Source: a virus
Virus record (IMG/VR): IMGVR_UViG_3300033153_013649
Span: 1-64,000 of that record
Strand: one strand, 5' to 3'
Length of the DNA: 64,000 nucleotides
The notes under the pieces were generated by a model. That model did no database searches. It was not told the DNA's origin and saw only the letters and a list, made by a program, of their open reading frames with translations. Shown here one piece after another: positions 1-64,000 of the stretch. How positions within the stretch are numbered: the stretch's first letter is position 1; each line of letters begins with the position of its first letter. Made by a program: the position numbers and the translations under genes.

Positions 1-13
1 ATTAATACTAAAA

Positions 14-418
14 ATGATACGAGCAGCAAATTCTGAAGATTTTGTTGATTTTAAAGAAAACTTTGATGAAGTAATGATCGATAAAATGGATGATTACTTT
101 GAAGATCGATCAGAGAAGATGTTTCAAGAAACTAGAGGGAAAACTTTATTAGAAAGATTACTTTCAGATCCGCAAGTTGATTTACAAATTGTATTGAAAG
201 AAATTATTAAAAGAATCCCAGATGATCTCAAAAAATTAAAAACAATTAAAGATTCAGCTAAAGCTCTATTAAAAAAAGAATATTTAACAAGAGATGATAT
301 AATAACAAATATACTCGATCCATTAATGTTATCTCGTAGTACAGCTAATACAATGGCAATTGATATTAATAATATTTTAAAGAATTTAAAAAGATCACAG
401 AAACAACAAGGAATATAA
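14..418 (+). CDS. Unknown protein before the prohead protease, possibly 5' truncated
   Basis: I do not recognise this 134-residue, highly charged, helical protein by sequence. It ends five bases before the prohead protease start. In T4 the small prohead core genes 67 and 68 occupy this place, so a core-protein role is a positional guess only. The frame stays open to the left edge of the window and no ribosome site is visible in the 13 bases before the ATG, so the true start may lie outside and this may be the C-terminal part of a longer protein. Confidence 0.6.
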   Translation: MIRAANSEDFVDFKENFDEVMIDKMDDYFEDRSEKMFQETRGKTLLERLLSDPQVDLQIVLKEIIKRIPDDLKKLKTIKDSAKALLKKEYLTRDDIITNILDPLMLSRSTANTMAIDINNILKNLKRSQKQQGI

Positions 419-422
419 AATA

Positions 423-1085
423 ATGAATAATTTATTTCCTCTCTTCGAAATGGCTTGTGATATTGAACAAGACATTATTACCGAAGAAAAATCTGGTATT
501 AAAAATATCTATTTAAAAGGGATATATTCACAAGGGGATATTAAAAATAATAATAATCGATCTTATCCAACTTCTGTTTTAGAAAGAGAAATTAAAAAGC
601 TTCAACCTAAAATTTCTTCTGGAATTGGATACGGAGAATTCGGACATCCAAAAACTATTGAAGAAATAAAAGAAATTAATCCTTCAAATGTTTCTCATAG
701 GATCGTTGAAATTAAAAAAAATAAAAACGAATTTCTGGGTAAATCGGTTTTAATTCCCGAAGGTCTCGGAAAAATGGCTATTCAAATGGTTGAAACAGGA
801 GGAAAGTTAGCTATTTCTTCAAGAGGATTAGGATCAGTAAATCGTAAAACTGGAATTGTTGAAAGTAATTATAGAATGATTACGTACGATCTCTGTTTTG
901 ATCCTGGTATGCCAAAAGCACAACAAACTGCAATTATGGAATCGAAAGATTTCTTTTTAGGAGAAAGATATTTTACAGAAGAAGAATGGAAAGTAATAGA
1001 AAAAAATAGATCACGAATACTAGAAACAGCGTTTTTTAGAACTGATTTACTTTCTGGATTATTAAAAATTCGTGATTCGATTTAA
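423..1085 (+). CDS. gp21: Prohead core serine protease, T4 gp21-like
   Basis: This 220-residue protein matches the T4 prohead protease family, which cleaves scaffold, capsid and internal proteins after L/I-x-E during head maturation. The family's two catalytic signatures are present: GEFGHP with His75, and AISSRGLGSV with the nucleophile at Ser132 or Ser133. Its own N-terminus contains L-F-E at residues 7-9, a possible self-processing site. It lies directly upstream of scaffold and major capsid genes, as in T4. The start is preceded by the short intergenic AATAAAATA and no strong Shine-Dalgarno, so translation may be coupled to the upstream gene. Confidence 0.9.
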   Translation: MNNLFPLFEMACDIEQDIITEEKSGIKNIYLKGIYSQGDIKNNNNRSYPTSVLEREIKKLQPKISSGIGYGEFGHPKTIEEIKEINPSNVSHRIVEIKKNKNEFLGKSVLIPEGLGKMAIQMVETGGKLAISSRGLGSVNRKTGIVESNYRMITYDLCFDPGMPKAQQTAIMESKDFFLGERYFTEEEWKVIEKNRSRILETAFFRTDLLSGLLKIRDSI

Positions 1086-1097
1086 AATATTTAAATT

Positions 1098-1105
1098 TAT
1101 AAATA
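1098..1105 (+). promoter_or_regulatory. Late promoter TATAAATA upstream of scaffold gene
   Basis: An exact TATAAATA, the T4 late promoter -10 element read by gp55, sits 60 bases before the scaffold start. There is no -35 element, as expected for this class. Confidence 0.7.
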
Positions 1106-1165
1106 ATATAAAGAAGTAATTGTAATATTAAAATATCATTTTAAAATTAAAGGGAATCAAATATA

Positions 1166-2056
1166 ATGGACAAAATCAAAATATTATTGGAAGAGCTTTC
1201 CAAAGATAAACCAGAAATTTTTGATAAAGATTTTTCTGATAAACTTTTTAAAGTAATTGAAGAAGTAGTCGAAGCTAAAGTAGAAGAAAAATATTCCAAA
1301 AAACTCGACGAAGAACTTTCCGAAGCAAAAACAAAGCTTGAGAAAGATTTGAGAACTCAAATTTCTGAAGAAACTAAAATTCAGATGAAAGAAGATCTTG
1401 ATAAATTAGTTAATACCCTTGATATTTTCTGTGAAGAAGCTTTTAAGGAATTTTCAGAGGAACATTCTGAAAAAATTGATGAATCAATTAAATCTAATGT
1501 TTCTTTAGATGTCGTTGAAAAACTTCGTGATGTTCTCGAAGAACATGGAATTAAATCTAATGAAACTCAGGTTAACGAAGAAGAATGGCAAGAAAAAGTT
1601 GATGCTTTAAACAGAACTATTGCTAATCTTACTCAAGAACTTTCTGAATCAAATCGTTCTAATGTCGCAAAAGAAGCCGTTGAAATCGTTGAAAGGCTTA
1701 CTGATGATTTAACTCTTGAACAAAAATCGAGAGTAACAAGACTTATTGAAGATTATGAAATCGATGATCTTGAACTATTTGAAAAGAAAGTTAAAAGTTT
1801 AATTAATCTTCTTGGATTATCTGAACAAGACGATGAAGATGAAGATGAAGAAGATGAAGATGAAGATAAAAACGGAAAGAAGAAAAAAGACAGAGAAAAG
1901 GTAAAAGAAGACTTTCTTAGAAATTCCGAAGAAAAAGAAGATAATAAGAACGTTTTAACTGAAAAAATTCCAGCTTTTACTGGAGTTACTAGCGGTCCTA
2001 ATCTAATGTCTAGAGTTAAACTTAATTTAGCCAAAAAACTGTATGAAGAAAAATAA
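1166..2056 (+). CDS. gp22: Prohead scaffolding core protein, T4 gp22-like
   Basis: This 296-residue protein is almost entirely charged and helical, with long coiled-coil-like stretches from about residue 20 to 215, then an Asp/Glu run (222-234) and a Lys-rich patch. That composition, its size and its position between protease and major capsid genes identify it as the assembly core protein. L-T-E at 264-266 fits the protease consensus and would release a short C-terminal peptide; L-S-E at 51-53 and 218-220 are further candidates. A late promoter and an AAAGGGAA ribosome site precede it. Identification rests on context and composition, because scaffold sequences diverge strongly. Confidence 0.8.
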   Translation: MDKIKILLEELSKDKPEIFDKDFSDKLFKVIEEVVEAKVEEKYSKKLDEELSEAKTKLEKDLRTQISEETKIQMKEDLDKLVNTLDIFCEEAFKEFSEEHSEKIDESIKSNVSLDVVEKLRDVLEEHGIKSNETQVNEEEWQEKVDALNRTIANLTQELSESNRSNVAKEAVEIVERLTDDLTLEQKSRVTRLIEDYEIDDLELFEKKVKSLINLLGLSEQDDEDEDEEDEDEDKNGKKKKDREKVKEDFLRNSEEKEDNKNVLTEKIPAFTGVTSGPNLMSRVKLNLAKKLYEEK

Positions 2057-2085
2057 TAATGATCATCATCTAAAAAAATTAAAAT

Positions 2086-2093
2086 TATAAATA
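2086..2093 (+). promoter_or_regulatory. Late promoter TATAAATA upstream of major capsid gene
   Basis: An exact TATAAATA lies 47 bases before the capsid ATG, in the short gap after the scaffold gene. It would give the most abundant virion protein its own late transcript. Confidence 0.75.
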
Positions 2094-2139
2094 GTAATGT
2101 ACTATGAAATATTGAACTTACAAATAAGGATTATAAAAA

Positions 2140-3687
2140 ATGCAAAAAGATAAAAATTTGAAAGATGTAATCATAGATTCTTATATTGAAAGTCTTTCCG
2201 AAGATAAATTATTTTCTAATGAACGAATAAAGGAAACTACTCGTATTATTCTTGAGAATCAATTTAATGATTTCGTCGAAACTACAAAAATTAGTCCGAA
2301 TAGAATCGCTGCACAATTAGTAGACAAAGAAGTTCTTGAATCTGCTGGTTTAACTGAAGTAGCTTCTTCGTATAGTTCTCAAGGAACTGAAGCGGCAGCC
2401 GGAGATATTGCACGATTCGGAGAAATTTATATGCCTATTGCAGCTAAAGTTATTCCGAGTCTCGTTATTAATAATATGGTCGGTGTACAACCGATGACTC
2501 AACCGAACGGCTTTGTATATGCAATGAGAGCTTTCTATGGAACAGGACCTTACGATTCAACTTCAGATCGTCAGGGAGCAAAATATCCGGGTTCGTCTGC
2601 TGCTATTGGCGATACTCAAATTATTAAAGTTGCTTCAGCTACAGGAATTTCAAAAGGTTCTTATCTTATTGATTCGGGAGATGCAGTAGAAGCTCTTGTA
2701 CTTCATATTGAAGATACGCTGATTGTAGTAAAGCATCTTAAAGCTTCAGTATTCGCCGTTTCTGACTCAATTGAAATTCAATCGGCTGCCGATCAAACTT
2801 ATTCCGGTGAAGATACAACCATTTCAGCAGTTTATACAAATGAAATAGCACAATCTCAAGGATTGTTTAAATATTATTCTGGATATTCTGGAACTTCTGC
2901 TTATACAACCGATCAAGGTATGTATGCAACTGATGTTGGTCAAGTAAATATCAAAATTGAAAGATCTACAGTAGAAGCTAAGACTCGTCAGCTCTTCGCT
3001 GAATATCCAATTGAAGCAGAACAAGATTTAAGAGCGATTCATAAACGTGATCTTCGGGCTGAACTTTCTGAACTTACTGCTGGAACAATTGTAAATGAAA
3101 TAGCAAAAGAATTTATTGACGAAATTGATGCAGGTGCTGATTCCGGTGGATCAACTACCGTTTCTTATGCTTCAGACCTCGATGGAAGATGGGAATCTGA
3201 AAAATTCCGTTCACTTTTTACTCGTCTTGTAAAGCTTTCTAATGATATTGCTATTGATACTCGTCTTGGACCGGGTAATTTTATTATTGCTTCTTCTGGA
3301 GTAACAACTGCTCTTTCTCAGTTAGATGGATTTAGTGCACATCCTCTTCCAAATCAAGCTACTTTTAATAATATTTCTAAAATAGGAGCTGATTGGTATG
3401 TGGGTAATATCGCAGGTATGTTCGATGTATATCGTGATATTTGGGCAACAACTGAATATGCAGTAGTTGGACGTAAAGGACCTAATGAATGGGACGCTGG
3501 AGTATTTTTCTTGCCTTATGTTCCTCTTCAGTTCTTTGCAGGAGTTACTCAAGAGAATTTACAGCCTAAGATGAAATTCATGAGCCGTTATGGAAAAATT
3601 GGACACATCTTGAGAACCAACAACGACGTTGCTGACTCTCGTTATTATAGAAAACTCACAGTTTCTGATATGTGGCCGGTTGCATAA
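2140..3687 (+). CDS. gp23: Major capsid protein, T4 gp23-like
   Basis: A 515-residue T4-type (HK97-fold) major capsid protein. It follows protease and scaffold genes and has the family's layout: a charged N-terminal delta region, then a body beginning GDIARFGEIYMPIAAKVIP. L-T-E at residues 71-73 (ESAGLTE/VASSYSS) matches the protease consensus and lies near the T4 cleavage site (residue 65), so the mature chain probably starts at Val74. The C-terminal part includes PLQFFAGVTQENLQPK and RYGKIGHILRTN. An AAGGAT ribosome site and a late promoter precede it, and a strong terminator follows, indicating a high-level transcript that ends here. Confidence 0.93.
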   Translation: MQKDKNLKDVIIDSYIESLSEDKLFSNERIKETTRIILENQFNDFVETTKISPNRIAAQLVDKEVLESAGLTEVASSYSSQGTEAAAGDIARFGEIYMPIAAKVIPSLVINNMVGVQPMTQPNGFVYAMRAFYGTGPYDSTSDRQGAKYPGSSAAIGDTQIIKVASATGISKGSYLIDSGDAVEALVLHIEDTLIVVKHLKASVFAVSDSIEIQSAADQTYSGEDTTISAVYTNEIAQSQGLFKYYSGYSGTSAYTTDQGMYATDVGQVNIKIERSTVEAKTRQLFAEYPIEAEQDLRAIHKRDLRAELSELTAGTIVNEIAKEFIDEIDAGADSGGSTTVSYASDLDGRWESEKFRSLFTRLVKLSNDIAIDTRLGPGNFIIASSGVTTALSQLDGFSAHPLPNQATFNNISKIGADWYVGNIAGMFDVYRDIWATTEYAVVGRKGPNEWDAGVFFLPYVPLQFFAGVTQENLQPKMKFMSRYGKIGHILRTNNDVADSRYYRKLTVSDMWPVA

Positions 3688-3712
3688 AATAAAGATTGAA
3701 ATTGAACAAATT

Positions 3713-3745
3713 AATAATCCCAGGAAACTTCTGGGATTATTTTTG
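3713..3745 (+). terminator. Intrinsic terminator after major capsid gene
   Basis: A perfect 11-bp stem (AATAATCCCAG pairing with CTGGGATTATT) with a 7-base loop runs into a T-rich tail. It closes the scaffold/capsid transcript and separates it from the homing endonuclease gene. Confidence 0.85.
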
Positions 3746-3803
3746 TTTTAAATTATATATATTAAGGTAAAGATAAACTTCATGACAAAATAAGGAAAGA
3801 AAA

Positions 3804-5294
3804 TTGTTTATAAGAGAATTTAAAGGGCTTCTTAAAGAAAAATATAATAAAGATATATCCAATTTTAATAATAAATCTTTAATAAATATTATTCGGCATC
3901 AAGGAATTTCAAACCTTTTATTTAAAGAAATAGAGGTTAATAATATAGGGGAAGGTTTATATTGTATTTTAAACGAGATTAAAGAAAAACCTAAATGTTT
4001 TTGTGGAAAAGAACTAAAATATATTAATTTTTCAAAAGGATATAGAGAATTTTGTTCTTTAAAATGTAAAACAAAAGGTGTTAGAAATAGAACTGTTCAA
4101 ACCTGTCTTAAAAAATATGGAACAACTACTCCATTATCAAATAAAAAGATACGACAAAAAAGCATTAATACCTGGATGAAAAAATATGGGGTTAATAATC
4201 CTTCTAAATCAAAAGAAATTATTCAAAAACTTCAAAAAAAATCAAAAAATACTTTAAAAAAAGAATTTTATAATTCATTATTCGACGAGAGATTAAATAA
4301 AAAAATTAAACCATTATTTAAATTTGAAGAATATGAAGACGTAAAAAAAGAATATTTCTGGGAATGTTTACAATGTAATAATAAATTTTATAGTAATATC
4401 ATATCAGGAAAAATACCAAGATGTCCAAAATGTTTTCCGAGAGATTCATCTTTTTTAGAAAAAGAAATTATAAACTTTATTATTTCTATAATTGGAACCG
4501 AAAAAATTAAAATTAATGATCGATCTTTTATATATCCTTATGAATTAGATACAGTAATTCCTTCTAAGAAGATAGCTATAGAATTCAATGGATTATATAG
4601 TCATTCCGAATTAAGCGGAAAAGATAGAAACTATCATTTGAATAAAACCGAAAAGTGTAAGGAAAAAGGCTATCAATTGATACAAATCTTTGAAGACGAA
4701 TGGCTAGACAAACAAGAAATAGTTAAAAGTATTTTAAAAGCTAAATTAGATTTATTTGACAGAAGAATTTATGCAAGAAAATGTATAATTAAAGAAGTAA
4801 GTAATAAAAAATCCCGGGATTTTCTTGAAAAAAATCATATCCAAGGACCAATTAATTCTTCCATAAACTATGGACTTTATTATGAAGAAGAATTAATATC
4901 TTTAGTTTGTTTTTCTAAATCCAGATTCTCTAAAAATTATGATTATGAATTATTAAGATTTTGTACTTCTTTAAATATTCAAGTAATAGGAGGATTTTCT
5001 AAACTCTTAAAATATTTTCAAAAAGTTAAACCAGAAGCAAACTTGATTTCATATTGTGATATTAGATACTCAAACGGCCAAGGATATTTAAATTCTGGAT
5101 GGAAACTTTTATATCAATCAAAACCAAATTATTGGTATTTTAATCAAAATCGAATTTTAGAATCAAGAATGAAATATCAAAAACACAAAATACCAAATGT
5201 AAATTTAAGCTTGACCGAATGGGAAAATATGCAGTTAAATGGATATGATAGAATATGGGATTGTGGGAACTTGGTTTTTTGTTTTTATAAATAA
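3804..5294 (+). CDS. Vsr-like (EDxHD) homing endonuclease, copy 1
   Basis: A 496-residue modular free-standing endonuclease. In order: a Cys cluster (C65, C67, C84, C88), DNA-binding repeats of the type KYGVNNPSKS at 103-140, a second zinc cluster (C188, C191, C207, C210), then a Vsr-like nuclease core with YELDTVIPSKKIAIEFNG and YSHSE (E247, D249, E260, H267). The last 160 residues form a separate domain (finding on the C-terminal module). The start is TTG; AAGGAAAG ends 4 bases before it and no in-frame ATG precedes the conserved part. It is inserted right after the capsid gene and is paralogous to the gene at 17477. The usual W before the catalytic H is S here. Confidence 0.85.
   Translation: MFIREFKGLLKEKYNKDISNFNNKSLINIIRHQGISNLLFKEIEVNNIGEGLYCILNEIKEKPKCFCGKELKYINFSKGYREFCSLKCKTKGVRNRTVQTCLKKYGTTTPLSNKKIRQKSINTWMKKYGVNNPSKSKEIIQKLQKKSKNTLKKEFYNSLFDERLNKKIKPLFKFEEYEDVKKEYFWECLQCNNKFYSNIISGKIPRCPKCFPRDSSFLEKEIINFIISIIGTEKIKINDRSFIYPYELDTVIPSKKIAIEFNGLYSHSELSGKDRNYHLNKTEKCKEKGYQLIQIFEDEWLDKQEIVKSILKAKLDLFDRRIYARKCIIKEVSNKKSRDFLEKNHIQGPINSSINYGLYYEEELISLVCFSKSRFSKNYDYELLRFCTSLNIQVIGGFSKLLKYFQKVKPEANLISYCDIRYSNGQGYLNSGWKLLYQSKPNYWYFNQNRILESRMKYQKHKIPNVNLSLTEWENMQLNGYDRIWDCGNLVFCFYK
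4698..4749 (+). repeat. 52-bp exact repeat shared with 18500-18551
   Basis: These 52 bases are identical to the second homing endonuclease gene, in the segment encoding EWLDKQEIVKSILKAKL. Flanking codons differ, so the identity exceeds what protein conservation requires. Confidence 0.9.
4821..4861 (+). repeat. 41-bp exact repeat shared with 18623-18663
   Basis: These 41 bases, encoding FLEKNHIQGPINSS, are identical to those in the second homing endonuclease gene. They are a second island of exact identity between the two copies. Confidence 0.9.
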
Positions 5295-5317
5295 TTAAAA
5301 GAAGTTTTATTCAGTTG

Positions 5318-5352
5318 AGGGGTAAGGTTTTTCTTCTCCTTTACTTACCCCT
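5318..5352 (+). terminator. Possible hairpin after homing endonuclease 1
   Basis: A 9-bp stem (AGGGGTAAG with CTTACCCCT) with a 17-base T-rich loop lies between the endonuclease and the next virion gene. There is no clear U-run after it, so it may be a weak terminator or a processing structure. Confidence 0.4.
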
Positions 5353-5382
5353 TCTTCTGATATTAAATAAAAAGGAAATATT

Positions 5383-5763
5383 ATGGAATTTATATTTACA
5401 AGATTAAGACCAAATATAAAATCATCAATGACTTTTTCTGATTATAGACCTCATAGATATATAACTTTTATTCCTGGTGAATGGAAGAAAGTACATCCTT
5501 CCGTTTTTCAGAATAATAAAAAATATTTAGAATTAAAAAGAAAAACTGAATCTATATTAAAAACCGAAGAAAGAGAAGATTCTGAAGCATCCGAAGAATT
5601 AATCGAAATTCTTACCGATAAAGCTCCAGATGCTCTCGAAGTAGAAATTGAAGAAATGGACGGAGAAGTTGAACCGGAAAAAGCTTGGACAATTGAGGAT
5701 ATGCCTCCCGGATTATCTTATTATAAACAACGCAAATGGAAGAAAGAAAAAGGACTTTTATAA
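5383..5763 (+). CDS. Small acidic protein of unknown function, virion gene cluster
   Basis: A 126-residue protein I do not recognise. Residues 1-45 include a compact stretch (FSDYRPHRYITFIPGEWKK) of the kind seen in small head-completion proteins. The middle (60-100) is strongly acidic, and the C-terminus (PPGLSYYKQRKWKKEKG) is basic. Its stop codon overlaps the start of the gp13-like neck gene (TAATG), so the two are probably translationally coupled. An AAAAGGAAA ribosome site lies 7 bases before the ATG. Confidence 0.7.
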   Translation: MEFIFTRLRPNIKSSMTFSDYRPHRYITFIPGEWKKVHPSVFQNNKKYLELKRKTESILKTEEREDSEASEELIEILTDKAPDALEVEIEEMDGEVEPEKAWTIEDMPPGLSYYKQRKWKKEKGLL

Positions 5764-6434
5764 TGTCTAAAGCAAATCCAACAAATTTATCTGAATTAAA
5801 AGATTATATAAAAGCTAAACTCGGTTATCCTATAGTTTCAATTGAAATTGATGACGATCAGTTAAATATTGTTATAGCTGATACTTTAGAAAAATTTTAT
5901 GAATATAATTATGATGGATCTGAAGAAAAATTTATTGAAATAACAATTGAAGCAACTTCTGTTTCGAATGGAGAATATGTTTTTGATGGAAGTACAGACC
6001 CGGATAATATTATTGCTATTAAAAAGGTTTGGGGATATGATACAATTGTCGAAGCATCATTAAGAGGAACTACTGAATCCTTTTATCAAATTATGAAAAA
6101 TAAAGAATATAAATTTGATTATAATCCCTATAATAATACTCTTCGAATATTCGATCAATTAGATACAGATAGAAAATTTTTAATTGCATATTTAGTTCCT
6201 ATAAATGCAGAATCTAATCCTTCTGTATATAATGATAAAACAGTTAAACAATATGCAACAGCACTAGCTAAAGTACAATGGGGAACAAATTTAGGAAAAT
6301 ACGGATCAGTAATTCTTCCTGGAGATATGGAATTAAAGGGAGATGATATATTAACTGAAGGTAAAGAAGAGCTTGAAAGAGCAGAAGAATCAATGGATAG
6401 TCATTCGTTCCCTGCTTTACCTATAATAGCTTAA
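5763..6434 (+). CDS. gp13: Neck protein, T4 gp13-like
   Basis: A 223-residue protein opening with NPTNLSELKDYIKAKLGYPI and continuing with IEIDDDQLNIVIADTLEKFYEYNYDGSEEKF. That N-terminal pattern is typical of gp13-like neck proteins of T4 relatives, which close the head after packaging and form the tail docking site. It is followed by a gp14-like and a gp15-like gene, which strengthens the call. I chose ATG 5763, which overlaps the upstream stop codon, over an in-frame ATG at 5736 that would begin inside the previous gene and add nine unconserved residues. Confidence 0.7.
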   Translation: MSKANPTNLSELKDYIKAKLGYPIVSIEIDDDQLNIVIADTLEKFYEYNYDGSEEKFIEITIEATSVSNGEYVFDGSTDPDNIIAIKKVWGYDTIVEASLRGTTESFYQIMKNKEYKFDYNPYNNTLRIFDQLDTDRKFLIAYLVPINAESNPSVYNDKTVKQYATALAKVQWGTNLGKYGSVILPGDMELKGDDILTEGKEELERAEESMDSHSFPALPIIA

Positions 6435-6454
6435 AAAAATTATAAGGAAAAAAT

Positions 6455-6787
6455 ATGAAATATAGAGAAATTTTAGAAGTTAAAAAAGAGAAAAAAGATG
6501 TCCAGTATTTTTTCGATGAATTAGGAGATCTGGATGATACCCGGGCGCTAGGATTTTATGGGATTTTAAAAGATAATACATACTATCTTTTGAGTTCTGA
6601 TAGTGAAAATCCATCTATTTTTCAGAAAGCTACCCCAAAAGATCAAAAAAGATTAAAAATGCATTTTAAAAAGAAATTAATGCGTTTTGTCGATAAGAAA
6701 GAATTTCAAACTGCATTAGCGGGGGAATTTCATGGAAAAACTATAAAGATTGAAGATAAAACCCGTGGTTGGTCAGAAGGAGAATAA
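6455..6787 (+). CDS. Unknown protein with capsid-targeting-like N-terminus
   Basis: A 110-residue protein of no recognised family. Its first eight residues, MKYREILE, fit the pattern of T4 capsid-targeting peptides, which end in L/I-x-E and are removed by the prohead protease; cleavage would leave a basic mature protein of about 102 residues. It lies between the two neck genes and has an AAGGAAAAA ribosome site. A packaged internal protein is an inference from the N-terminus alone. Confidence 0.7.
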   Translation: MKYREILEVKKEKKDVQYFFDELGDLDDTRALGFYGILKDNTYYLLSSDSENPSIFQKATPKDQKRLKMHFKKKLMRFVDKKEFQTALAGEFHGKTIKIEDKTRGWSEGE

Positions 6788-6827
6788 ATATTATTCTTTA
6801 CCAATAATGATATAAGGAATAAAAGTA

Positions 6828-7454
6828 ATGACTAAACCTGCAAACGCTTCGAAATGGTTTTCTTTCAATACTGATCATTTAGTTGATTATCAGAAAGCTT
6901 GTTTCGGAGAAGCAGTAAATCTTTTTGGCTGGAATTGTAAATATCTTCCAATAGAATTTGTAGAAGGGGATATTAATTGGGTATTCGGAGAAATTCCAAA
7001 GATCAAATATACTCAAGCTTTTGACTTAAGAATTCATATTGTTGGATATAAAGAATTATATGAAGCAATCGGTGATTACACTAAATTCGGTATGTTATTA
7101 ATGCCAGAAGGTTTAAAAGCTACCGTAGGAAAAGATGATTATAGAAGTATCGTAATTGATGGATCTGGAAATTTTATAAATCCACATCCGGGAGATCTGA
7201 TTATGTTTAGAATTCATAAAGATGACATAATCTTAGAAGTTACTGATGTTGGATTAATGTTTGATTCATATTACGATTTAGATCTTAAATTATATAACTA
7301 TGATGCTCTTACTACTATTAGTACTGATACTCCAGCAGATAATATTGATATTCCAGAAGATTTTCCATCTGATAATAATAATGAAAAGATAGAAGAGCAA
7401 AATGAACAATATCAGGATCACACAAAACGACATCAAACCTGGGGAGCTTATTAA
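6828..7454 (+). CDS. gp14: Neck protein, T4 gp14-like
   Basis: A 208-residue protein resembling T4 gp14, the second neck component joining head to tail. The N-terminal pattern (KWFSFNTDHLVDYQKACFGEAVNLFGWNCKYLP, described in parts) matches gp14 proteins, in which a helix is followed by an ALN-x-[FY]G-x-x-x-x-Y-[IL]P motif, here AVNLFGWNCKYLP. It sits between gp13-like and gp15-like genes as in T4. The last 45 residues are polar and acidic, probably flexible. It ends with an ATG overlap into the next gene (TTAATGG), suggesting coupling. Confidence 0.72.
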   Translation: MTKPANASKWFSFNTDHLVDYQKACFGEAVNLFGWNCKYLPIEFVEGDINWVFGEIPKIKYTQAFDLRIHIVGYKELYEAIGDYTKFGMLLMPEGLKATVGKDDYRSIVIDGSGNFINPHPGDLIMFRIHKDDIILEVTDVGLMFDSYYDLDLKLYNYDALTTISTDTPADNIDIPEDFPSDNNNEKIEEQNEQYQDHTKRHQTWGAY

Positions 7455-7816
7455 TGGGAAGATTTAAAGAATTATTAGAAGCAAAAGTTCCAAATGCTAA
7501 AACAATTGCTCAAAAAATTGTAAAAGAATTGAAAGGACCAGGATTTGGAATGACCGAAGCAGGAGGAAACGGACGAGCAATAGTAAAAGGATCAAATTTT
7601 CAAGTTTGGAATTCATATTATTATGATCGAAATAAGCAGCTAGCTAATCTTTATGACGGATGGAATCCTAAAGGAAAAAATCCTTATTATGCAAATTACT
7701 TTGGTGAAAAATATAATGTAGATTTTAAAATAGTAAAAGACGGAGAAAAAGATGAAGTAAAAAGAGATCTTTCTTGGGTATGGATAGAAATTAAAGTGAT
7801 TCCAAAAGGAGAATAA
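7454..7816 (+). CDS. Unknown protein with capsid-targeting-like N-terminus
   Basis: A 120-residue basic protein with an aromatic-rich middle (VWNSYYYDRNKQLANLYDGW) and no family I recognise. It starts MGRFKELLE, ending in L-L-E, which fits a prohead-protease cleavable capsid-targeting peptide. It is sandwiched with overlapping ends between gp14-like and gp15-like genes, so it is made with neck proteins. Packaging in the head is inferred, not shown. Confidence 0.7.
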   Translation: MGRFKELLEAKVPNAKTIAQKIVKELKGPGFGMTEAGGNGRAIVKGSNFQVWNSYYYDRNKQLANLYDGWNPKGKNPYYANYFGEKYNVDFKIVKDGEKDEVKRDLSWVWIEIKVIPKGE

Positions 7817-8670
7817 TGGCATATTATCATTTTAAAATTTTGGAAAAAATCACCAGCGGAATATTAGATCTTTTTAATGAAATATATATTAAAAAATGGA
7901 AATGGATCGGAGGGAGTTCTCAGTGGGAACTTCAAGATCATTTAGTTCCTATTGAAATAGCTACAAAAGGTAGAATTATTCGAGAATATGAAAATATTAA
8001 ATCTGGAACCATTCGAACCGGGGGAGCAGTAAAAAGACAAGCTAATATTCCTAGAATGGCTTTAATGCTTATAGATTTGAATTCAAAAGTTGAATTTAAA
8101 AATAGTTCTTTAAATCTAGTTAAAGGAGCTACAGCAAATGAATTAGGAATTTTGAAATATGTTCAAGCTCCCTTATGGTTACAAGGATCTTATGAATTAT
8201 CAATTATCACTAGAACTCTGGATGAAATGAGTCAGATCATAGAACAGATATTACCTAGATTCAATCCTCATTTTCCTATAAATGTTCGTATAATTCCAGA
8301 AATTGATTTAACAGTTTCTCTACCAATTACAGTTGAAGCAGCCGTTCCCTTTGAAATTGAAGAAGACTTAGATAAAGAATCAATTAGATTTATCCAAGCA
8401 ACTTTACAAGTTTTGGCTCCAATGCCAATATTTTCTCCATTAACAGAGGGGAAAATTATAAAAAAGATAATATCAAGTTTTGGTACACTAAATGCAGATG
8501 GAACTTACGCTTTACAAGAAATATTTAATGATTTTGCTTTCGATGGAGGGGCTGGAGCAGTTGAAACCTATACTTCAGAAGCAACTTTTGAATGGGATAC
8601 AGATATTGATGCTTCTGGAGCAATAGCTGAAGCAATATTATCAGAAACAACATTTACAATAAACGCATAA
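7816..8670 (+). CDS. gp15: Proximal tail sheath stabiliser / tail terminator, T4 gp15-like
   Basis: A 284-residue protein matching T4 gp15, which caps the tail tube and sheath and binds the neck. Diagnostic stretches are an IPRMALMLIDL segment (about residue 74), APLWLQGSYELSI, and IIEQILPRFNP followed by INVRIIPEIDLTVSLPI (about 137-175), corresponding to the T4 pattern of P-R-M, then V-E-Q-I-L-P-x-F, then I-P. The last 60 residues are extra and less conserved. It overlaps the previous gene by one base (TAATGG). Confidence 0.85.
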   Translation: MAYYHFKILEKITSGILDLFNEIYIKKWKWIGGSSQWELQDHLVPIEIATKGRIIREYENIKSGTIRTGGAVKRQANIPRMALMLIDLNSKVEFKNSSLNLVKGATANELGILKYVQAPLWLQGSYELSIITRTLDEMSQIIEQILPRFNPHFPINVRIIPEIDLTVSLPITVEAAVPFEIEEDLDKESIRFIQATLQVLAPMPIFSPLTEGKIIKKIISSFGTLNADGTYALQEIFNDFAFDGGAGAVETYTSEATFEWDTDIDASGAIAEAILSETTFTINA

Positions 8671-8683
8671 AAGAGGACAAAAA

Positions 8684-8896
8684 ATGAAATTTTCAGAAAT
8701 AATAAACGAAGAAACTCCTAAAAATATTGAAAATACTCAACTGTTAGCTGATATTGCAAAAAATGTTGGTGACTTGAAAGCAATATTAAAGGACGTAGAT
8801 GATCCAATGGAGTATTTTAAAAATATGAAATTAAAAGAAGGCAAAGTGTTTCTTAAGAAATTAAGAGCTCTTGTTGACCATTTAATGAAAATATAA
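8684..8896 (+). CDS. Small protein with capsid-targeting-like N-terminus
   Basis: A 70-residue helical protein of unknown function. MKFSEIINE at the N-terminus ends in I-N-E, the prohead-protease consensus, so a 61-residue mature packaged peptide is plausible. An AGAGGA ribosome site is correctly spaced. It has no other motif; the remainder is lysine-rich and helical. Confidence 0.65.
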   Translation: MKFSEIINEETPKNIENTQLLADIAKNVGDLKAILKDVDDPMEYFKNMKLKEGKVFLKKLRALVDHLMKI

Positions 8897-8908
8897 AGGG
8901 AATAAATT

Positions 8909-9337
8909 ATGGCTCAAGCAGAAAGTTGGACATTAGAAGGATGGAAGAAAATTCTAGATCAGTTCTTTAAAATTTCAGGAACAGATTCAGAAGATCTAGA
9001 ACTTATCTTTTTTTCCAATAATTTTACTCCAACAGTAAATACACAAAACTCAGACTTAACTGTAATAAATGATAATGGATTAGAAAATCAAGATCTTGTC
9101 AGAGCAACCTGGCAATCAGCTGATGATGATGGAAATGATATTGTTTATAGTGATTATGATACAAATCCTATAGTTCTTAATATTACAGGTACTCAAAATT
9201 GTTATGGATGGGCAATTAGAGGGAAAACAAGTAATGTAATTTATTATGCTAAAAATCATGGATTAAAATCATTAGAAAATAGTGACACCGTCACAATGAA
9301 TAATTTTAATATGAGAATTAAAATCGTCCCATCATAA
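8909..9337 (+). CDS. Probable small virion protein, unknown
   Basis: A 142-residue acidic protein with a C-terminal beta-rich part (YGWAIRGKTSNVIYYAKNHG, then SDTVTMNNFNMRIKI). This resembles a pattern in small phage structural or fibre proteins in which a short hairpin precedes a G/S-D-T-V strand. No specific family is assigned. It lies between neck and terminase genes with an AAGGGAA ribosome site and lacks the capsid-targeting-like start of its neighbours. Confidence 0.6.
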   Translation: MAQAESWTLEGWKKILDQFFKISGTDSEDLELIFFSNNFTPTVNTQNSDLTVINDNGLENQDLVRATWQSADDDGNDIVYSDYDTNPIVLNITGTQNCYGWAIRGKTSNVIYYAKNHGLKSLENSDTVTMNNFNMRIKIVPS

Positions 9338-9356
9338 ACAAAAAAGGAATTAAAAA

Positions 9357-9815
9357 ATGAGTAAATTTATTAAAGAATTTTTAGAAGATTATATAACAGT
9401 AACTACAGAAAAACGCCTTGCAAACGCTCGAGCTGGATTTGATCAAGAAATAAATGAACCAGAACTCTTCGAAGAAATGATTAAAGCTAAGGGGCAATTA
9501 GAAAAAGCAATGGAAAGACTTTTTGAGGTTGATATTACTCTAACCGAAGGAAAAGGGCTTCTTGGTCGTTATTCAATGAGTTTTACTGGGACTGTTAACC
9601 TAAAAGGATTACCAAAATTATTTTCCGGTATTATGAAAAAAGCCAAAATCAGTCTTAGTACTAGTACTGGAAATCCATTTTCGAAAACTCCAGATATTAT
9701 TTATCTAGATGTAGAAGATAATCAAGGAAGACAAATAATTGGCGCTAAACCCGTCGGATATACAAGATATAATCTAAAAACTAAGAAATGGCTTATGAAG
9801 AAAGAAAGATTTTAA
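9357..9815 (+). CDS. Unknown protein, possible packaged internal protein
   Basis: A 152-residue protein with a helical N-terminal half (about 25-60) and a beta-rich second half (GRYSMSFTGTVNLKGLPKLF). The start MSKFIKEFLE resembles the capsid-targeting-like peptides of neighbouring genes but ends F-L-E, not a perfect L/I-x-E; L-T-E appears near residue 63. An AAGGAAT ribosome site precedes it. No family recognised. Confidence 0.6.
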   Translation: MSKFIKEFLEDYITVTTEKRLANARAGFDQEINEPELFEEMIKAKGQLEKAMERLFEVDITLTEGKGLLGRYSMSFTGTVNLKGLPKLFSGIMKKAKISLSTSTGNPFSKTPDIIYLDVEDNQGRQIIGAKPVGYTRYNLKTKKWLMKKERF

Positions 9816-9820
9816 TTAAT

Positions 9821-10492
9821 ATGAACCGATTCAGAAAAATATATCTTAGAGAAAAAAGATCTCATCCTGATATAAATAAAAAAATATCTGGATATGAAGC
9901 TTTATTGCCGTATAAAAATGATCCAGATATTTATATTTCTTATACTTCTCTCAAAAAAATCGGTATAAATCCGAGTTCAAAATATAATACCCCGATTGGA
10001 ATTTATACTTATCCATTAAAAGAAATATTTCCTATGATAGCAAAAGCTGCAGATTCAGGAAACGTTCCTTTTGGTGGAAATAATCCTTATATTTGGATTT
10101 TAAGATCTAAAAATAAAAAAATTTTTGTAAAAGATGTATATAAATATTCTTCAAAAGATTATAATAGAGACATAAAAAAGATAAAAAAATTATATAGTAA
10201 TCTTAAATTTGTAAAGTACAATAACATAGATTCATTAATAAAGTATAGTATAGAAGAAGTTGATTTTAAATCTCCTTTTAGAATATTCTGGAATATTACA
10301 AGAAATCTAAGTTCAGCTATTAATCCAGGAAATGCAAATAAAACTTGGAACTCTGTTCTTAGAAAATTAGGATATACTGGATTCGCTGATAAATCGGGAT
10401 GGGGTTTTATTCATGAAGCTGAACGAATTCAAGCTGTATTTCTATCAAAAGATGCTTTTACTATCGAAGAAATGATTAATAATATTCCTTAA
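9821..10492 (+). CDS. Unknown protein with polyvalent-protein-like (possibly ADP-ribosyltransferase-like) C-terminus
   Basis: A 223-residue protein. The ATG at 9821 follows the previous stop by five bases; an upstream in-frame ATG at 9788 would begin inside the previous gene. The start MNRFRKIYLRE ends L-R-E, so it may carry a cleavable capsid-targeting peptide. The body has TPIGIYTYPL (about 67), VPFGGNNPYIWIL (about 86) and, near the C-terminus, LGYTGFADKSGWGFIHEAER followed by IQAVFL. This G-Y-x-G...H-x-x-E...Q-A-V-F order recalls domains of phage polyvalent proteins, some of them ADP-ribosyltransferase-like. That assignment is tentative; no catalytic triad is proved. Confidence 0.6.
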   Translation: MNRFRKIYLREKRSHPDINKKISGYEALLPYKNDPDIYISYTSLKKIGINPSSKYNTPIGIYTYPLKEIFPMIAKAADSGNVPFGGNNPYIWILRSKNKKIFVKDVYKYSSKDYNRDIKKIKKLYSNLKFVKYNNIDSLIKYSIEEVDFKSPFRIFWNITRNLSSAINPGNANKTWNSVLRKLGYTGFADKSGWGFIHEAERIQAVFLSKDAFTIEEMINNIP

Positions 10493-10542
10493 AAATACTA
10501 ATATAATTTACCATCCAATAAACGGAATTATAAAATAAAATT

Positions 10543-10836
10543 ATGAAAAAATTTTCAACAATACTAAATGAAAAACTAGTAAAATGGACTAATATTTCTG
10601 AAAAAGAATATTTTAAGATTTATAATAAATATGAAAAATTATTAACAGTTTTCAGTTCATTTACAAACAAAACTCCAGGGGGAAGTTCGAGTCCGGGAAA
10701 TTCAATGACTGAATGGGGATTTAGTAATGAAGATGATCCTTTGTTAAAATGGGTATCTACTCCTTCTCCAAAGAATCCAGAAGAACTACTTTATTCTTTT
10801 TATGTAAATAAAAAACAATTAAAGAAGATAAAATGA
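10543..10836 (+). CDS. Small unknown protein with capsid-targeting-like N-terminus
   Basis: A 97-residue protein whose start MKKFSTILNE ends L-N-E, the prohead-protease consensus. The middle is Gly/Ser-rich (TPGGSSSPGNS, about 45). It overlaps the small terminase gene by four bases (ATGA), so it is coupled to it. The family is unknown; packaging is an inference from the N-terminus. Confidence 0.6.
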   Translation: MKKFSTILNEKLVKWTNISEKEYFKIYNKYEKLLTVFSSFTNKTPGGSSSPGNSMTEWGFSNEDDPLLKWVSTPSPKNPEELLYSFYVNKKQLKKIK

Positions 10837-11333
10837 AAATAGATAAAATAAATCAAAAGCTTGGGATAAAACAAACAGAAGAAGCTACAGATTTAACTGA
10901 AATTGAAAAGGAAGATGAATTAATTCCTTACACAGAAAATCCAGAGTTAATAAAAGATATTGATCAATATAAGGAAGAAAGAGCTCAAAATATTGAAGTC
11001 TTAAAAGAAGCTAGAGATCAAATAGCAAGAGTTATAACTGATTTAGGAGCAAAATTCTCTTTTCCTATTACAGAGGACGGAAAAATAATAAAGATAGGAA
11101 ATAAAGACCTCGAAGCTTTTGCAAAAGTTGTAAAATCTTTAGCAACTATTACTGATACTTTAGATAAAATTTCAGATCCGCAAAAGGTTGAAGGATATAT
11201 TGACCCCCCTCAGAAAGAAGAAAAAGGTCCAGAAAATGTAACAAATATTCAAAATAATTTTATGCTAAATCCAAATCAATTATTAGATATGATAGATTCT
11301 TCTATAAAAAAGGCTAATAACGGTGATAATTAA
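10833..11333 (+). CDS. gp16: Terminase small subunit, T4 gp16-like
   Basis: A 166-residue, largely helical protein directly upstream of, and overlapping by one base, the large terminase gene; T4 gp16 is 164 residues in the same place. The central helical segment (EERAQNIEVLKEARDQIARV, about 48-67, and LEAFAKVVKSLATITDTLDK, about 90-109) is the coiled-coil expected to form the regulatory ring. The C-terminus (NIQNNFMLNPNQLLDMID) fits interaction tails of small terminases. The call rests mainly on position, size and helical pattern. Confidence 0.72.
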   Translation: MKIDKINQKLGIKQTEEATDLTEIEKEDELIPYTENPELIKDIDQYKEERAQNIEVLKEARDQIARVITDLGAKFSFPITEDGKIIKIGNKDLEAFAKVVKSLATITDTLDKISDPQKVEGYIDPPQKEEKGPENVTNIQNNFMLNPNQLLDMIDSSIKKANNGDN

Positions 11334-13030
11334 TGCCAAGAAAAATAGAAAAAGCTCCCGAAATAGAATACACGAACGTTCCATATAGTTTTCTAGGTTT
11401 CTCTGGAATAAAACCTCCAGGAACAAATATTGATTATACTCCAGAAATGATAAAAGAATTCGTAAAATGTTCTCAAGATCCTCTTTATTTTATTACAAAT
11501 TATTACTATATAGTAGAATTAGATAAAGGATTAACAAAGATAAATTTATGGGATTTTCAATATGATTTCATCGATCATTTACATAATAATAGATTTTCAA
11601 TTATATTAGCATCTCGTCAAGTTGGAAAATCTATTATCTCGGTTGGATATATTTTATGGTATATTTTATTTCATCCTTATAAATATGTTGCAGTCCTTTC
11701 TAAAAAGGCAAAAGATGCTTCGGATATAATGAAAAAATTAAAACGTTCTTATGAAAGCATTCCTCAATGGTTACAGCAAAATGTAGCTGGATGGGCTCAA
11801 ACTTCTATTACATTAGAAAACGGATCAGAAGTTACCTCTCAAGCTACAACAGAAACAGCAGGAAGATCTGCAAGTGCTAATATATTATTTTTAGACGAAT
11901 TTGCTTTTGTTCCTCAAAACATAGCAACCGATTTTTATAAATCAGCTTATCCTATTATTTCAAATTCAAAAGAATCAAAAGTCATTATTTGTTCTACCCC
12001 AAACGGCCATAATCATTTTTTTATGATGCTTGATAAAGCTAGGAAGGGAGAAAACGCTTATAAAGATTTTGTAATCCATTGGACTCAGGTTCCTGGAAGG
12101 GACGAAGAATGGAAAAAAGAAACAATTGCTAATTTAGCAATCAATCCGCATATTGACGATGCTAATTCTACTTTTGCACAAGAATATGATCTCAGTTTTG
12201 AAAATTCTGATAAAAAAATACTAATCGGCCCAGGTATACAAAGAAGAATTGCTAATCATATTTCTAATAATGTTAAAGAAATACAATCCTCTATTGCAGA
12301 GTTAAAGGAAATGGATCATTTAACAATTTTTGAAGACCCAGATCCAGGATTTGGTTATTATATTTCTGCTGATGTTGCAGAAGGAATCGGAAAAAATTAT
12401 AGTGTTGCTCATGTACTTAAACTTCTCCCGGAAGGATATAAGCAAGTTGCAATATATAGAAATAATTCTATAATTCCTGTAGCATTTTCTTATGTAATTG
12501 AAACAATAAGTAAAGCATATAATAATGCTTCAATTTTAATAGAAAACAGAAATCCTGGAAATTCAACTTTAGATCATTTATTTTATATGATCGAATCTCA
12601 AAATGTAATACATTCTTCTTTCAAGAAAAAAGACGAATTGGGAATTAAAACTACTAAAAAAAATAGAGACAAAGGTATTACAAAATTAAAAGAATATCTT
12701 GAATATGAAATTTTAGAAATCAATGATTTTATTACTTTTGGAGAAATAACAAATTTTGTAAGAAATAAATTTGGTAAATTTAAAGCTGAATCTGGATGCG
12801 ATGATACTGTTATGGCATTAGTATTATTTTGTTATTGGACAACAAGAGAGGAATTTGAAGGATTTGGATCTGACGAAATTTTAAGAAAGACTAGACAAAA
12901 AATCGAAAAAGATAATCCATATTTATTAGATTTAAATAAGATAAATAAGTTAGAATCAGAAAAAGGAGGAATTACTGTAGTAAATAATTTGGATTATGTA
13001 ACTTATCTTAATCTTAAAAGAAAAAAATAA
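11333..13030 (+). CDS. gp17: Terminase large subunit, packaging ATPase-nuclease, T4 gp17-like
   Basis: A 565-residue headful packaging motor. ATPase domain: Walker A SRQVGKS at 94-100, Walker B ILFLDEF at 184-190, coupling motif CSTPNG at 220-225. Nuclease domain: acidic residues D347 (YISADVAEG), E404 (ILIENRNPG) and D490/D491 (SGCDDTVMALVLFC), matching the T4 D-E-D triad. It acts at the prohead portal, translocating and cutting concatemeric DNA. It is slightly shorter than T4 gp17 (610). The start overlaps the gp16-like stop (TTAATGCC). Confidence 0.95.
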   Translation: MPRKIEKAPEIEYTNVPYSFLGFSGIKPPGTNIDYTPEMIKEFVKCSQDPLYFITNYYYIVELDKGLTKINLWDFQYDFIDHLHNNRFSIILASRQVGKSIISVGYILWYILFHPYKYVAVLSKKAKDASDIMKKLKRSYESIPQWLQQNVAGWAQTSITLENGSEVTSQATTETAGRSASANILFLDEFAFVPQNIATDFYKSAYPIISNSKESKVIICSTPNGHNHFFMMLDKARKGENAYKDFVIHWTQVPGRDEEWKKETIANLAINPHIDDANSTFAQEYDLSFENSDKKILIGPGIQRRIANHISNNVKEIQSSIAELKEMDHLTIFEDPDPGFGYYISADVAEGIGKNYSVAHVLKLLPEGYKQVAIYRNNSIIPVAFSYVIETISKAYNNASILIENRNPGNSTLDHLFYMIESQNVIHSSFKKKDELGIKTTKKNRDKGITKLKEYLEYEILEINDFITFGEITNFVRNKFGKFKAESGCDDTVMALVLFCYWTTREEFEGFGSDEILRKTRQKIEKDNPYLLDLNKINKLESEKGGITVVNNLDYVTYLNLKRKK

Positions 13031-13050
13031 TTTCTAATAAAAATGAAATT

Positions 13051-13058
13051 TATAAATA
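13051..13058 (+). promoter_or_regulatory. Late promoter TATAAATA upstream of first sheath gene
   Basis: An exact TATAAATA lies 72 bases before the first tail sheath gene, in the gap after the terminase. Confidence 0.7.
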
Positions 13059-13130
13059 TAGATATAAAAAGGTAAATAATCTTTTAAAGAAGAAAAGATT
13101 TAAATCAAAAATAAATTAAGGAAAATATAA

Positions 13131-15095
13131 ATGGCGATACGTCCTAATTATCCTGCAGTAAAATTTGAGGAAAGAGATTTTACATTAAGTATTACTCCTA
13201 CTGTATCATCTATTGGAGCCATGGTTGGAAGATTTCAAAGAGGACCAATTGGGAAAGCTACTCTTATTTCTAATAAAGCTGAATTAATTGAAATTTTTGG
13301 TTTACCAACTACAGCTCTTGATAATTTAGCAGATTGGTATACAGTTAAGAACTTTTTAAATTATACAAGTGGAATATTAGTTCTAAGAGTAGCAGATTCA
13401 ACTGCAATGAATGCCGGAAAAACTTTTAACGACGGTTCTGCTAGTGCTATTGACGCTTTTGCTCAAATTCCCGATGGATATGACATGAGTGGAGTTTCAG
13501 ATATTACTAATTCTGGAATTAATATTGTAGCAAAATATCCGGGAACCTATGGAAATAATATTTCCGTTTCTCTTGTTTTCGAAGATGATTTAAGAATGGG
13601 TCTTACTGATTCTGGATCAGCTCCCGAATGGGATGGAAAATATTATGATAAAAGAGTTCAATTTACAATAGATTCAGCTTCTGGAGCAGCTGTTGGAGAA
13701 TATGTAATTACAGAATATTATAACGATACTACAAAACAAAAATCTTATACTGTTGGATTAGTTTTAGCAGTAGATGAAGCTGGATCAACAAAAACTATAG
13801 ACATTGCTTTTAATGGAGATGATCCTCCCACCCCGGGAAGTTCAGATACATATAAATTAAATAATGGACAAAGTTGGGATGATTCAGGGGCAGTTACTAT
13901 TAGTAATTCAGGTTCAGTTACAGTATTAAATTTCAATACTATAATGAATTATTTTAACGAAGAACTCGACACAGATCAATATGCAATTGTTGTATTTGAA
14001 GATGATAAAGACGGAAATGCTCAATTTAAAGAAAAACATATAGTTTCTCTTACATCAACAGATAAAGATTTCAATGGCAGATCAATATATATTGAAGATT
14101 GGTTAGAACAAAATTCTGCTTATATTTCAGCTGTCTATAATGATGATTCTAATACAGCCAATGGATCAGTTGGAACAGCAACTAAATTAGCTGGAGGCCT
14201 CGATGGTTCTGCATTAACAGCCGGAGATATTATTCTTGCAATGGATCCTGTTTATAGAGATAAGCAATTAGAATTTGGATATTTAATAGACGGAGCTTGG
14301 GCTGGTAATGTAACAGTAATGAATAATATAATTTCAATCGTTGAACAAAGATTAGATAATTTTGCTATACTATCATGCGGAACGGGAGTTTCTGTTTCTT
14401 CTGACGCTGATTTTAAATCAGATGTTCAAACGATGAGGGAATCATTAAGTGATTCTTCTTATTATCATTTTACAGGAAAATTTAAAATTCAATTTGATCC
14501 TTATACAGGAAAGAATTTCAATTGCCCTATTTCTGGAGATATAGCAGGAATATTTGCTCGAACAGATATTTTAGGTGAAATATGGCTTCCCCCTGCTGGA
14601 TATAATTATGGAGAAATCCAAAATATAGTAAAATTACCAATAAATGAATCAAAAACAACTCAGGGAATATTCTATAAAAAACAAATTAATCTTGTTATTC
14701 AAGATAAAAAGTTTGGCGGATATTTCCTTATGTCACAAAAAACAGGAACAGGACGTCCAACTGCATTTTCTGATGTAAATATAAGAAAACTATTTACATA
14801 TACAGAAAACAATATATTAAATTTTTTAAAAACATATTTATGGGAATTTAATGATACGATAACAAGAGAAATTATATCTTCGAGAATAAATAATTTTCTT
14901 GCTACTATTCAAGCAAAAGAAGGAATCGTTGAATATTCTGTAATTTGTGACGAAACAAATAATACTGATGATATAATCGCATCAAATATTTTGATAGTAG
15001 ATATTCTTATTAAACCTTCAAAAGCTATTCATAATATTCATATAAGATTTACTGCAACTAATAAAGATGCGACAGCTTTAGAATTGAATGCATAA
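13131..15095 (+). CDS. gp18: Tail sheath protein, T4 gp18-like, paralogue 1
   Basis: A 654-residue contractile sheath protein, close to T4 gp18 (659). The N-terminal arm PNYPAVKFEERDFT and the following GAMVGRFQRGPIGKATLIS are family signatures. The conserved C-terminal core has a phage-sheath pattern (QLNLVIQDKKFGGYFLMSQK region, then FSDVNIRKLFTYTENNILNFLK and FLATIQAKEGIVEYSVICDE), ending VDILIKPSKAIHNIHIRFTA. The middle (about 100-380) is variable and probably surface exposed. It is followed by a shorter paralogue after a 19-base gap, so both subunits come from one transcript. An AAGGAAA ribosome site is present. Confidence 0.92.
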   Translation: MAIRPNYPAVKFEERDFTLSITPTVSSIGAMVGRFQRGPIGKATLISNKAELIEIFGLPTTALDNLADWYTVKNFLNYTSGILVLRVADSTAMNAGKTFNDGSASAIDAFAQIPDGYDMSGVSDITNSGINIVAKYPGTYGNNISVSLVFEDDLRMGLTDSGSAPEWDGKYYDKRVQFTIDSASGAAVGEYVITEYYNDTTKQKSYTVGLVLAVDEAGSTKTIDIAFNGDDPPTPGSSDTYKLNNGQSWDDSGAVTISNSGSVTVLNFNTIMNYFNEELDTDQYAIVVFEDDKDGNAQFKEKHIVSLTSTDKDFNGRSIYIEDWLEQNSAYISAVYNDDSNTANGSVGTATKLAGGLDGSALTAGDIILAMDPVYRDKQLEFGYLIDGAWAGNVTVMNNIISIVEQRLDNFAILSCGTGVSVSSDADFKSDVQTMRESLSDSSYYHFTGKFKIQFDPYTGKNFNCPISGDIAGIFARTDILGEIWLPPAGYNYGEIQNIVKLPINESKTTQGIFYKKQINLVIQDKKFGGYFLMSQKTGTGRPTAFSDVNIRKLFTYTENNILNFLKTYLWEFNDTITREIISSRINNFLATIQAKEGIVEYSVICDETNNTDDIIASNILIVDILIKPSKAIHNIHIRFTATNKDATALELNA

Positions 15096-15114
15096 CAAAA
15101 AGGAATTAATATAA

Positions 15115-16818
15115 ATGGCAACAATACCTCCTTACCCAGGTGTAAGTTATGAAGAACAAGATTCCCCTGCTGTTATTGATCAAATTGTAGGTTCTATTCC
15201 AGCATTTGTTGGGAGATTTGAAAAAGGACCAATTAATAAACCAACGTTGATTAAAGATGAAATTGAATTTAGAAAAATTTTCGGGGATCCTGTTATAAGT
15301 GGAAATATTAATACTCTTAAAAGTTGGTTTTCTGTAGCTAATTTCTTTGCATACTCTGCAAATGCTTATATAACAAGAATCGAGACATCGAGTGCAAGAA
15401 ATGCATGTAAATCTTTTTCTTCAACTGCTTCTGATAATACAGATATATCCGTAAAAGACGGAACAGATTATGATACTGTAGCAAATGCTAATTCTGGAGA
15501 ATTAACAATATTTGCAAAAAATCCAGGATCATGGGGAAATGGTGCATCGGGTGGAATCTCTGTCGCTTTTTATGTAGCAGGAACAAATGATACAATAGAA
15601 AACGCCGGAGGTGAAAATTCAAATTGGCACCCATACGTATGGGGTGAAGATCCAACAGATACAGACTTTCAAATTTTTTCAGAGTTTCCAATAGATGGTG
15701 AAATTGCAATTATAGTTTATTGGAATGACAATATAGTAGAAAATTTCATTTGTCATTTAACTCCCGATACATTAAATAGTTCAGGACAAAATTATTATAT
15801 CGGAGAATATCTTAAAGAAAGATCTAGATATATTTCTGCTTATATAAACGGAAATCTCGGAACTTTGACGTCAAAAACAAAAACGAATCTTGCTTCAGGA
15901 ACTCTTGAAAACGCTGCTATTAATGAATCTAATAACGCTAGTCTTATAACAGCTGGATTCGACCTTTATGCAAACAGAGATGAATTTTCTATCGGATTTC
16001 TAGTAGACGGAGAATATAATTTTAAAGCTGTTCATGAGAAAATAGCTTCTTTAGCATATTCTAGAGGGGACTGCTTTGCTATTGGAGGAGCAGATACATC
16101 AACGATACAGAATAAAACAGCAGCTATAGCAACAAGCGACCTCATCCTTTATAAACAGAATTTGTCTATTACTGGAGCAGCTCAGACCTATTTTGGATTT
16201 TATGGACAAATTAAAAAGATGTATAATAAATTTACAGACAAATATCTTTGGATATCCTGTAGTTCTGATGTTGCTGGATTAATGGCTAAAACGGATTCAG
16301 AAGCTTGGCCGTGGTTTGCAACAGCTGGAGCTGACAGAGGAATTCTTCTTAATGTAACAGCTCTCGGATTTTATCCTACTGATGCTCAAATAAGTCAACT
16401 TTATATAAAGAATATTAATACAATTATATTCGATCCTGGATTTGGAAATTTAATTAATGGAAACAGAACTTTAAAACCAACTTCCTCTGCTTTTAGAGAT
16501 ATTAATATTCGTAGATTGTTTACATATTTAGAAACAAATATTGTTGATCAAGGAAAATATTATCTTTTTCAATTAAATAATGAAACAACAAGATCTAAAT
16601 TTAGAACTTCTGTTGAAAACTTTTTAGGAACAGTTCAAGCAAATAGAGGAATTATTACTTATCGAGTTATTTGTGATGAAAATAATAATACACCAACAGA
16701 TATTGATAATAATTTATTAAATCTTGATATAGTCGTTCAACCGAGCAGAGCTATTGGAAATATAGTAGTTAGATTTACAGCAGTTGCACAAGATGTTAAT
16801 TTCTCAGAATTAATTTAA
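15115..16818 (+). CDS. gp18: Tail sheath protein, T4 gp18-like, paralogue 2
   Basis: A 567-residue second sheath protein. It shares with its upstream neighbour the arm PPYPGVSYEEQDSP, PAFVGRFEKGPINKPTLI, and the C-terminal signatures FRDINIRRLFTYLETNI and FLGTVQANRGIITYRVICDE, ending LDIVVQPSRAIGNIVVRFTA. It lacks about 87 residues from the variable middle. Both copies look intact. Either they co-assemble or one replaces the other in part of the tail; the sequence cannot decide this. An AAGGAATT ribosome site precedes it. Confidence 0.9.
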   Translation: MATIPPYPGVSYEEQDSPAVIDQIVGSIPAFVGRFEKGPINKPTLIKDEIEFRKIFGDPVISGNINTLKSWFSVANFFAYSANAYITRIETSSARNACKSFSSTASDNTDISVKDGTDYDTVANANSGELTIFAKNPGSWGNGASGGISVAFYVAGTNDTIENAGGENSNWHPYVWGEDPTDTDFQIFSEFPIDGEIAIIVYWNDNIVENFICHLTPDTLNSSGQNYYIGEYLKERSRYISAYINGNLGTLTSKTKTNLASGTLENAAINESNNASLITAGFDLYANRDEFSIGFLVDGEYNFKAVHEKIASLAYSRGDCFAIGGADTSTIQNKTAAIATSDLILYKQNLSITGAAQTYFGFYGQIKKMYNKFTDKYLWISCSSDVAGLMAKTDSEAWPWFATAGADRGILLNVTALGFYPTDAQISQLYIKNINTIIFDPGFGNLINGNRTLKPTSSAFRDINIRRLFTYLETNIVDQGKYYLFQLNNETTRSKFRTSVENFLGTVQANRGIITYRVICDENNNTPTDIDNNLLNLDIVVQPSRAIGNIVVRFTAVAQDVNFSELI

Positions 16819-16823
16819 ACATT

Positions 16824-16831
16824 TATAAATA
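16824..16831 (+). promoter_or_regulatory. Late promoter TATAAATA upstream of tail tube gene
   Basis: An exact TATAAATA lies 22 bases before the tail tube ATG, in the 35-base gap after the second sheath gene. Confidence 0.7.
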
Positions 16832-16853
16832 TATAAAAAAACAAGGAAACAAA

Positions 16854-17381
16854 ATGGCTGAATATAAAAGTATCATTGAAAAAATGGCAACTTTTGAAAA
16901 CTTTACAGCATCAAATCGGTTTGAAGCAATAATTGAATTCCCTACTATAGTTGGAATTAATCCGAAAGAAGCTGAAAAAGTAAAACTATTACTTAAAGCT
17001 GCAACAATTCCAACAGAAACCATTGAAGAAATTCCAATTAAATATATGGGACATACCTTCAAAGTTGCAGGGGATCGAGTATATGAAGATTGGACTTCTA
17101 CGATTTATAGTACAGAAGATTGGTCTATAAGAAACAATATTGAGAAATGGATGAAAATCATTAATGATATTGAATCAGGACTTAAATCCCCTCACTCTTC
17201 TTATCTCGGTGACATAAAAATAAAACAATTAGGTATTAATACTCTCGAACCAATTGCTGTTTATAATTTAGTAGGAGCGTGGCCTTCGGTAGTAGGAGAA
17301 ATTACTCTTGATTGGGAATCTGAAAACGAAGTTCAAACTTTTGACGTTACCTGGAAATATCAATACGTAACAAGATTATAA
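16854..17381 (+). CDS. gp19: Tail tube protein, T4 gp19-like
   Basis: A 175-residue protein (T4 gp19 is 163) directly after the sheath genes. The tube-family order is visible: an N-terminal strand (NRFEAIIEFPTIV), a loop LKAATIPTETIEEIPIKYMG with the typical A-x-x-P-T pattern, DWTSTIYSTEDWSIRNNIEKW in the middle, and a C-terminal VGAWPSVVGEITLDWESENE, ending in DVTWKYQYV. It stacks as hexamer rings forming the DNA conduit. It has its own late promoter, an AAGGAAA ribosome site and a terminator, consistent with high expression. Confidence 0.9.
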   Translation: MAEYKSIIEKMATFENFTASNRFEAIIEFPTIVGINPKEAEKVKLLLKAATIPTETIEEIPIKYMGHTFKVAGDRVYEDWTSTIYSTEDWSIRNNIEKWMKIINDIESGLKSPHSSYLGDIKIKQLGINTLEPIAVYNLVGAWPSVVGEITLDWESENEVQTFDVTWKYQYVTRL

Positions 17382-17393
17382 TTAAATTCTTTT

Positions 17394-17425
17394 AAAAGAA
17401 TCGTTGCGATTACGATTCTTTTTTA
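17394..17425 (+). terminator. Intrinsic terminator after tail tube gene
   Basis: An 11-bp perfect stem (AAAAGAATCGT with ACGATTCTTTT), a 7-base loop and a T-run. It ends the sheath/tube transcript ahead of the second homing endonuclease. Confidence 0.85.
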
Positions 17426-17476
17426 TTTCTAATTTTAATAATATAGTAACATAACATCAAATAAAATAAGAGCATT

Positions 17477-19114
17477 ATGAAAGATTATTTACAAAAAATT
17501 ATCGATGGAATTTTTTCTGGAAAAATAACTAAATCTAATATTAATTCATTTATGGGTTTTTTAGGAAGACATAAAATAAAACATCAAATAAATGAATTAA
17601 TAAAGGATCCAATAAAATTATCAGAAAAAGCTTTTAGAATTTTGAATGATATTAATCATAATCCTGTTTGTAGATGTGGCAACGTTTTAAAATATATTAA
17701 CTTCTATACTGGATATTCAAAAATTTGTGGAAAATGTTCTCGTTCAATAAAATATAATAAAGAAAAAGCTAAAATCAAAAGAAAAAAAACTCTTAAAATA
17801 AAATATGGAGTTACTAATATATCTAAATTAGAATCAATAAAAGAAAAGAAAAAAATTACTAAAAAGAAAAGATATAATGATCAAAATTATAATAACATAA
17901 AAAAGATAAAATCAACATGTCAAGAAAGATATGGAGTTTCTAATCCTAATAAATTAAAATCTATAAGAGATAAAATAGATCAAACAAATATAAAAAAATA
18001 TGGGGCAAAAGCATATATTTGTTCTGAAAAATTTATAGAAAAAAGAAGAGAAAAAATTCGACTGAATAGTTTTAATAATATCATCAGATCAAATAGATTT
18101 AAAGAATTTGGAATAGAACCATTAATAAACTTTAATGAATTCAGTAAATTTGGATTAAATGAAATTTATAAATGGAAATGTTTACAATGTGACAATATAT
18201 TTAAAAGTAATTATCACACTCATCTACCAAAATGTCCAAAATGTAAAAGAAAAAGAAGCACCTCAGAATATAATATATTAGAATGGACAAAAACTCTTGG
18301 ATTTAAAATAATTTCAAATGATAGATCATTAATATATCCACAAGAACTGGATATTATTATTCCAGAGAAAAAAATAGCTATTGAATTTAACGGTCTATAT
18401 TGGCATTCAGAGTTAAATGGGAAAGATAGAAAGTATCATTTGAATAAAACTGAATTATGTCGAAAAAAAGGATACCAATTAATTCACATATTCGAAGATG
18501 AATGGCTAGACAAACAAGAAATAGTTAAAAGTATTTTAAAAGCTAAATTAGGTTTATTTGATAAGAGGATATATGCTAGATCATGTAAAATTTCGTCGGT
18601 TGATTCTATAACATCAAAAGAATTTCTTGAAAAAAATCATATCCAAGGACCAATTAATTCTTCTGTTAATTACGGCCTATATTATTCTGAAGAATTAGTT
18701 TCTATTATATGCCTATCAACTCCAAGATATAATAAAAATCATAAATGGGAATTACTTAGGTTTTGTAGTAAATTAAACACCCAAATTGTCGGTGGAATGA
18801 GTAAGCTGATCAAATATTTTGAAAATAATCATAATGGATCAATAATTTCTTATTGTGACCTTAGATATTCTAATGCTAAAGGGTATATGAATTCTGGATG
18901 GAATTTAATCAACAAAACATCACCTAATTATTGGTATATAAAAAATAATAAAAGATATTCACGAATGAAATTTCAAAAGCATAAGATAAAAAATGTAAAT
19001 CCTTCTTTAACTGAATGGCAAAATATGCAACTAAAAGGATATGATAGAATATGGGATTGTGGAAATTTTGTTTTTATAAATAATAATGTATCAGGTATTA
19101 AAGCCGTCAGGTAA
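17477..19114 (+). CDS. Vsr-like (EDxHD) homing endonuclease, copy 2
   Basis: A 545-residue paralogue of the endonuclease at 3804 with the same module order: zinc cluster C65/C67/C84/C87, three KYGV-type repeats (109-180), zinc cluster C235/C238/C253/C256, nuclease core YPQELDIIIPEKKIAIEFNG and YWHSE (E290, D292, E303, H310), then the same C-terminal domain. It is inserted immediately after the tail tube gene terminator. The last residues (VSGIKAVR) are encoded by the left arm of a terminator hairpin, suggesting that the reading frame runs into pre-existing flanking DNA. Two stretches are identical at DNA level to copy 1. Confidence 0.87.
   Translation: MKDYLQKIIDGIFSGKITKSNINSFMGFLGRHKIKHQINELIKDPIKLSEKAFRILNDINHNPVCRCGNVLKYINFYTGYSKICGKCSRSIKYNKEKAKIKRKKTLKIKYGVTNISKLESIKEKKKITKKKRYNDQNYNNIKKIKSTCQERYGVSNPNKLKSIRDKIDQTNIKKYGAKAYICSEKFIEKRREKIRLNSFNNIIRSNRFKEFGIEPLINFNEFSKFGLNEIYKWKCLQCDNIFKSNYHTHLPKCPKCKRKRSTSEYNILEWTKTLGFKIISNDRSLIYPQELDIIIPEKKIAIEFNGLYWHSELNGKDRKYHLNKTELCRKKGYQLIHIFEDEWLDKQEIVKSILKAKLGLFDKRIYARSCKISSVDSITSKEFLEKNHIQGPINSSVNYGLYYSEELVSIICLSTPRYNKNHKWELLRFCSKLNTQIVGGMSKLIKYFENNHNGSIISYCDLRYSNAKGYMNSGWNLINKTSPNYWYIKNNKRYSRMKFQKHKIKNVNPSLTEWQNMQLKGYDRIWDCGNFVFINNNVSGIKAVR
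18500..18551 (+). repeat. 52-bp exact repeat shared with 4698-4749
   Basis: Identical partner of the first long identity island in homing endonuclease copy 1. Confidence 0.9.
18623..18663 (+). repeat. 41-bp exact repeat shared with 4821-4861
   Basis: Identical partner of the second identity island in homing endonuclease copy 1. Confidence 0.9.
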
Positions 19115-19153
19115 AAACCGGTATAAGAGGGTTTAAATCCGACGGCTTATTTT
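19101..19153 (+). terminator. Probable terminator overlapping the end of homing endonuclease 2
   Basis: AAGCCGTC pairs with GACGGCTT across a 32-base loop, followed by ATTTTT. The left arm lies within the last codons of the endonuclease gene. Confidence 0.6.
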
Positions 19154-19177
19154 TGTGCAAAAAAACTAAAAAAGTTG

Positions 19178-19206
19178 TTGACAAATACAAAATAATATAG
19201 TATATT
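19178..19206 (+). promoter_or_regulatory. Sigma70-type early promoter for gene at 19236
   Basis: TTGACA, a 17-base spacer and TATATT, preceded by a T-rich terminator and followed 30 bases later by an ATG with an AAGGGAGAG ribosome site. Confidence 0.8.
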
Positions 19207-19235
19207 ATATAGAAGATAATAAGGGAGAGAAGAAA

Positions 19236-20486
19236 ATGAAAGATAATATTAAACAAGAAGAAATCAAGACTACTTATCTGATTCATGAATCTAAGCTTCC
19301 CCGTATACGCGATCGAATAAAGAAGCTTAATAATAAAGCTCGTAAATTAAACTGCCCCGAAATGAAAATCATTATTGATCCTGAACCTACATATATCAAA
19401 GAAAAACCTACCTCTATAAACAACGAACCCGCGAGTACAGTTCCTAAAAAACTTCGATTTTTTAATGTTAAAGTCGAAGGCGCAACTCCAATTATAGATG
19501 GTTGGGAATTCGTTGGAATTATTCTCGATGACGGGTTAACCACTACCATCCATAAACATCCTGAAGCCAGTATTACCCCTGACCTAGTAAAATTTTATAC
19601 TAAACGCGAAAAAACTTGTGATCACTGCAATCATAATCGCTATAGAAAAGATACTTATCTTGTAAAAAAGGTTGATTCTGGAGAAATGAAACAAGTTGGA
19701 TCTGGTTGCATTAGAGATTTTCTCGGTCACATCCCGCTAAAAAGATTTCTTGAATTCTATGAATTAATGGGTGAATACGAAGAAGAACCTATTCGTGAAG
19801 AACGCGGAATAAAACCGGAATACTTCGAATCAACAAAATGGATTATGGCTAACGTTGCTCATTTTACTCGTAAATATGGGTGGGTTTCGAAAGAAAAAGC
19901 TGCAGAAAAAAATAAACTTTCAACCTCTGACCGAGTTTATAATAATCTTTGGGAAAGAAATCCCGAATATTATGAAAAACCTGATAAAGAAATGGAAGAA
20001 ATAGGAATAAAAGCTCTTCAGTACGTACTCAATGAAATTCTTCCTCGTATGCGTATATATAAATCAACTTTTGATGAATATCTCGATTCATTAGATAATT
20101 TAATTCCTTCAGCTCTTAATGACGGAGTAATAAACGTTCGGAATATCGGTTATTTTATTCCTTTAGTTATGATGATGGATAATGATATTCGTCGAATCGA
20201 AAATAAAAAGCTAGAAAAGGAAACTTCTGAATACGTTGGTCAACCGGGAGAACGAAAAGAACGCGAATTAACCTTTTATGACTCGTTTGGATTTGATTCC
20301 AGTTGGGGTTATACTAACGTATATCGCTTCAAAGATGCAAATAAAAATCTCTGGATTTGGATGACTGGTAATCACAAAGATTTCGAAAAAGATAAAATTT
20401 ATAAGATCGTAGGAACAATCAAACGCCATCAGGAATACAAAGGCGTAAAACAAAACTTACTTACAAGATGTAAGATAAAGAAATAA
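19236..20486 (+). CDS. Conserved phage/plasmid-type protein with CxxC finger and OB-like C-terminus
   Basis: A 416-residue cytoplasmic protein of a kind seen in phages and mobile elements, function unknown. Around 130-165 is CDHCNHNRYRKDTYLVKK followed by QVGSGCIRDFLGH, a conserved Cys-finger-like motif. The C-terminal 70 residues (NVYRFKDANKNLWIWMTGN, then DKIYKIVGTIKRHQEYKG, ending LLTRCKIKK) look like an OB-type, possibly nucleic-acid-binding fold. The gene has its own sigma70-type promoter and terminator inside the late virion region, so it is expressed independently and probably early. Its codons appear richer in CGN and GTT than those of its neighbours, hinting at separate acquisition. 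Confidence 0.72.
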   Translation: MKDNIKQEEIKTTYLIHESKLPRIRDRIKKLNNKARKLNCPEMKIIIDPEPTYIKEKPTSINNEPASTVPKKLRFFNVKVEGATPIIDGWEFVGIILDDGLTTTIHKHPEASITPDLVKFYTKREKTCDHCNHNRYRKDTYLVKKVDSGEMKQVGSGCIRDFLGHIPLKRFLEFYELMGEYEEEPIREERGIKPEYFESTKWIMANVAHFTRKYGWVSKEKAAEKNKLSTSDRVYNNLWERNPEYYEKPDKEMEEIGIKALQYVLNEILPRMRIYKSTFDEYLDSLDNLIPSALNDGVINVRNIGYFIPLVMMMDNDIRRIENKKLEKETSEYVGQPGERKERELTFYDSFGFDSSWGYTNVYRFKDANKNLWIWMTGNHKDFEKDKIYKIVGTIKRHQEYKGVKQNLLTRCKIKK

Positions 20487-20510
20487 TTTATAAGTTTTTC
20501 ACTCCAGCTT

Positions 20511-20547
20511 AGAGGATTGATACTGATTGGTCAATCCTCTTTTTTTG
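20511..20547 (+). terminator. Intrinsic terminator
   Basis: A perfect 10-bp stem (AGAGGATTGA with TCAATCCTCT), 10-base loop and a T7 run close the single-gene transcript upstream. Confidence 0.9.
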
Positions 20548-20563
20548 TTTTTAATATTAGGAA

Positions 20564-20571
20564 TATAAATA
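20564..20571 (+). promoter_or_regulatory. Late promoter TATAAATA upstream of baseplate genes
   Basis: An exact TATAAATA immediately after a terminator and 32 bases before the gp6-like gene. It probably drives the long gp6-gp7 transcript. Confidence 0.75.
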
Positions 20572-20603
20572 ATTAAAAACTATAATTTAAACAGGGAAAA
20601 ACT

Positions 20604-23600
20604 ATGTCTTCTAATGACTTTCAAGGATATAATTATACAAATCTGGATTATGATACTCTTTATGACACAATTGTAGATTTCTTTAAAAATGACGAATCTA
20701 GTCCTTTTAGAACAGAAAACGGATTCGATTTCGAAGGTTCAAATATCCGCGAACTTATGAGAATTCTTACATACGTAACTCATCTTAGTGTATTTCATTG
20801 TTCGATTGCTTTAAATGAAATGTATTTTTCAACTGCTAGACTAAGAAAGAATTTAATTAAACAAGTAAAAGCATACGGATATGTACCAAAAAGAAAAAGA
20901 TCATCTAGAAAATATTTAACCATTTATAATAATTCAGATACAATTGTTTCTATACCTTCTTTTGAAGAATTTAAAGCCGAAACTTCTACCAAAGGAACAA
21001 AGAAATTTTATACATTAGATTCTTATGATATTCCTCCAAAAAGTTCAACTACAATTTTAACATATCAAAGTAATAATGGGCCTCAAGTTCAAAATTTTAC
21101 TCTTGAATTCGATAAAGGAAAAGTAGTTCCTATTGAAATAGAATTAGATAATCTTTCAGATGATTACTTCAAAGTAGAAACAAAAGAAGGAGGAGTAATC
21201 ATTCCCTGGACTGAATATCAAAATTTAGATTCTCTTCAAAATCAACAAACTGTTTTAGAACAAAGTCTTCTTTCTGAAAATAAAATATTTTTCTTAGATG
21301 AATCAGAAAAAGGATATACCTTATCATTTTCAGAAACAGGTATAGGAGATATTCCAGCCCCCGATGATGAACAAATAATTACTGTTAGATATATGACAAC
21401 AGATGGAACAGAATCAAATGGAATTTCTACTGATGAATTTGATTTTTCAGATCCATCAAAATATTTTGATGTAAATGGACAAAGTAAATTAAGAATTCTT
21501 TCTAATACAGAAATCACCGATGCTGCTTCAATTGATTCAATGAAGCTCTCTTCACAAGGAGCTAATAAAGAATCTATTAGTGAGATTCGTGAAAATGTAA
21601 TAGCTCAATATAATTCTCAAAATAGAGCAATTACAGATTATGATTATACAAAACTTGCTAAAACTAGTCCTCTTATTGGAGCAACAGGAGATGTAAAAGC
21701 TTATGGTGGGGAAAAACATTCAGGAGGAATAAGACTTGGAAAAGTATTTGTCCTTGGAAAACCAGGAATAGAAGGAAAATACTATTTAACTGCAAGCGAA
21801 AAAGAAGAATTTCTAAATTATATTTCTAAATATAAAATTACTGGAATCGACCCTGTTATCCAACATCCTCATTATATAAATGTAATTGCGAAATACAATT
21901 ATATTTTTAAACATTTTGTAAATGGTCAAGAAGAGATTTCAGCAGAATTAAATAATTTGATTCTTGATTTCTTTAAATCTTCCTTTGGAAAAGTTATTTA
22001 CATCCCAGAACTTATTGAACTCTTAAATAAAAATGAAAATATTGAATCAGCTTTTATAAAAACAGATTTCAAAATTATTTTCGATAAATTAGAACAAGTA
22101 ATTGGCACATTTAAGAAAATTCCAATGGAATATGGGAAAGCAAGTGGATTCCTAAATAGTGACGGAAGTTTCTGGACTGGAAATGTATTTGGTGAAGCTG
22201 GAGATTATACTTCAGAACCTTCAGGTGGATATAATTATGGAACTGTTGAATTTATTAATACTTCAGAAGATTATATTATTGTAAAAATTGCAAACGGGAC
22301 AATCGATAATACAACCTTTGAAGAATTTGAAAAAGGAGACTCTTATTTAACAACAAGAAAAAGTATTGTAGATCTTATTTATCAAGAGCTCCCAAATGAA
22401 AGAGAAGTATATGTAACAGATACTCAAGGTTTCGAAAGAGGAAGAAATGTATCGTCTTTTGATGGAAATAATTTAATACAAGGGAGGACTGAATTCGTAC
22501 GAAGAACCTCTCAAGGAATAAAATATGTTTGGCTAACTCTTGACTCCCTTGTATATCAAAAACTTATTTTATCTCCTGGAGATAATTCTATTACAGGAAC
22601 AAATACTTTTTTAAAAGTAGGGGATTGGATTAGAACCCCTGGAACGACTGGCCAAATTACAAAGATGGATATCCAGTCTTTTAAGATTTTTGTTGAATAT
22701 AGAGGAAACAAATTTGTTGAAGATGATCCTATAGCTTGGATTCAATCTTCTGTAATTTCTTGGACTGATGCTGCAAATTATATAGCTTTAAGAAATGTTG
22801 GAAAAATTAAGACCGTAGAAACCGAATCTTATTTAATCAAAACTTCTAAAGTTTCTGGAGGAGCTGGAGGGGATCAAAACTTCTTTATAAACAAAAATAT
22901 TGAACCTCAAAACGAATGGCAATTCAATGATATTAATACAAGTTATGATTATTCAGATTTTGCTAATGATATTGCCTTTATAAATGGAGTAAATGGATAT
23001 ACAGAAATAGATGTAGTTTATGAAACAAATACTGGTTCTCCGGGAGCTTTAGAAGTAGCAGATATTGTAGAATTTGAAATAGATAATCCTATAAGTGATT
23101 CGAATAAAATTAAAGCTTATGTAATGGCAGTGGACGCAACAACAATAACCTTTAGATATAATCATCTCGATTCGGTTAATTATTTAACCCCTTATGTTTT
23201 AGAAGTAGATGATAAATTCTCAGAAGATACCTATGATTCAGGGAATTGTTGGAAAATAACTGCTATTTCAGATATAAGAAAAATGAATCAAATTAGAGTA
23301 ACAGATTCAGTATACGGAATTCAAATCGGAGACGATGTTTGTGCTAAAAATGATAAGACTTCTATTCCTGACGGAAAATCTCAATATATGACAGCAGAAG
23401 TAATCGATATTTCTGGATTAAATATTAGATTAGATTCTTCTGCAATTATGACAGACTGGAGAGATTATGATGTTCCTTCTAATAAAGGGGTAAAACAAAT
23501 TCATAAAGGAACTTATTGGGAAGATATTAATGTTACAACTGTAACTTACCAATCAAAAAGATATAGTAATATAGCTATTGAGGGGCTAAGATTAAACAAT

Positions 23601-26045
23601 GTAATTAATCTTAACGAAGGGGATATTCTTAAAACTGAAAATGGTTCTGGAAAAATTAAAACCGGTGGAATTTCTACAAGTAATAAAGAAGTAGTTTTAA
23701 CTTTAGATAATCCTATTAATGTTGAAAATAGAATTGATCATCAAGATGATTTTACTCTTTGTGATAACGATGGAACAAATATTAATTTTGAATTTACCAA
23801 AGATGAAGGAAGTACAAGCTCGAGTGGAACAAATGAAATATCTATCTCATCTAATGATAGCGCTCAAGTAGTTGCTTTGGCAATAAAAGATGCAATAAAT
23901 CTAGCAATGAATGGAAGTAATCCTGCATTTACAGCTGCAATAAACGGATCGTATGATTATCAAGTAGATGTAACTAGAATAACTGTTGGAAATTCAAATT
24001 TATCTAATGATTCAAATATCACTGATAATGGAAGTGGATATCCAGATCAATTTGATGTTCCGAATTGGACAGATAACGGAGCAAGTTCATCTGCAACATT
24101 AACTATTACTGCTTGTGCTGCTGATGATATTATGGAACCTGGACGATTCATAACTTCTTCTGCGGGAGGATCAGGTATAGTTATTCTCGGAGGTTCAACT
24201 GATACAGAAATAACAGTTAGATATGATGGAACAGATTTTGCTTCTACTGAAACAGTAGTATTAGGAAATTATTATTTTGGAACTGGATATTCAACTATTA
24301 CCGCAACGGAATTTTTAGGAATTGAAGTATTTCTAGAAGATATAGTAGGTACCTTTGCAAAAGGAACAAAAAATATTCATAAAGTTTCTGCAGCAACGGA
24401 TGATTATTCTCCTGTATATAAATTAAGTGAATATGAAAACGTTTCAGATTTCGAAACTAATTATATAATCGAAGAAACAGGAAACGAAGAAAATTTACCT
24501 TTATTTATAAATAAACTTAATTTCGAAGCGGCAGGAAATCTAGACGCTAATCCTCAAATTGATACTATAGCAAATCTTGGATATAAAGTAGTATTTAATA
24601 CAACTCAAAATTTAGATTCAGATAATATTAGTTTGAAAGTAACTTACGAAGATAATTCTTCAACAGAAACAGAATATACTTTTATAACTGATCAAAATGA
24701 AAATCTCGAACAAAAATTAATATTAAGTAATCATCTCTATAGAGCATACGATGAACCGGGAAAGGTTCAAATCGGAGATGTAGTTGCTCAATTAAAGGCC
24801 GATGGAACTAGTACTCAAACCGGAATAGTTTCAAAAGTTGAAATAGATCCAGATACAAATATAATGTCTGTATACGTTAGATTTGCAAAGGGAACATTTA
24901 GAACTCAAGACCCTAATACTGTTTCTTTTCTGAAAGTATTACCTCAAGACGGTTCTGTTTATTCTGATGCAGCTTATGATTTTATAACAAAATTAGCTGT
25001 TCCAGACGCATCTGATTTTGCAGTTGGAAGTACAAATAATATTTCAGCTAAAAATGGAGCAACTGGTTCAGTATTTTATATTGATTCTAGTCCTACCGGA
25101 TCAAGTACAGATCGAGATTATATATACGTAACTTATACGGGAACTCATTTTACAATAGACACAACTAATAATAACAACCGAATTGATAATCAAGGATCGT
25201 ACGCATCAGCTTCTTATGATACAACAATTGAAGAAATATACGGAGATACTTCTGCAGATGGAGGAAATGAAAAATATTGGAATGCCAGGGCAGAGATAAG
25301 AAAGATTGAATATACCTCTTCTCCAACTGATTTGAATTATTATATAGCTGAATATGAAAGAGTTAATTTATATCTCCAAAGAGGGGACGCTTCAAGTTAT
25401 TCTGTAGGAGATACAATTTCTCAAGGGGTTGGTTCTGATCCAGATATGACAGGAACAGTTATTTATGTAAAAAAATATGATATTGATTCTAGTCAAGAAG
25501 AATTATTTGATTATGTAACAGTAAGATATGATTTAAATACTTCAAGTATGTGGACAACAGGATCTTTAGATACAGGAGGAACAGTAATTCACGTTGGAAT
25601 TGAAAGACCAGAATATATTGCTCGAGTAAATCTTGTATCAGGAGACGTTGAAATAAGAAGAACTAAATTTACTGAAAATACTCGAAGAGCATATATTGCT
25701 TCAATAGGTTCTGATTATATAGAAATTAATACTACAGATGGATCAGATCCAATTACTTCTTTTAAAACTCCAGGAAGTATAGAAGAACCATTATATATTT
25801 GGAATAATTCAGCTTATCAATGGGAAAAATGGGAATATTCAACATTAAACACGGGTCAAAACAGATTTGAAAATAGTATAACAACAATTCCTTCGGGCGT
25901 AACTGCTGGAATGGAAGTATTTCAAGATACAGATCATTATATAAATAGAATTGAATTTGATTTTAAAAATAAAATTGATAGATTAAAACTCGGAAATAGA
26001 TCATTGTTTTATAGTAATTTAGATTTAATAAAGGAACTTAATTAA
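20604..26045 (+). CDS. gp6: Baseplate wedge protein, T4 gp6 / baseplate J-like, greatly enlarged
   Basis: An 1813-residue protein, nearly three times T4 gp6 (660). The first 530 residues are gp6/J-like: an N-terminal FEGSNIRELMRILTYVTHLS region, then SEIRENVIAQYNSQNRAITDYDYTKLAKTS (about 325-355, described in part), then a C-terminal J region (about 430-510, SSFGKVIYIPELIELLNKNE). Residues from about 540 on are an added beta-rich region with short modules of the form G-D-x-V...G-A-T-G-x-V (for example near 671, 1390 and 1475), also found in neighbouring virion proteins. It would form the inner baseplate ring with the next product. The stop overlaps the next start (TTAATGCC). Confidence 0.85.
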   Translation: MSSNDFQGYNYTNLDYDTLYDTIVDFFKNDESSPFRTENGFDFEGSNIRELMRILTYVTHLSVFHCSIALNEMYFSTARLRKNLIKQVKAYGYVPKRKRSSRKYLTIYNNSDTIVSIPSFEEFKAETSTKGTKKFYTLDSYDIPPKSSTTILTYQSNNGPQVQNFTLEFDKGKVVPIEIELDNLSDDYFKVETKEGGVIIPWTEYQNLDSLQNQQTVLEQSLLSENKIFFLDESEKGYTLSFSETGIGDIPAPDDEQIITVRYMTTDGTESNGISTDEFDFSDPSKYFDVNGQSKLRILSNTEITDAASIDSMKLSSQGANKESISEIRENVIAQYNSQNRAITDYDYTKLAKTSPLIGATGDVKAYGGEKHSGGIRLGKVFVLGKPGIEGKYYLTASEKEEFLNYISKYKITGIDPVIQHPHYINVIAKYNYIFKHFVNGQEEISAELNNLILDFFKSSFGKVIYIPELIELLNKNENIESAFIKTDFKIIFDKLEQVIGTFKKIPMEYGKASGFLNSDGSFWTGNVFGEAGDYTSEPSGGYNYGTVEFINTSEDYIIVKIANGTIDNTTFEEFEKGDSYLTTRKSIVDLIYQELPNEREVYVTDTQGFERGRNVSSFDGNNLIQGRTEFVRRTSQGIKYVWLTLDSLVYQKLILSPGDNSITGTNTFLKVGDWIRTPGTTGQITKMDIQSFKIFVEYRGNKFVEDDPIAWIQSSVISWTDAANYIALRNVGKIKTVETESYLIKTSKVSGGAGGDQNFFINKNIEPQNEWQFNDINTSYDYSDFANDIAFINGVNGYTEIDVVYETNTGSPGALEVADIVEFEIDNPISDSNKIKAYVMAVDATTITFRYNHLDSVNYLTPYVLEVDDKFSEDTYDSGNCWKITAISDIRKMNQIRVTDSVYGIQIGDDVCAKNDKTSIPDGKSQYMTAEVIDISGLNIRLDSSAIMTDWRDYDVPSNKGVKQIHKGTYWEDINVTTVTYQSKRYSNIAIEGLRLNNVINLNEGDILKTENGSGKIKTGGISTSNKEVVLTLDNPINVENRIDHQDDFTLCDNDGTNINFEFTKDEGSTSSSGTNEISISSNDSAQVVALAIKDAINLAMNGSNPAFTAAINGSYDYQVDVTRITVGNSNLSNDSNITDNGSGYPDQFDVPNWTDNGASSSATLTITACAADDIMEPGRFITSSAGGSGIVILGGSTDTEITVRYDGTDFASTETVVLGNYYFGTGYSTITATEFLGIEVFLEDIVGTFAKGTKNIHKVSAATDDYSPVYKLSEYENVSDFETNYIIEETGNEENLPLFINKLNFEAAGNLDANPQIDTIANLGYKVVFNTTQNLDSDNISLKVTYEDNSSTETEYTFITDQNENLEQKLILSNHLYRAYDEPGKVQIGDVVAQLKADGTSTQTGIVSKVEIDPDTNIMSVYVRFAKGTFRTQDPNTVSFLKVLPQDGSVYSDAAYDFITKLAVPDASDFAVGSTNNISAKNGATGSVFYIDSSPTGSSTDRDYIYVTYTGTHFTIDTTNNNNRIDNQGSYASASYDTTIEEIYGDTSADGGNEKYWNARAEIRKIEYTSSPTDLNYYIAEYERVNLYLQRGDASSYSVGDTISQGVGSDPDMTGTVIYVKKYDIDSSQEELFDYVTVRYDLNTSSMWTTGSLDTGGTVIHVGIERPEYIARVNLVSGDVEIRRTKFTENTRRAYIASIGSDYIEINTTDGSDPITSFKTPGSIEEPLYIWNNSAYQWEKWEYSTLNTGQNRFENSITTIPSGVTAGMEVFQDTDHYINRIEFDFKNKIDRLKLGNRSLFYSNLDLIKELN

Positions 26046-29000
26046 TGCCTATTAATAATCTAAATGAGCCCCCGGTAGAAGGAATCGATCCTGTATTTAA
26101 TCAAAACTCGAAGATCCCTGTTGCTGGAGAAGAAATTATTTCTTCTTATACTTTAGTAACTACTCCATCTGAAAATCAAAAATTTACTATTCCGAATTCG
26201 ATTCCATTTAGTGTAAATGTTTTAAACGTTGAAAAATGGCTAAATAGATGGGTTCGTTATATAAATTGGTATATTTTAGATTCGAATGATGATATTATAT
26301 ATAGCGCTCGTTCCGAAGATTATATGATTCTGAATACAAATATATCAGGAAACAGAAATCCTGGAACTGGCTCTTTACCAAATGCTACTTTTTTAATTGA
26401 TACATTACTTCTTCCGGATGGAACAACACTAACAAGTGATTCAACTTATAGATTACATTTATCAGCAACAACTTTTAAATTTTCTTCGGATGAATTTCCT
26501 CCAGAAAACGAAAGTATTACTGGAATTCCTTTACCTCAAGAAAGAACTGCTAATAGATCAGATCCGATTGAAGATATAACAATAGTATTCCCTTGGAATT
26601 ATCAAAATATTCCTTTTAGTATTAATAATCCATCTCCTCCTTCTTCGGTCACTGATCCGCCAGAGATTCAATCTGTTACAATACAAGACATTCAAACTGA
26701 TTCTATTACAGTAAGAGTTACATGTAATATCAAAGGTTTATTAGATTATGAAATAAACGAAACCGGTACTTTTGAAGGAGATATTGTAAACGAAGGCATA
26801 GATATAGACAAAAGAATCCCTCAAACTGTTCATGATGTAATATTTGATAATTTAGATCCGAATACCCTTTATTATTTTAGATTTCAATTAGTTAGTGAAG
26901 AAGGAGATGAATACGGAGCATGGTCAACTACATATAACGAAACAACTTTAGCTCCAACTGTTGTTGTTCAATCAAGAGGGACTATTTCTAAAAAAGGTGT
27001 TCACCGAGGAACTATTTCTTGGACTACAGATAAAATTGCTTCTGGATATATTGAATATCAAAAAGCTTCTACATATCTTCAATCAGGATGGACTGGAGCA
27101 GAAATAGCTCAAGATACAAATAGATCTATCTCTAAATCAATAACCTTAACTGGATTATTAGCAGGCACCTATTATTATATTCGTCAAAAATCAAAAGGAT
27201 TCGATGGATCTCCATGGTCTAGTTGGTATACAACTGGTTTCTGGACTTATGACACAGATATTGATATTATAACAAAACCAGATATAAATGGAAGTAGTAT
27301 TGATTTTTCAAGTGGATATTCTTTTGAAGTTCAAGGGGTTAGAGAACTTCATCTTCCTTCTAATGTTATAAAAATTAATTGGAAAATTAAATTTGATTCT
27401 AGAACATCAGAAGAAAACGGAGAAAGACCTCCAGCAGACGAAATTAAAAATCTTGATCCGATAATTATAAAAAGTACAATAGTTCCTCAAGAAGGGGATG
27501 ACCCAAATTCAAAAGATAAAAACGGAGAAGAAGAAGATATTTTTGTCTCTCCTAAATTTGACGATTCTTGGATTGAAACGGAATCAGATATAGAAGGTAG
27601 TTATTTCCTTGAAGTTGAAGGAATACTAGCTAATGGATCAAGTAGATCTCTTGGAATTAGAAGTTTTATTCCTAAAGTTTCTTTAGGTCCTCCTCCAAAT
27701 GTAGCATTTACAACTCCAACTATATCAGAAGTATTATCGATTACTCCAACGTTTGTTCTTTCTAATTGGAATACAGTAACAAATCTTGATCGAGTAAGAT
27801 TTAGAATAGAACTTAATGGAGAATATGTTTATGATTATACAGATACAGATGTAGCAGATGGAAGTTTTGATTTTGATACTATTACAAATAAACCCTTATT
27901 AAAAGGAAAAACATATACAGTTTGGGCAAAATACGGTAATAAAAACAACGATGGTACTTTTAATGCTTGGAGTCAAACTTGGAGGGGAGTTGCTTTTAAA
28001 ACCCCAGGGGTTACTCCAGAAAAACCGTCGTTATTAGAACCAACTATCTCAGATCGTCCAGATCCAAGAAAAGAAATAAAATTGAAATTTTCACCGTATA
28101 CTGGATCTGATGGGTTATCTTATGCCGAAATTAGAATAAGTAAAGTTCCTGATTCTGAAACTCCTACTTTTGATGATCTTACTTATTATTATTCATCTGA
28201 TAATATTCATTATTTAAATTCCGATGGAAATGAAATAGTAAGAGTTCCAGAAGGAGTTGATGTTGAACCTCGAGAAGGAGAAAAATTAGCAATAGAAGAA
28301 GCAACTACATATTATATAATATGTACTTATTATGGAAACAACGGGAAATCTATAACGTCTGATGAATTTTATTTTACAACTGATACTGTTTTTACTCCAC
28401 CCCCTCCACCAACGGATTTAAGTCCAAGTATTCAAGTTGAAGTATTAGATGAAAATCATAACATTTTAATTACCCCTGTTGATTTTCCAGATTTATCTCC
28501 TTATATAGGAACAGATCCAGAAATATTTCCATTAGAAGGGGAAACTTATAAAGATTATGTATATGCAGTAGAATATAGAATCACTCCGGGTACAGCAAAT
28601 AATCCAGATGGAGTTAAACAATATTTAACCCCTAATAGCAATTATATATTTGAACATAAAGATCCTCTTTTAATTTCAGGTACTTTGATTGGATTATCTT
28701 CTTCTACAACTTATAAAGTTTGGGTAAGATATTTCAGAACTAATCCAAATCTTGCAGAAGAAGGAGAAGAAAGTGCCGTATCGGATTGGATGTTTGAATC
28801 ATTTACAACCCTGGCTGTAACTTGGAATTCCCAGCCGATTAATATAATTCCAATTAATAATGCTGCTGATCTTAATGGAAATAGCGTAAATTTACAAGTT
28901 TCAGTACCTAGATTGCCTTTTAGGGAGCTCGAAAAAATAACTAATATGGAATGGAGAATTAATACTGATGCGGATTTTCAAGGAACAGAAATAGCTGATA

Positions 29001-32000
29001 TTTCAATCTTAGGAACTCAAAAAGGTAGTATTTATTCTCTAACAGTAGATCCTAGTAATTGGACTACAAATTTCTCCCCTGACACAGAATATTATTGGCA
29101 AGTAAGATCTTATTATTCTGGATCATGGAGTAATTGGAGTAATGTTACAAGCTTTAGAACTTCAAATACAGCAAATCCTGGAAAACCAAGTATAATCGAT
29201 TCAGATAGTTGGATTAATGGATCTACGAATAAAGCAGAAATTTGGGTCCAAACTAGTGACTTCATTGAACCCCCTTGTAAACCCGGAGATTCTCATACTA
29301 AAACTATATATCGAATTCGTGTTTATCCGGGTGGACCAGATTTAGTAAAAGAAGAAGGAACTTCGGGTCAAGATCTTATAGAATTAACTCTCGGAACAAA
29401 CGGAGAATTAATAGGAAATAAATCTTATTACGTAAGTGTTGAACACGTTGGAAGTCTTTCTGGAACAATGTCTGATTGGGTTATAATTAAAACTCCAGGA
29501 GGAGCTCCTATAACTCCAAGAATTATAAAACCAGCAAGGGGTTCTATAAGACAAGAATTCAAAATTAATTCTCTTATTTTAGGTGGTACAAAGTATATTG
29601 GAACAACAGAAGATATGACTGAATCAGATTGGCAAATTGCATCTGATTCATCTTTTACAAATATTATATGGGAAAAATTAGGATATACTGAAGCTGATCC
29701 ATATAAACCTCAAATTACAGTTGATCAAGAACTTGACCCAGGTACCGTATATTATGTAAGAGTAAAATATAGAAACGACGTAGCTGAATCTGATTGGTCG
29801 TCGACCGTAAGAGATTCTTATTTTACAACAAAAGGAAATAAACCGGATACTCCTTCTATAACAGATCCTTCTGAAAATTCTACAGAAAAGGGATGGCTAC
29901 CCGGAAATGGAGATAATACATTACAAGTTGTTGGGAGTCTTTATTCCGGAGAGGGAAGTTTATATGGATATCACGTACAAATTTCTACAAACTCTTCTTT
30001 TACCGGTATAGTATATGACTCAATGTCTATTGGAATAAATCCTACAGAACCATTAACATTTGGATTACGTGAAACTGATTATGAGCTTTTTCCTTATTAT
30101 AAAACAATTTGGAGCAATAATTTATTAGAAACAAATTATGAGCTTGATCAAGATACTTGGTATTACATAAGATTAAAATATTACAATGATGAAGAATGCT
30201 GGTCGGATTGGTCTTTAAGTTCTCATAAATTTAAAACTGGATACGGAGTTCCAAAACAACCAACTATTACTTCTCCGTCAAACGGACAGAGATCTGTTTC
30301 TTTAACCCCAACTTTTACAAGTTCAACTTATAACGGAGCAGCAGCAAGTAGTCATACTGCTTCAAGCTGGTATTTATATAAAATGCCTAATATGCAATTA
30401 GTATGGTCTTCTGTGGGAGATTCTTCTAATAAAACTTCTATTACCCCAGGAACTCATGGAACATGGGAAGTAGGATCTGATGAAGAAAGTTTAGGAAAAT
30501 TATATCAAGCTAGATCATATATTCTTCGTGTTAAATATTCAAACGAAAAAGGATATTCAGATCTTTCTCCTAAAACGGCTTTTGTAGCAATTCCTCAAAA
30601 ACCTCTAAGACCGAATATCTTACCTTCAGATAACCAATCTTTTCATACGAGTATTTGGATGTCTGAAGATAATCATAATATTAATACTGCTTCGTTCAAT
30701 TCTTCCCCGTGGCCAAGCGGTTCAGGTTCAGATATTTATGGAGATCATTTAAAATCTCAATGGGAAATATATGCAGGGGGTGCTACTGATTTAACAGATC
30801 CAGGTGAAGATGAAAATCCTATCTCTAGAATATCTTCTGATCATGATGTTAATGCTTTTTTAAAAACTTGGAATGTTGGAGCAGCGGGATTACTTACTTA
30901 TCATAAAAAATATCGTATAAGGGTTCGTTATTATAATGATTGGGGATGGTCAAGCTGGTCTAAATTATTTGAATTCAGAACATTACCGGATGTTCCAAAT
31001 AAGCCTTCTATATTAGCTCCAACTAATTTATTAACTCAAACAATTGAATCATCTGATGATATTATTAGAGAAGACTGGGAAGATCCATTAACATTAATGT
31101 CAACACCTTTTGATCCAAAAGAAACTGGTACAGAAGAATCTGAACCTAACGGAGAAGAAGAGGTATATGGAACTCCTCCTGGGCCTCCTAGAAATCATAT
31201 TAAAACTCAATGGCAAATTTCTTCTGATGAAGATTTTACAAAAATAACTTATGACGTTGTACAAAATACAAATCCTGGAAATCCTTCGATTGGAATTACT
31301 TACGATCAATTTCCGGTAAAATCGATTGTTGTACCAGGATCATCGGGAAACAGAAGAATATGGGTAGAAGACGAAATAGATGAAAACGAAGAAAAGGCTA
31401 AAGAAGAATTACCAGAAAATGAAAATATTTTAGAAGATGGAGATAAAACAAGAGGACATTATGAAACTATAGATCTTCCTGCTAAAAATCCTTATCTTCC
31501 AAGTAATAAGGTTTTAAGACTTAGAGTAAGACATAAAAATATAGCTGGATGGTCTGATTGGTCAGATACTTCTTATTTTGTTACTATGATTGATTATCCA
31601 GAAACCCCTTTTATCTTACGTCCGACTCCAAATGGCGGAAATAAAATGAAAAGGGAAAACGAAGTATATAAAATGTCTATTTATGAAGGAGAAATTCCAA
31701 TATTTTCTGATGATATTATAGAAAATATAGAGGATCTTGGAGTATTAATTCATAAAGAAGAAGATGATTTATCTCCAAAAGAAGATAGACCTTTTAAGAG
31801 AAGAAAAAAAACTCATATTGAATCTGATTGGGAGATCTGGTCGTTACTTGTAAATCCAACTCTTCCAGAAGCAGAATGGAATTGGGAATTAGTATGGAGA
31901 ATAGCTAAAACTAAATCAATAGTTTTAGATTCTGGTAGTACTTACACTAATGTTTTAGATTCAGACCTCGAAAAAGAGGTCCAAATAAATAATGAAATCG

Positions 32001-34531
32001 TTGGTCAATTATTAGGATACAATAATACAACAAATACTTGGGATGTTTGGATCTATCAAGGGAAAACAATTTCTGTATCTGATAATTTATCTGTTGTAGA
32101 CGGAATCGGAGAAGGAACAGTATCTTCAATTTCTGGGGTAGTTTATAATATTAGAAGAACTGGAATAGAAGACAATCTTACCAGAGTAATTATTAATGAA
32201 ACTTATGGAAATTTCAAAGGACAGTTAGCTGATTCTACAAAATTAGATTATCTTAAAAAATATCGTTTTAGAGTAAGACAACAAAACGACAAAGGATGGT
32301 CGCTTTGGTCAAATTCTATAACCCCTGATCAGGGAACTAATTTTTATGAATTAACAACTACGTTTGCTCCCCCAATTAGACCAGTTCCCTTAAGTCCTGG
32401 AATAAGCAATAGAGATGAACAAAGTCAACTCCCTGATGTTGATGAAAATAATATATCCTTACCAGAATGGTATAAAGATTTATATGGAAATACTATAAAG
32501 GTTAGAAGAATTAATCCTAATCCAATATTAATTGGATCCAAATATCAAGGTGATGGAGAATCTAAATTATTATTTGCTCATTTTCAAATAGCATCTGATA
32601 ATTTATTTGAGAATCTTGCTTGGGAAGGACAAAGGGTATATGGCAAAGATAAAAATCTTTATCAAATAGCAGTTAATACTGCTAATGGAACATTTTTTAC
32701 TTCTACTCTTGATGATCAAGAACGATTGAATTATGAAGGAATATATTATTGGAGGGTTCGCCATTATAATGAAGCTGGATGGTCTGATTGGTCAGAAAGC
32801 GCTAAATTTCAAGTTTCAAAATACAGAAAAGAAATAAAATTTACTGCCAATATAAGTAAAGAACTTACTCATTTGATAGATAGATTTGTTCATCCAAGAA
32901 TACAGAATAAAAGCGAAACTTTTACAGCTTTTATTAATACTTGGCTTAAATTTTTGGATCAATATTCTCATCAATTTATTTTCAATATTTCTGATTTCCA
33001 TAATTTAGGTAAATTTTCTAGAATGACAGAAAATTATTTTGATTGGGATGAATCTATAAAGGATGCTAATTTTAGAAATTATATGTCTGAAGAAGCTCTC
33101 GAAAAATTCAAAACTATATTCGATGGAGAAATCAATCCTGAAATTCTTAGATATTTTCGAGAACTTAATTCTAGAAAAGGTTCAGGATTTTCAATTCAAT
33201 TACTTCTTAAACTTTTAGGATTTGATGTTATAGTTGAACCTATATCTCAATTAACATATAAAATAACTTCTACTGAAGGCAAATTTAGCTCAAAAGAAAA
33301 TATTGAAAAGGTAAATCAAGTAATAGATCTTTTTCATCCTTCGGGAATGAGAAGAATAATGTTTAATGATTTACTATTACCTATTTTTAAATTGAGACAT
33401 AAATTCTATGAAGCTCATCTTACTTATTTTCATTATCAATTAAATGCTGGGTGGGATTATGTAATAATTGAAGTTGATGATATTATTTCTCCTGACTCGA
33501 ATTTTCTTGAAATAGGAGATACAGTAACAGCTCAAAACGGAGCAACAGGTACAGTAATTAATGTTGATTCTCAAAGAAGACCAATTATACAATATGCAGC
33601 TGGAAGTAAATTATTTTCTGCTTTTAAAGAAACTACCTTAACTCTTGGCGGAGCATTTACTGGAGCTTCAAGAGGAGATTATGTAGTGCAAGAAACATCT
33701 GGAGCAATCGGTCAAATTATATATGGAGAAAGTACAACAAGCCTCAAAGTAAGATATGTTGGAACAGATTTCAACGGATCAGATAATATCAGTTTGAGCA
33801 AGATTTATAATGAGAATGTTGAATATAAAACAGTTTCAGATTCTTCGATTTCTGTAAATGCTAAAATCGATCAAGGTTCTTCTTATTCTTCTGGGCATGC
33901 AGAAATAATTGCCATAAGAGGAGGGGGAACGGTTGGAGCAATCGGATTCAAGAATCAAACTGCACCTGGAGCATCAGAATATCAATTTTCTGTAGTACCA
34001 AAATTCTTCTGGAATAAGAAAACTTATGAATTATATGATCTTCATAAAGATATTAATGAAGGATGGCATGGATTTAGTACTCCTGAAGATCTTGCTCATG
34101 TTCCAATTGAAGATTTTGAAAATCTTTGGCCAGAAGATAAAAAAATGATGGTAACTCTTGTTTTAGATGATGATATTTCCGGATTATCTGAAGGAGAAAC
34201 AGTAGTTCATGCTAATATACAATCCTTAGATGATCCAAACGATTTTGATTTTGAAAAAACCGGATATGTAAATAAAATTTATACAGAAAACGGCGAGTCT
34301 TTAATAGATGTATATTATCCAAATAATAATTCTTATAATTATCATGATTGGACTGTCGCTTATGAAGATGAAGAAACATCTACTAAGATTCCTAATATTC
34401 ATGAAGGAACAACGTTTGATGCAGAAGATCCAAATATTCAGTCTATTTTAGAAGTAAGATTTCCTCATGAAAGGATAGATAAAAAGGTTTCTTTTCACAT
34501 TCAAAGACCAAGTTACAACTTACAAGAGTAA
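26045..34531 (+). CDS. gp7: Giant baseplate wedge protein, gp7/gpI-like C-terminus with fibronectin-III-type repeats
   Basis: A 2828-residue protein that follows gp6 as gene 7 does in T4. Roughly residues 190-2260 hold about ten fibronectin-III-like domains recognisable by strands such as YYWQVRSYYSGSWSNWS, YKIRVRYYNDWGWSSWS and YYWRVRHYNEAGWSDWS, ending F-x-T/V. After 2260 comes a helical region with YFRELNSRKGSGFSIQLLLK, LGFDVIVEP and DLFHPSGMRRIMF (about 2375-2445), a pattern like tail protein I / gp7 C-terminal domains. The last 380 residues contain the G-D-x-V-x-A-x-N-G-A-T-G module (about 2487) and more beta structure. T4 gp7 is only 1032 residues. The Fn3 array probably forms peripheral arms; that is inference. 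Confidence 0.75.
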   Translation: MPINNLNEPPVEGIDPVFNQNSKIPVAGEEIISSYTLVTTPSENQKFTIPNSIPFSVNVLNVEKWLNRWVRYINWYILDSNDDIIYSARSEDYMILNTNISGNRNPGTGSLPNATFLIDTLLLPDGTTLTSDSTYRLHLSATTFKFSSDEFPPENESITGIPLPQERTANRSDPIEDITIVFPWNYQNIPFSINNPSPPSSVTDPPEIQSVTIQDIQTDSITVRVTCNIKGLLDYEINETGTFEGDIVNEGIDIDKRIPQTVHDVIFDNLDPNTLYYFRFQLVSEEGDEYGAWSTTYNETTLAPTVVVQSRGTISKKGVHRGTISWTTDKIASGYIEYQKASTYLQSGWTGAEIAQDTNRSISKSITLTGLLAGTYYYIRQKSKGFDGSPWSSWYTTGFWTYDTDIDIITKPDINGSSIDFSSGYSFEVQGVRELHLPSNVIKINWKIKFDSRTSEENGERPPADEIKNLDPIIIKSTIVPQEGDDPNSKDKNGEEEDIFVSPKFDDSWIETESDIEGSYFLEVEGILANGSSRSLGIRSFIPKVSLGPPPNVAFTTPTISEVLSITPTFVLSNWNTVTNLDRVRFRIELNGEYVYDYTDTDVADGSFDFDTITNKPLLKGKTYTVWAKYGNKNNDGTFNAWSQTWRGVAFKTPGVTPEKPSLLEPTISDRPDPRKEIKLKFSPYTGSDGLSYAEIRISKVPDSETPTFDDLTYYYSSDNIHYLNSDGNEIVRVPEGVDVEPREGEKLAIEEATTYYIICTYYGNNGKSITSDEFYFTTDTVFTPPPPPTDLSPSIQVEVLDENHNILITPVDFPDLSPYIGTDPEIFPLEGETYKDYVYAVEYRITPGTANNPDGVKQYLTPNSNYIFEHKDPLLISGTLIGLSSSTTYKVWVRYFRTNPNLAEEGEESAVSDWMFESFTTLAVTWNSQPINIIPINNAADLNGNSVNLQVSVPRLPFRELEKITNMEWRINTDADFQGTEIADISILGTQKGSIYSLTVDPSNWTTNFSPDTEYYWQVRSYYSGSWSNWSNVTSFRTSNTANPGKPSIIDSDSWINGSTNKAEIWVQTSDFIEPPCKPGDSHTKTIYRIRVYPGGPDLVKEEGTSGQDLIELTLGTNGELIGNKSYYVSVEHVGSLSGTMSDWVIIKTPGGAPITPRIIKPARGSIRQEFKINSLILGGTKYIGTTEDMTESDWQIASDSSFTNIIWEKLGYTEADPYKPQITVDQELDPGTVYYVRVKYRNDVAESDWSSTVRDSYFTTKGNKPDTPSITDPSENSTEKGWLPGNGDNTLQVVGSLYSGEGSLYGYHVQISTNSSFTGIVYDSMSIGINPTEPLTFGLRETDYELFPYYKTIWSNNLLETNYELDQDTWYYIRLKYYNDEECWSDWSLSSHKFKTGYGVPKQPTITSPSNGQRSVSLTPTFTSSTYNGAAASSHTASSWYLYKMPNMQLVWSSVGDSSNKTSITPGTHGTWEVGSDEESLGKLYQARSYILRVKYSNEKGYSDLSPKTAFVAIPQKPLRPNILPSDNQSFHTSIWMSEDNHNINTASFNSSPWPSGSGSDIYGDHLKSQWEIYAGGATDLTDPGEDENPISRISSDHDVNAFLKTWNVGAAGLLTYHKKYRIRVRYYNDWGWSSWSKLFEFRTLPDVPNKPSILAPTNLLTQTIESSDDIIREDWEDPLTLMSTPFDPKETGTEESEPNGEEEVYGTPPGPPRNHIKTQWQISSDEDFTKITYDVVQNTNPGNPSIGITYDQFPVKSIVVPGSSGNRRIWVEDEIDENEEKAKEELPENENILEDGDKTRGHYETIDLPAKNPYLPSNKVLRLRVRHKNIAGWSDWSDTSYFVTMIDYPETPFILRPTPNGGNKMKRENEVYKMSIYEGEIPIFSDDIIENIEDLGVLIHKEEDDLSPKEDRPFKRRKKTHIESDWEIWSLLVNPTLPEAEWNWELVWRIAKTKSIVLDSGSTYTNVLDSDLEKEVQINNEIVGQLLGYNNTTNTWDVWIYQGKTISVSDNLSVVDGIGEGTVSSISGVVYNIRRTGIEDNLTRVIINETYGNFKGQLADSTKLDYLKKYRFRVRQQNDKGWSLWSNSITPDQGTNFYELTTTFAPPIRPVPLSPGISNRDEQSQLPDVDENNISLPEWYKDLYGNTIKVRRINPNPILIGSKYQGDGESKLLFAHFQIASDNLFENLAWEGQRVYGKDKNLYQIAVNTANGTFFTSTLDDQERLNYEGIYYWRVRHYNEAGWSDWSESAKFQVSKYRKEIKFTANISKELTHLIDRFVHPRIQNKSETFTAFINTWLKFLDQYSHQFIFNISDFHNLGKFSRMTENYFDWDESIKDANFRNYMSEEALEKFKTIFDGEINPEILRYFRELNSRKGSGFSIQLLLKLLGFDVIVEPISQLTYKITSTEGKFSSKENIEKVNQVIDLFHPSGMRRIMFNDLLLPIFKLRHKFYEAHLTYFHYQLNAGWDYVIIEVDDIISPDSNFLEIGDTVTAQNGATGTVINVDSQRRPIIQYAAGSKLFSAFKETTLTLGGAFTGASRGDYVVQETSGAIGQIIYGESTTSLKVRYVGTDFNGSDNISLSKIYNENVEYKTVSDSSISVNAKIDQGSSYSSGHAEIIAIRGGGTVGAIGFKNQTAPGASEYQFSVVPKFFWNKKTYELYDLHKDINEGWHGFSTPEDLAHVPIEDFENLWPEDKKMMVTLVLDDDISGLSEGETVVHANIQSLDDPNDFDFEKTGYVNKIYTENGESLIDVYYPNNNSYNYHDWTVAYEDEETSTKIPNIHEGTTFDAEDPNIQSILEVRFPHERIDKKVSFHIQRPSYNLQE

Positions 34532-34548
34532 ATTTTATATTATAAATC

Positions 34549-34556
34549 TATAAATA
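34549..34556 (+). promoter_or_regulatory. Late promoter TATAAATA upstream of gp8-like gene
   Basis: An exact TATAAATA in the 76-base gap before the next virion gene; a near copy (TATAAATC) overlaps it at 34541. Confidence 0.65.
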
Positions 34557-34607
34557 TTAATACAAAAAGAGAGTTTAAAACTAAAAAAAAACATAAGGAT
34601 TTAAAAT

Positions 34608-35360
34608 ATGGCTTCAAATTCATTGAATACTGTACAGCTGAACAATGCTCTTGCTAAAAGATTTTATGAAGATTATAAGAGTGTAGATGGAGTAGGGCAA
34701 ACAACTCTTATTTATATGGGATTTTTTCAAAACGTTCAAGCTGTTACTGATCTTAATAATTGGAACACCTGGGCAAATTCAAGTAATCCAGCTGGAGTAG
34801 TACCATCTATAACAGATGCTGAATATAAAACATATTTTAACACAAATTCTGATTCATGGAGAAATAAACTTCTTTATATTGCAGGATGTACTGGAATAAA
34901 AATGGTTGAAAAAGATGCTGCTGGATCTATTATTTACGGCGGTCAAAAATGGGAAGAAATATCCTCTTTTGATGAAAATGAAAATACTGTTGGAGATGAG
35001 CCAAGATACATTTGGTTTGAATGTGATCTTAAATTTTTTGATGATCAACTTGCTGTAAATGCAAATATTGGGTCAGGGGAAGAAAGTATTATTACGGGAC
35101 TAGTTCTTTATAAATGCAAAGTTGATTCAGGAGGGGCACCTGTAGCGGCTTCTTTTACTGGATGGACGGATGTTAATTATGATTCAGGAGGTACTGATTT
35201 TAAATATAAGACCATCGATTCTGTACAAGAATCTGATGTTGCTTATGACCCAGTTGATATATCTGATGCTAATCTAGTGCCAATTTATCAAAATACTTTT
35301 TCTGCTTTAGAAAGAAGTGATATATTGAATACTCGTTTTTCTATTATAATAGAGTTCTAA
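34608..35360 (+). CDS. Probable baseplate wedge protein, gp8-like
   Basis: A 250-residue protein in the gene 8 position after gp6- and gp7-like genes. The layout resembles gp8: an N-terminal ALAKRFYEDYKSVDG segment, a strand TTLIYMGFF, a W-rich middle, PRYIWFECDLKF, and a C-terminal hydrophobic strand TRFSIIIEF like the gp8 ending. T4 gp8 is longer (334), so the match is partial and depends strongly on gene order. An AAGGAT ribosome site and a late promoter precede it. Confidence 0.6.
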   Translation: MASNSLNTVQLNNALAKRFYEDYKSVDGVGQTTLIYMGFFQNVQAVTDLNNWNTWANSSNPAGVVPSITDAEYKTYFNTNSDSWRNKLLYIAGCTGIKMVEKDAAGSIIYGGQKWEEISSFDENENTVGDEPRYIWFECDLKFFDDQLAVNANIGSGEESIITGLVLYKCKVDSGGAPVAASFTGWTDVNYDSGGTDFKYKTIDSVQESDVAYDPVDISDANLVPIYQNTFSALERSDILNTRFSIIIEF

Positions 35361-35384
35361 TAGTTTAAATACAGATAAAGGAAA

Positions 35385-35489
35385 ATGTCTATAATTGCCC
35401 AACAAAGACCGAAGACATATTATTTAGGTAAAAATTATTCTTCAGAAATTCGTTCAAATAAAATTTCTGAAACAATGAAAAATAAATAG
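35385..35489 (+). CDS. Short 34-residue ORF between baseplate and fibre genes
   Basis: ATG at 35385 with an AAAGGAAA ribosome site opens a 34-codon frame (MSIIAQQRPKTYYLGKNY...) ending at 35489, just before the fibre gene. It is basic, hydrophilic and not recognised. The good ribosome site and tight fit between genes support translation, but length makes it uncertain. Confidence 0.5.
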   Translation: MSIIAQQRPKTYYLGKNYSSEIRSNKISETMKNK

Positions 35490-35499
35490 GAAAAAATAA

Positions 35500-38196
35500 A
35501 TGGGAACTTATTCAATTCAAATAACCGATTCGTTTAGTGATTGGGTTACAGCTTATAATAATTTAACAGATCAAGTAGATACTATTAGTTCAGATCTTAG
35601 CTGGAGACCTGCTGTTAGATGTCAAGATAGTGTAAATACGTCTAAACCAACAAATAATCCTACAATAGACGGAGTTACAATTGCACTTAGTGATAGAGTA
35701 TTATTTACTAATTTATCTGGAGGGGAATCAGGGGATAATAATAAAGTTTGGTTAGCAACAAGTAGTTTATCTTCTATTGTTTGGACTTTAGAAACCGACG
35801 GACAAGCTGGAAATGGTGATCCAACTGACGGCGATACTATAGCAATAATCGAAGGAACTGTTTATGGAGATCACACTTTCAAATATACTGGTTCAGAGTG
35901 GGTAGATATTGGTACCTTACTTCCCGGAGCAACTACTTCAAGTCCTGGTGTTGTACAATTATACGATGGTACAGATTCTACTTCCGTAACTAAAGCTCCG
36001 ACTGCTAATATTTTAAAATCCGTAAACGATTCTCTTACTTCCCATACAGAAGCAAGTTCAGGGGTACACGGACTCACAGGAACAGTTGTAGGTACATCTG
36101 ATTCTCAGACATTAACAAATAAAACTTTAACTACCCCTACTATCGGAGATTTTACAAATGCGGGACATACCCACGCAGATACAGCAAATGGCGGAGAAAT
36201 AGATCATGTAAATTTGTTAAATAAAGGATCTAATACTCATTCTGATATTGATACTCATATATCAGGATCAAGTGTACATGGAGTAGCAGGAGTAGTAGTA
36301 GGAACTACTAGCTCTCAGACATTAACAAATAAAACTTTAACTACCCCTACTATCGGAGATTTTACAAATGCGGGACATGATCATTCTAATGCTGCTGGGG
36401 GAGGAACAATATCTTATAATGACTTAGATAATGTTCCAAGTACTTTTACCCCTTCTTCTCATGGAAATTCAGCACATACAAGTACATTTATTACTTCTAG
36501 TAGTGTAACTTTCGAAACTTTAGATGGAAATAATGATGTCGGTACAGGTTCAAGTCAAGTTGCACAAGGAAATCATTCGCATAGTCAATTACATAATAGA
36601 TCTCATTTAATGACTTCAACTTCAGATCATTCAGCAACTAATTGGAGGATGTTTTATTCTGATGGATCGGGAGAGATTCAAGAATTATCATTTGGAACTA
36701 ACGGTTATCGTTTAACTTCTAACGGCCCTAGTGCTGCTCCTACTTGGGAATCTGTTGCAGGTGGACATACTCAATTACATGCAATGACTTCAACTTCAGA
36801 TCATTCAGCAAATAATTGGAAATTATTTTATTCTGATGGATCCGGGGACGTCCAAGAATTATCACTTGGAGCTAATAATACCTTTTTAAAAGGGGAAGGA
36901 ACTACTACTTCTCCAAGTTTTGGAGCTATAACTGCAGCTGAATTACCTTCTCATGCACATACCTCATCTTCAACAGGAGGAGATTTTGCATGGGCTGATA
37001 TAACTGGATTCGGTACAGAACCAGGAGCAGTCAGTAGTTCTACATCTGGACAAGCAGGAACTGCTACTACAGTATCTCGTTCAGACCATAATCATGATTT
37101 AGGAACACATGCTCATACTGGAGCTACTAATGGAGGACAATTAGTTGCTACTACAGCAATAACTGCTGGTAATTGGAAAATTTTATATACAAATGATAGT
37201 GGAGCTATAAATGAACTTGCGTTAGGGGCTAATAATACCGTTTTAAAAGGTGAAGGAACTTCTGTCGCGCCAAGCTTCGGACAAATAGATTTTTCAGAAA
37301 TTTCAGGCAGTGTTCCCTCTCATTATCATTCGGGGGGTGATATTACTTCTGGAAATCTTGGATATACTTATATGCCTACCGGTACAGGGACTTGGAATTT
37401 AGGATCCGGACAAACAACTATTCAATCAACAACTTCTGCTCCTGTATTAATACATAGAAATGATACTTCTGCTGATTCTGTTGTCGGAGGATTAATTATT
37501 AGAAAATCAAGATCCAATGGGGTTCATACAGCTGGAGCCGGAGTAGCTTTAAGCTTTTCTTTAGAATCAGGATCTGAAGGTTTTTATAGATCAGCAGGAA
37601 AAATTAGTGCTGTATCTACAAATATATCAAGCACAAGTGTAACTTCTAAACTTGTATTTTCGGTTAATGATACTGCTACAGAAATAGATGTAGTTGAATT
37701 TACTAGAGTTGGAGATATTAATCTTCTAAAAAATCCTGCTACAATCCATTTTGAAGGAGAGGGAATAATTAATAATGGATCTTCAAGTAATCTAACTTTA
37801 GATCCCGGTGGAGGAAGGGTTACTCTTGCCGTTGGAGTAGACCTCTATATAAGTAATGCCGGATCTTTAATGTTTGAAGGAATAAATTATCTAAAAAAAG
37901 GATCGGGAAACGAAATCGAAGTTTATACTAATAGTGCATTAGCAGCAACAATAACAGGAACAGGAATTGATCTACCCTCTAGTGACGATCATATTAAATC
38001 ATCCGGAGGAAACTTAAAACTTATAGCGAACACCCAAACTTTAACTATTAATTCAACAGGATCTATAGGATTACCAGTACTTTCAAGTGCTCCGGGTACC
38101 CCTTCAGAAGGGGACATGTATTATGATTCAACAGACGAAACAGTTTATGTAAGAGGATCTTCTTCTTGGATTAATTTAGGGGGTGAACCAGCATAA
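35500..38196 (+). CDS. Tail fibre / receptor-binding protein with repeats
   Basis: An 898-residue Ser/Thr/Gly-rich fibre. It has repeats of the [20 protein letters not shown] type (residues about 202-290), followed by H-rich segments ([28 protein letters not shown]) typical of trimeric phage fibres, and later [20 protein letters not shown] repeats. The C-terminus ([20 protein letters not shown], ending SSWINLG) is a common fibre ending. No intramolecular chaperone is evident. It follows the baseplate wedge genes, so it is probably the host-binding fibre or part of it. Confidence 0.8.
36103..36378 (+). repeat. 66-bp exact direct repeat in fibre gene (36103-36168 and 36313-36378)
   Basis: Two 66-base copies are identical and lie exactly 210 bases apart, giving a 70-residue period in the protein. 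They encode the [20 protein letters not shown] segment. Confidence 0.9.
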
Positions 38197-38219
38197 GCAT
38201 AATCTTAAAAGGTAAATTT

Positions 38220-38227
38220 AATAAATA
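38220..38227 (+). promoter_or_regulatory. Possible variant late promoter AATAAATA
   Basis: AATAAATA, one mismatch from the late consensus, lies 29 bases before the next virion gene after the fibre stop. Confidence 0.4.
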
Positions 38228-38255
38228 TATAAAAAACAATAAAGGATAATTTTAA

Positions 38256-38963
38256 ATGAATACAAGAAGATTTTATATAACGGTTGATAGACAAAATGGA
38301 TTTGAACAGTATGCAGATATTAATAATCCAAGAACTACAGCTGTAAAATTCAGAAAAGATCAAATATATTATCTAGCAAAAGAATATGTAAATAGGTTAC
38401 AGGGATATCCTCTTGAAGTTTTTGGATCCGAAAATTTTAATTTATTTAATGATAGTATAAGTATTACAGCATTACATGAATATCCCCCTCTTACACCTCC
38501 TGCGAATCAAACATGGCATATAATTTCTAATAAAGACGAAGAAGTATATAACAATACAGTAGAGATTACTTTAGATGCAAATACTCAAAACATTGAAATA
38601 GGGGACTGGGTTACAGCTGAAAACGGAGCAACTGGAAAAGTAAAAGCCGTTTCAATTTTAAATTTTACAATTGCTTATAATAGCATTGATTTTTCAGAAT
38701 CAGCTGGATCAAATAAATTAACTAAAGGAAGAGTATATGATTCAGGAACTTATGATACAATTACAGATGAAGACGGAACCCCCCCTGTTAAAACTAGATT
38801 TTCAGAATTTGCTGCTGAATTAGCATATTATGATGGAAACGATACAGATAATCCTTGGAGATATTTTCATCCGTTTAGAGGATTTAAAATTGACTGGAAT
38901 TCAAATACTTATATTTGGGGACATGATCTTTCTGATGACTTTAGATGGAGAAAAGAAGTATAA
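38256..38963 (+). CDS. Unknown virion protein with shared beta module
   Basis: A 235-residue protein not assigned to a family. Residues 113-132 (IEIGDWVTAENGATGKVKAV) repeat the G-D-x-V-x-A-x-N-G-A-T-G-x-V module found in the two giant baseplate proteins upstream, so it is likely a virion component. The C-terminal part (PWRYFHPFRGFKIDWNSNTY) is aromatic-rich. An AAAGGATAA ribosome site precedes the start. Confidence 0.65.
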   Translation: MNTRRFYITVDRQNGFEQYADINNPRTTAVKFRKDQIYYLAKEYVNRLQGYPLEVFGSENFNLFNDSISITALHEYPPLTPPANQTWHIISNKDEEVYNNTVEITLDANTQNIEIGDWVTAENGATGKVKAVSILNFTIAYNSIDFSESAGSNKLTKGRVYDSGTYDTITDEDGTPPVKTRFSEFAAELAYYDGNDTDNPWRYFHPFRGFKIDWNSNTYIWGHDLSDDFRWRKEV

Positions 38964-38965
38964 AA

Positions 38966-40000
38966 ATGTGTAATATTACGGATAAACTTTCAGATTTAGA
39001 GCAACAATTTGATTTTGCTTCGTTGATTAATCTAATTACGATTGAATTTATAAACACTACTAACATAAGAGATATAAACGACAAAATCAATTTTGCTTTG
39101 GAATTAATAGGAAATCATACTGAAGTTGACCATACTTATATTTTTAAAGTTGAAGACGAAAACGAATATATTCAAAATTTAGATTTATATGAATGGAGAG
39201 CTCGAGGTATCGAATCTTTTACAAAAAAATTACAATATATTTCTAAAGAAGAATGGAAAACCCTCTGGGGGAAAAGAGTTATAAGAAATCCAATATCTAT
39301 AGATGACATAGACGAAGAACTTTCAAAAAGAAAAAAAAATAAAGCAATATGTTCTCTTTTTAAAAAACAAGGAATAAAATCGTTGCTTATAATTCCTTTG
39401 TTTATTAATAATAAATTTTTTGGTTTTTTTAGATTAGATTCTTATAGAAAAAAAAGAATTTGGACAAAAAAAGAAATATCTAGATTATCTGTTATTGCTA
39501 AAATATTTACTGAAGCATTAACTAAAAGGATGAAAATAAAAATAACTGAACAAAAATATAAAAAAGCGAAAGAATTCAATGATTCTATTATCAAAGCGTT
39601 TCCTGACGATATGTTTATTTTAGATAAACACAAAAAGATACTTTGGTCAAACAAAAAAACTCTTTTAGAAAATGATAAAAATAATTTTTTTGAAGGAAGA
39701 TTTGAATTAATAAGAGCAAATTATAATCTAACAACAACAGAAAATAAACAGATTTGTCCTATAACCTTTGTTTTAAAAACAAAAAAAACCTTAGAACTTG
39801 AAATAAAAGCAAAAGATAAACATTTCTGGTATGCTATAACCCCTTGTAATATGAACGAAGAGGTTAAAACCGTATTAGTTATAAGGAGAGACTTTACTAA
39901 TAGAAAAGAATTTTTGGAATTAGAAAAAATGATTTCTCTAATAGAAGAAATAACTAGCACACGAAACAAACTCAATATAACTTTAAGAGAGATAAATTAA
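38966..40000 (+). CDS. GAF-PAS sensor-like protein without output domain
   Basis: A 344-residue soluble protein. Residues about 20-187 form a GAF domain of the bacterial signalling type: FALELIGNHTEVDHTYIFKV, then LYEWRARGIES, then KKQGIKSLLIIPLFINNKFF and FRLDS, ending AKIFTEALTKR. Residues about 205-312 look like a PAS domain (SIIKAFPDDMFILDKHKKIL, ending VLVIRRDFTNRKEF like the usual PAS exit motif DITERK). A short helical tail follows where a histidine kinase or cyclase would normally begin; none is present. I chose ATG 38966, just after the previous stop, over an overlapping in-frame ATG at 38945. Probably captured from a cellular sensor kinase; ligand and role unknown. Confidence 0.75.
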   Translation: MCNITDKLSDLEQQFDFASLINLITIEFINTTNIRDINDKINFALELIGNHTEVDHTYIFKVEDENEYIQNLDLYEWRARGIESFTKKLQYISKEEWKTLWGKRVIRNPISIDDIDEELSKRKKNKAICSLFKKQGIKSLLIIPLFINNKFFGFFRLDSYRKKRIWTKKEISRLSVIAKIFTEALTKRMKIKITEQKYKKAKEFNDSIIKAFPDDMFILDKHKKILWSNKKTLLENDKNNFFEGRFELIRANYNLTTTENKQICPITFVLKTKKTLELEIKAKDKHFWYAITPCNMNEEVKTVLVIRRDFTNRKEFLELEKMISLIEEITSTRNKLNITLREIN

Positions 40001-40440
40001 TGAAAAACATTACTACTATTCCAGAAGAAGCCCCTCAAAAATATAAAGAACTTATTGAATCTCTTCTTAAAAGTTATAGTGATAACACCGGGGTACTTCA
40101 ATTCATTTTAGAAATGAATAATACTATTAAAGAAATTCTTATCGGAAAACAAGAAAATCTTGATAAGGGAGAACCTGTTGGAGGAATGAAAGCAGATATT
40201 TTAACAATTAAAAAAGCTGTTAAACTTTCCCCTGCAGCAGAAGAAGATAGAATATATACGTATGAAGATCTAGTAAAAGAAGTAAACAAAAATTTAAAAG
40301 ATTTAATTACAGAAAAAATTTCTGAAATTCTCAAAGAATTAAAAAGAAAAACCCCCTGGAAGGACAAAATGACTTTATTAAAAGATATAATAATATCTAT
40401 AGGAATTATTATATCTATAATATTTAATTGGATTAAATAA
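40000..40440 (+). CDS. Small protein with C-terminal membrane anchor, holin-like candidate
   Basis: A 146-residue protein. Residues 85-120 are a charged amphipathic helix, and residues about 125-143 (LLKDIIISIGIIISIIFNWI) are a single transmembrane segment at the very C-terminus. Haemolysin XhlA-like phage lysis proteins share this layout, but no family is certain. It overlaps both neighbours by one base (TAATG), and the next genes encode a membrane-anchored coiled coil and an M15 peptidase, so a lysis role is plausible. Confidence 0.6.
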   Translation: MKNITTIPEEAPQKYKELIESLLKSYSDNTGVLQFILEMNNTIKEILIGKQENLDKGEPVGGMKADILTIKKAVKLSPAAEEDRIYTYEDLVKEVNKNLKDLITEKISEILKELKRKTPWKDKMTLLKDIIISIGIIISIIFNWIK

Positions 40441-41249
40441 TGAATTTTTTTAAAAACTTAAAAAATCTTGCTATTACCTCATTGATAATTATAATAACAA
40501 TAACAATTTGGCAATGGAATAATTCAAATAATAAAAAAGATGAACAATTATTCGAAGCTAACTTAAAAACATCCCAGATCTTAGCAGAAAACGATACTTT
40601 AAAATTAAATAACAATAAATTATTCGAACAGCTTATTTTCATTGAAAATGATAAAAATCGTTTAGACGAAGATTTAGGTAAACTAAAGGGGAAAATTGAA
40701 GGGCAAATTCGACAAATTACTAAATTAAAATTTGAAGTATTAAAAGCTAATGGTACAATTAGTGGATTAATAATATCAAGAGATTCTCTCAGAGAATTTT
40801 ATGATCGTCAAGGTAACTTATTAACAATGTTTAGAGAAACTTTTGATATTTCTGATTCAACAGAATTTTATAATTTAATACAAAAACTAACTATTACTGG
40901 AACTAATAATGAAATAGATCATATAGATAATGAATATAGTCTTAAAATGAAGCCTTTTGATTTAGTCTTAGTTACTTCAAAAATTGATAAATATATATAT
41001 AAAATAACTGCATCAGCTCATGATTTTTATAAATTAAGAGACGCAAGTACGATAATTACAATTGAGAATCCTTATGAACCAACTTCTTTCTGGAAAAGAT
41101 GGAATATCGGATTAGGAATTGGAATTTCAGGATTTAATCAAAACGCGTATGGAATCGGGGGCCTTAAATATCAAAAACATTATTTCGGTATAACATACGA
41201 CGGAAAAAACAAAGGAATACAATATATGTATTTTTTGAAAAAGGAATAA
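40440..41249 (+). CDS. N-terminally anchored coiled-coil protein, possible spanin-like
   Basis: A 269-residue protein with an N-terminal membrane segment (LAITSLIIIITITIWQW, about 10-26), a long coiled coil (about 30-105), and a periplasmic-type beta-rich C-terminus (WNIGLGIGISGFNQNAYGIG). The single anchor plus coiled coil resembles Rz-type inner-membrane spanins, though it is longer than usual and no lipoprotein partner is seen. It is coupled to the upstream C-terminally anchored gene. Confidence 0.6.
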   Translation: MNFFKNLKNLAITSLIIIITITIWQWNNSNNKKDEQLFEANLKTSQILAENDTLKLNNNKLFEQLIFIENDKNRLDEDLGKLKGKIEGQIRQITKLKFEVLKANGTISGLIISRDSLREFYDRQGNLLTMFRETFDISDSTEFYNLIQKLTITGTNNEIDHIDNEYSLKMKPFDLVLVTSKIDKYIYKITASAHDFYKLRDASTIITIENPYEPTSFWKRWNIGLGIGISGFNQNAYGIGGLKYQKHYFGITYDGKNKGIQYMYFLKKE

Positions 41250-41256
41250 CAAAAAA

Positions 41257-41832
41257 ATGAAATCATTTAAAGAAACATTAAGTATTTTAGAAAATACTGA
41301 TAATTCTGATATTCTTTGGGAATGGACATCAAAAGCTAAAGATGTTTGGCTAAAAAAGAACAAGGATGCTTCATTTACAACAACTAAGGTAAGGGATACT
41401 TTTCTAATTTCTTGTGGGCCTCTTGAATATTATTATGATGGTATATGGAAAGGAAAACACGGAGCTTTTAAATTAGCAGCAATCGATGCTACTAAACCGA
41501 AAGATCTGCCAAAGGATTTTAATACCTTCTTTTCAATGCTTCAAAAAAAATATAATGATATACGAAGAGAAATGGAAAAGGGAACAGATTTAGCATTTAA
41601 TAAAATCTCTAAATATATAAAGAAAATGGAAAATAATGAAGATTTAAGAATAATTAAAGAAAAGGGACCGAGGGAATATCCTCAGGTAGTAGTATTTCTA
41701 AATAATAAATCAATATATGCAACAAATGGAACAAATTATATACAAACATTAGGAAGAGGCATTCCTAGTTTTAAAGAATTTTCTGATATTATAAAGATAA
41801 AAAGATTTAAAAGTGAATTCGGAAGAGTATAG
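41257..41832 (+). CDS. Unknown protein with capsid-targeting-like N-terminus
   Basis: A 191-residue protein of unknown family. Its start MKSFKETLSILE ends I-L-E, fitting the prohead-protease consensus and the capsid-targeting-like peptides found in the neck region. The mature part contains DTFLISCGPLEYYYDGIWKG (about 48-67) and a basic helical stretch (100-130), and is lysine-rich. It lies between the spanin-like and peptidase genes. Confidence 0.6.
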   Translation: MKSFKETLSILENTDNSDILWEWTSKAKDVWLKKNKDASFTTTKVRDTFLISCGPLEYYYDGIWKGKHGAFKLAAIDATKPKDLPKDFNTFFSMLQKKYNDIRREMEKGTDLAFNKISKYIKKMENNEDLRIIKEKGPREYPQVVVFLNNKSIYATNGTNYIQTLGRGIPSFKEFSDIIKIKRFKSEFGRV

Positions 41833-41843
41833 AAAGAAAATTT

Positions 41844-42470
41844 ATGGAAAAATTTACCTCTAATTTTTTTGGAAATCCCTTAAGCTCAGTTTTTCATGAA
41901 TTAAATCTTTATGATTATAGCAAAATTGATGAAAAAAAGCCACCTCTATTTTATACCCCAGATGACCCCGAATATGAAATTTCTTATGCTTTTCATAAAG
42001 AAAATAATCCGGATTATATAAGTGAAAATTTTGATCTTAAAGAATTTTCGGTTTCAGCAGATTTTCCAGAATTAGCTAAAAAACAAAAGTTTACTCCAGA
42101 ACAAGAAGCTACAATAAGAAAATTAGTTATCGAATTAATTCAACCTATTAGAACTTTTTTTAATGAATGGGTATCAGTCCTTTCTGGACTAAGGCAAGAT
42201 GACTTAAATACAGCAGTAAAAGGTTCAAAAACATCAGATCATAGACTTGGGGCAGCTGCCGATATTACTTCTCTTAAAATACAATATGACCCAGAATCAA
42301 CTGCTTGGGATTTATGGAAAAATCTAGGATTGAAAGACAATATGCATTTAAAGCAATTAATATTTTACAAAAAGAAAAGATTTTTACATGTTTCAATTAA
42401 TAATCCTAATAGTAGAACCAGACATGAATTAATAGATTGGGATGGAAATAGAAAGGTAGTTGCAACATAA
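41844..42470 (+). CDS. Peptidase M15-family peptidoglycan hydrolase, candidate endolysin
   Basis: A 208-residue zinc peptidase. The M15A signature SDHRLGAAADI (about 131-141) provides ligands H133 and D140; FLHVSIN provides H182. N-terminal NFDLKEFSVSADFPEL (about 62-77) is the usual lead-in of phage M15 peptidases, which cut D-Ala-D-Ala or L-Ala-D-Glu bonds in peptidoglycan. There is no signal peptide, so it would need a holin. The nearby holin-like and spanin-like genes support an endolysin role; a virion role is also possible because the spike protein here lacks a lysozyme domain. Confidence 0.8.
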   Translation: MEKFTSNFFGNPLSSVFHELNLYDYSKIDEKKPPLFYTPDDPEYEISYAFHKENNPDYISENFDLKEFSVSADFPELAKKQKFTPEQEATIRKLVIELIQPIRTFFNEWVSVLSGLRQDDLNTAVKGSKTSDHRLGAAADITSLKIQYDPESTAWDLWKNLGLKDNMHLKQLIFYKKKRFLHVSINNPNSRTRHELIDWDGNRKVVAT

Positions 42471-42471
42471 A

Positions 42472-42966
42472 ATGCCAGCAACAATAATTGTTCCAAATAT
42501 AAATAGTATTTTCGAAATAGCTTTCGAAAAATATCCAGAATTAGCCAATCAAATTATTGAAGTAGCTATGCCGGGAATTAGCATAGATCCTACCGATTTT
42601 AGAGTAAAAGAATTTAGAATCCGACAATTACCAACTCAAAATGAACCAACGAAAGAAGAAATGACAATTACCTTTAATGCTGATGAAAATTTTGATAACT
42701 ATTATACCATTTATACATGGATACGCTCAGGTACGCGTGGGGGTATGGGAATACATGCAAGAGATCTAGATTCGGATATTATTCTTACATTAACAGATTT
42801 AAATAAACGTCCTATAATGAAGCTTGTTTATAAACATTGTTTCCCAACTAATCTTTCTGAAATGCCTTTAAATACTCAAGACGAAGGAAACACCCCGTTA
42901 AACTTTACAGCAACCTTTGTAGTAAATGATATTTTAATAACTAGATTAGACCCCAGTTTAAAATAA
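42472..42966 (+). CDS. Tail-tube-fold protein, possible baseplate-tube junction
   Basis: A 164-residue protein of the tail tube type: an N-terminal FEIAFEKYPELANQIIEVAMPGIS strand-loop (described in part), then LTDLNKRPIMKLVYKHCFPTNLSEMPLNTQD, then a closing LNFTATFVVNDILITRL strand; the C-F-P-T-x-L-S-x-M-P-L-x-T order is typical of tube proteins. It is distinct from the gp19-like gene, so gp54-like tube initiator or a second tube protein is likely. I chose ATG 42472, overlapping the stop of the previous gene, over an upstream TTG at 42460. Confidence 0.65.
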   Translation: MPATIIVPNINSIFEIAFEKYPELANQIIEVAMPGISIDPTDFRVKEFRIRQLPTQNEPTKEEMTITFNADENFDNYYTIYTWIRSGTRGGMGIHARDLDSDIILTLTDLNKRPIMKLVYKHCFPTNLSEMPLNTQDEGNTPLNFTATFVVNDILITRLDPSLK

Positions 42967-42975
42967 AAATAATTG

Positions 42976-43005
42976 TTGACAAAGTATAATTAAATTTGGT
43001 ATATT
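42976..43005 (+). promoter_or_regulatory. Sigma70-type promoter overlapping the uvsW start
   Basis: TTGACA, an 18-base spacer and TATATT. The expected transcription start (about 43012) falls on the uvsW initiation codon. Confidence 0.75.
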
Positions 43006-43010
43006 ATTAT

Positions 43011-44567
43011 ATGATGCAAATCAAGTGCTATCTAAAAGATATGTTCAACCTTAAGCTTTCGATAATTGAAATTGATAGGATTGAAATTCAAAGAAATCTT
43101 TCTTCTTATATGAGTGTATATGCGCCAGCATACCGATTCGATTGGAGATTTAAAAAGAAACTTTGGGATGGTAAACTCTATTTTTATAAAATATCTACTC
43201 AAACTCTTCCTCGAGGACTACTTTATGAACTAAAAAAATTTTGTAAAATCTTTAATTATTCTCTTTGGATCGATGAAGGAATTGAAATAAATAATTTTTC
43301 AGGACTATCTAAAAGAGAAGTTGAAGATTTCATTTTAAATCTTGTTAATAATATGAATATTCCTAAGGAATATTATCCGAGATCATATCAATTAAAATAT
43401 TTTACTAAATTTATACAAAAAAATGTATTATTATTAGAATCCCCTACCGCATCTGGAAAATCCTTAATTATTTATATGTGTTTATTGTATACCTTGAATT
43501 TACTTCCTAAGGAAAAACAAATACTTATTATTGTTCCAACTATACAATTAGTAGAACAAATGTTTCATGATTTTAAAGATTATGGTTTTCCATCTTATAA
43601 ATATTGTTCAAGAATATATTCAGAAAGAAAAAAAGAATCATTAGAAAAACTTCGAACTAAAAAAAGAGTAATAATTTCTACTTGGCAATCTTTGAAAAGT
43701 CTTCCCCCATCAGAATTTCAAAATATAGGATTTGTAGTTGGAGACGAAGCTCATGAATTTAAAGCTCATCATGCTAAAAAAATAGTTGAATCTTGTAAGA
43801 ACGTTGATTTCAAACTTGGAACTACTGGGACTCTTCATACTAGAGATAAAGCATCAAAAATGACAATCGAAGGAATATTCGATAAAGCAATAAAATATAT
43901 AGATATTAATCAATTGATTCGCAAAAAACATATATCTGATTTTAAAATACAAATTTTAAATTTAATATATCCAGATAATATCTGTAAAATGGCAAAGACC
44001 TTTAATTTTCAAGCTGAAATGGATTTTATTGCACTTCAACCATATAAAAAAATAGTAATTAATAAAATTTGTGAGAAGATTGTATCAAAAGGGGAGAACG
44101 TTCTTATTCTTTTTAAAACTAGGTCTTACGGAAAACAATTAATAGAAGAACAACTCAAAAAATTTAAGCCCTTATATGTAGACGGTACAATAAAAATGAA
44201 AGATCGAAAAAAGGTAGTTTTTGATTGTGAAAACAAAAAAGGAATAATAGCAGTTTGTTCTTTTGGTACTTTCAAAAGAGGAATCAATATAAAAAATCTT
44301 CATCATATAATATTCTCACAATCAATTAAGACTGAAATTGGATTATTACAATCTATCGGAAGAGCATTAAGAATCCATGAATCTAAAGGTTTTGCTACGA
44401 TTTGGGATTTAGTAGATAATTTAGCAATTAAAAAACATATAAATTTTTCATTAAGACATTTTAATGAGCGTAAAGAAATATACGAAACCCAGGGATTTAA
44501 AAATATAAAATTCAAGGATATAATATGTCAAAAATTGGAAAAAAGCGAATCAATATCGAAGCAATGA
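43011..44567 (+). CDS. uvsW: UvsW-type DNA/RNA helicase
   Basis: A superfamily 2 helicase of about 518 residues, matching T4 UvsW, which unwinds branched recombination intermediates and R-loops. Counting from the second ATG (43014): an N-terminal domain (MQIKCYLKDM, RFDWRFKKKLWDGKLYF) aligns with the T4 start MDIKVHF; Walker A SPTASGKS 143-150; DEAH 244-247; motif III TTGTLH; motif VI QSIGRALR near 440. A TTG at 42996 would also be in frame but lies in the promoter. The transcript appears nearly leaderless, with no Shine-Dalgarno. uvsY follows after three genes. Confidence 0.9.
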   Translation: MMQIKCYLKDMFNLKLSIIEIDRIEIQRNLSSYMSVYAPAYRFDWRFKKKLWDGKLYFYKISTQTLPRGLLYELKKFCKIFNYSLWIDEGIEINNFSGLSKREVEDFILNLVNNMNIPKEYYPRSYQLKYFTKFIQKNVLLLESPTASGKSLIIYMCLLYTLNLLPKEKQILIIVPTIQLVEQMFHDFKDYGFPSYKYCSRIYSERKKESLEKLRTKKRVIISTWQSLKSLPPSEFQNIGFVVGDEAHEFKAHHAKKIVESCKNVDFKLGTTGTLHTRDKASKMTIEGIFDKAIKYIDINQLIRKKHISDFKIQILNLIYPDNICKMAKTFNFQAEMDFIALQPYKKIVINKICEKIVSKGENVLILFKTRSYGKQLIEEQLKKFKPLYVDGTIKMKDRKKVVFDCENKKGIIAVCSFGTFKRGINIKNLHHIIFSQSIKTEIGLLQSIGRALRIHESKGFATIWDLVDNLAIKKHINFSLRHFNERKEIYETQGFKNIKFKDIICQKLEKSESISKQ

Positions 44568-44995
44568 AAAAAGAATTAAGCTTCCTTTCTATAAATTTAG
44601 AGGGGTCTTTAATAAGAAAATTATGTAAACATTTAGAAGATTTACAACCAAAAAAGATAATTGAAATTGGTACATTACAGGGGGTGATAACTATATTTCT
44701 AGCTAAAATTGCTGATAGAGTAGAAACCTTTGATAATATTGAAAATCCAATTTGTTTTAAACTTTGGGGTCATTTTAGAGTAAAAGATAAAATTTCTTAT
44801 AATATTGTAAAAAGTAATAAAGAAAAAGCTGATGCAATAGATAGATTCGAATCTTCAGATTATCAACTAGTTTGTATAAATCAAGTTCCTACGCCAGGAT
44901 CGCCGAGATTCTTTGATTATGATATTACTAGCAGATTCAAAAATCATTTTCTTACTCCAGCAGGACTAGAGTACTCCAATCCTTATTTTTTTTGA
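44525..44995 (+). CDS. SAM-methyltransferase-like protein, short and possibly degenerate
   Basis: A 156-residue protein overlapping the uvsW 3' end by 43 bases. KKIIEIGTLQGVITIFLAKI (about 42-61) resembles motif I of class I methyltransferases, followed by VETFDN (about 67), the usual acidic end of strand 2. The expected D-G/D-x-x-H motif is replaced by YQLVCIN and the protein stops early, so it looks truncated or repurposed. Methyltransferase activity is doubtful. Confidence 0.55.
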   Translation: MSKIGKKRINIEAMKKELSFLSINLEGSLIRKLCKHLEDLQPKKIIEIGTLQGVITIFLAKIADRVETFDNIENPICFKLWGHFRVKDKISYNIVKSNKEKADAIDRFESSDYQLVCINQVPTPGSPRFFDYDITSRFKNHFLTPAGLEYSNPYFF

Positions 44996-45003
44996 AATAA
45001 AAG

Positions 45004-45032
45004 TTGACAAATAAGAATTAATTTTGTATATT
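45004..45032 (+). promoter_or_regulatory. Sigma70-type promoter
   Basis: TTGACA, 17-base spacer, TATATT, upstream of the small gene at 45071 and the rnh gene. Confidence 0.8.
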
Positions 45033-45070
45033 ATAATTAGATAATAAAATCTATAATGGGAGGAAAAATT

Positions 45071-45268
45071 ATGAAACCCAGCGATTTGAAAAAAAAGCTA
45101 GTAAAAGATCTCAATGAATCTCATGTAATGTTACTCAAAGGTTTTTATGACTATGATCTTGCTGATTTGCCAAATCTTTTGGAAGCTAAAGAAATAACTA
45201 TTAAAATAAAAAAAGCAGCAGATAAGATGCTCAAAACATTATCTAAAGAGATAAGTAAACTTCAATAA
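45071..45268 (+). CDS. Small helical protein, unknown
   Basis: A 65-residue, lysine-rich, all-helical protein expressed from its own early promoter. The start is ATG 45071: the sequence GGGAGGA at 45058-45064 is an excellent ribosome site for it. An upstream in-frame ATG at 45056 overlaps that site and would add five residues. No family recognised; small early proteins of this kind often modulate host functions. Confidence 0.65.
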   Translation: MKPSDLKKKLVKDLNESHVMLLKGFYDYDLADLPNLLEAKEITIKIKKAADKMLKTLSKEISKLQ

Positions 45269-45403
45269 AAAAGACTTATTTAATAATAAATGGTTGTTCA
45301 GAAAATATGATACTACCTCGAAGGGATTTAAGGAATATAAAAAAGGAAATAAATAACTAACAGATCAAAAAAGATTTCTCTTCAATTTTATACATTTAAA
45401 ATA

Positions 45404-46468
45404 ATGAAAAATGCATTAATAGTAGATTTTTCAAATCTTGCTGCTCGCGCATTTTGGGCTGTGAACTTAAAAACCTCTGATGGAAGGCATTCTGGCTTAG
45501 TATACGGCATGCTACGTATGTTATTCAATAAAATACAAGGCCTTAACATTACATCTGTATATATTTGTATGGACAGAAAGCCATATTGGAGAAATCTTGT
45601 ATTTCCAGAATATAAAAAAGGACGCAGAAAATCACAAGATCTAATGGGGGATTATTACGATGATTATATCGAGCAATTAGAAGATATGAATCGTCTTTTA
45701 CCTGCCTTAGGATTCTATTGTCTTGCTTATAAAGGAATGGAAGCTGATGATATTGCTGCAGCTTTTGTTTTTAAATTTAAAGATCAATATGATAATTTAT
45801 ATACTTATTCCGGCGATCATGATTGGTTTCAATTAGTTGGAGGAAAGGTTAAACATATCCAACCGAAAATAAAATCTGATGATATTATTATATCAGAAAA
45901 TAACTTTTCTGAAATAGTTGGAGTAAAAGATACAAATACCTTTCTTGATATTCTTTGTTTTGCGGGAGATCACGGTGATGCTATACCTTCAATATTTGCA
46001 ACCAGAAATGGAACAGAAGAAGAAGGATATTATTGGGAAGAACCAGCAAGAGTAATTTCAGAATCTAAAATAAAAAAGATTCTTGCCTCCCCTTATAATG
46101 AAACTAAAAACCTTCTTGAAGGAAAAATTAATCCTGTTAAAGGAATTGGTCCTAAAACTGAAATCTTATTTTCTAAAATTTCTGATATTCAAAGAGAAAG
46201 ATTTAAAATAAATAAAAAACTTATAAATCTTCAAAATGGAAAAGAAAAGTTAGAAGCCCTCAGAGAACTTAAAAATGAATTTGAAATTCCAAAACATAAT
46301 GAGAATATGCTTGCTCATATAATTCAAAAATATGAATTATCTTCAGTTCGTATAACCAAAGACTTTCCTTATTATTATATAAATATTGGAAAATATAAAG
46401 AAAAACCTGTAATAAATAAAAGTAAATTTATGAATTTATTAAAAGAAAGCAGAGAATGGCGACTGTAG
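45404..46468 (+). CDS. rnh: 5'-3' exonuclease / RNase H, T4 rnh-like
   Basis: A 354-residue FEN1-type nuclease (T4 RNase H is 305) that removes RNA primers during lagging-strand synthesis. Acidic metal ligands are visible in order: D8 (IVDFSNLAARAFW), D57 (ICMDRKP), E113/D115/D116 (GMEADDIAA), D138/D140 (YSGDHDW), D189/D192 (FAGDHGDAIP). The helix-hairpin-helix motif VKGIGPKTE (about 245) follows, after an insert of some 40 residues between the last ligands and the hairpin. It overlaps uvsY by 13 bases. No strong ribosome site is seen in the 135-base gap before it. Confidence 0.88.
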   Translation: MKNALIVDFSNLAARAFWAVNLKTSDGRHSGLVYGMLRMLFNKIQGLNITSVYICMDRKPYWRNLVFPEYKKGRRKSQDLMGDYYDDYIEQLEDMNRLLPALGFYCLAYKGMEADDIAAAFVFKFKDQYDNLYTYSGDHDWFQLVGGKVKHIQPKIKSDDIIISENNFSEIVGVKDTNTFLDILCFAGDHGDAIPSIFATRNGTEEEGYYWEEPARVISESKIKKILASPYNETKNLLEGKINPVKGIGPKTEILFSKISDIQRERFKINKKLINLQNGKEKLEALRELKNEFEIPKHNENMLAHIIQKYELSSVRITKDFPYYYINIGKYKEKPVINKSKFMNLLKESREWRL

Positions 46469-46848
46469 ATATAAAGAAAAAATTAGAAGAAGATCTAATA
46501 ATAGACGAAGCAAATCTTGTTGGAGAATTAAAAAAACAAAAAGATTTGTTACTTACTTGGAGTAATCGATTAAACAGTGTACAAAACGAACTTACTAAAA
46601 CTATTATTTTATTAGATAGAATCTATTACGAAAAATATAAATTTTATAAAGACGAATTTGAAAGAGCTCTTAAAGATAGAGAAATAAAAATATATGTTGA
46701 AGGACATGCAGATATTATTAAGCTAAAAGAAAAAAAGAGAGAATTTGAACTTTTAAGATCAACTATTAAAGGCGGAATTGTTGCTCTTCGAACAAAAGGA
46801 AAAACAATAAATACCCTTATATCTCTTCAAGAAAAAGAAATGATATGA
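46456..46848 (+). CDS. uvsY: UvsY-like recombination mediator
   Basis: A 130-residue helical protein (T4 UvsY is 137) with the same organisation: an N-terminal LEEDLIIDEANL segment, a W-containing helix (LLLTWSNRLNSVQNEL, about 32-47), a K/Y-rich middle and a C-terminal helix ending GGIVALRTKGKTINTLISL. UvsY loads the UvsX recombinase onto gp32-coated single-stranded DNA. Position after uvsW and rnh supports the call. It overlaps the rnh end and ends with ATGA into the next gene. Confidence 0.75.
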   Translation: MATVDIKKKLEEDLIIDEANLVGELKKQKDLLLTWSNRLNSVQNELTKTIILLDRIYYEKYKFYKDEFERALKDREIKIYVEGHADIIKLKEKKREFELLRSTIKGGIVALRTKGKTINTLISLQEKEMI

Positions 46849-47549
46849 AACCCCCCTTAAATATAATTTTTTGCGGAAATTTTAAATCTTCTTTAATAAA
46901 ACAAATAAATAGTCATTTATTTAATAATGAAGGAATAATTACTTCTATAGAAGATGCTCTATATGAAATTGTTGATAATCCTACACTTTTACAAGAATTA
47001 AAATATCAAGAAATAAAAAAAGAAGCTAGAAGTATCTATAAAAAACTTGAAATTCCTGCAAAGTTAGTTCCTGATAGTGTAATTACAGTAGATAAATCTG
47101 TATTTGAAGATGAAGAATTTATGGAAGTATTTAATTCGTCTTCTCGAGAAGAAAAATTAAAATTATTAAAAGCAGTAATAGAAATTTTATATCCAAATCA
47201 AAAATGGATAATAAATCGATTTTTATATAATCTTATATTTTTTCAAAAAATCAAAGCTACTATAGTTAATAATAATCTCATAAACAATATATATATTTTT
47301 GAAGTAAATAATTTTGAGGATCTCGTTGAAATTCTTTCTAACAAATATTTTGATTCAATTGTAATTTCTACAGGTTCAACTGATACTGAAATAGTAGAAA
47401 AAATAACAAAAGGATATATCGAACCCTTTTATTTTATTAGAAATGATGAATTTTTATTTTTTACTATAAATAAATCGAAATCTCATAATTATAATTTTTA
47501 TAAGATATACAAAAATTTACAAAAATATTTAATCGAAAATTTTTCGTGA
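46845..47549 (+). CDS. Unknown protein after uvsY
   Basis: A 234-residue protein. The N-terminus (LNIIFCGNFKSSLIKQI) looks like the first strand and helix of an alpha/beta nucleotide-binding fold but lacks the Gly-Lys-Thr of a P-loop. The C-terminal half is rich in Ile, Asn and Phe. No family is recognised. The start overlaps the uvsY stop (ATGA) and the gene ends four bases from the converging reverse-strand gp25-like gene. Confidence 0.6.
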   Translation: MKPPLNIIFCGNFKSSLIKQINSHLFNNEGIITSIEDALYEIVDNPTLLQELKYQEIKKEARSIYKKLEIPAKLVPDSVITVDKSVFEDEEFMEVFNSSSREEKLKLLKAVIEILYPNQKWIINRFLYNLIFFQKIKATIVNNNLINNIYIFEVNNFEDLVEILSNKYFDSIVISTGSTDTEIVEKITKGYIEPFYFIRNDEFLFFTINKSKSHNYNFYKIYKNLQKYLIENFS

Positions 47550-47553
47550 CCGA

Positions 47554-47937
47554 TTATTCGTTTGGATTAACTTTAATCTTTACTATTTTTTCAATTCCTG
47601 AATCCTTTTCAGAATAAACAACAGAAATTATTATAACAGTACCAAGATAACTCTCTGCAGTTATATCTTTTATGTCTATACGAGGCTCTTGATTTAAAAG
47701 GTCTCGCTTTAAAATTCTAACTAAAGAATCTCGAGAAATTTCATCATTTGGATCCCAGACAAAATTATGAATTTCTGTTCCTAAATCTGGATCCATTAAA
47801 GCTGATCCCTTCGGGGTAAGAACAATATTTATAATAGATTCTTTTATAGCATCAGAATCAATAAAAAGAGGAATACTTTTATTTTTTGTTGGAGAAGACC
47901 AATCAAGATTTAAATCTACATATTTATAATTTGACAT
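47554..47937 (-). CDS. gp25: Baseplate wedge protein, T4 gp25 / gpW-like
   Basis: A 127-residue protein (T4 gp25 is 132) of the gp25/W family, the conserved ring component linking wedge and hub. Recognisable: AIKESIINIVLTPKGSALMD (about 30-49), P-D-L-G-T-E-I-H, and a C-terminal region ending VVYSEKDSGIEKIVKIKV. It is transcribed against the uvsY gene, last in a four-gene reverse block with two other unknown proteins and the spike. An AAGGTAAT ribosome site is seen on the reverse strand. Confidence 0.85.
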   Translation of the reverse strand: MSNYKYVDLNLDWSSPTKNKSIPLFIDSDAIKESIINIVLTPKGSALMDPDLGTEIHNFVWDPNDEISRDSLVRILKRDLLNQEPRIDIKDITAESYLGTVIIISVVYSEKDSGIEKIVKIKVNPNE

Positions 47938-47952
47938 TTTATTACCTTAATT

Positions 47953-48549
47953 TTACATTATATAGCTTTTAATCTGAACCCCTTGCCAAATCCATTCTTT
48001 ATCCTTAAAACTTTTAAAATATTGATTTAAAATATTATTATATTTAGTATTTACTATTTTAAAACTAGAAGAATTATTATAATTATCAACATTCTGGTCA
48101 AATATAACTTTAAGGTATCTTTCCATTTTTTTATAAGATTCACTTCTTAAATTAAATAAAATCGGATAATCCGAAATCGGAACTTGAGGTGCAGGGGGAA
48201 CTGGTAAATAAGTAGCTGTTATAATTCCAATATTTATTGAGTCTAAAAACCAATCATCTATTATTCTAGCAAATTCTACAGCAACTTGTCTTCTTTTTTC
48301 TGAATCTGTATATAATATACTTTTTCTAAAAAGAGTTTCAAAATTTATTTCTAATTTTGAAGAAATATTCCAATTAGAAGCAACAATAACAGGTTGATGA
48401 AATGATTCTGGAGATATAACTTCCCCTGTTTGAATGAACAATTTAGTCTTGGCCGAAATTTCTTGAGCTATAAATTTTGCAGCTCGACGAGGGGTTATTT
48501 CCTCTAATTTCTCATCTTTTGGAATCAAATAATAAAAAAATTTAGACAT
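47953..48549 (-). CDS. Unknown protein in reverse-strand baseplate block
   Basis: A 198-residue protein of no recognised family. It has an aromatic N-terminus (MSKFFYYLIPKDEKLEEITP), a helical middle (RRQVAVEFARIIDDWFLDSI) and a proline stretch (YLPVPPAPQVPISDYP, about 114-129). Its place between gp25-like and spike-block genes suggests a baseplate hub or wedge accessory role; this is positional only. Confidence 0.6.
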   Translation of the reverse strand: MSKFFYYLIPKDEKLEEITPRRAAKFIAQEISAKTKLFIQTGEVISPESFHQPVIVASNWNISSKLEINFETLFRKSILYTDSEKRRQVAVEFARIIDDWFLDSINIGIITATYLPVPPAPQVPISDYPILFNLRSESYKKMERYLKVIFDQNVDNYNNSSSFKIVNTKYNNILNQYFKSFKDKEWIWQGVQIKSYIM

Positions 48550-48557
48550 CTAAAAAT

Positions 48558-48983
48558 TTATTCATCCTTTAAAGGCTGAATTTTATCCTCCTTTTTAGGT
48601 TTTACTTTTACCTCTGGATCTTCAATTATTCCAAATCTTTGGAAAGCAGAAATTTCTCGAGGCTTTATTTTTATTCCTGTTGAAACAAGAACCTCTTTTT
48701 TAATAGGAACAAAAGCAATTTCTATATTATAATTAAAAAGATCGTTTAATTTTTCATTTAATTCCTGAATTTTTTCTTTCGGAACTTCTATTTCTCCTTT
48801 ACCGTTATCTTTACCAAGTTTTTTCCAAATTGCTATTCTTCTTTCTTCGTAAATTTGAAGTTCCTCCCCTAATTTTTTATCTAAACGAGACAATTCCCAT
48901 GACATTTCAATAGGTAGATCTTTATCAAAAAACTCTTGAAAAGGAACACGAAAATTAATTAATTCACCGATTGTAATTTTCAT
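48558..48983 (-). CDS. Unknown charged protein in reverse-strand baseplate block
   Basis: A 141-residue acidic/lysine-rich helical protein, beginning MKITIGELINFRVPFQEFFD. It has a well-formed AAGGAGA ribosome site and its own sigma70-type promoter. The C-terminus (VKVKPKKEDKIQPLKDE) is probably disordered. No family is assigned with confidence. Confidence 0.6.
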   Translation of the reverse strand: MKITIGELINFRVPFQEFFDKDLPIEMSWELSRLDKKLGEELQIYEERRIAIWKKLGKDNGKGEIEVPKEKIQELNEKLNDLFNYNIEIAFVPIKKEVLVSTGIKIKPREISAFQRFGIIEDPEVKVKPKKEDKIQPLKDE

Positions 48984-49024
48984 ATTTTGAATCTCCTTTT
49001 ATTAATTTATTTATTTTATAACTA

Positions 49025-49054
49025 AATATACTGAATCTAATTATACTTTGTCAA
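49025..49054 (-). promoter_or_regulatory. Reverse-strand sigma70-type promoter
   Basis: On the reverse strand TTGACA (49054-49049), an 18-base spacer and TATATT (49030-49025) point to the genes at 48983-47554. The element lies just beyond the spike gene stop codon. Confidence 0.75.
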
Positions 49055-49057
49055 TAT

Positions 49058-49753
49058 CTATTTTTTAGTAATACGAACTGTTTCTGTATGCCAATCATCG
49101 TTTATTTGAAACCCATGAGTAATTACAGGGGGGGATGACGGTCCGACCCCTGTTGAATGTATATGATTATTAAAATACTCTAAAAATTTCTCTGAATTTA
49201 TAATTAAATCCCCATTGTTAGTAGAATCTTGAAAATTAATATTTTTTGCCTCAATATTAACAGTTCCCTTAGCAGAAAGATTTATTCCTGACCCTTCTGA
49301 ATTAATATTTATTTGACCGTTTTTTATTTCTATTCTTGTTGAGTTATCATCCTGGGTTATAATTATTTTTCCCTCATCAATTTCTATAGTATGACCGGTC
49401 TTAGTTTTTATTATTCTTCTCCCTGTTTGATAATCAACAGGATTTTCGAAGTCTGAACCCCCTGGAATAACCCCTGTATAAATTCCTTGAGAGATATTTC
49501 CATTGATAAATTGAACAGTAACTATAGAGCCAATTTGAGGAATTCCTGAATCAGATTGAGAATTATGTTGAGCCGTTTGAATAGGATATACTGGTAAAAA
49601 CCAAGGCAATTTTATAGCTGATATATTATTATCATGAATTCCAAACACACGAACTCGAATTCTCCCCTGACGTTCTGGGTCATTTATTTTTTCAACTCGA
49701 CCTAAATATATAGAATTAAATTCATTATTGATCTTGTTTTTTATCTTCTTCAT
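49058..49753 (-). CDS. gp5: Baseplate central spike, gp5/gpV-like OB domain and beta-helix, no lysozyme
   Basis: A 231-residue spike protein. Residues 16-95 are the OB-fold of gp5/VgrG (YLGRVEKINDPERQGRIRVR, then LPWFLPVYP, GSIVTVQFINGNISQGIYTG), followed by a GRRIIKTKTGHTIEIDEG stem and a beta-helix with repeated I-x-I strands (IIITQDDNSTRIEIKNGQIN). T4 gp5 carries a lysozyme between OB and helix; here it is absent and the protein is much shorter than T4's 575 residues. It would tip the tail tube. A reverse-strand late promoter precedes it. Confidence 0.85.
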   Translation of the reverse strand: MKKIKNKINNEFNSIYLGRVEKINDPERQGRIRVRVFGIHDNNISAIKLPWFLPVYPIQTAQHNSQSDSGIPQIGSIVTVQFINGNISQGIYTGVIPGGSDFENPVDYQTGRRIIKTKTGHTIEIDEGKIIITQDDNSTRIEIKNGQININSEGSGINLSAKGTVNIEAKNINFQDSTNNGDLIINSEKFLEYFNNHIHSTGVGPSSPPVITHGFQINDDWHTETVRITKK

Positions 49754-49775
49754 TATGAGGTCTTTCTTTTTTAAT

Positions 49776-49783
49776 TATTTATA
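49776..49783 (-). promoter_or_regulatory. Reverse-strand late promoter TATAAATA
   Basis: The plus strand reads TATTTATA, an exact late promoter on the reverse strand 23 bases before the spike start. It is arranged back to back with the early promoter of gp55. Confidence 0.65.
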
Positions 49784-49811
49784 TATTTTTTACAAAAATA
49801 TCAAAAAAATG

Positions 49812-49841
49812 TTGACATACTAGAAGGTCTTTTAGTATATT
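49812..49841 (+). promoter_or_regulatory. Sigma70-type promoter upstream of late sigma gene
   Basis: TTGACA, 18-base spacer, TATATT, 38 bases before the gp55-like ATG. Confidence 0.8.
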
Positions 49842-49878
49842 ATATTATAAATATTTACAGAAAGGAAATGTATATTTA

Positions 49879-50418
49879 ATGAAGAAAAAAATGAACTATT
49901 ATATAGATAATAATGAATTACTCGAATTAATAATTAAATATAAAAAATCAGAAAGTACTAGAGATAAAATTATTAATAAACTCGAATCCGAAAGATTAAA
50001 GCCTTTATCTGAAGAAGAAAAGGATTCATTAGATTATCCAGAAAAAATGTCCGGGATCGATTTAAATCGTTTAGGATCTCTTATTCTATTACTAGTAGAA
50101 AGAATCGCAACAAGATCAAATTTTATTAATTATACTTATAAAGAAGACATGAAATCTCATGCTTGTTTTTCGATTTGGAAGGGATTAAAAACATTTGATC
50201 CAAAAAGAAGTAATAGTCCTTTTTCTTATTTCACTCAAACTACTTTTAATGCTTTCCTATATATTATTAATAAACAAAAATTAACTAGAGAAAGACAAAA
50301 AATATATCAAGAACATGAAATGGAAAAAATAAAAGAAATGGAAGGAAATGAATCTTTAAAGTTAGCAAGAAAAAAATTTACGAGAGAATTTACTTCGAAT
50401 AAACTTTTCTATGAATAA
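49879..50418 (+). CDS. gp55: Late transcription sigma factor, T4 gp55-like
   Basis: A 179-residue protein matching T4 gp55 (185), the sigma factor that directs host RNA polymerase to TATAAATA. Key stretch: FDPKRSNSPFSYFTQTTFNAFLYIINKQ (about 113-140, described in part), equivalent to NPHAYITQACFNAFVQRI of T4, the region-2-like core. Upstream, RIATRSNFINYTYKEDMKSH also aligns in type. The C-terminus (TSNKLFYE) resembles the hydrophobic clamp-binding tail of gp55. An AAAGGA ribosome site and an early promoter precede it. Its targets are the late promoters reported in this window. Confidence 0.87.
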   Translation: MKKKMNYYIDNNELLELIIKYKKSESTRDKIINKLESERLKPLSEEEKDSLDYPEKMSGIDLNRLGSLILLLVERIATRSNFINYTYKEDMKSHACFSIWKGLKTFDPKRSNSPFSYFTQTTFNAFLYIINKQKLTRERQKIYQEHEMEKIKEMEGNESLKLARKKFTREFTSNKLFYE

Positions 50419-50447
50419 ACAATCATCTAATTCTAAGGGAGAATTAA

Positions 50448-50837
50448 ATGTCAAAGAGTAATATTTCAAAAGTTATAAATAATAATAAAATAGAGAAAGT
50501 AGATAAAAAGGAAGAAAGTTTTAATCCTCTAAAGAATTTTAGAATACCTCAGCATAATAGTAATTGTAAAGTTTGTCATGGAACAGGAAGAATAGGATAC
50601 GAAGTTTATATTCCAAGTGATCATGATAATCAACCACTTAAGTATAAAGAAAAAAAGCCAGATAGAAAAAATAGAAAAAAAGGACCTATCATTGAATGCC
50701 CAGTTTTTAAAAAGGAAATTGATACAGCTCTAAAATCCCATATTAAAAGAGAAAAAGAAATATTTGATAAAAAGAAAGAAATAAAGATTGACAAACTAGA
50801 AAAAAATTCAGTAAGTTCTATAAATGAAAAGATTTGA
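50448..50837 (+). CDS. Unknown protein with CxxCHGTGR motif
   Basis: A 129-residue basic protein. CKVCHGTGRIGYE (about 41-53) is a single DnaJ-type half zinc finger; the later Cys in IIECPVFKKE is the only other cysteine. The rest is Lys-rich and probably disordered. It shares a transcript with the late sigma gene and overlaps the next small gene by 14 bases. A protein- or nucleic-acid-binding accessory is possible; function unknown. Confidence 0.6.
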   Translation: MSKSNISKVINNNKIEKVDKKEESFNPLKNFRIPQHNSNCKVCHGTGRIGYEVYIPSDHDNQPLKYKEKKPDRKNRKKGPIIECPVFKKEIDTALKSHIKREKEIFDKKKEIKIDKLEKNSVSSINEKI

Positions 50838-51021
50838 ATTAAAAACCAATAAAAACTTTAGGTTTATAGAAATTATTGATAATTGGAAAAGTAAACCAAT
50901 CAATATAAAAGATATTAATATATTAAAACCTATAATTAATATTCTAAACGAATATTATTCGGATATAGAAGATGGAGAATTTATAGATCTAAAAGAAGAA
51001 GAGAAAAAGGAGAAGTCATGA
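50824..51021 (+). CDS. Small acidic protein, unknown
   Basis: A 65-residue protein with an acidic C-terminus (DIEDGEFIDLKEEEKKEKS). It overlaps the previous gene by 14 bases and the dNMP kinase start by four (ATGA), so it is translated in a coupled series. No family recognised. Confidence 0.5.
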   Translation: MKRFELKTNKNFRFIEIIDNWKSKPINIKDINILKPIINILNEYYSDIEDGEFIDLKEEEKKEKS

Positions 51022-51746
51022 ATTTAATTGGGATTGGCTTTAGAGCAAGAGCAGGAAAAGATACTATTGGAAATCATTTAGTAAATAAACATGGATATAC
51101 CAAATTATCATTTGCTAAAGCTCTTTATGAAGAATGTGAAAATTTAATATTAACCCATAAATTTGGAGATCCTTGGTTTTATTGGTATGATAATAGAAAA
51201 TGGTTTAATACAATATCAAATTCAGAAAATCTCAATAGACATTCTATAGAATATTTAAAAGACTGGTTATATTCTCAAAAGATTTTAGCTCTTTATTCAG
51301 AAGAAGGGTATTTAAATTACTATGGAATGAAGAAAAAAGATCCTCAATTGCTTCAAGCTTGGGGAACTGATTTTAGAAGGGAAAGATTTTCTAAAACCTA
51401 TTGGATTGATCAAGTAAAGAAAGAAATTAAAGAATTAAGAAGAAAAGGTTACGAAAATATAGTTATTACAGATGTTAGATTCAATAATGAATTCGAATTC
51501 ATTAAAAAGATGAAGGGAGAGATTTGGAGAGTAGATAGATATGATGCAAAAGGAAATTTAATAATCGATCTATCTAGAGATTCGAACCATTTATCGGAAA
51601 CCGAATTAAAGAACCGTAAATTTGATTTAACAATAAAAAACGATGGAACAATTGAAACCCTATATTCGAAAATAGATGAAATTCTCATTAAAAAACGCAA
51701 AAGAGAGAACCAATATTCCAATAGAAGTTTTGTTATACATTCATAA
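51018..51746 (+). CDS. Deoxynucleoside monophosphate kinase, T4 gp1-like
   Basis: A 242-residue P-loop kinase (T4 gp1 is 241) that phosphorylates dNMPs for DNA synthesis. The loop GFRARAGKDT (about 7-16) is followed by SFAKALYEEC (the LID-side helix), LLQAWGTDFRRE (about 114), and YENIVITDVRFNNEFEFIKK (about 145), the D-V-R-F-x-N-E motif of this family. The C-terminus (LKNRKFDLTIKNDGTIETLY) is the usual closing strand. It is cytoplasmic. The downstream wHTH gene overlaps it by 71 bases. Confidence 0.85.
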   Translation: MNLIGIGFRARAGKDTIGNHLVNKHGYTKLSFAKALYEECENLILTHKFGDPWFYWYDNRKWFNTISNSENLNRHSIEYLKDWLYSQKILALYSEEGYLNYYGMKKKDPQLLQAWGTDFRRERFSKTYWIDQVKKEIKELRRKGYENIVITDVRFNNEFEFIKKMKGEIWRVDRYDAKGNLIIDLSRDSNHLSETELKNRKFDLTIKNDGTIETLYSKIDEILIKKRKRENQYSNRSFVIHS

Positions 51747-52674
51747 TAAAACTAATAAAATCTCTACTGCTATAGCATGTTATATTAATTATGCCCTTAA
51801 ACATTTGATAAAAGGGAAATACGAACCTGTTCCTATATCAAATAAAAAAATTGCAGAATTGTTTAATATTTCGGAAAGATATGCTCATAAAATTCTAAAG
51901 AAGCTAGTTTCTTTAAATTATATTTCATGTAAAGAAATAGGAGAATTTCCAGAAGAAATAAAGAAAATATATAAACAAAAAGTTGATTCTTCTTCTTTGG
52001 TTTATTATCGCTCAGAATATTTACAAGAAATAGAAAAACATATTTTTAAATCGAAGAGTCAAAAAATATTAGAAACCCTTCAATGTAAGGGAGAATTTTT
52101 ATTAAAATATAATGAACTCTTTGATTATATTTATCTTAATCTAATTAATGTATATGGTTCAGATCTCTTTATATTAGATAAAGATTTTAAAAGGGTCTTT
52201 AATATTAGTCTAAAAAATATGATGAGATTCAAAAAAGAATATGTAGAATCTTCTTTCAAGATAGTTAATATAAAAAATAGTTTTACACAACATCCAATTT
52301 TAGAAGAATATAAGGATTTTAGTCATTTTAAGATTCGAACAAAGAATAAATTAAAATTAACAAAAGAAGGAATGGATCAGCTTGTTTCATTAAATAGATA
52401 TGCAACTTTTCTAACGAATAAAAGAGCAATAATTCAAAGAAAAAGCCAATTATTAGATTTAAAATCTGATCCAGATAAATTTTTTAGGTTAGGAGCTGCT
52501 TTCTCTGAAAATGAGATTTCAAAAAAAGCTATGAGTTTATTACTCACTAAAGATTTCTTCGTTATTCAGAGAAAACAGCAGCAACTAACTTCAAACTGTA
52601 ATAGCTATATTAAATATTTCGAAAACCCAAAAATTTATTCAGGAAATCTACGACACCTTAAATTTTTGGCTTAA
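51676..52674 (+). CDS. Winged-helix DNA-binding protein, candidate replication initiator
   Basis: A 332-residue protein with a helix-turn-helix of winged type at about 55-85 (ISNKKIAELFNISERYAHKI, then LKKLVSLNYIS). The rest is helical and basic; a second winged-helix-like segment may lie near 225-245 (FKIRTKNKLKLTKEGMDQL). It resembles plasmid-type Rep/initiator proteins only in general layout. Directly downstream is a 492-base non-coding tract with three 36-bp iterons and AT-rich direct repeats, which is why initiation is suspected. The start overlaps the dNMP kinase gene by 71 bases; a TTG near 51730 is an alternative. Confidence 0.6.
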   Translation: MKFSLKNAKERTNIPIEVLLYIHNKTNKISTAIACYINYALKHLIKGKYEPVPISNKKIAELFNISERYAHKILKKLVSLNYISCKEIGEFPEEIKKIYKQKVDSSSLVYYRSEYLQEIEKHIFKSKSQKILETLQCKGEFLLKYNELFDYIYLNLINVYGSDLFILDKDFKRVFNISLKNMMRFKKEYVESSFKIVNIKNSFTQHPILEEYKDFSHFKIRTKNKLKLTKEGMDQLVSLNRYATFLTNKRAIIQRKSQLLDLKSDPDKFFRLGAAFSENEISKKAMSLLLTKDFFVIQRKQQQLTSNCNSYIKYFENPKIYSGNLRHLKFLA

Positions 52675-52887
52675 AATAATTTCGAACAAAAGGAATGGGT
52701 ATAGGAAAGCTGTGAGAATATTAGGAAATATGAGATAGTTTTTATTAATAAATTAAAATACTTTAAATAAATAAAAGAATAAAGGAAGTAAATAAAGTAG
52801 TTAATATTAAATAAATAATTTTAATCTTTTATTTTTTAAATCCAGTAATCAATTTTAAATATCTATACTCTTCTTTCTAAATATAAA

Positions 52888-52952
52888 TTAACCTTGAAAA
52901 ATTTTTTGAAAAAAAACAATTTTTTGAAAAAAAATTGATTCTCAAAGGTTAA
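52888..52952 (+). repeat. Inverted repeat flanking AT-rich direct repeats
   Basis: TTAACCTTGA (52888-52897) and TCAAAGGTTAA (52942-52952) form imperfect inverted arms around a core with AATTTTTTGAAAAAAAA twice (52900-52916 and 52918-52934). It could act as a duplex-unwinding element or a strong hairpin. Confidence 0.75.
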
Positions 52953-52983
52953 TTATCGAATAATAGTGTTTATTAGTTAATAT

Positions 52984-53090
52984 ACTAAAATCTATCCAAT
53001 GAAATACATTTAAATAAAAACTAAAATCTATCCAATGAAATACATTTAAATAAAAACTAAAATCTATCCAATGAAATACATTTAAATAAA
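52984..53090 (+). repeat. Three tandem 36-bp iterons
   Basis: Units at 52984-53019, 53020-53055 and 53056-53090 begin ACTAAAATCTATCCAATG and are identical, the last lacking only its final base. They are direct, without spacers, and lie just upstream of the topoisomerase promoter. Confidence 0.95.
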
Positions 53091-53113
53091 GTATAAAAAT
53101 TTAAAAAAAAGTG

Positions 53114-53142
53114 TTGACTTTTAATTTCTTTATTAGTATATT
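53114..53142 (+). promoter_or_regulatory. Sigma70-type promoter for topoisomerase
   Basis: TTGACT, 17-base spacer, TATATT, 24 bases after the last iteron. A good AAGGGA ribosome site lies before the ATG at 53167. Confidence 0.75.
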
Positions 53143-53166
53143 AGTTATAAGGGATTGGAAAATTAA

Positions 53167-54759
53167 ATGAGCCAAATGAAACAAAATAACTTTAAAGTTT
53201 TAAATGAAGTAGAAGCAGTACACCTAAGACCCGAAATTCTACTTGGTACTACAGAAGTCATAAAAAAGTCTTTCCTGATTTATAACCCTAAAACTGAAGA
53301 ATATGATTCTATTGAATTTGATTATTCGGAGGGATTTTTTCGCTTATTCGAAGAGGCGGTAACTAATTCAATAGATGAGTTTGATAGAAATAAATCCGTC
53401 TCCTCAATACGAATTGAGATCGGGGATGACTTTATTAAAATTCGAGATAATGGTGGGGGATATCCTCTTCATAAATATAAATTTGAGGGGAAAGAAAAAT
53501 ATGCTCCTGAATGGATATTAACTAAATTGAATTCAGGGGTAAATTTTGAGGATATAGATCGTAATACTGTTGGTATGAACGGAGTTGGAATTTCCCTTGT
53601 TAATTTTCTTTCAAAGAAATTTATTCTTCGAACAAAAAACAAAAAATCTCTTAGATATGTCCAAATATTTCGTGACTATTCTAAGAAGAAAACTGAACCA
53701 AAATTTAATGGGAAGGTTTCAGACCATCAATTCGATGGAACAGAAATTATTTTTTATCCTGATTTTGAATTATTTAGATTAGATAAATCTATTCTTAAAG
53801 ATTATATTCCTTTGATGGAAGAATATTTTAGAAAACTTTCTATGGTTTATCCTAAAATCAAATTTTATTTTAATAAAAAAAGGATTAAAACAAGTCAGAA
53901 ACAGACTATTAAAGCTCTTATTAATGGAAATATAATTTATAAAGAAATTACAGATAGCGCTACTATTGCCTTCGGTCTTAGAAGAGATGAGTCAGGGCAA
54001 GATTTCTTTATGATAAATTCGAAACCTATTGAGAGCTGGACGTCTTTTGATATGCCTTTTACATATAACTTATTTAATAATATTAGGGAAAAATTAAATA
54101 AGAAATATAAGCTTAAGATTTCGAGGAATACCTGGTTAAATGAGAATATTACGAGAGTTGGAATATTCAAAGGCCTAAATGTTAAATTTAAAAATCAAAC
54201 AAAGGATATTCTTGCTAGATTTGATTCCTCTGATTATCTCTCGTTTGCTTCGAAAGAAAATATTGAAAGAATAGCTCGAGCCTTTATTAATAATCAAAAA
54301 TTTGTTGAAGCTTATCTTGAATTTCATGCTTCTAAAGATAATCTTGAAGCTAAGAAAAAATTAAAGAAGATAAAAAAACAATTTATTGATAAATTAATAG
54401 AGGCTACCTCAAAAGATCCAGAGGAAAAAATCTTGATAATAACAGAAGGAAATTGTTTAGAAGAAAATACTGAAGTATTAGTTTTAAATCATAATAAATT
54501 ATTTAATAAAAAGATAAAAGAAATTAATATTGGGGATATAGTTTTAACACATAAGAAAAGATTTAAAAAAGTTATTAATAAAGTAGCTAGGAAAAAAAGA
54601 GGTTTTTTAGTAAAATTAAAAAACGGGGAACAATTTATAGCTTCTTCTGATCATAAAATGTATGTTTTTAACAGTTTAAAGAAGGAATTCGAATTTAAAA
54701 AAATAAAGGATCTAAATTTAGATTATGATAAATTGGTTAAACATAATGAATTATTATAA
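53167..54759 (+). CDS. gp39: Type II topoisomerase GyrB-like subunit, N-extein plus split-intein N half
   Basis: A 530-residue protein. Residues 1-429 are the topoisomerase ATPase subunit: FEEAVTNSIDEFDRN (62-75) and IRDNGGGYP (92-100) bind ATP-Mg, and VGMNGVGISLVN (135-146) is the lid motif; KILIITEGN reaches the TOPRIM EGDSA-like motif. At C430 the sequence switches to intein block A (CLEENTEVLVLNHNK), followed by INIGDIVLTHKK and block B GEQFIASSDHKMYV, and stops at 530. The rest of the extein is in the gene at 56006. After trans-splicing a 598-residue subunit would form. T4 also has this subunit broken (gp39/gp60), though without an intein. Confidence 0.9.
   Translation: MSQMKQNNFKVLNEVEAVHLRPEILLGTTEVIKKSFLIYNPKTEEYDSIEFDYSEGFFRLFEEAVTNSIDEFDRNKSVSSIRIEIGDDFIKIRDNGGGYPLHKYKFEGKEKYAPEWILTKLNSGVNFEDIDRNTVGMNGVGISLVNFLSKKFILRTKNKKSLRYVQIFRDYSKKKTEPKFNGKVSDHQFDGTEIIFYPDFELFRLDKSILKDYIPLMEEYFRKLSMVYPKIKFYFNKKRIKTSQKQTIKALINGNIIYKEITDSATIAFGLRRDESGQDFFMINSKPIESWTSFDMPFTYNLFNNIREKLNKKYKLKISRNTWLNENITRVGIFKGLNVKFKNQTKDILARFDSSDYLSFASKENIERIARAFINNQKFVEAYLEFHASKDNLEAKKKLKKIKKQFIDKLIEATSKDPEEKILIITEGNCLEENTEVLVLNHNKLFNKKIKEINIGDIVLTHKKRFKKVINKVARKKRGFLVKLKNGEQFIASSDHKMYVFNSLKKEFEFKKIKDLNLDYDKLVKHNELL
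54454..54756 (+). other. Split intein, N-terminal half (IntN, 101 residues)
   Basis: IntN starts with nucleophile Cys at 54454 (C430), directly after EGN of the conserved TOPRIM motif. Block A (CLEENTEVLV) and block B (with S-S-D-H) are recognisable. The frame ends after LVKHNELL, without the C-terminal intein motifs. Confidence 0.87.
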
Positions 54760-54837
54760 CGTTGCCTCCCTCAGCTCATATTAAAAAACTTAGATTTAAT
54801 AAATAATATTAAGAATATGAAGATCGAGGGAATTAAA

Positions 54838-56013
54838 ATGAAGGATAAATTTAAAATAGTAATTAAAACTGATAAAATGAAAAAGTATATTCATGAATAT
54901 ATGAAATATGAAATGATAAATAACAACCATTTTTCAATTATAGGTTTACTTAAAAATCATATTCATAAAACTAAAGGAATTTCTTTGGAAGAGTATTTAT
55001 CTAAGCAAAATAAAATTCGCAAGTGTAATTTCTGTAATAATTTTAGTAAAATTGTTGGATTTTCTTTCGATTCTTTTAAATCAGGAACATTATTTATTTC
55101 AAATATAAAATATAAAAAAAATTTTTATTATTGCTATAGTAAGGATTGTCCCGGAAAGAAATTAAATCCTAATAGTGTTGAATTTGTTTCTAAATCTAGA
55201 AATATTTCAAACGAAGAAGCTTTGAAATATATTCATAGGAGAAATAAATCCCCCTTTTATAGAGAAAACCATAATTCTTTAAAAGAATATAAATCTTATC
55301 AAAGACGAGATGAAAAATGGTTTATTGAAAATAATAAATCTTTTGATAAATTCAAAAAGAGATTAAGATATATTAATACTTTAGATTATTTTATTGAAAA
55401 ATTAGGTAGTAAAGAATTAGGATTAGCGAAATATTTAGAAATAAATAAAAGAAAAGATTCAATGTCATTTAATCATTATTTGAAGAAATATAATAATAAT
55501 TATATTGTAGCGAGAAAAGAATATAATAAAAGAATAAAAAAATGCTGTTCTAATTTATCTCCTTTTATTTGTAACGGGGTTTCAAAAGAATCTATTAAGG
55601 TATTATTAAAATATTATAAATTTTTTAGAAGACAGAATATTGATAAGGATAAAATATTTATAGGATTAAAGGGGAGTTCAGAATATAATATTTTATATAA
55701 AACCAAGGAGGGAAATAAAAGATTTTTTTATGACTTTACAATACCTGAAATAAAATTAATAATAGAATATCACGGAGAGAAATTTCACCCAAATCCTAAA
55801 TGGAGATTTGAAAATATAAACAAGTGGAATAAATGGAGGGGGATATTTGATAATTTAAATGTCGAGAAAAGGTATAAATTAGATTTACTAAAGAAAAAAG
55901 AAGCTGAAAAATCTGGCTTTAAAGTTTTTGAAATATATTCTTCTGATAATAAAGAAGAAAAATATGAGGAAATTATTAATTGGTGGTATTTAAAGGAAAA
56001 CAAAAATGAATAA
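54838..56013 (+). CDS. Vsr-like homing endonuclease between the intein halves
   Basis: A 391-residue endonuclease. A zinc-like cluster (C63, C66, C99, C104) lies in the N-terminal part, and a Vsr-like nuclease core in the C-terminal part: FFYDFTIPEIKLIIEYHGEK followed by FHPNP (D299, E310, H317; E282 in SSEYNILY may be the first acidic residue), then EAEKSGFKVFEIYSSD. ATG 54838 is chosen because GAGGGA lies 7 bases before it; ATG 54817 upstream is in frame but overlaps that site. Its end overlaps the C-extein half-gene (ATGAATAA), so the two are coupled. It is unlike the endonucleases at 3804 and 17477 outside the nuclease core. Confidence 0.82.
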   Translation: MKDKFKIVIKTDKMKKYIHEYMKYEMINNNHFSIIGLLKNHIHKTKGISLEEYLSKQNKIRKCNFCNNFSKIVGFSFDSFKSGTLFISNIKYKKNFYYCYSKDCPGKKLNPNSVEFVSKSRNISNEEALKYIHRRNKSPFYRENHNSLKEYKSYQRRDEKWFIENNKSFDKFKKRLRYINTLDYFIEKLGSKELGLAKYLEINKRKDSMSFNHYLKKYNNNYIVARKEYNKRIKKCCSNLSPFICNGVSKESIKVLLKYYKFFRRQNIDKDKIFIGLKGSSEYNILYKTKEGNKRFFYDFTIPEIKLIIEYHGEKFHPNPKWRFENINKWNKWRGIFDNLNVEKRYKLDLLKKKEAEKSGFKVFEIYSSDNKEEKYEEIINWWYLKENKNE

Positions 56014-56131
56014 TAATTTTAAATTATTAGAAATCGACTCAATAGAAGAGATAGAAGAAGTTGAAATGATAGATCTATCTGTTCAAAAAGATGAAAGTTT
56101 TACTTTATCGAATGGTTTAATTTCTCATAAT
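56006..56131 (+). other. Split intein, C-terminal half (IntC, 42 residues)
   Basis: The 42-residue IntC ends HN immediately before Ser (codon at 56132). The length and motif order match those of known split inteins such as gp41-1 type. Confidence 0.87.
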
Positions 56132-56641
56132 TCGGCGGCTGGAGCATTTAGAAATGTTCGTAATAGTAAAATTCATTCTATATTACCTCTTAAAGGTAAA
56201 GTTCCAAATGTTAAGAAATTAACTCTAAAAGAAGTTTTAAAAAATCCTTCCTATCAAAATATTATCGGGTCACTCAGATTAACAGGTGATAATTCAGATT
56301 TAAGACACGGTAAAGTTTATATCGCAACAGATACAGATCCAGACGGGAAACATATTCGAATTCTTTTAATTCAATTTTTTGCAAAATTCTTTCCTGAATT
56401 TATTGATGAAGGTAGATTGTTTATTTTAAATTCTCCTTTGTATGAATATAAATTAAACAAAACTTTGAAATATTCTTATGGGGAGAAACCCCCTCCAGAA
56501 GCTACTGATATTAGTTATTTTAAAGGATTAGGTTCGAATACTAAAACTGCTAATAAAGAGATTATGGAAAATCCTAAGCTCTTATTAATAAAAGATTCCA
56601 AAGAATTAAAGAAAATATATAGAGAACTTTATGATTATTAA
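56006..56641 (+). CDS. gp60: Type II topoisomerase GyrB-like subunit, split-intein C half plus C-extein
   Basis: A 211-residue protein. Residues 1-42 are IntC, with block F MIDLSVQKDESFTLSNGLIS and the terminal His41-Asn42. Residue 43 is the +1 Ser, followed by AAGAFRNVRNSKIHSILPLK, which continues the EGDSA...ILPLRGK TOPRIM motif; DTDPDG at 109-114 supplies the metal ligands. The C-extein of 169 residues ends with YFKGLGSNTK (the G-L-G-x motif near the subunit end). It corresponds in part to the separately encoded T4 gp60. Its start overlaps the endonuclease stop. Confidence 0.9.
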   Translation: MNNNFKLLEIDSIEEIEEVEMIDLSVQKDESFTLSNGLISHNSAAGAFRNVRNSKIHSILPLKGKVPNVKKLTLKEVLKNPSYQNIIGSLRLTGDNSDLRHGKVYIATDTDPDGKHIRILLIQFFAKFFPEFIDEGRLFILNSPLYEYKLNKTLKYSYGEKPPPEATDISYFKGLGSNTKTANKEIMENPKLLLIKDSKELKKIYRELYDY

Positions 56642-56664
56642 TTGGGAAATAATCAAAAAATATA

Positions 56665-56694
56665 TTGACAAACAAGAATAAAAATTTGTATATT
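56665..56694 (+). promoter_or_regulatory. Sigma70-type promoter for gp52-like gene
   Basis: TTGACA, 18-base spacer, TATATT, 27 bases before the ATG. Confidence 0.8.
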
Positions 56695-56721
56695 ATAATA
56701 ATATAAATTTTAGAGAAAAAA

Positions 56722-57999
56722 ATGGAAGAAATAAAAAGGTGGTATAAAGAATACGAAATTAAAACTGTATTTGATCGAGCTGTACCTTCGATTATGGATG
56801 GTTTTAAACCGGTTCAAAGAAAGATTTTTTATACTGCTCTTAGTAGGCTTAAAAGTAAAATGAATACAAACGCCTTTAGTGGGGCAGTAAAAGAATATTC
56901 TAATTATCATCACGGTGATATGTCGATTGTTGCTACAGTTAATAATATGGTAGCTGAATTTAGAAATAATTTTCCTATATTTTTAGGGTATGGGAATTTT
57001 GGAGATAAATTAGAACATACTCCCGCAGCCGCACGATATACAGAAATTTCTTTGAATCCAGAATATTTGAAATATATGGTAATGAATGAAATATTGGAAT
57101 ATGAAATTCAAGACGATAATAAAATACATGAACCAAATTATTATCTTTTTACTCTTCCAATGGTTCTTATAAATGGAACCAGAGGTATAGCAGTTGGAAT
57201 GAAAACGGATATTCTTCCATATAAACTTTCTGATATTAAAAGAAACGTAAAACAGGTAATTAATAATAAGAAACAAACCCCTCTTATTCCTTTCTTTCCT
57301 CAATTTAAAGGTAAGGTAAAAAGAGAAAATTCTAAATGGGTTCAATATGGAAATATTGAACTAGAAAATTCTACTACTATTAAAATAACTGAATTAACAA
57401 CTAATTATGAAAGTGTTAAATATCTTCAAGTATTAGAAGAGTTAAAAGAAAATAAAGTCATTTATGATTATGAAGATAATTCTTCAGATAAAGTAGAGAT
57501 CGTTGCTAAAGTTACTAAAGAAGTATCTAAAAAAATTAGAAACAAGCTTCATAAAACTTTCAAATTAGTTTATAATCTTCAAGAAAATATTAAAGTACTT
57601 GATCCTTCCGGAACTAAGGTTTTAGAATTTAATACCCCAGAAGAATTAATTGAAACTTTTGTTCTAGAAGTTCTTAAAAAATGTGATAGATATAGAATTG
57701 AAAAAATGAAGGAATATGAAAAAACAATTGATAAATTAATTCAGAAGATTAAATTTATTAAATTCGTTTCTTGTATTAATAATATTACAGATCTTTCTAG
57801 AAAAGAATTAAAGAGGTTAGTTCTGGAAAAAATAAAGATCGATAGGAAATATCTTGATGAATTTTTACAAATTTCTATATTCGGTTTAACCAAAGATTCA
57901 GTAAAGAAATACGAAAAAGAAATTAAAGAATTCAAAATTAAATTAAATAAATTTAAAAGAATGAATAAAAACGATATATATTTAGGGATGATTATATGA
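56722..57999 (+). CDS. gp52: Type II topoisomerase GyrA-like subunit, T4 gp52-like
   Basis: A 425-residue DNA-cleaving subunit (T4 gp52 is 442). The winged-helix active site is complete: FDRAVPSIMDGFKPVQRKIFY (17-37, described in part), NYHHGDMSIV (61-70), GNFGDKLEHTPAAARYTE with the catalytic Tyr106, and the PMVLINGTRGIAVGMKT strand near 147. The C-terminal coiled coil (about 330-415) ends in charged helices. It joins with the trans-spliced GyrB-like product. It has its own early promoter and overlaps the gp33-like gene by four bases. Confidence 0.9.
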   Translation: MEEIKRWYKEYEIKTVFDRAVPSIMDGFKPVQRKIFYTALSRLKSKMNTNAFSGAVKEYSNYHHGDMSIVATVNNMVAEFRNNFPIFLGYGNFGDKLEHTPAAARYTEISLNPEYLKYMVMNEILEYEIQDDNKIHEPNYYLFTLPMVLINGTRGIAVGMKTDILPYKLSDIKRNVKQVINNKKQTPLIPFFPQFKGKVKRENSKWVQYGNIELENSTTIKITELTTNYESVKYLQVLEELKENKVIYDYEDNSSDKVEIVAKVTKEVSKKIRNKLHKTFKLVYNLQENIKVLDPSGTKVLEFNTPEELIETFVLEVLKKCDRYRIEKMKEYEKTIDKLIQKIKFIKFVSCINNITDLSRKELKRLVLEKIKIDRKYLDEFLQISIFGLTKDSVKKYEKEIKEFKIKLNKFKRMNKNDIYLGMII

Positions 58000-58220
58000 T
58001 AAGTTATAATTTATTAATGGAGTATTATATAGCTTCAGATTCTGAATCTTATATAGGGGCCACTCTTCAATATATTGATAAATGTTTAGATATTGATATA
58101 AGTGAATTCAAAAAATCTGATCTTCCTCCGGAATGGCTTCAGTTAATTGAAAAAGAAGCTCGAGAAATGAATCTTATTAAAGACAACGATAATAAGCATA
58201 ATTTTTTGGAATTGAGTTAA
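57996..58220 (+). CDS. gp33: Late transcription coactivator, T4 gp33-like
   Basis: A 74-residue protein (T4 gp33 is 112) resembling the C-terminal two thirds of gp33: SYIGATLQYIDKCLDIDIS, then PPEWLQLIEKEAREMNLI corresponds to the SYLEATTAFLEEN and IIEKIQSEAIDENLL of T4. The C-terminus (NKHNFLELS) resembles the sliding-clamp-binding tail LDFLL. gp33 links polymerase to gp45 at late promoters. The order gp33-gp59-gp32 is that of T4, which supports the call. Confidence 0.75.
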   Translation: MISYNLLMEYYIASDSESYIGATLQYIDKCLDIDISEFKKSDLPPEWLQLIEKEAREMNLIKDNDNKHNFLELS

Positions 58221-58233
58221 TTAATGAGAAAAT

Positions 58234-58869
58234 ATGCCAGAATATCATAATTATACAGCTGAAGAGATTCATTCAAAGATCTTTTATACATCAAAATATT
58301 TTAAGCCCTTTAATTGGGATTCTAGATCTCCAATTGATTATAAAAGGTATATTTTAAGAAATATTACAAATAATAAAGTATTTAAGAGAAACAAAAACTT
58401 TTATAAATTACTTGGAGAAAAATATCCTCTTAAAGAAAATCTAGATTCGATAATTTATGGAATATTTTTGAGTAGTAGTACTCCAGATATATATAGTTTT
58501 GATATTAAGGAATTTCCGAAATTTCATCGCAGATGGGTATCGTTCAAGACTCAATTAAAATCAAAAACTAGAGAAGATTTAAGAGTAATTAAAGAATATA
58601 TGAGGATCTACCAACTTTCTTTTTGGGGATTAATAAAATATATCCCGAATATAAGTGATCATGTTTCTCATATTTTTTATTTATATAAAGACTCTAGAAT
58701 AACTGCGTCTACCTTTGGAGTTGTTTATTTAAAGGCTTTTGAAAATCCAAAGGCTCTAGAAAGATTTAAAGAATGGCAAAAAAAATATGAGCGTAGCTTA
58801 AATTCTCAAGAATTTTTTAGAGAAGTATTTCGTTGGTATCGATTAGTAAAATTAGCAAAAAGTTGTTGA
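58234..58869 (+). CDS. gp59: Helicase loader, T4 gp59-like
   Basis: A 211-residue basic helical protein (T4 gp59 is 217) directly upstream of gp32, as in T4. It resembles gp59 along its length: a helix around FKPFNWDSRSPIDYKR, NFYKLLGEKYPLKENLDSII (about 56-75), KFHRRWVSFKTQLKSKTREDL, LSFWGLIKYIP and a C-terminal FREVFRWYRLVKLAKSC like the T4 ending VFIETVKSCKY. It loads gp41 helicase onto gp32-coated forks. No P-loop is present, as expected. Confidence 0.75.
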   Translation: MPEYHNYTAEEIHSKIFYTSKYFKPFNWDSRSPIDYKRYILRNITNNKVFKRNKNFYKLLGEKYPLKENLDSIIYGIFLSSSTPDIYSFDIKEFPKFHRRWVSFKTQLKSKTREDLRVIKEYMRIYQLSFWGLIKYIPNISDHVSHIFYLYKDSRITASTFGVVYLKAFENPKALERFKEWQKKYERSLNSQEFFREVFRWYRLVKLAKSC

Positions 58870-58895
58870 CAAACTATCTTTGATTTTTGTAAATT
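58866..58895 (+). promoter_or_regulatory. Sigma70-type promoter for gp32
   Basis: TTGACA, 18-base spacer and TAAATT, overlapping the stop codon of the gp59-like gene; an AAGGAGA ribosome site precedes the gp32 ATG. Confidence 0.65.
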
Positions 58896-58961
58896 AAGTA
58901 TAAAGAAATAAGAATAATAGAATAAAAAGAAAAAAAAGACAAAAGACAAGGAGAAAATAGA

Positions 58962-59957
58962 ATGAATAGAACAGATATTTTAAAACAAATAGCAGAAAAT
59001 AAGAAAAAAATTAAGGACAGTGTAAAAAAAGGATTCGAAGATAATAGAGATAAAACTTTTTGGCTTCCCCCCTGGGATCAAAATACCCAAACTGGATCTG
59101 CAGTAATTGCTTTCCTTCCTTTTTCTAATATGTTTCTCGATGAAGCAGATAAAAATTTCGAAATAGCTCCATACGTGTTTGTTCCGGAACATTCAAATAT
59201 GACTGGAACTCGAGGAAAAAAATATTGGGGGATTTTATGCAGAAGTATTTTCGGTCGGGGAGAATGTCCTATATGTAATAAATTTTGGGAATATTGGAAT
59301 TCTAGTGAAGAAGATAAAAATTTTGCAAAGGGGATGGGAATATCTCGAAAAAGATCTTTTGTTGGTAATATTATTGTAATTGATAATAAAAATAATCCTA
59401 GTGAAAACGGAACAGTTTTTAAATGGAAGTTTGGTATAAGAATTAAAGAAAGAATTGATGCAAAGATTAGTCCTAGAGATCCGAATGAACCTTCTCAATT
59501 TGTTTATAATCCTTCAAGAATTGTTCCCTTTAAAGTAAATATTATTGAATCTGGAGGATTTCGTGATTATGGTCAATCTGAATGGCTTACTGATGGTAAA
59601 TCTATAGCCGACTGGATAATGCCAGAAGCAACAAAAGCAGAAAAAACAGATTTCATTGATAATCTTCCCCTTTATTCTGTTCAAGATATTATTAAAAAGG
59701 AATATTATAAATCGTATGAAGAAGTAGAGATTATCCTTAATGATGTTTTAAGAGCTAATGGAGTTAAAGTAAGTGAAACAGTAAAAAAACCAAAAGAACT
59801 AAAAACTGTTTCTGATGAAGCTCCAGAGGATGAACTTTTTGGGGGAGAAATTGAAGTAGAAGAAGATAAGATTCAAGATGAAGATCTTTTAGAAACAGAA
59901 GAAGAAGATAGTTTTGTAGATGGATTATTTGATGATGAAAGAACCGAAGGAGAATAA
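58962..59957 (+). CDS. gp32: Single-stranded DNA-binding protein, T4 gp32-like
   Basis: A 331-residue ssDNA-binding protein (T4 gp32 is 301). It has a basic N-terminal cooperativity segment (NKKKIKDSVKKGFEDNRDKT), a zinc-binding motif with CRSIFGRGECPICNKFW (C87, C94 and C97 region), an OB core (SRKRSFVGNIIVIDNKNNPS and FKWKFGIRIKERID like T4 FKYRFGKKIWDKIN), and a Glu/Asp-rich C-terminal tail (about 270-331) that recruits partners. It coats lagging-strand and recombination intermediates. Its own promoter and AAGGAGA site suggest high expression. Confidence 0.9.
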   Translation: MNRTDILKQIAENKKKIKDSVKKGFEDNRDKTFWLPPWDQNTQTGSAVIAFLPFSNMFLDEADKNFEIAPYVFVPEHSNMTGTRGKKYWGILCRSIFGRGECPICNKFWEYWNSSEEDKNFAKGMGISRKRSFVGNIIVIDNKNNPSENGTVFKWKFGIRIKERIDAKISPRDPNEPSQFVYNPSRIVPFKVNIIESGGFRDYGQSEWLTDGKSIADWIMPEATKAEKTDFIDNLPLYSVQDIIKKEYYKSYEEVEIILNDVLRANGVKVSETVKKPKELKTVSDEAPEDELFGGEIEVEEDKIQDEDLLETEEEDSFVDGLFDDERTEGE

Positions 59958-59961
59958 TTAA

Positions 59962-60675
59962 ATGGAGAAATGGAAAATTACAGAAGAGCAAATTGTTACT
60001 TTACAAGATGCATGTAAGATTAATGAACTTCTTCTTATAAAGCCTGAATCTAAAGAACTTATTTCCACTGATTCTATAGATGAATCATTTAATGTTTTAT
60101 TTCTTAATACAAGTTTTGGTTATTCATTTGAAAAAGCATTTATTGTTCATAATCTTTCTGAAATTGTTAAAGTAATAAAAAATATCGGATCCGGAGCAGT
60201 GATATTATTAGCAGAGGATAAACTTTCTGTTATGGATCCAAAAGGTGATATTAAATGTAATTATCTTTATGCTTCAGAAGATATAGTTGATAATATTAAC
60301 AAAGTATATGGATTATATCAAGATTATATATCATCGATTAAAAATAATGAACAAACAAAGAGGTTCAAATTTGCTGATATATTTTTTAAAAGAATTAAGA
60401 CCTTTAGTTCTTTTAATTTTAATACTCTTTCCTTTCAAAAGGATCAAATTATAATTTATGATAATACTGGTTCAACTGAAATTAATCAGAAAGATAATGT
60501 AATTCTTAAAACTGAATCTGAATTTGATAAAAATTTCCGACTTGATTTGGACCTTCAGGACTTTCGTAAATTAAAGGAAGGAAATTATATATGTTATGGT
60601 TCTCCTCAAGGCTTTATTCTTTTTGAAGATGAAGAAAATAAAAATGTTTATCTTCTTGCTTGTAATAATCTATAA
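59962..60675 (+). CDS. gp45: DNA polymerase sliding clamp, T4 gp45-like
   Basis: A 237-residue clamp (T4 gp45 is 228), located between gp32 and gp44. The order of strands (KWKITEEQIVTLQDACKIN, KSIVGL-like region around FVHNLSEIVKVIKNIG, then DLQDFRKLKEGNYICYGSPQ and FILFEDEENKNVYLLACN at the C-terminus) fits the gp45 layout of a beta-clamp half repeated twice. It gives processivity to polymerase and activates late transcription with gp33 and gp55. Context carries much of the identification. Confidence 0.85.
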   Translation: MEKWKITEEQIVTLQDACKINELLLIKPESKELISTDSIDESFNVLFLNTSFGYSFEKAFIVHNLSEIVKVIKNIGSGAVILLAEDKLSVMDPKGDIKCNYLYASEDIVDNINKVYGLYQDYISSIKNNEQTKRFKFADIFFKRIKTFSSFNFNTLSFQKDQIIIYDNTGSTEINQKDNVILKTESEFDKNFRLDLDLQDFRKLKEGNYICYGSPQGFILFEDEENKNVYLLACNNL

Positions 60676-60699
60676 ATCTTTTTAAATTAAAGGCATGAA

Positions 60700-61662
60700 A
60701 TGGATTTATCACAATCTATGTGGGAGTTTAAGTATGCTCCCAGAAGTGTTGATGAATTAATTCTTCCAAATCGTTATATTGATTTGTTTAAAAGATGGAT
60801 ATCAAATCAAATGGTAGACAATTCTCTATTTGTCTCTCACGAACCCGGTTCGGGTAAAACTTCCGTTGCAAAAATCATAATTAATTCTAAAATATTTTCT
60901 ACATTATTTATTAATGCTTCAAGAGAAACATCTATAGATAATGTTAGAAATAATATTAAAAATTTTGTTAAAACTGTATCCATATCAAATAGGAATTCTC
61001 CGAAGGTAGTTATATTGGATGAAGCAGATAGATTATCAGCACAAGCTTTAGATGCACTAAAGGGGGAAATCGAAGCTGCATCTAAAAACGCTAGGTTTAT
61101 TTTTACTGCTAATCGTAAATCTGCTTTTCCAAAACCAATTAAATCAAGATTAAATGAATTTGATTTCGACCAGATGTTTTCTGAAAATAAAAGAGAGATG
61201 TGGACAAAAGGTTACGAAAGGATGAAATTTATTCTTGAATCAGAGGGAATTGAATTTGATTATAAAACTGTTGGAAATATAATAAAGAGATTCGCTCCTG
61301 ATTGGAGAAATATAATACGAATTTTACAATTAATGTCTGCGTTTAATAATGAAATCACGAAGGAAGATTTTTCAAGTTTGGATGTAACTACAAACCTTAC
61401 AGAATTAATTGATCTCTGTAAAGAAAACGAATTTCAGAAAATTCGAGAGTTCTGTGTTAAAAATATCGGAAACGAAATGAATTTAGTTCGAGGATTATTT
61501 ACTCTTACAAAGTCTGTAGAAATGTTTAAATCTCAAGAAGATGCAGCGATGCTTATTATTAATCTTGCTGATTTTGAAGAAAAAATACTTAATGTTCCAG
61601 ATCTAGATATTTACTTTACTGGATTAATTCTTAAAATTTCTAAGGAAGTAAAATTTAGATGA
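60700..61662 (+). CDS. gp44: Clamp loader large subunit, T4 gp44-like AAA+ ATPase
   Basis: A 320-residue AAA+ protein (T4 gp44 is 319). Walker A HEPGSGKTS at 47-55, Walker B VVILDEAD at 103-110, sensor TANRKSAFPKPIKSR near 137-150 with the arginine finger in the S-R motif, and a C-terminal helical domain. It opens and loads the gp45 clamp with gp62. It ends overlapping the next gene by four bases (ATGA). Confidence 0.92.
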   Translation: MDLSQSMWEFKYAPRSVDELILPNRYIDLFKRWISNQMVDNSLFVSHEPGSGKTSVAKIIINSKIFSTLFINASRETSIDNVRNNIKNFVKTVSISNRNSPKVVILDEADRLSAQALDALKGEIEAASKNARFIFTANRKSAFPKPIKSRLNEFDFDQMFSENKREMWTKGYERMKFILESEGIEFDYKTVGNIIKRFAPDWRNIIRILQLMSAFNNEITKEDFSSLDVTTNLTELIDLCKENEFQKIREFCVKNIGNEMNLVRGLFTLTKSVEMFKSQEDAAMLIINLADFEEKILNVPDLDIYFTGLILKISKEVKFR

Positions 61663-62081
61663 AAAAATTAGAAGAACCTTTATCTTCAAGGATAATTGAT
61701 TTTATTAATATAAATTTGCCTTTTGGAATAAAGATTCGGTGGGGGGTATCTCGTTGGTGTCTTTTGATTGGTAAATTTGCTATTAAATTTCCTATGGTAG
61801 TTCGATTAAAATATTTTTATTATGGTTTATTTGCAAATTTAGTTGAAGGAGAATTTAAAGGCCACGAGGAAAGGTATAAAATACCTAAGATTTATTTCAA
61901 GGGTATTTTAGGATTTGGAATAATATCTGAAAGATGTTCTTTACTAACTGATGATGAATATTATTCGATTGATAAGGAATTTTTCCCTATAAATCGAGAT
62001 TTTCAATATAGAAATATAGGGAAAACAAAAGATGGTAGAATTGTAATGGTAGATTTTGCAGAAGTATATAAAGAGAATTAA
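61659..62081 (+). CDS. Small protein-kinase-fold-like protein
   Basis: A 140-residue protein. The pattern WCLLIGKFAIKFP (about 34-46), LFANLVEGEFKG, GFGIISERCSLL and, near the C-terminus, GRIVMVDFAEVY recalls small kinase-like phage proteins: a beta-hairpin with conserved Lys, a hinge-like strand and a D-F-A segment. Lengths and gaps are too short for a full kinase, so function is unknown. It is inserted between the two clamp-loader genes. Confidence 0.6.
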   Translation: MKKLEEPLSSRIIDFININLPFGIKIRWGVSRWCLLIGKFAIKFPMVVRLKYFYYGLFANLVEGEFKGHEERYKIPKIYFKGILGFGIISERCSLLTDDEYYSIDKEFFPINRDFQYRNIGKTKDGRIVMVDFAEVYKEN

Positions 62082-62085
62082 TTTG

Positions 62086-62115
62086 TTGACAAACTATGAA
62101 GGGATTTAGTATAAT
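62086..62115 (+). promoter_or_regulatory. Sigma70-type promoter overlapping the gp62 start
   Basis: TTGACA, 18-base spacer, TATAAT; the gp62-like ATG (62118) lies only two bases after the -10 hexamer. Confidence 0.65.
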
Positions 62116-62117
62116 AA

Positions 62118-62480
62118 ATGATTAATAATTTTTTTGATGTACTTAAAAATATTACTTATTCCAAAAACCCTAATGATCTTGGAACAAGTGAATATAAGCC
62201 TTATATGGTAAATAGATATTTATCTATGCATAAGAATTATTTTTTCTTTGCAGAATTAATGAATAATAATCTCTATCTTCTTTTAAAAGAATATCAAGAA
62301 CTTTTATTGTTTTATATTATTCCGAAAAAATGGGTTTTTTTTAAATATATAAAATCCGATAAAAGAAAAAAAGTTAATGGATTTGAAGAGATTCAAAATA
62401 AATTTAATTTATCTAATCAAAAAACAAACGAAGTTATAGCATTTCTTAATCGTTTAAATAATGCAAGAGATGGATTTTGA
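62118..62480 (+). CDS. gp62: Clamp loader small subunit, T4 gp62-like
   Basis: A 120-residue protein (T4 gp62 is 187). FFDVLKNITYSKNPNDLGTS and EYKPYMVNRYLSMHKNYFFF (about 5-43) match the FFEIIGAINN...KDYSKFMVENALSQ region of T4 gp62, and PKKWVFFKYIKSDK corresponds to PRGKRYGKWAK. It completes the gp44/gp62 loader. The ATG is almost on the promoter -10; the only Shine-Dalgarno-like sequence (GAAGGGA at 62098) is about 14 bases away. It overlaps the primase start. Confidence 0.8.
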   Translation: MINNFFDVLKNITYSKNPNDLGTSEYKPYMVNRYLSMHKNYFFFAELMNNNLYLLLKEYQELLLFYIIPKKWVFFKYIKSDKRKKVNGFEEIQNKFNLSNQKTNEVIAFLNRLNNARDGF

Positions 62481-63517
62481 TTGAACATTATATTTTGAAT
62501 TCTGGATTAATAGGAGTTACGAAAGTTAGTGAAAATATTTGGAAAGCTCGCTGTCCTGTTTGTGGGGATTCTAAAAAATCATTAACTAAAAAAAGATTTA
62601 TTATAATGTTTAAAGAAAAAAGGGTGTTCTGCCATAACTGTAATTATTCTGCTACATTTGAATGGTTTTTGAAAAAAGAAAAACCCGAAATATATGATTC
62701 GTATATTAAAGATATATTATCGAAGTCTAAAAAGAGGGAAAAAATTGAATTCAAATTAGATAAAGAACTTATTCAAAGAAGAAAAAAATCATTTAATGAA
62801 ATTATAAAGGTTTTTATAAAGCACGGAGGACAGAAAAATATATCTCATATAAAATTTGTATCAGATTATCTGAATTCTAGAGGATTAAACCAATTTAAAC
62901 ATAAGTTTTGGTATATTTCAAATTATACAGCATTTGTAAATGATTTAGAAAAAGCAGATAATAAATGTAATCCAAAATCAGATGAACGTCTTGTTATTCC
63001 TTTCGTTATTAATGAAACAAAAGAAATATATGCTATGCAAGGACGAGCTTTGAGAGGTCAAAATCCTAGGTATCTTACTTCAATTTTTACTGAATCAAAA
63101 GGAAAAATCTATAATTATTATAATTTGGATAAAGAATCCTCAGTTTTTATTACAGAGGGGCCAATTGATTCTTTATTTCTTCCTAATGCGTGTGCTCTCG
63201 CAGGGAGTGCGATAACCCGAGATATTCTCGAAAAGTTTAAAGAATTTCAGAAAGAAGTAATTTTTATATTTGATACTGATTTTGTGTATAACAAATCTAT
63301 TAGGAAATCTGTGAATATAATTTTAGATAATGGATTTAATATATTTTTTCCTCCTAAAAAATGGATGAAATATAAAGATATAAATGATATTGTAATAGGT
63401 GAAAGGATAACTACTAAAGATGATCTTAGAATGATTATTTTAGAAAATTCTCATAAAGGGATATTAGGAAAAACTTTATTATCAAAATATCCAATAAAGA
63501 AGGATATATTAAGATGA
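62477..63517 (+). CDS. gp61: DNA primase, T4 gp61-like
   Basis: A 346-residue primase (T4 gp61 is 342). Zinc ligands C26/C29 (ARCPVCGDS) and C52/C55 (VFCHNCNYS) bind template; TOPRIM core VFITEGPIDSLF (E227) and FIFDTDF (D266, D268) is the catalytic part. Also LVIPFVIN and AMQGRALRGQNPRYLTS, typical strands of this family. The start is TTG at 62477, overlapping the gp62 stop; no in-frame ATG precedes the zinc finger. It works with gp41 helicase to make RNA primers. Confidence 0.9.
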   Translation: MIEHYILNSGLIGVTKVSENIWKARCPVCGDSKKSLTKKRFIIMFKEKRVFCHNCNYSATFEWFLKKEKPEIYDSYIKDILSKSKKREKIEFKLDKELIQRRKKSFNEIIKVFIKHGGQKNISHIKFVSDYLNSRGLNQFKHKFWYISNYTAFVNDLEKADNKCNPKSDERLVIPFVINETKEIYAMQGRALRGQNPRYLTSIFTESKGKIYNYYNLDKESSVFITEGPIDSLFLPNACALAGSAITRDILEKFKEFQKEVIFIFDTDFVYNKSIRKSVNIILDNGFNIFFPPKKWMKYKDINDIVIGERITTKDDLRMIILENSHKGILGKTLLSKYPIKKDILR

Positions 63518-64000
63518 AAAAACTCGTGAAACTTTTTTCATATCCTGGTGCAAAATATCATATAGTTCCAATTGTTAATAAATTAATAAGTAGATTGGAT
63601 CTAGATATTTATATAGAACCTTTTTTAGGGAGTGGGGATATTTTCTTGAATCTTAATAAGGATTTTAAATTTTATACGTTGAATGATATTAGTTTTGATT
63701 TGATGAATATATGGAATACTTTTAAAGAGATAGATTACGAATTATATAAAAAAGAAATAATGTTTATAAGAAATAAATTTGGAGATATTGGAAAAGATAA
63801 AGAGGCTTATTATACTTTTAGAGATTTTTTTAATGAAAAATTTTATAAGATTTGTGGTAAAGAATATAATAGAAGAGGAATATATCTTCATATTTTAATT
63901 TCCTCTTGTATTAATCATTTAGTGAGATTTGGACCGAAAGGCTTTTCTCAATCGTATGGCAAGAGATGGAATATTCTTTCTGAATTAGATTTTAAGAATT
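63514..64000 (+). CDS. dam: DNA adenine methyltransferase, Dam/D12-class, 3' truncated by window end
   Basis: A 162-codon partial frame that continues past the window end. FSYPGAKYH (about 8-16) is the FxYPGGK motif and YIEPFLGSGDIFLNL (about 37-51) is the FxGxG SAM-binding motif of D12-class N6-adenine methylases; LISSCINHLVRFGPKG is the conserved central helix with the substrate loop. The DPPY catalytic motif would lie beyond the window. The ATG overlaps the primase stop by four bases (ATGA). Probable role: modification against host restriction. Confidence 0.85.
   Translation, partial: MKKLVKLFSYPGAKYHIVPIVNKLISRLDLDIYIEPFLGSGDIFLNLNKDFKFYTLNDISFDLMNIWNTFKEIDYELYKKEIMFIRNKFGDIGKDKEAYYTFRDFFNEKFYKICGKEYNRRGIYLHILISSCINHLVRFGPKGFSQSYGKRWNILSELDFKN

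Follow-up and report, generated by a model that had tools for sequence, protein, structure and literature searches.

Several small genes between the neck genes of an uncultured virus (IMG/VR record IMGVR_UViG_3300033153_013649, 159,837 bases) encode proteins that begin with similar short peptides, which raises the question of whether these N-termini direct their proteins into the phage head. The first-pass annotation saw leaders like capsid-targeting peptides on five of them, and a near match on a sixth, suggested that the proteins may be an injected payload set spread between neck genes, and pointed to a gp21-like protease in the window; all of the N-termini that it named were present where it had placed them. 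The window referred to here is the first 64 kb of the record. The remaining genome was fetched and its ORFs were listed, giving a set of 206 ORFs in 160 kb for the genome-wide counts.

Head and neck genes of the window

Judged from its sequence, the source virus is an uncultured, distant phage of the T4 superfamily. Its terminase shares no more than 38% identity with cyanophage gp17 proteins among the matches listed, nothing closely similar to bases 1-20000 at the DNA level was found in the phage collection, and a search of IMG/VR for close relatives by way of the major capsid protein and TerL found none. A T4-like gene order is nevertheless recognisable (21-22-23, 13-14-15 and 16-17-18-19; Table 1), in which gp16 and gp18 are putative assignments made from position and sequence. 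The gp21-like protease anticipated in the window was borne out by family matches above cut-off, and its own N-terminus, MNNLFPLFE, resembles the LIE-9 of T4 gp21. The gp22-like scaffold protein, which is presumed to be the docking site for the leaders, starts with MDKIKILLEE. The gp23-like capsid protein carries L-T-E73 (codon ending at 2358) in the region of T4 LTE65 and is predicted to be cut by the protease after this residue.

Five leader genes of the window are placed between, or just after, the neck genes: 6455 is flanked by the gp13-like and gp14-like genes, 7454 by the gp14-like and gp15-like genes, and 10543 immediately precedes the gene that occupies the gp16 position, its MKKFSTILNE being in the same register as MKTYQEFIAE of T4 IPIII. 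The ORF that contains 9821 opens at 9788; homologues support the internal ATG at 9821 as the start. Most of the cargo in the window had no known homologue in PHROG and Pfam profile searches or in the phage collection. Specifically, the 6455 protein had no family match in the profile searches, 7454 and 9357 had no homologues in the phage collection, and 7454 weakly matched a virion structural protein in PHROG.

Table 1. Head, neck and leader-bearing genes of the window; a slash marks the predicted cut.
Feature	Coordinates	Strand	Support
gp21-family prohead protease (Peptidase S77)	423..1085	+	PF03420 3.4e-15, over cut-off; phrog_207 1.6e-39
gp22-like scaffold/core protein	1166..2056	+	PF25623 T4_CASP 9.5e-19, over cut-off; phrog_237 2e-16
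gp23-like major capsid protein	2140..3687	+	T4 gp23, 31% identity; phrog_138 4e-74
gp13-like neck protein (head-tail adaptor Ad2)	5736..6434	+	phrog_211 8e-27
Leader gene, 110 aa, MKYREILE/VKKEKK, predicted cut after E8	6455..6787	+	profile rank 3 in genome
gp14-like neck protein (head closure Hc2)	6828..7454	+	phrog_679 1e-9
Leader gene, 120 aa, MGRFKELLE/AKVPN, predicted cut after E9	7454..7816	+	rank 19, 0.08 expected by chance
gp15-like tail sheath stabilizer	7816..8670	+	phrog_227 3e-30
Leader gene, 70 aa, MKFSEIINE/ETPKN, predicted cut after E9	8684..8896	+	rank 11, 0.01 expected
Near match MSKFIKEFLED, unsupported as leader gene	9357..9815	+	not in top 50 of profile scan
Leader gene, 223 aa, MNRFRKIYLRE/KRSHPD, predicted cut after E11	9821..10492	+	rank 20, 0.09 expected
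Leader gene, 97 aa, MKKFSTILNE/KLVKW, predicted cut after E10	10543..10836	+	rank 17, 0.05 expected
gp17-like terminase large subunit	11333..13030	+	cyanophage gp17, 38% identity
Possible leader gene, 191 aa, MKSFKETLSILE/NTDN	41257..41832	+	rank 29, 2.7 expected by chance (weak)

Inspection by eye suggested three further features. Two similar homing-endonuclease-like ORFs follow the capsid gene (3804-5294) and the tail tube gene (17477-19114), and two tail-sheath-like paralogues are adjacent (13131-15095 and 15115-16818). The topoisomerase II gene at 53167-56641 appears to be in pieces: an intein-like N part (CLEENTEVLVLNHNKL...) closes its upstream ORF, ORF 56006 starts with an intein-like C part ending GLISHN/S (similar C parts occur at genome positions 91459 and 120662), and a separate homing endonuclease-like ORF, 54817, lies between the two. 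Apart from these, a T4 30.3 homologue at 143697-144281, outside the window, is extended at its N-terminus by approximately 36 residues that resemble the beginning of the neighbouring gene 143214.

Recurrence of the leader across the genome

The first ten residues of IPIII suffice for its packaging in T4; within the leader, positions 4 and 7 serve targeting and positions 8 and 10 processing, gp21 cuts after L/I-x-E, and D at position 10 stops processing, not targeting (PMC9026906). A leader with the approximate consensus MKYKEIL-x-E starts at least 20, and perhaps 29, of the 206 ORFs studied here. We searched for it with a strict pattern (an aromatic residue, two residues, two hydrophobics and E), which was defined after the window genes had been read but follows the published T4 rule. 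The pattern was found in 17 ORFs against 0.7 expected, with a maximum of four in 1000 shuffles, and at only 3 of 596 internal Met positions. In T4 (237 ORFs) it occurs at the first start codon of IPII and IPIII only. Two further window matches to the strict pattern, 16854 (the tail tube protein) and 57996, are probably due to chance and were set aside.

As a guard against circularity, the training set of a profile was confined to leader genes beyond position 64000, and this profile was then used to score all ORFs. The five highest-scoring ORFs of the window were 6455, 8684, 10543, 7454 and 9821, with no more than 0.09 expected genome-wide at each score, which upholds five of the six neck-region genes proposed by the first-pass annotation; the sixth, 9357, was absent from the top 50 and was rejected as a member of the set. 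Twenty ORFs, comprising 11 training members and nine others, scored above the level at which 0.1 is expected by chance, and approximately nine more are plausible (131476, 136880, 138906, 139311, 143226, 156187, 157138, 97971 and 41257). Most of the set lies outside the window, in clusters at 95.1-98.4 kb and 131.5-140.5 kb, and the neck region thus holds only a minority of it.

With paralogues excluded, 96 pairs of N-termini were similar against 7.6 expected, and there are only two paralogous pairs among the cargo, so that one leader stands on otherwise unrelated proteins. When leaders of this genome were picked by their first five residues, 10 of 12 contained [IL]-x-E. Within the whole set, leader 138094 has no E nearby, and 134207 and 157138 end in IYLDP instead of E, which counts against the reading; under the T4 rule the latter two would be expected to be packaged but clipped poorly or elsewhere. 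A late-promoter-like site, TATAAATA, precedes leader gene 135929 by 31 bases and is also found near capsid, tail tube and baseplate genes, but it was given no weight, as the motif occurred 44 times against 48 in shuffles. A scan of viral contigs with the pattern MKYxEIL-x-E returned 46 loci, most of which were not gene starts, and little use was made of it.

Leader dialects, cargo and homologues

Related phage contigs carry repeated leaders of their own, namely MISFK-x-FL-x-E in approximately 20 genes of G001, MR(I/Y)NQI-x-E in approximately 15 genes of G008, and MKKLLTEWRKFLKE and MKITKSQLRKIIKE in approximately 18 genes of G013. The G013 leaders are missed by the strict pattern, under which the contig seems leader-free, and were revealed by an unsupervised test. 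Among leaders picked by their first residues alone, in this genome and the related phages, 46 of 49 contained [IL]-x-E, whereas a control region lying 20 residues further along these proteins contained it in 5 of 49. Of 19 leader-bearing proteins chosen for their cargo motifs, 14 scored highest with the dialect of their own genome, a comparison in which G004 supplied three training leaders only and the YHxx cargo motif is crude; on this evidence the leader tends to follow the genome, not the cargo. Of nine contigs with clear leaders, five had a recognisable gp21-family protease, as did none of four leaderless ones, all records that may be fragments; this co-occurrence is consistent with capsid targeting, not decisive. 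No strict leaders were found in Melnitz and S-RSM4, the closest well-known T4-like genomes, which were sampled in part.

The sequences somewhat favour a broader model, in which each T4-superfamily phage would have its own dialect matched to its own core protein, amounting to a private packaging code. Effectors that are fused elsewhere into giant polyvalent proteins would then be loaded singly, and a captured gene would become payload on gaining the local leader.

The cargo proteins that could be identified are of types reported or predicted in injected virion proteins. Gene 134207, outside the window, encodes a polyvalent-type InPase of a curated family (PF18823, E 4e-41, residues 19-154). Its relatives in phages bear annotations as minor head proteins and DarB-like proteins, and this domain is predicted to be virion-packaged (PMC5512222). 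The genome also encodes a P-loop kinase and a cytidylyltransferase-like protein (a nucleotidyltransferase) as cargo, and in the related phage G001 the cargo includes two ART-PolyVal proteins, one of them with a GNAT domain; ARTs are reported to be packaged frequently in myovirus virions (PMC9503650). Homologues of the kinase (132927) in the T4-like phages HTVC008M and Melnitz have the short starts MIPFILKE/G and MKTFAELQE/G, and a fused homologue in Agrobacterium phage Atu_ph07 starts with MKWNDLNE/A; the Atu_ph07 region that precedes the kinase resembles an ART, though only by eye. PADLOC returned only marginal matches on the cargo. In G008, from L153 onward, an MR(I/Y)NQI-x-E-type leader is soon followed by a YHxx motif, ART-like by eye, in at least six genes, which suggests a battery of injected ART-like proteins in one phage.

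The 9821 protein belongs to a family with the motif GINPxxxYNTPxGIY, for which a motif scan returned 72 loci, and most members of the family bear leaders. In 34 non-redundant members, which are related sequences and not 34 independent events, the conserved mature start (e.g. ARRNPEQNPK) comes immediately after an 8-13-residue leader whose last residue is E, and the E boundary is kept while the leaders change. The third residue back from the predicted cut, a position unused in defining the boundary, is I or L in 29 of the 34. Some homologues (L066, L128, L101, L117 and L124) have S or A, not E, before the mature start (VEIS/ARVN, VVLA/TRSN, VSIA/ARKN), which may reflect altered protease specificity; the contig of L066 and L128 gave a weak protease match only. 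On contig G012 (L178-L185) four leaderless paralogues of the family stand in tandem at approximately 60.6-65 kb, and neither a gp21-family protease nor a T4-like terminase was found on this contig.

The AF2 model of the 9821 protein has a pLDDT of 89, falling to approximately 57 over the first 20 residues, as expected of a removable leader. The best Foldseek match of the model was a cyanophage pre-ejectosome chain (E 4e-4; Z 7.9 in a second structural comparison), followed by RES-type toxins and PARPs at Z 4-5. The invariant residues of the family are GINP, YNTPxGIY, D190, H198 and E201. An ART reading of the modelled fold is tentative, as Z values under 8 may reflect a common arrangement; a PDB sequence-profile search with the family found nothing.

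Proposed packaging and alternative readings

The sequence-level features of a T4-type capsid-targeting sequence (CTS) are found together in this genome: a short leader (8-11 residues here, 10-19 in T4) with an aromatic residue near position 4 and a hydrophobic one near 7, L/I-x-E, genes for protease and core, and the attachment of the leader to unrelated proteins. On the basis of the protease, the scaffold and the L-T-E capsid site, the shared leader, its [IL]-x-E and the cargo relatives among virion-injected proteins, we put the probability at approximately 0.83 that this phage uses a dialect of its own of the T4-type CTS, by which proteins would be packaged into heads, clipped and injected. 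The leaders most likely send at least 20 otherwise unrelated proteins into the head, with the tag clipped, for delivery into the next bacterium. By analogy with T4 we infer that during late assembly the 8-11-residue leader would dock the protein onto the prohead core, probably the gp22-like protein, and that the gp21-like protease would then cut after L/I-x-E and the peptide would leave. The mature protein would stay in the head with the DNA and be injected at the next infection. This payload would comprise approximately 20-29 proteins, mostly from the two clusters outside the window with the neck-region genes as a minor share, and would include enzymes likely to disarm or reprogram the host (the InPase, the P-loop kinase, the nucleotidyltransferase and possibly ART-like proteins).

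Among the alternatives, we consider it unlikely that the leader instead brings structural or scaffolding parts to the prohead core, where they would be clipped and stay or leave and would not be injected effectors. T4 core proteins gp21 and gp22 do bear L/I-x-E near the N-terminus, as do the protease and scaffold here, and the leader genes of the window sit among head and neck genes; however, the cargo is large in number and variety, and its domains are enzymes of injected proteins (kinase, InPase, nucleotidyltransferase, ART, GNAT), not scaffold-like. Another sorting or regulatory tag, for tail or neck docking, stability or translation, or a recombination relic of copied 5' ends, is less probable still. 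At 80%, against 64% predicted from codon usage, identical codons are in moderate excess in the leaders, which fits some copying of 5' ends, but synonymous codons differ between leaders, and together these values indicate at the sequence level that selection acts on the leader peptide and that 5'-end recombination may contribute. A different tag would also have to reconcile the agreement of the motif with the T4 signal, including the cut site, the presence of the protease in the genome, and the E boundary retained by the 9821 homologues through changes of leader.

Least credible is chance resemblance in an AT-rich genome rich in K, I and E. Bare L/I-x-E within 11 residues is indeed common, at 40 of 206 ORFs against 17.5 in shuffles, and as such is weak evidence, but the excess of the full leader and the T4 and G012 controls argue against chance, and for the five window genes the held-out profile contradicts it.

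Both the CTS and variable internal proteins have already been described from T-even phages (PMC9026906), and at least ten internal proteins have been described, many of them found through the signal sequence (PMC12373910). The injected arsenal of T4-like phages has so far been known singly, as three internal proteins and Alt in T4 and at least ten internal proteins in relatives. In our literature search, which was of incomplete coverage, we found no account of leader sets as large as this one, of dialects, or of individual leaders on polyvalent-type domains. Provided that the leader code holds, the payload of an uncultured phage can be listed from its sequence (here 20-29 proteins, approximately 10-14% of ORFs), and it becomes testable how many proteins a phage injects, how they affect host defences and whether packaging is keyed to its own core. 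The code would also be a route to new anti-defence proteins among small homologue-free ORFs.

The system resembles T4 IPI, IPII, IPIII and Alt, which have a gp21-processed CTS, in its leader with an aromatic residue, a hydrophobic pair and L/I-x-E, in its gp21-family protease and gp22-like core, and in the unrelated bodies behind one leader. It differs in consensus (MKYKEIL-x-E, as opposed to MKTYQEFIAE), in the number of genes (approximately 20-29, against four), in having enzyme cargo, and in that most of the genes are clustered away from the head genes. In phiKZ and SPN3US, likewise, a gp21-related protease cuts the ejection proteins of the head after x-x-E, but most of the propeptides there are long, several of them exceeding 100 residues, and the cut follows an S/A-x-E or A-x-E motif. 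Polyvalent proteins, including DarB-like antirestriction proteins (Iyer et al. 2017, PMC5512222), share the InPase and ART-PolyVal domains and are predicted to be packaged and injected; there the domains form one giant fusion, whereas here each stands on a small protein of its own behind an individual leader. Contig G013 encodes an intermediate form, a protein of 1868 aa with a leader-like start and a GINP-like region.

Follow-up and report, generated by a model that had tools for sequence, protein, structure and literature searches.

A type II topoisomerase large-subunit gene broken by a putative split intein and an EDxHD/Vsr-like endonuclease gene

In the IMG/VR virus record IMGVR_UViG_3300033153_013649 the large subunit of a phage type II topoisomerase is encoded as two proteins, and the break appears to be occupied by a split intein with a predicted homing endonuclease gene between its halves. 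We consider it very probable that this arrangement is a selfish element lodged in the topoisomerase gene, with trans-splicing, homing and translational coupling inferred from the sequence. The window analyzed, 64,000 bases in length, is positions 1-64,000 of the record, which in full comprises 159,837 bases. All features given with coordinates lie on the + strand.

Results

The large subunit is divided between two open reading frames

The locus consists of ORF1 (53167-54759, 530 residues), which encodes residues 1-429 of the large subunit plus an intein N half, ORF2 (54817-56013, 398 residues from the start at 54817), which encodes the predicted homing endonuclease, and ORF3 (56006-56641, 211 residues), which encodes an intein C half plus the remainder of the subunit. 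A preliminary description had given coordinates, frames, and sequences for the two topoisomerase reading frames, all of which were confirmed. The N-extein (53167-54453) contains the GHKL ATPase, the transducer and the start of TOPRIM up to EGN, and the C-extein (56132-56638, 169 residues) starts with Ser-Ala-Ala-Gly and contains the remaining TOPRIM and the C-terminal part. The topoisomerase II large-subunit profile phrog_543 matches ORF1 residues 2-429 over columns 21-445 (E=2.9e-69) and ORF3 over columns 445-624 (E=4.7e-43), the second match resuming where the first stops with nothing absent or duplicated. ORF3 also matches Toprim (E=4.5e-9). Joining the exteins at EGN/SAAG (the slash marks the junction) gives 429 + 169 = 598 residues, in agreement with the length of about 598 proposed for the spliced subunit in the preliminary description. 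The joined product aligns without gaps to the intein-free homologues LR745206, LR756501, and pT24, which marks the insertion as precise.

The phrog_543, HATPase_c and Toprim matches, plus an intact GyrA-like (T4 gp52-like) partner subunit at 56722-57996 (PF00521, E=8.4e-74; phrog_551, E=1.1e-105), identify the enzyme as a phage type II topoisomerase. No second or intact copy of the large subunit is present in the whole 159,837-base record, which removes an objection foreseen in the preliminary description, that an intein-less copy might lie elsewhere in the genome. At the level of sequence, ORF1 and ORF3 are thus confirmed as parts of one topoisomerase large subunit broken by a putative split intein. 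Upstream of ORF1 lies a 36-base repeat in three perfect copies (52984-53090), unique in the record.

The locus has the parts of a fractured gene: a conserved enzyme gene divided over two ORFs, the halves of a putative split intein where it is broken, and a free-standing endonuclease gene separating them. Chance does not explain this three-part layout, because 15 further virus loci, of which 13 are distinct, have it at the very same residue.

The ends at the break resemble the halves of a split intein

The N half (54454-54756, 101 residues) begins with Cys1 (54454-54456) immediately after EGN and carries the block-B His67 (54652-54654), and the C half (56006-56131, 42 residues) ends in Ser-His-Asn before Ser-Ala-Ala-Gly. 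The Cys after EGN and the His-Asn before the C-extein had been noticed in the preliminary description and were confirmed, together with matches to intein models. Cys1, the block-B His, the penultimate His, the terminal Asn and Ser+1 are the residues expected of a split intein; block F is without its usual His (DESF). TIGR01445 (intein_Nterm) matches from ORF1 residue 430 with E=0.0039, and in a search of the virus's own record it covers columns 1-83 of 83 (E=2.3e-5, 22.9 bits, under the cut-off of 24.5). The C half matches TIGR01443 (intein_Cterm) at 18.3 bits, above the cut-off of 15.6, as well as Pfam Intein_splicing (columns 118-155 of 155). When the N half alone was compared with the PDB it matched the gp41-1 intein (E=0.0047), so that its single-sequence matches are weak (E about 0.004 against both PDB and NCBIfam). 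The family N-half profile, made from 12 relatives, reaches gp41-1 at E=1.5e-7, and other inteins and hedgehog Hint less strongly. Since both halves match intein models, the splicing residues are present and gp41-1 is the nearest solved intein, the split-intein reading of the preliminary description is supported, and we infer that the ends of ORF1 and ORF3 form a split intein capable of trans-splicing. The charges of the window halves are complementary (+11/-8), a property that fails across the family and for that reason is not used as an argument.

The N halves of the relatives are longer: 14 of the 15 N halves measure 162-170 residues, that of the window 101. All N halves of the relatives have the block-B Hint subdomain twice, whereas the window N half, like gp41-1, has it once. 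Profile-profile comparison detected the duplication with a probability of 97.5% and a score of 59, where 40 shuffles of the columns gave at most 12.7. An AlphaFold2 model of a long N half gave weak matches to Hint and intein folds.

The fracture recurs at one residue and is interleaved with empty sites

Counting the window, the same-site fracture is represented by 14 distinct cases. One of the other loci is in LR756500.1, a 462-kb uncultured phage, and 14 are IMG/VR loci found in codon-pattern scans (L014, L015, L016, L017, L018, L022, L029, L037, L045, L048, L052, L053, L058, and L063), among which L016/L018 and L037/L058 are near-copies and L014 and L022 lie at contig ends that deprive them of the C half and the N half, respectively. 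C halves end in [IV]SHN/SA in 15 of 15, and the two halves are separate ORFs in every complete case. N halves begin with Cys in 14 of 15, the exception being the Thr of L048, and thus not every family member need be active. Single-protein and alignment back-translation searches found no close relatives of the window; the same-site relatives were recovered by hand-made codon patterns, and the best extein identity of the window is 29%. As the window has no close relative, recent mobility of its copy cannot be demonstrated.

Intein-free homologues cross the site without gaps in LR745206 (FEGD-SAAG), LR756501 (TEGD-SAAS), and pT24 (FEGL-SAGN). In the C-terminal extein LR745206 is 68% identical to the fractured L053, and LR756501 is 66% identical to the fractured L058. 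Intein-free and fractured relatives are interleaved in the extein tree, as is expected of a mobile element, and the no-intein state requires five changes, at least four of which are forced by supported branches; the window itself is uncertainly placed at the end of a long branch. This patchy distribution is compatible with an element that is mobile or has been lost repeatedly. The literature records a gyrB intein allele (PMC4071816), and a search of cellular genome contigs with the pattern HN-SAGGSAKQ found no cis intein of GyrB at this position.

The intervening gene encodes a Vsr-like endonuclease with an exchangeable catalytic part

The ATG at 54838 has a better ribosome-binding site than the start at 54817 and is the likelier start, which gives a predicted endonuclease of 391 residues (54838-56010; 398 from 54817). 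Its stop overlaps the start of ORF3 by 8 bases, and overlaps of 8-11 bases are also found in LR756500, L017, L037, and L058. The EDxHD/Vsr-like catalytic core (55582-56010) has Glu at 55681-55683, Asp at 55732-55734 and His at 55786-55788, residues that are invariant (E34, D51, and H69) across 11 aligned nuclease cores including that of the window. In the PDB the nuclease-core profile matched best to three Vsr entries (E=0.015-0.02), followed in fourth place by I-Bth0305I. The AlphaFold2 model of the endonuclease has a mean pLDDT of 76.7, with most of the core above 85, and its best fold match is Vsr (1vsr; probability 0.98, E=0.07), with I-Bth0305I at rank 7. The individual tests are modest and mutually consistent, and the EDxHD/Vsr-like assignment is supported by motif and predicted fold; the Vsr-like core of the preliminary description is borne out by these same matches. 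A Pfam RST match (E=2.9e-5, just above the cut-off) is attributed to chance, RST being a plant domain and the match 32 residues long.

The N-terminal region, which contains the motifs CxxC...C...C, NPNSxEF, and NKSPFY, is common to relatives whose catalytic parts differ in type. Between the window endonuclease and the LR756500 protein the match (E=6e-25) is confined to the N-terminal ~200 residues. The catalytic part is of the EDxHD type in the window, L017, L022, L037/L058, L045, and L053, of an HNH-like type in LR756500, L014, and L016/L018, and of a third type (D...EIAG) in L029 and L048. The HNH assignment was made solely by motif and phrog_5104 (unknown function), and this part had no Pfam or PDB match. 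The common N-terminal part may be one recognition module joined to exchangeable cutters.

At L052 a nuclease remnant is left, and L015 and L063 have lost the endonuclease yet remain split. These three loci lend some weight to a decayed element at the window as well, in which splicing persists with an inactive endonuclease, or the reverse, and homing has ceased. We regard this as unlikely, though by some way the most serious alternative, given that the window endonuclease ORF is intact and retains the catalytic E, D, and H.

The break differs from that of T4

The large subunit of T4 itself functions as two polypeptides following a mobA-type insertion (PMC2988022), and in the record of L029 the same-site fracture is accompanied by a further break that has a T4-like tail. 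Hence the two pieces might assemble non-covalently in the manner of T4 gp39/gp60 or of Aeromonas phage Aeh1 NrdA, the intein-like ends being relics. However, relics would decay, whereas at least 13 relatives, though deeply diverged, have kept the splicing residues. Moreover, the break lies inside TOPRIM beside EG(D/N) with its catalytic Glu, and loose tails of 101 and 42 residues at that point would probably interfere with the active site. The preliminary description had taken the breakpoint to be the one found in T4, but this is not so: T4 gp39 contains EGDSA and runs on for 99 residues from the Asp-Ser boundary, so that its break, which is without an intein, is a different event. Pfam found no Hint match in the gp39 tail, and it was rejected as a Hint relic. 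Assembly without splicing is therefore very improbable. That the block is removed as RNA by a self-splicing intron, a possibility brought up by the presence of Vsr/EDxHD endonucleases in phage introns also (PMC12350094), can be dismissed, as Rfam gave no match in 53000-57000 up to E=5, the boundaries would have to encode intein blocks by accident, each half has its own stop or start and the relatives share conservation at the protein level.

Other fractured genes

IntN/IntC pairs number exactly three in the window's record, and each lies in a replication or nucleotide gene. Besides the topoisomerase they interrupt a gp41-like helicase (TSE/SIG), which lacks an endonuclease, and a class II ribonucleotide reductase (TNP/CGE), which has a different one. 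The topoisomerase IntN is ~29% identical to that of the helicase. The GyrA-like subunit is itself fractured at YHHGD/S in LR756500, L018, and the record of L045. The preliminary description had referred the locus to fractured genes as a known kind, and that layout was seen again in isolates, in the DNA polymerase genes of Campylobacter phage CP21 and Tenacibaculum phage PTm1.

Discussion

Class 1 trans-splicing and EDxHD homing are established for these protein families, and the selfish split-intein element proposed here would use both. The composite element would occupy the codon boundary EG(N/D/L)/Ser-Ala in TOPRIM, and the subunit would be made as two proteins, 429 residues plus a 101-residue IntN and a 42-residue IntC plus 169 residues, which would associate via their intein parts. 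Splicing would proceed by the N-S shift at Cys1, transfer to Ser+1, Asn cyclization and an O-N shift, and the 598-residue product would act together with the GyrA-like subunit encoded intact at 56722. When a relative with an uninterrupted topoisomerase gene infects the same cell, the EDxHD/Vsr-like protein is predicted to cut that gene close to the insertion site, and repair would then copy IntN, the endonuclease gene and IntC as one. The TOPRIM residues at the site are near-invariant, so that target conservation would be high and imprecise loss lethal. Translation of the C half is probably coupled to that of the endonuclease gene through the 8-base overlap, which recurs in relatives.

Beyond this locus, the chances are about even that the loci constitute an undescribed topoisomerase split-intein family, with one recognition domain and interchangeable EDxHD, HNH-like, and EIAG cutters, an ancestral N half with a duplicated Hint subdomain and a virus that needs at least three correctly pairing split inteins (topoisomerase, helicase, and ribonucleotide reductase).

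The fractured-gene layout is extended to an essential topoisomerase. The loci form a comparative series at one site, from intein-free genes through split inteins with several endonuclease types to loci where the endonuclease is reduced or gone, against which ideas on the entry of endonucleases into inteins, their departure and the fixation of split inteins can be tested. They also provide about a dozen candidate natural split-intein pairs for protein engineering, three of which occur in one virus and must avoid cross-reaction. The related layouts in the isolated phages CP21 and PTm1 offer a bench-ready comparison.

Among known systems, the N half has its best solved relative in gp41-1 (PDB 6QAZ/6RIZ), which shares the canonical split position, Cys1, Ser+1 and similar half sizes but belongs to another host protein and another insertion site. 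Vsr (1VSR) and I-Bth0305I (3R3P) share the catalytic core Asp and His and the surrounding secondary structure. Unlike them, the window protein adds a ~245-residue N-terminal cysteine-bearing region, which is also found in relatives with another nuclease type. In T4 gp39/mobA/gp60 the same subunit is broken and a homing endonuclease gene is nearby, but there is no intein and the break is 99 gp39 residues downstream of EGD. MIJ3 has a split-intein PolB with an endonuclease (PMC6892783). The three-part layout is the same there and in PTm1 and CP21, where the endonucleases are related in sequence, although the interrupted enzyme is a DNA polymerase rather than a topoisomerase.

The fractured-gene layout is thus known, and the topoisomerase host and the family-level features may be new. 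The preliminary description had stated that no topoisomerase example was described; none was found in the literature searched, although the original 2009 list of loci (Dassa et al.) could include one. As reportedly defined by Dassa et al. in 2009, a fractured gene is a conserved enzyme gene broken by a split intein whose halves flank a free-standing gene for a Vsr-type endonuclease. The present locus shares all three parts and differs in that the host gene encodes a type II topoisomerase large subunit and that its same-site relatives swap catalytic domains and have the Hint subdomain of IntN in duplicate.

Variation in the topoisomerase intein N half

In alignment A6 the block-B Hint subdomain was found to be tandemly duplicated in the intein N half (IntN) of every relative (L002, L014-L017, L029, L037, L045, L048, L052, L053 and L063), whereas the IntN of the window lacks the duplication. 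In the L048 virus locus the first IntN residue, normally Cys, is replaced by Thr (EGD|TIHEDE; L048:4317-4319, minus strand), although its intein C half is canonical. The L048 split intein may be inactive or use an unusual nucleophile. Note that three perfect tandem copies of a 36-base repeat lie immediately 5' of the window topoisomerase gene (window 52984-53090), with no further copy elsewhere in the virus record.

Other split-intein genes of the same virus

Two ORFs of a gp41-like helicase carry split-intein halves at a TSE|SIG junction (G000:90016-91854 of the virus's own record, equivalent to 3017-4855 of extract L012). These ORFs are only 60 bases apart, with no endonuclease gene, and the intein C half has Lys rather than His at the penultimate position. 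A class II ribonucleotide reductase is fractured at TNP|CGE (G000:118600-121711, 2101-5212 of extract L013) by a split intein whose two halves flank a PD-(D/E)XK-like endonuclease, and the C half seems to start with TTG. An ORF with a TTG start (L012:6237-7670) encodes an in-frame fusion of a GIY-YIG-like N-terminal region, with NUMOD-like repeats, and an unrelated phage protein.

Fractured genes in other viruses

In the record of L053, nrdA appears to be a single gene interrupted three times in series (L076:53-7187), with intein halves at each break and EDxHD, GIY-YIG-like and EDxHD endonuclease genes between the pieces. A family-B DNA polymerase is fractured, with a Vsr-like endonuclease between the pieces, in three isolated phages, Campylobacter phages CP21 and F379 and Tenacibaculum phage PTm1 (L003, L004 and L068); the F379 endonuclease ORF looks truncated.

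Topoisomerase subunits are also broken elsewhere. A GyrA-like subunit has a split-intein fracture at YHHGD|S (L002:7888-10610, L018:2-1841 and L075:971-3720), accompanied by EDxHD or HNH-like endonucleases. In the record of L029 the large subunit is in three pieces (L074:76-2178). Its second break has another EDxHD endonuclease and is followed by a further frame disruption, and the tail at this break resembles the C-terminus of T4 gp39 (VNEND...ING).
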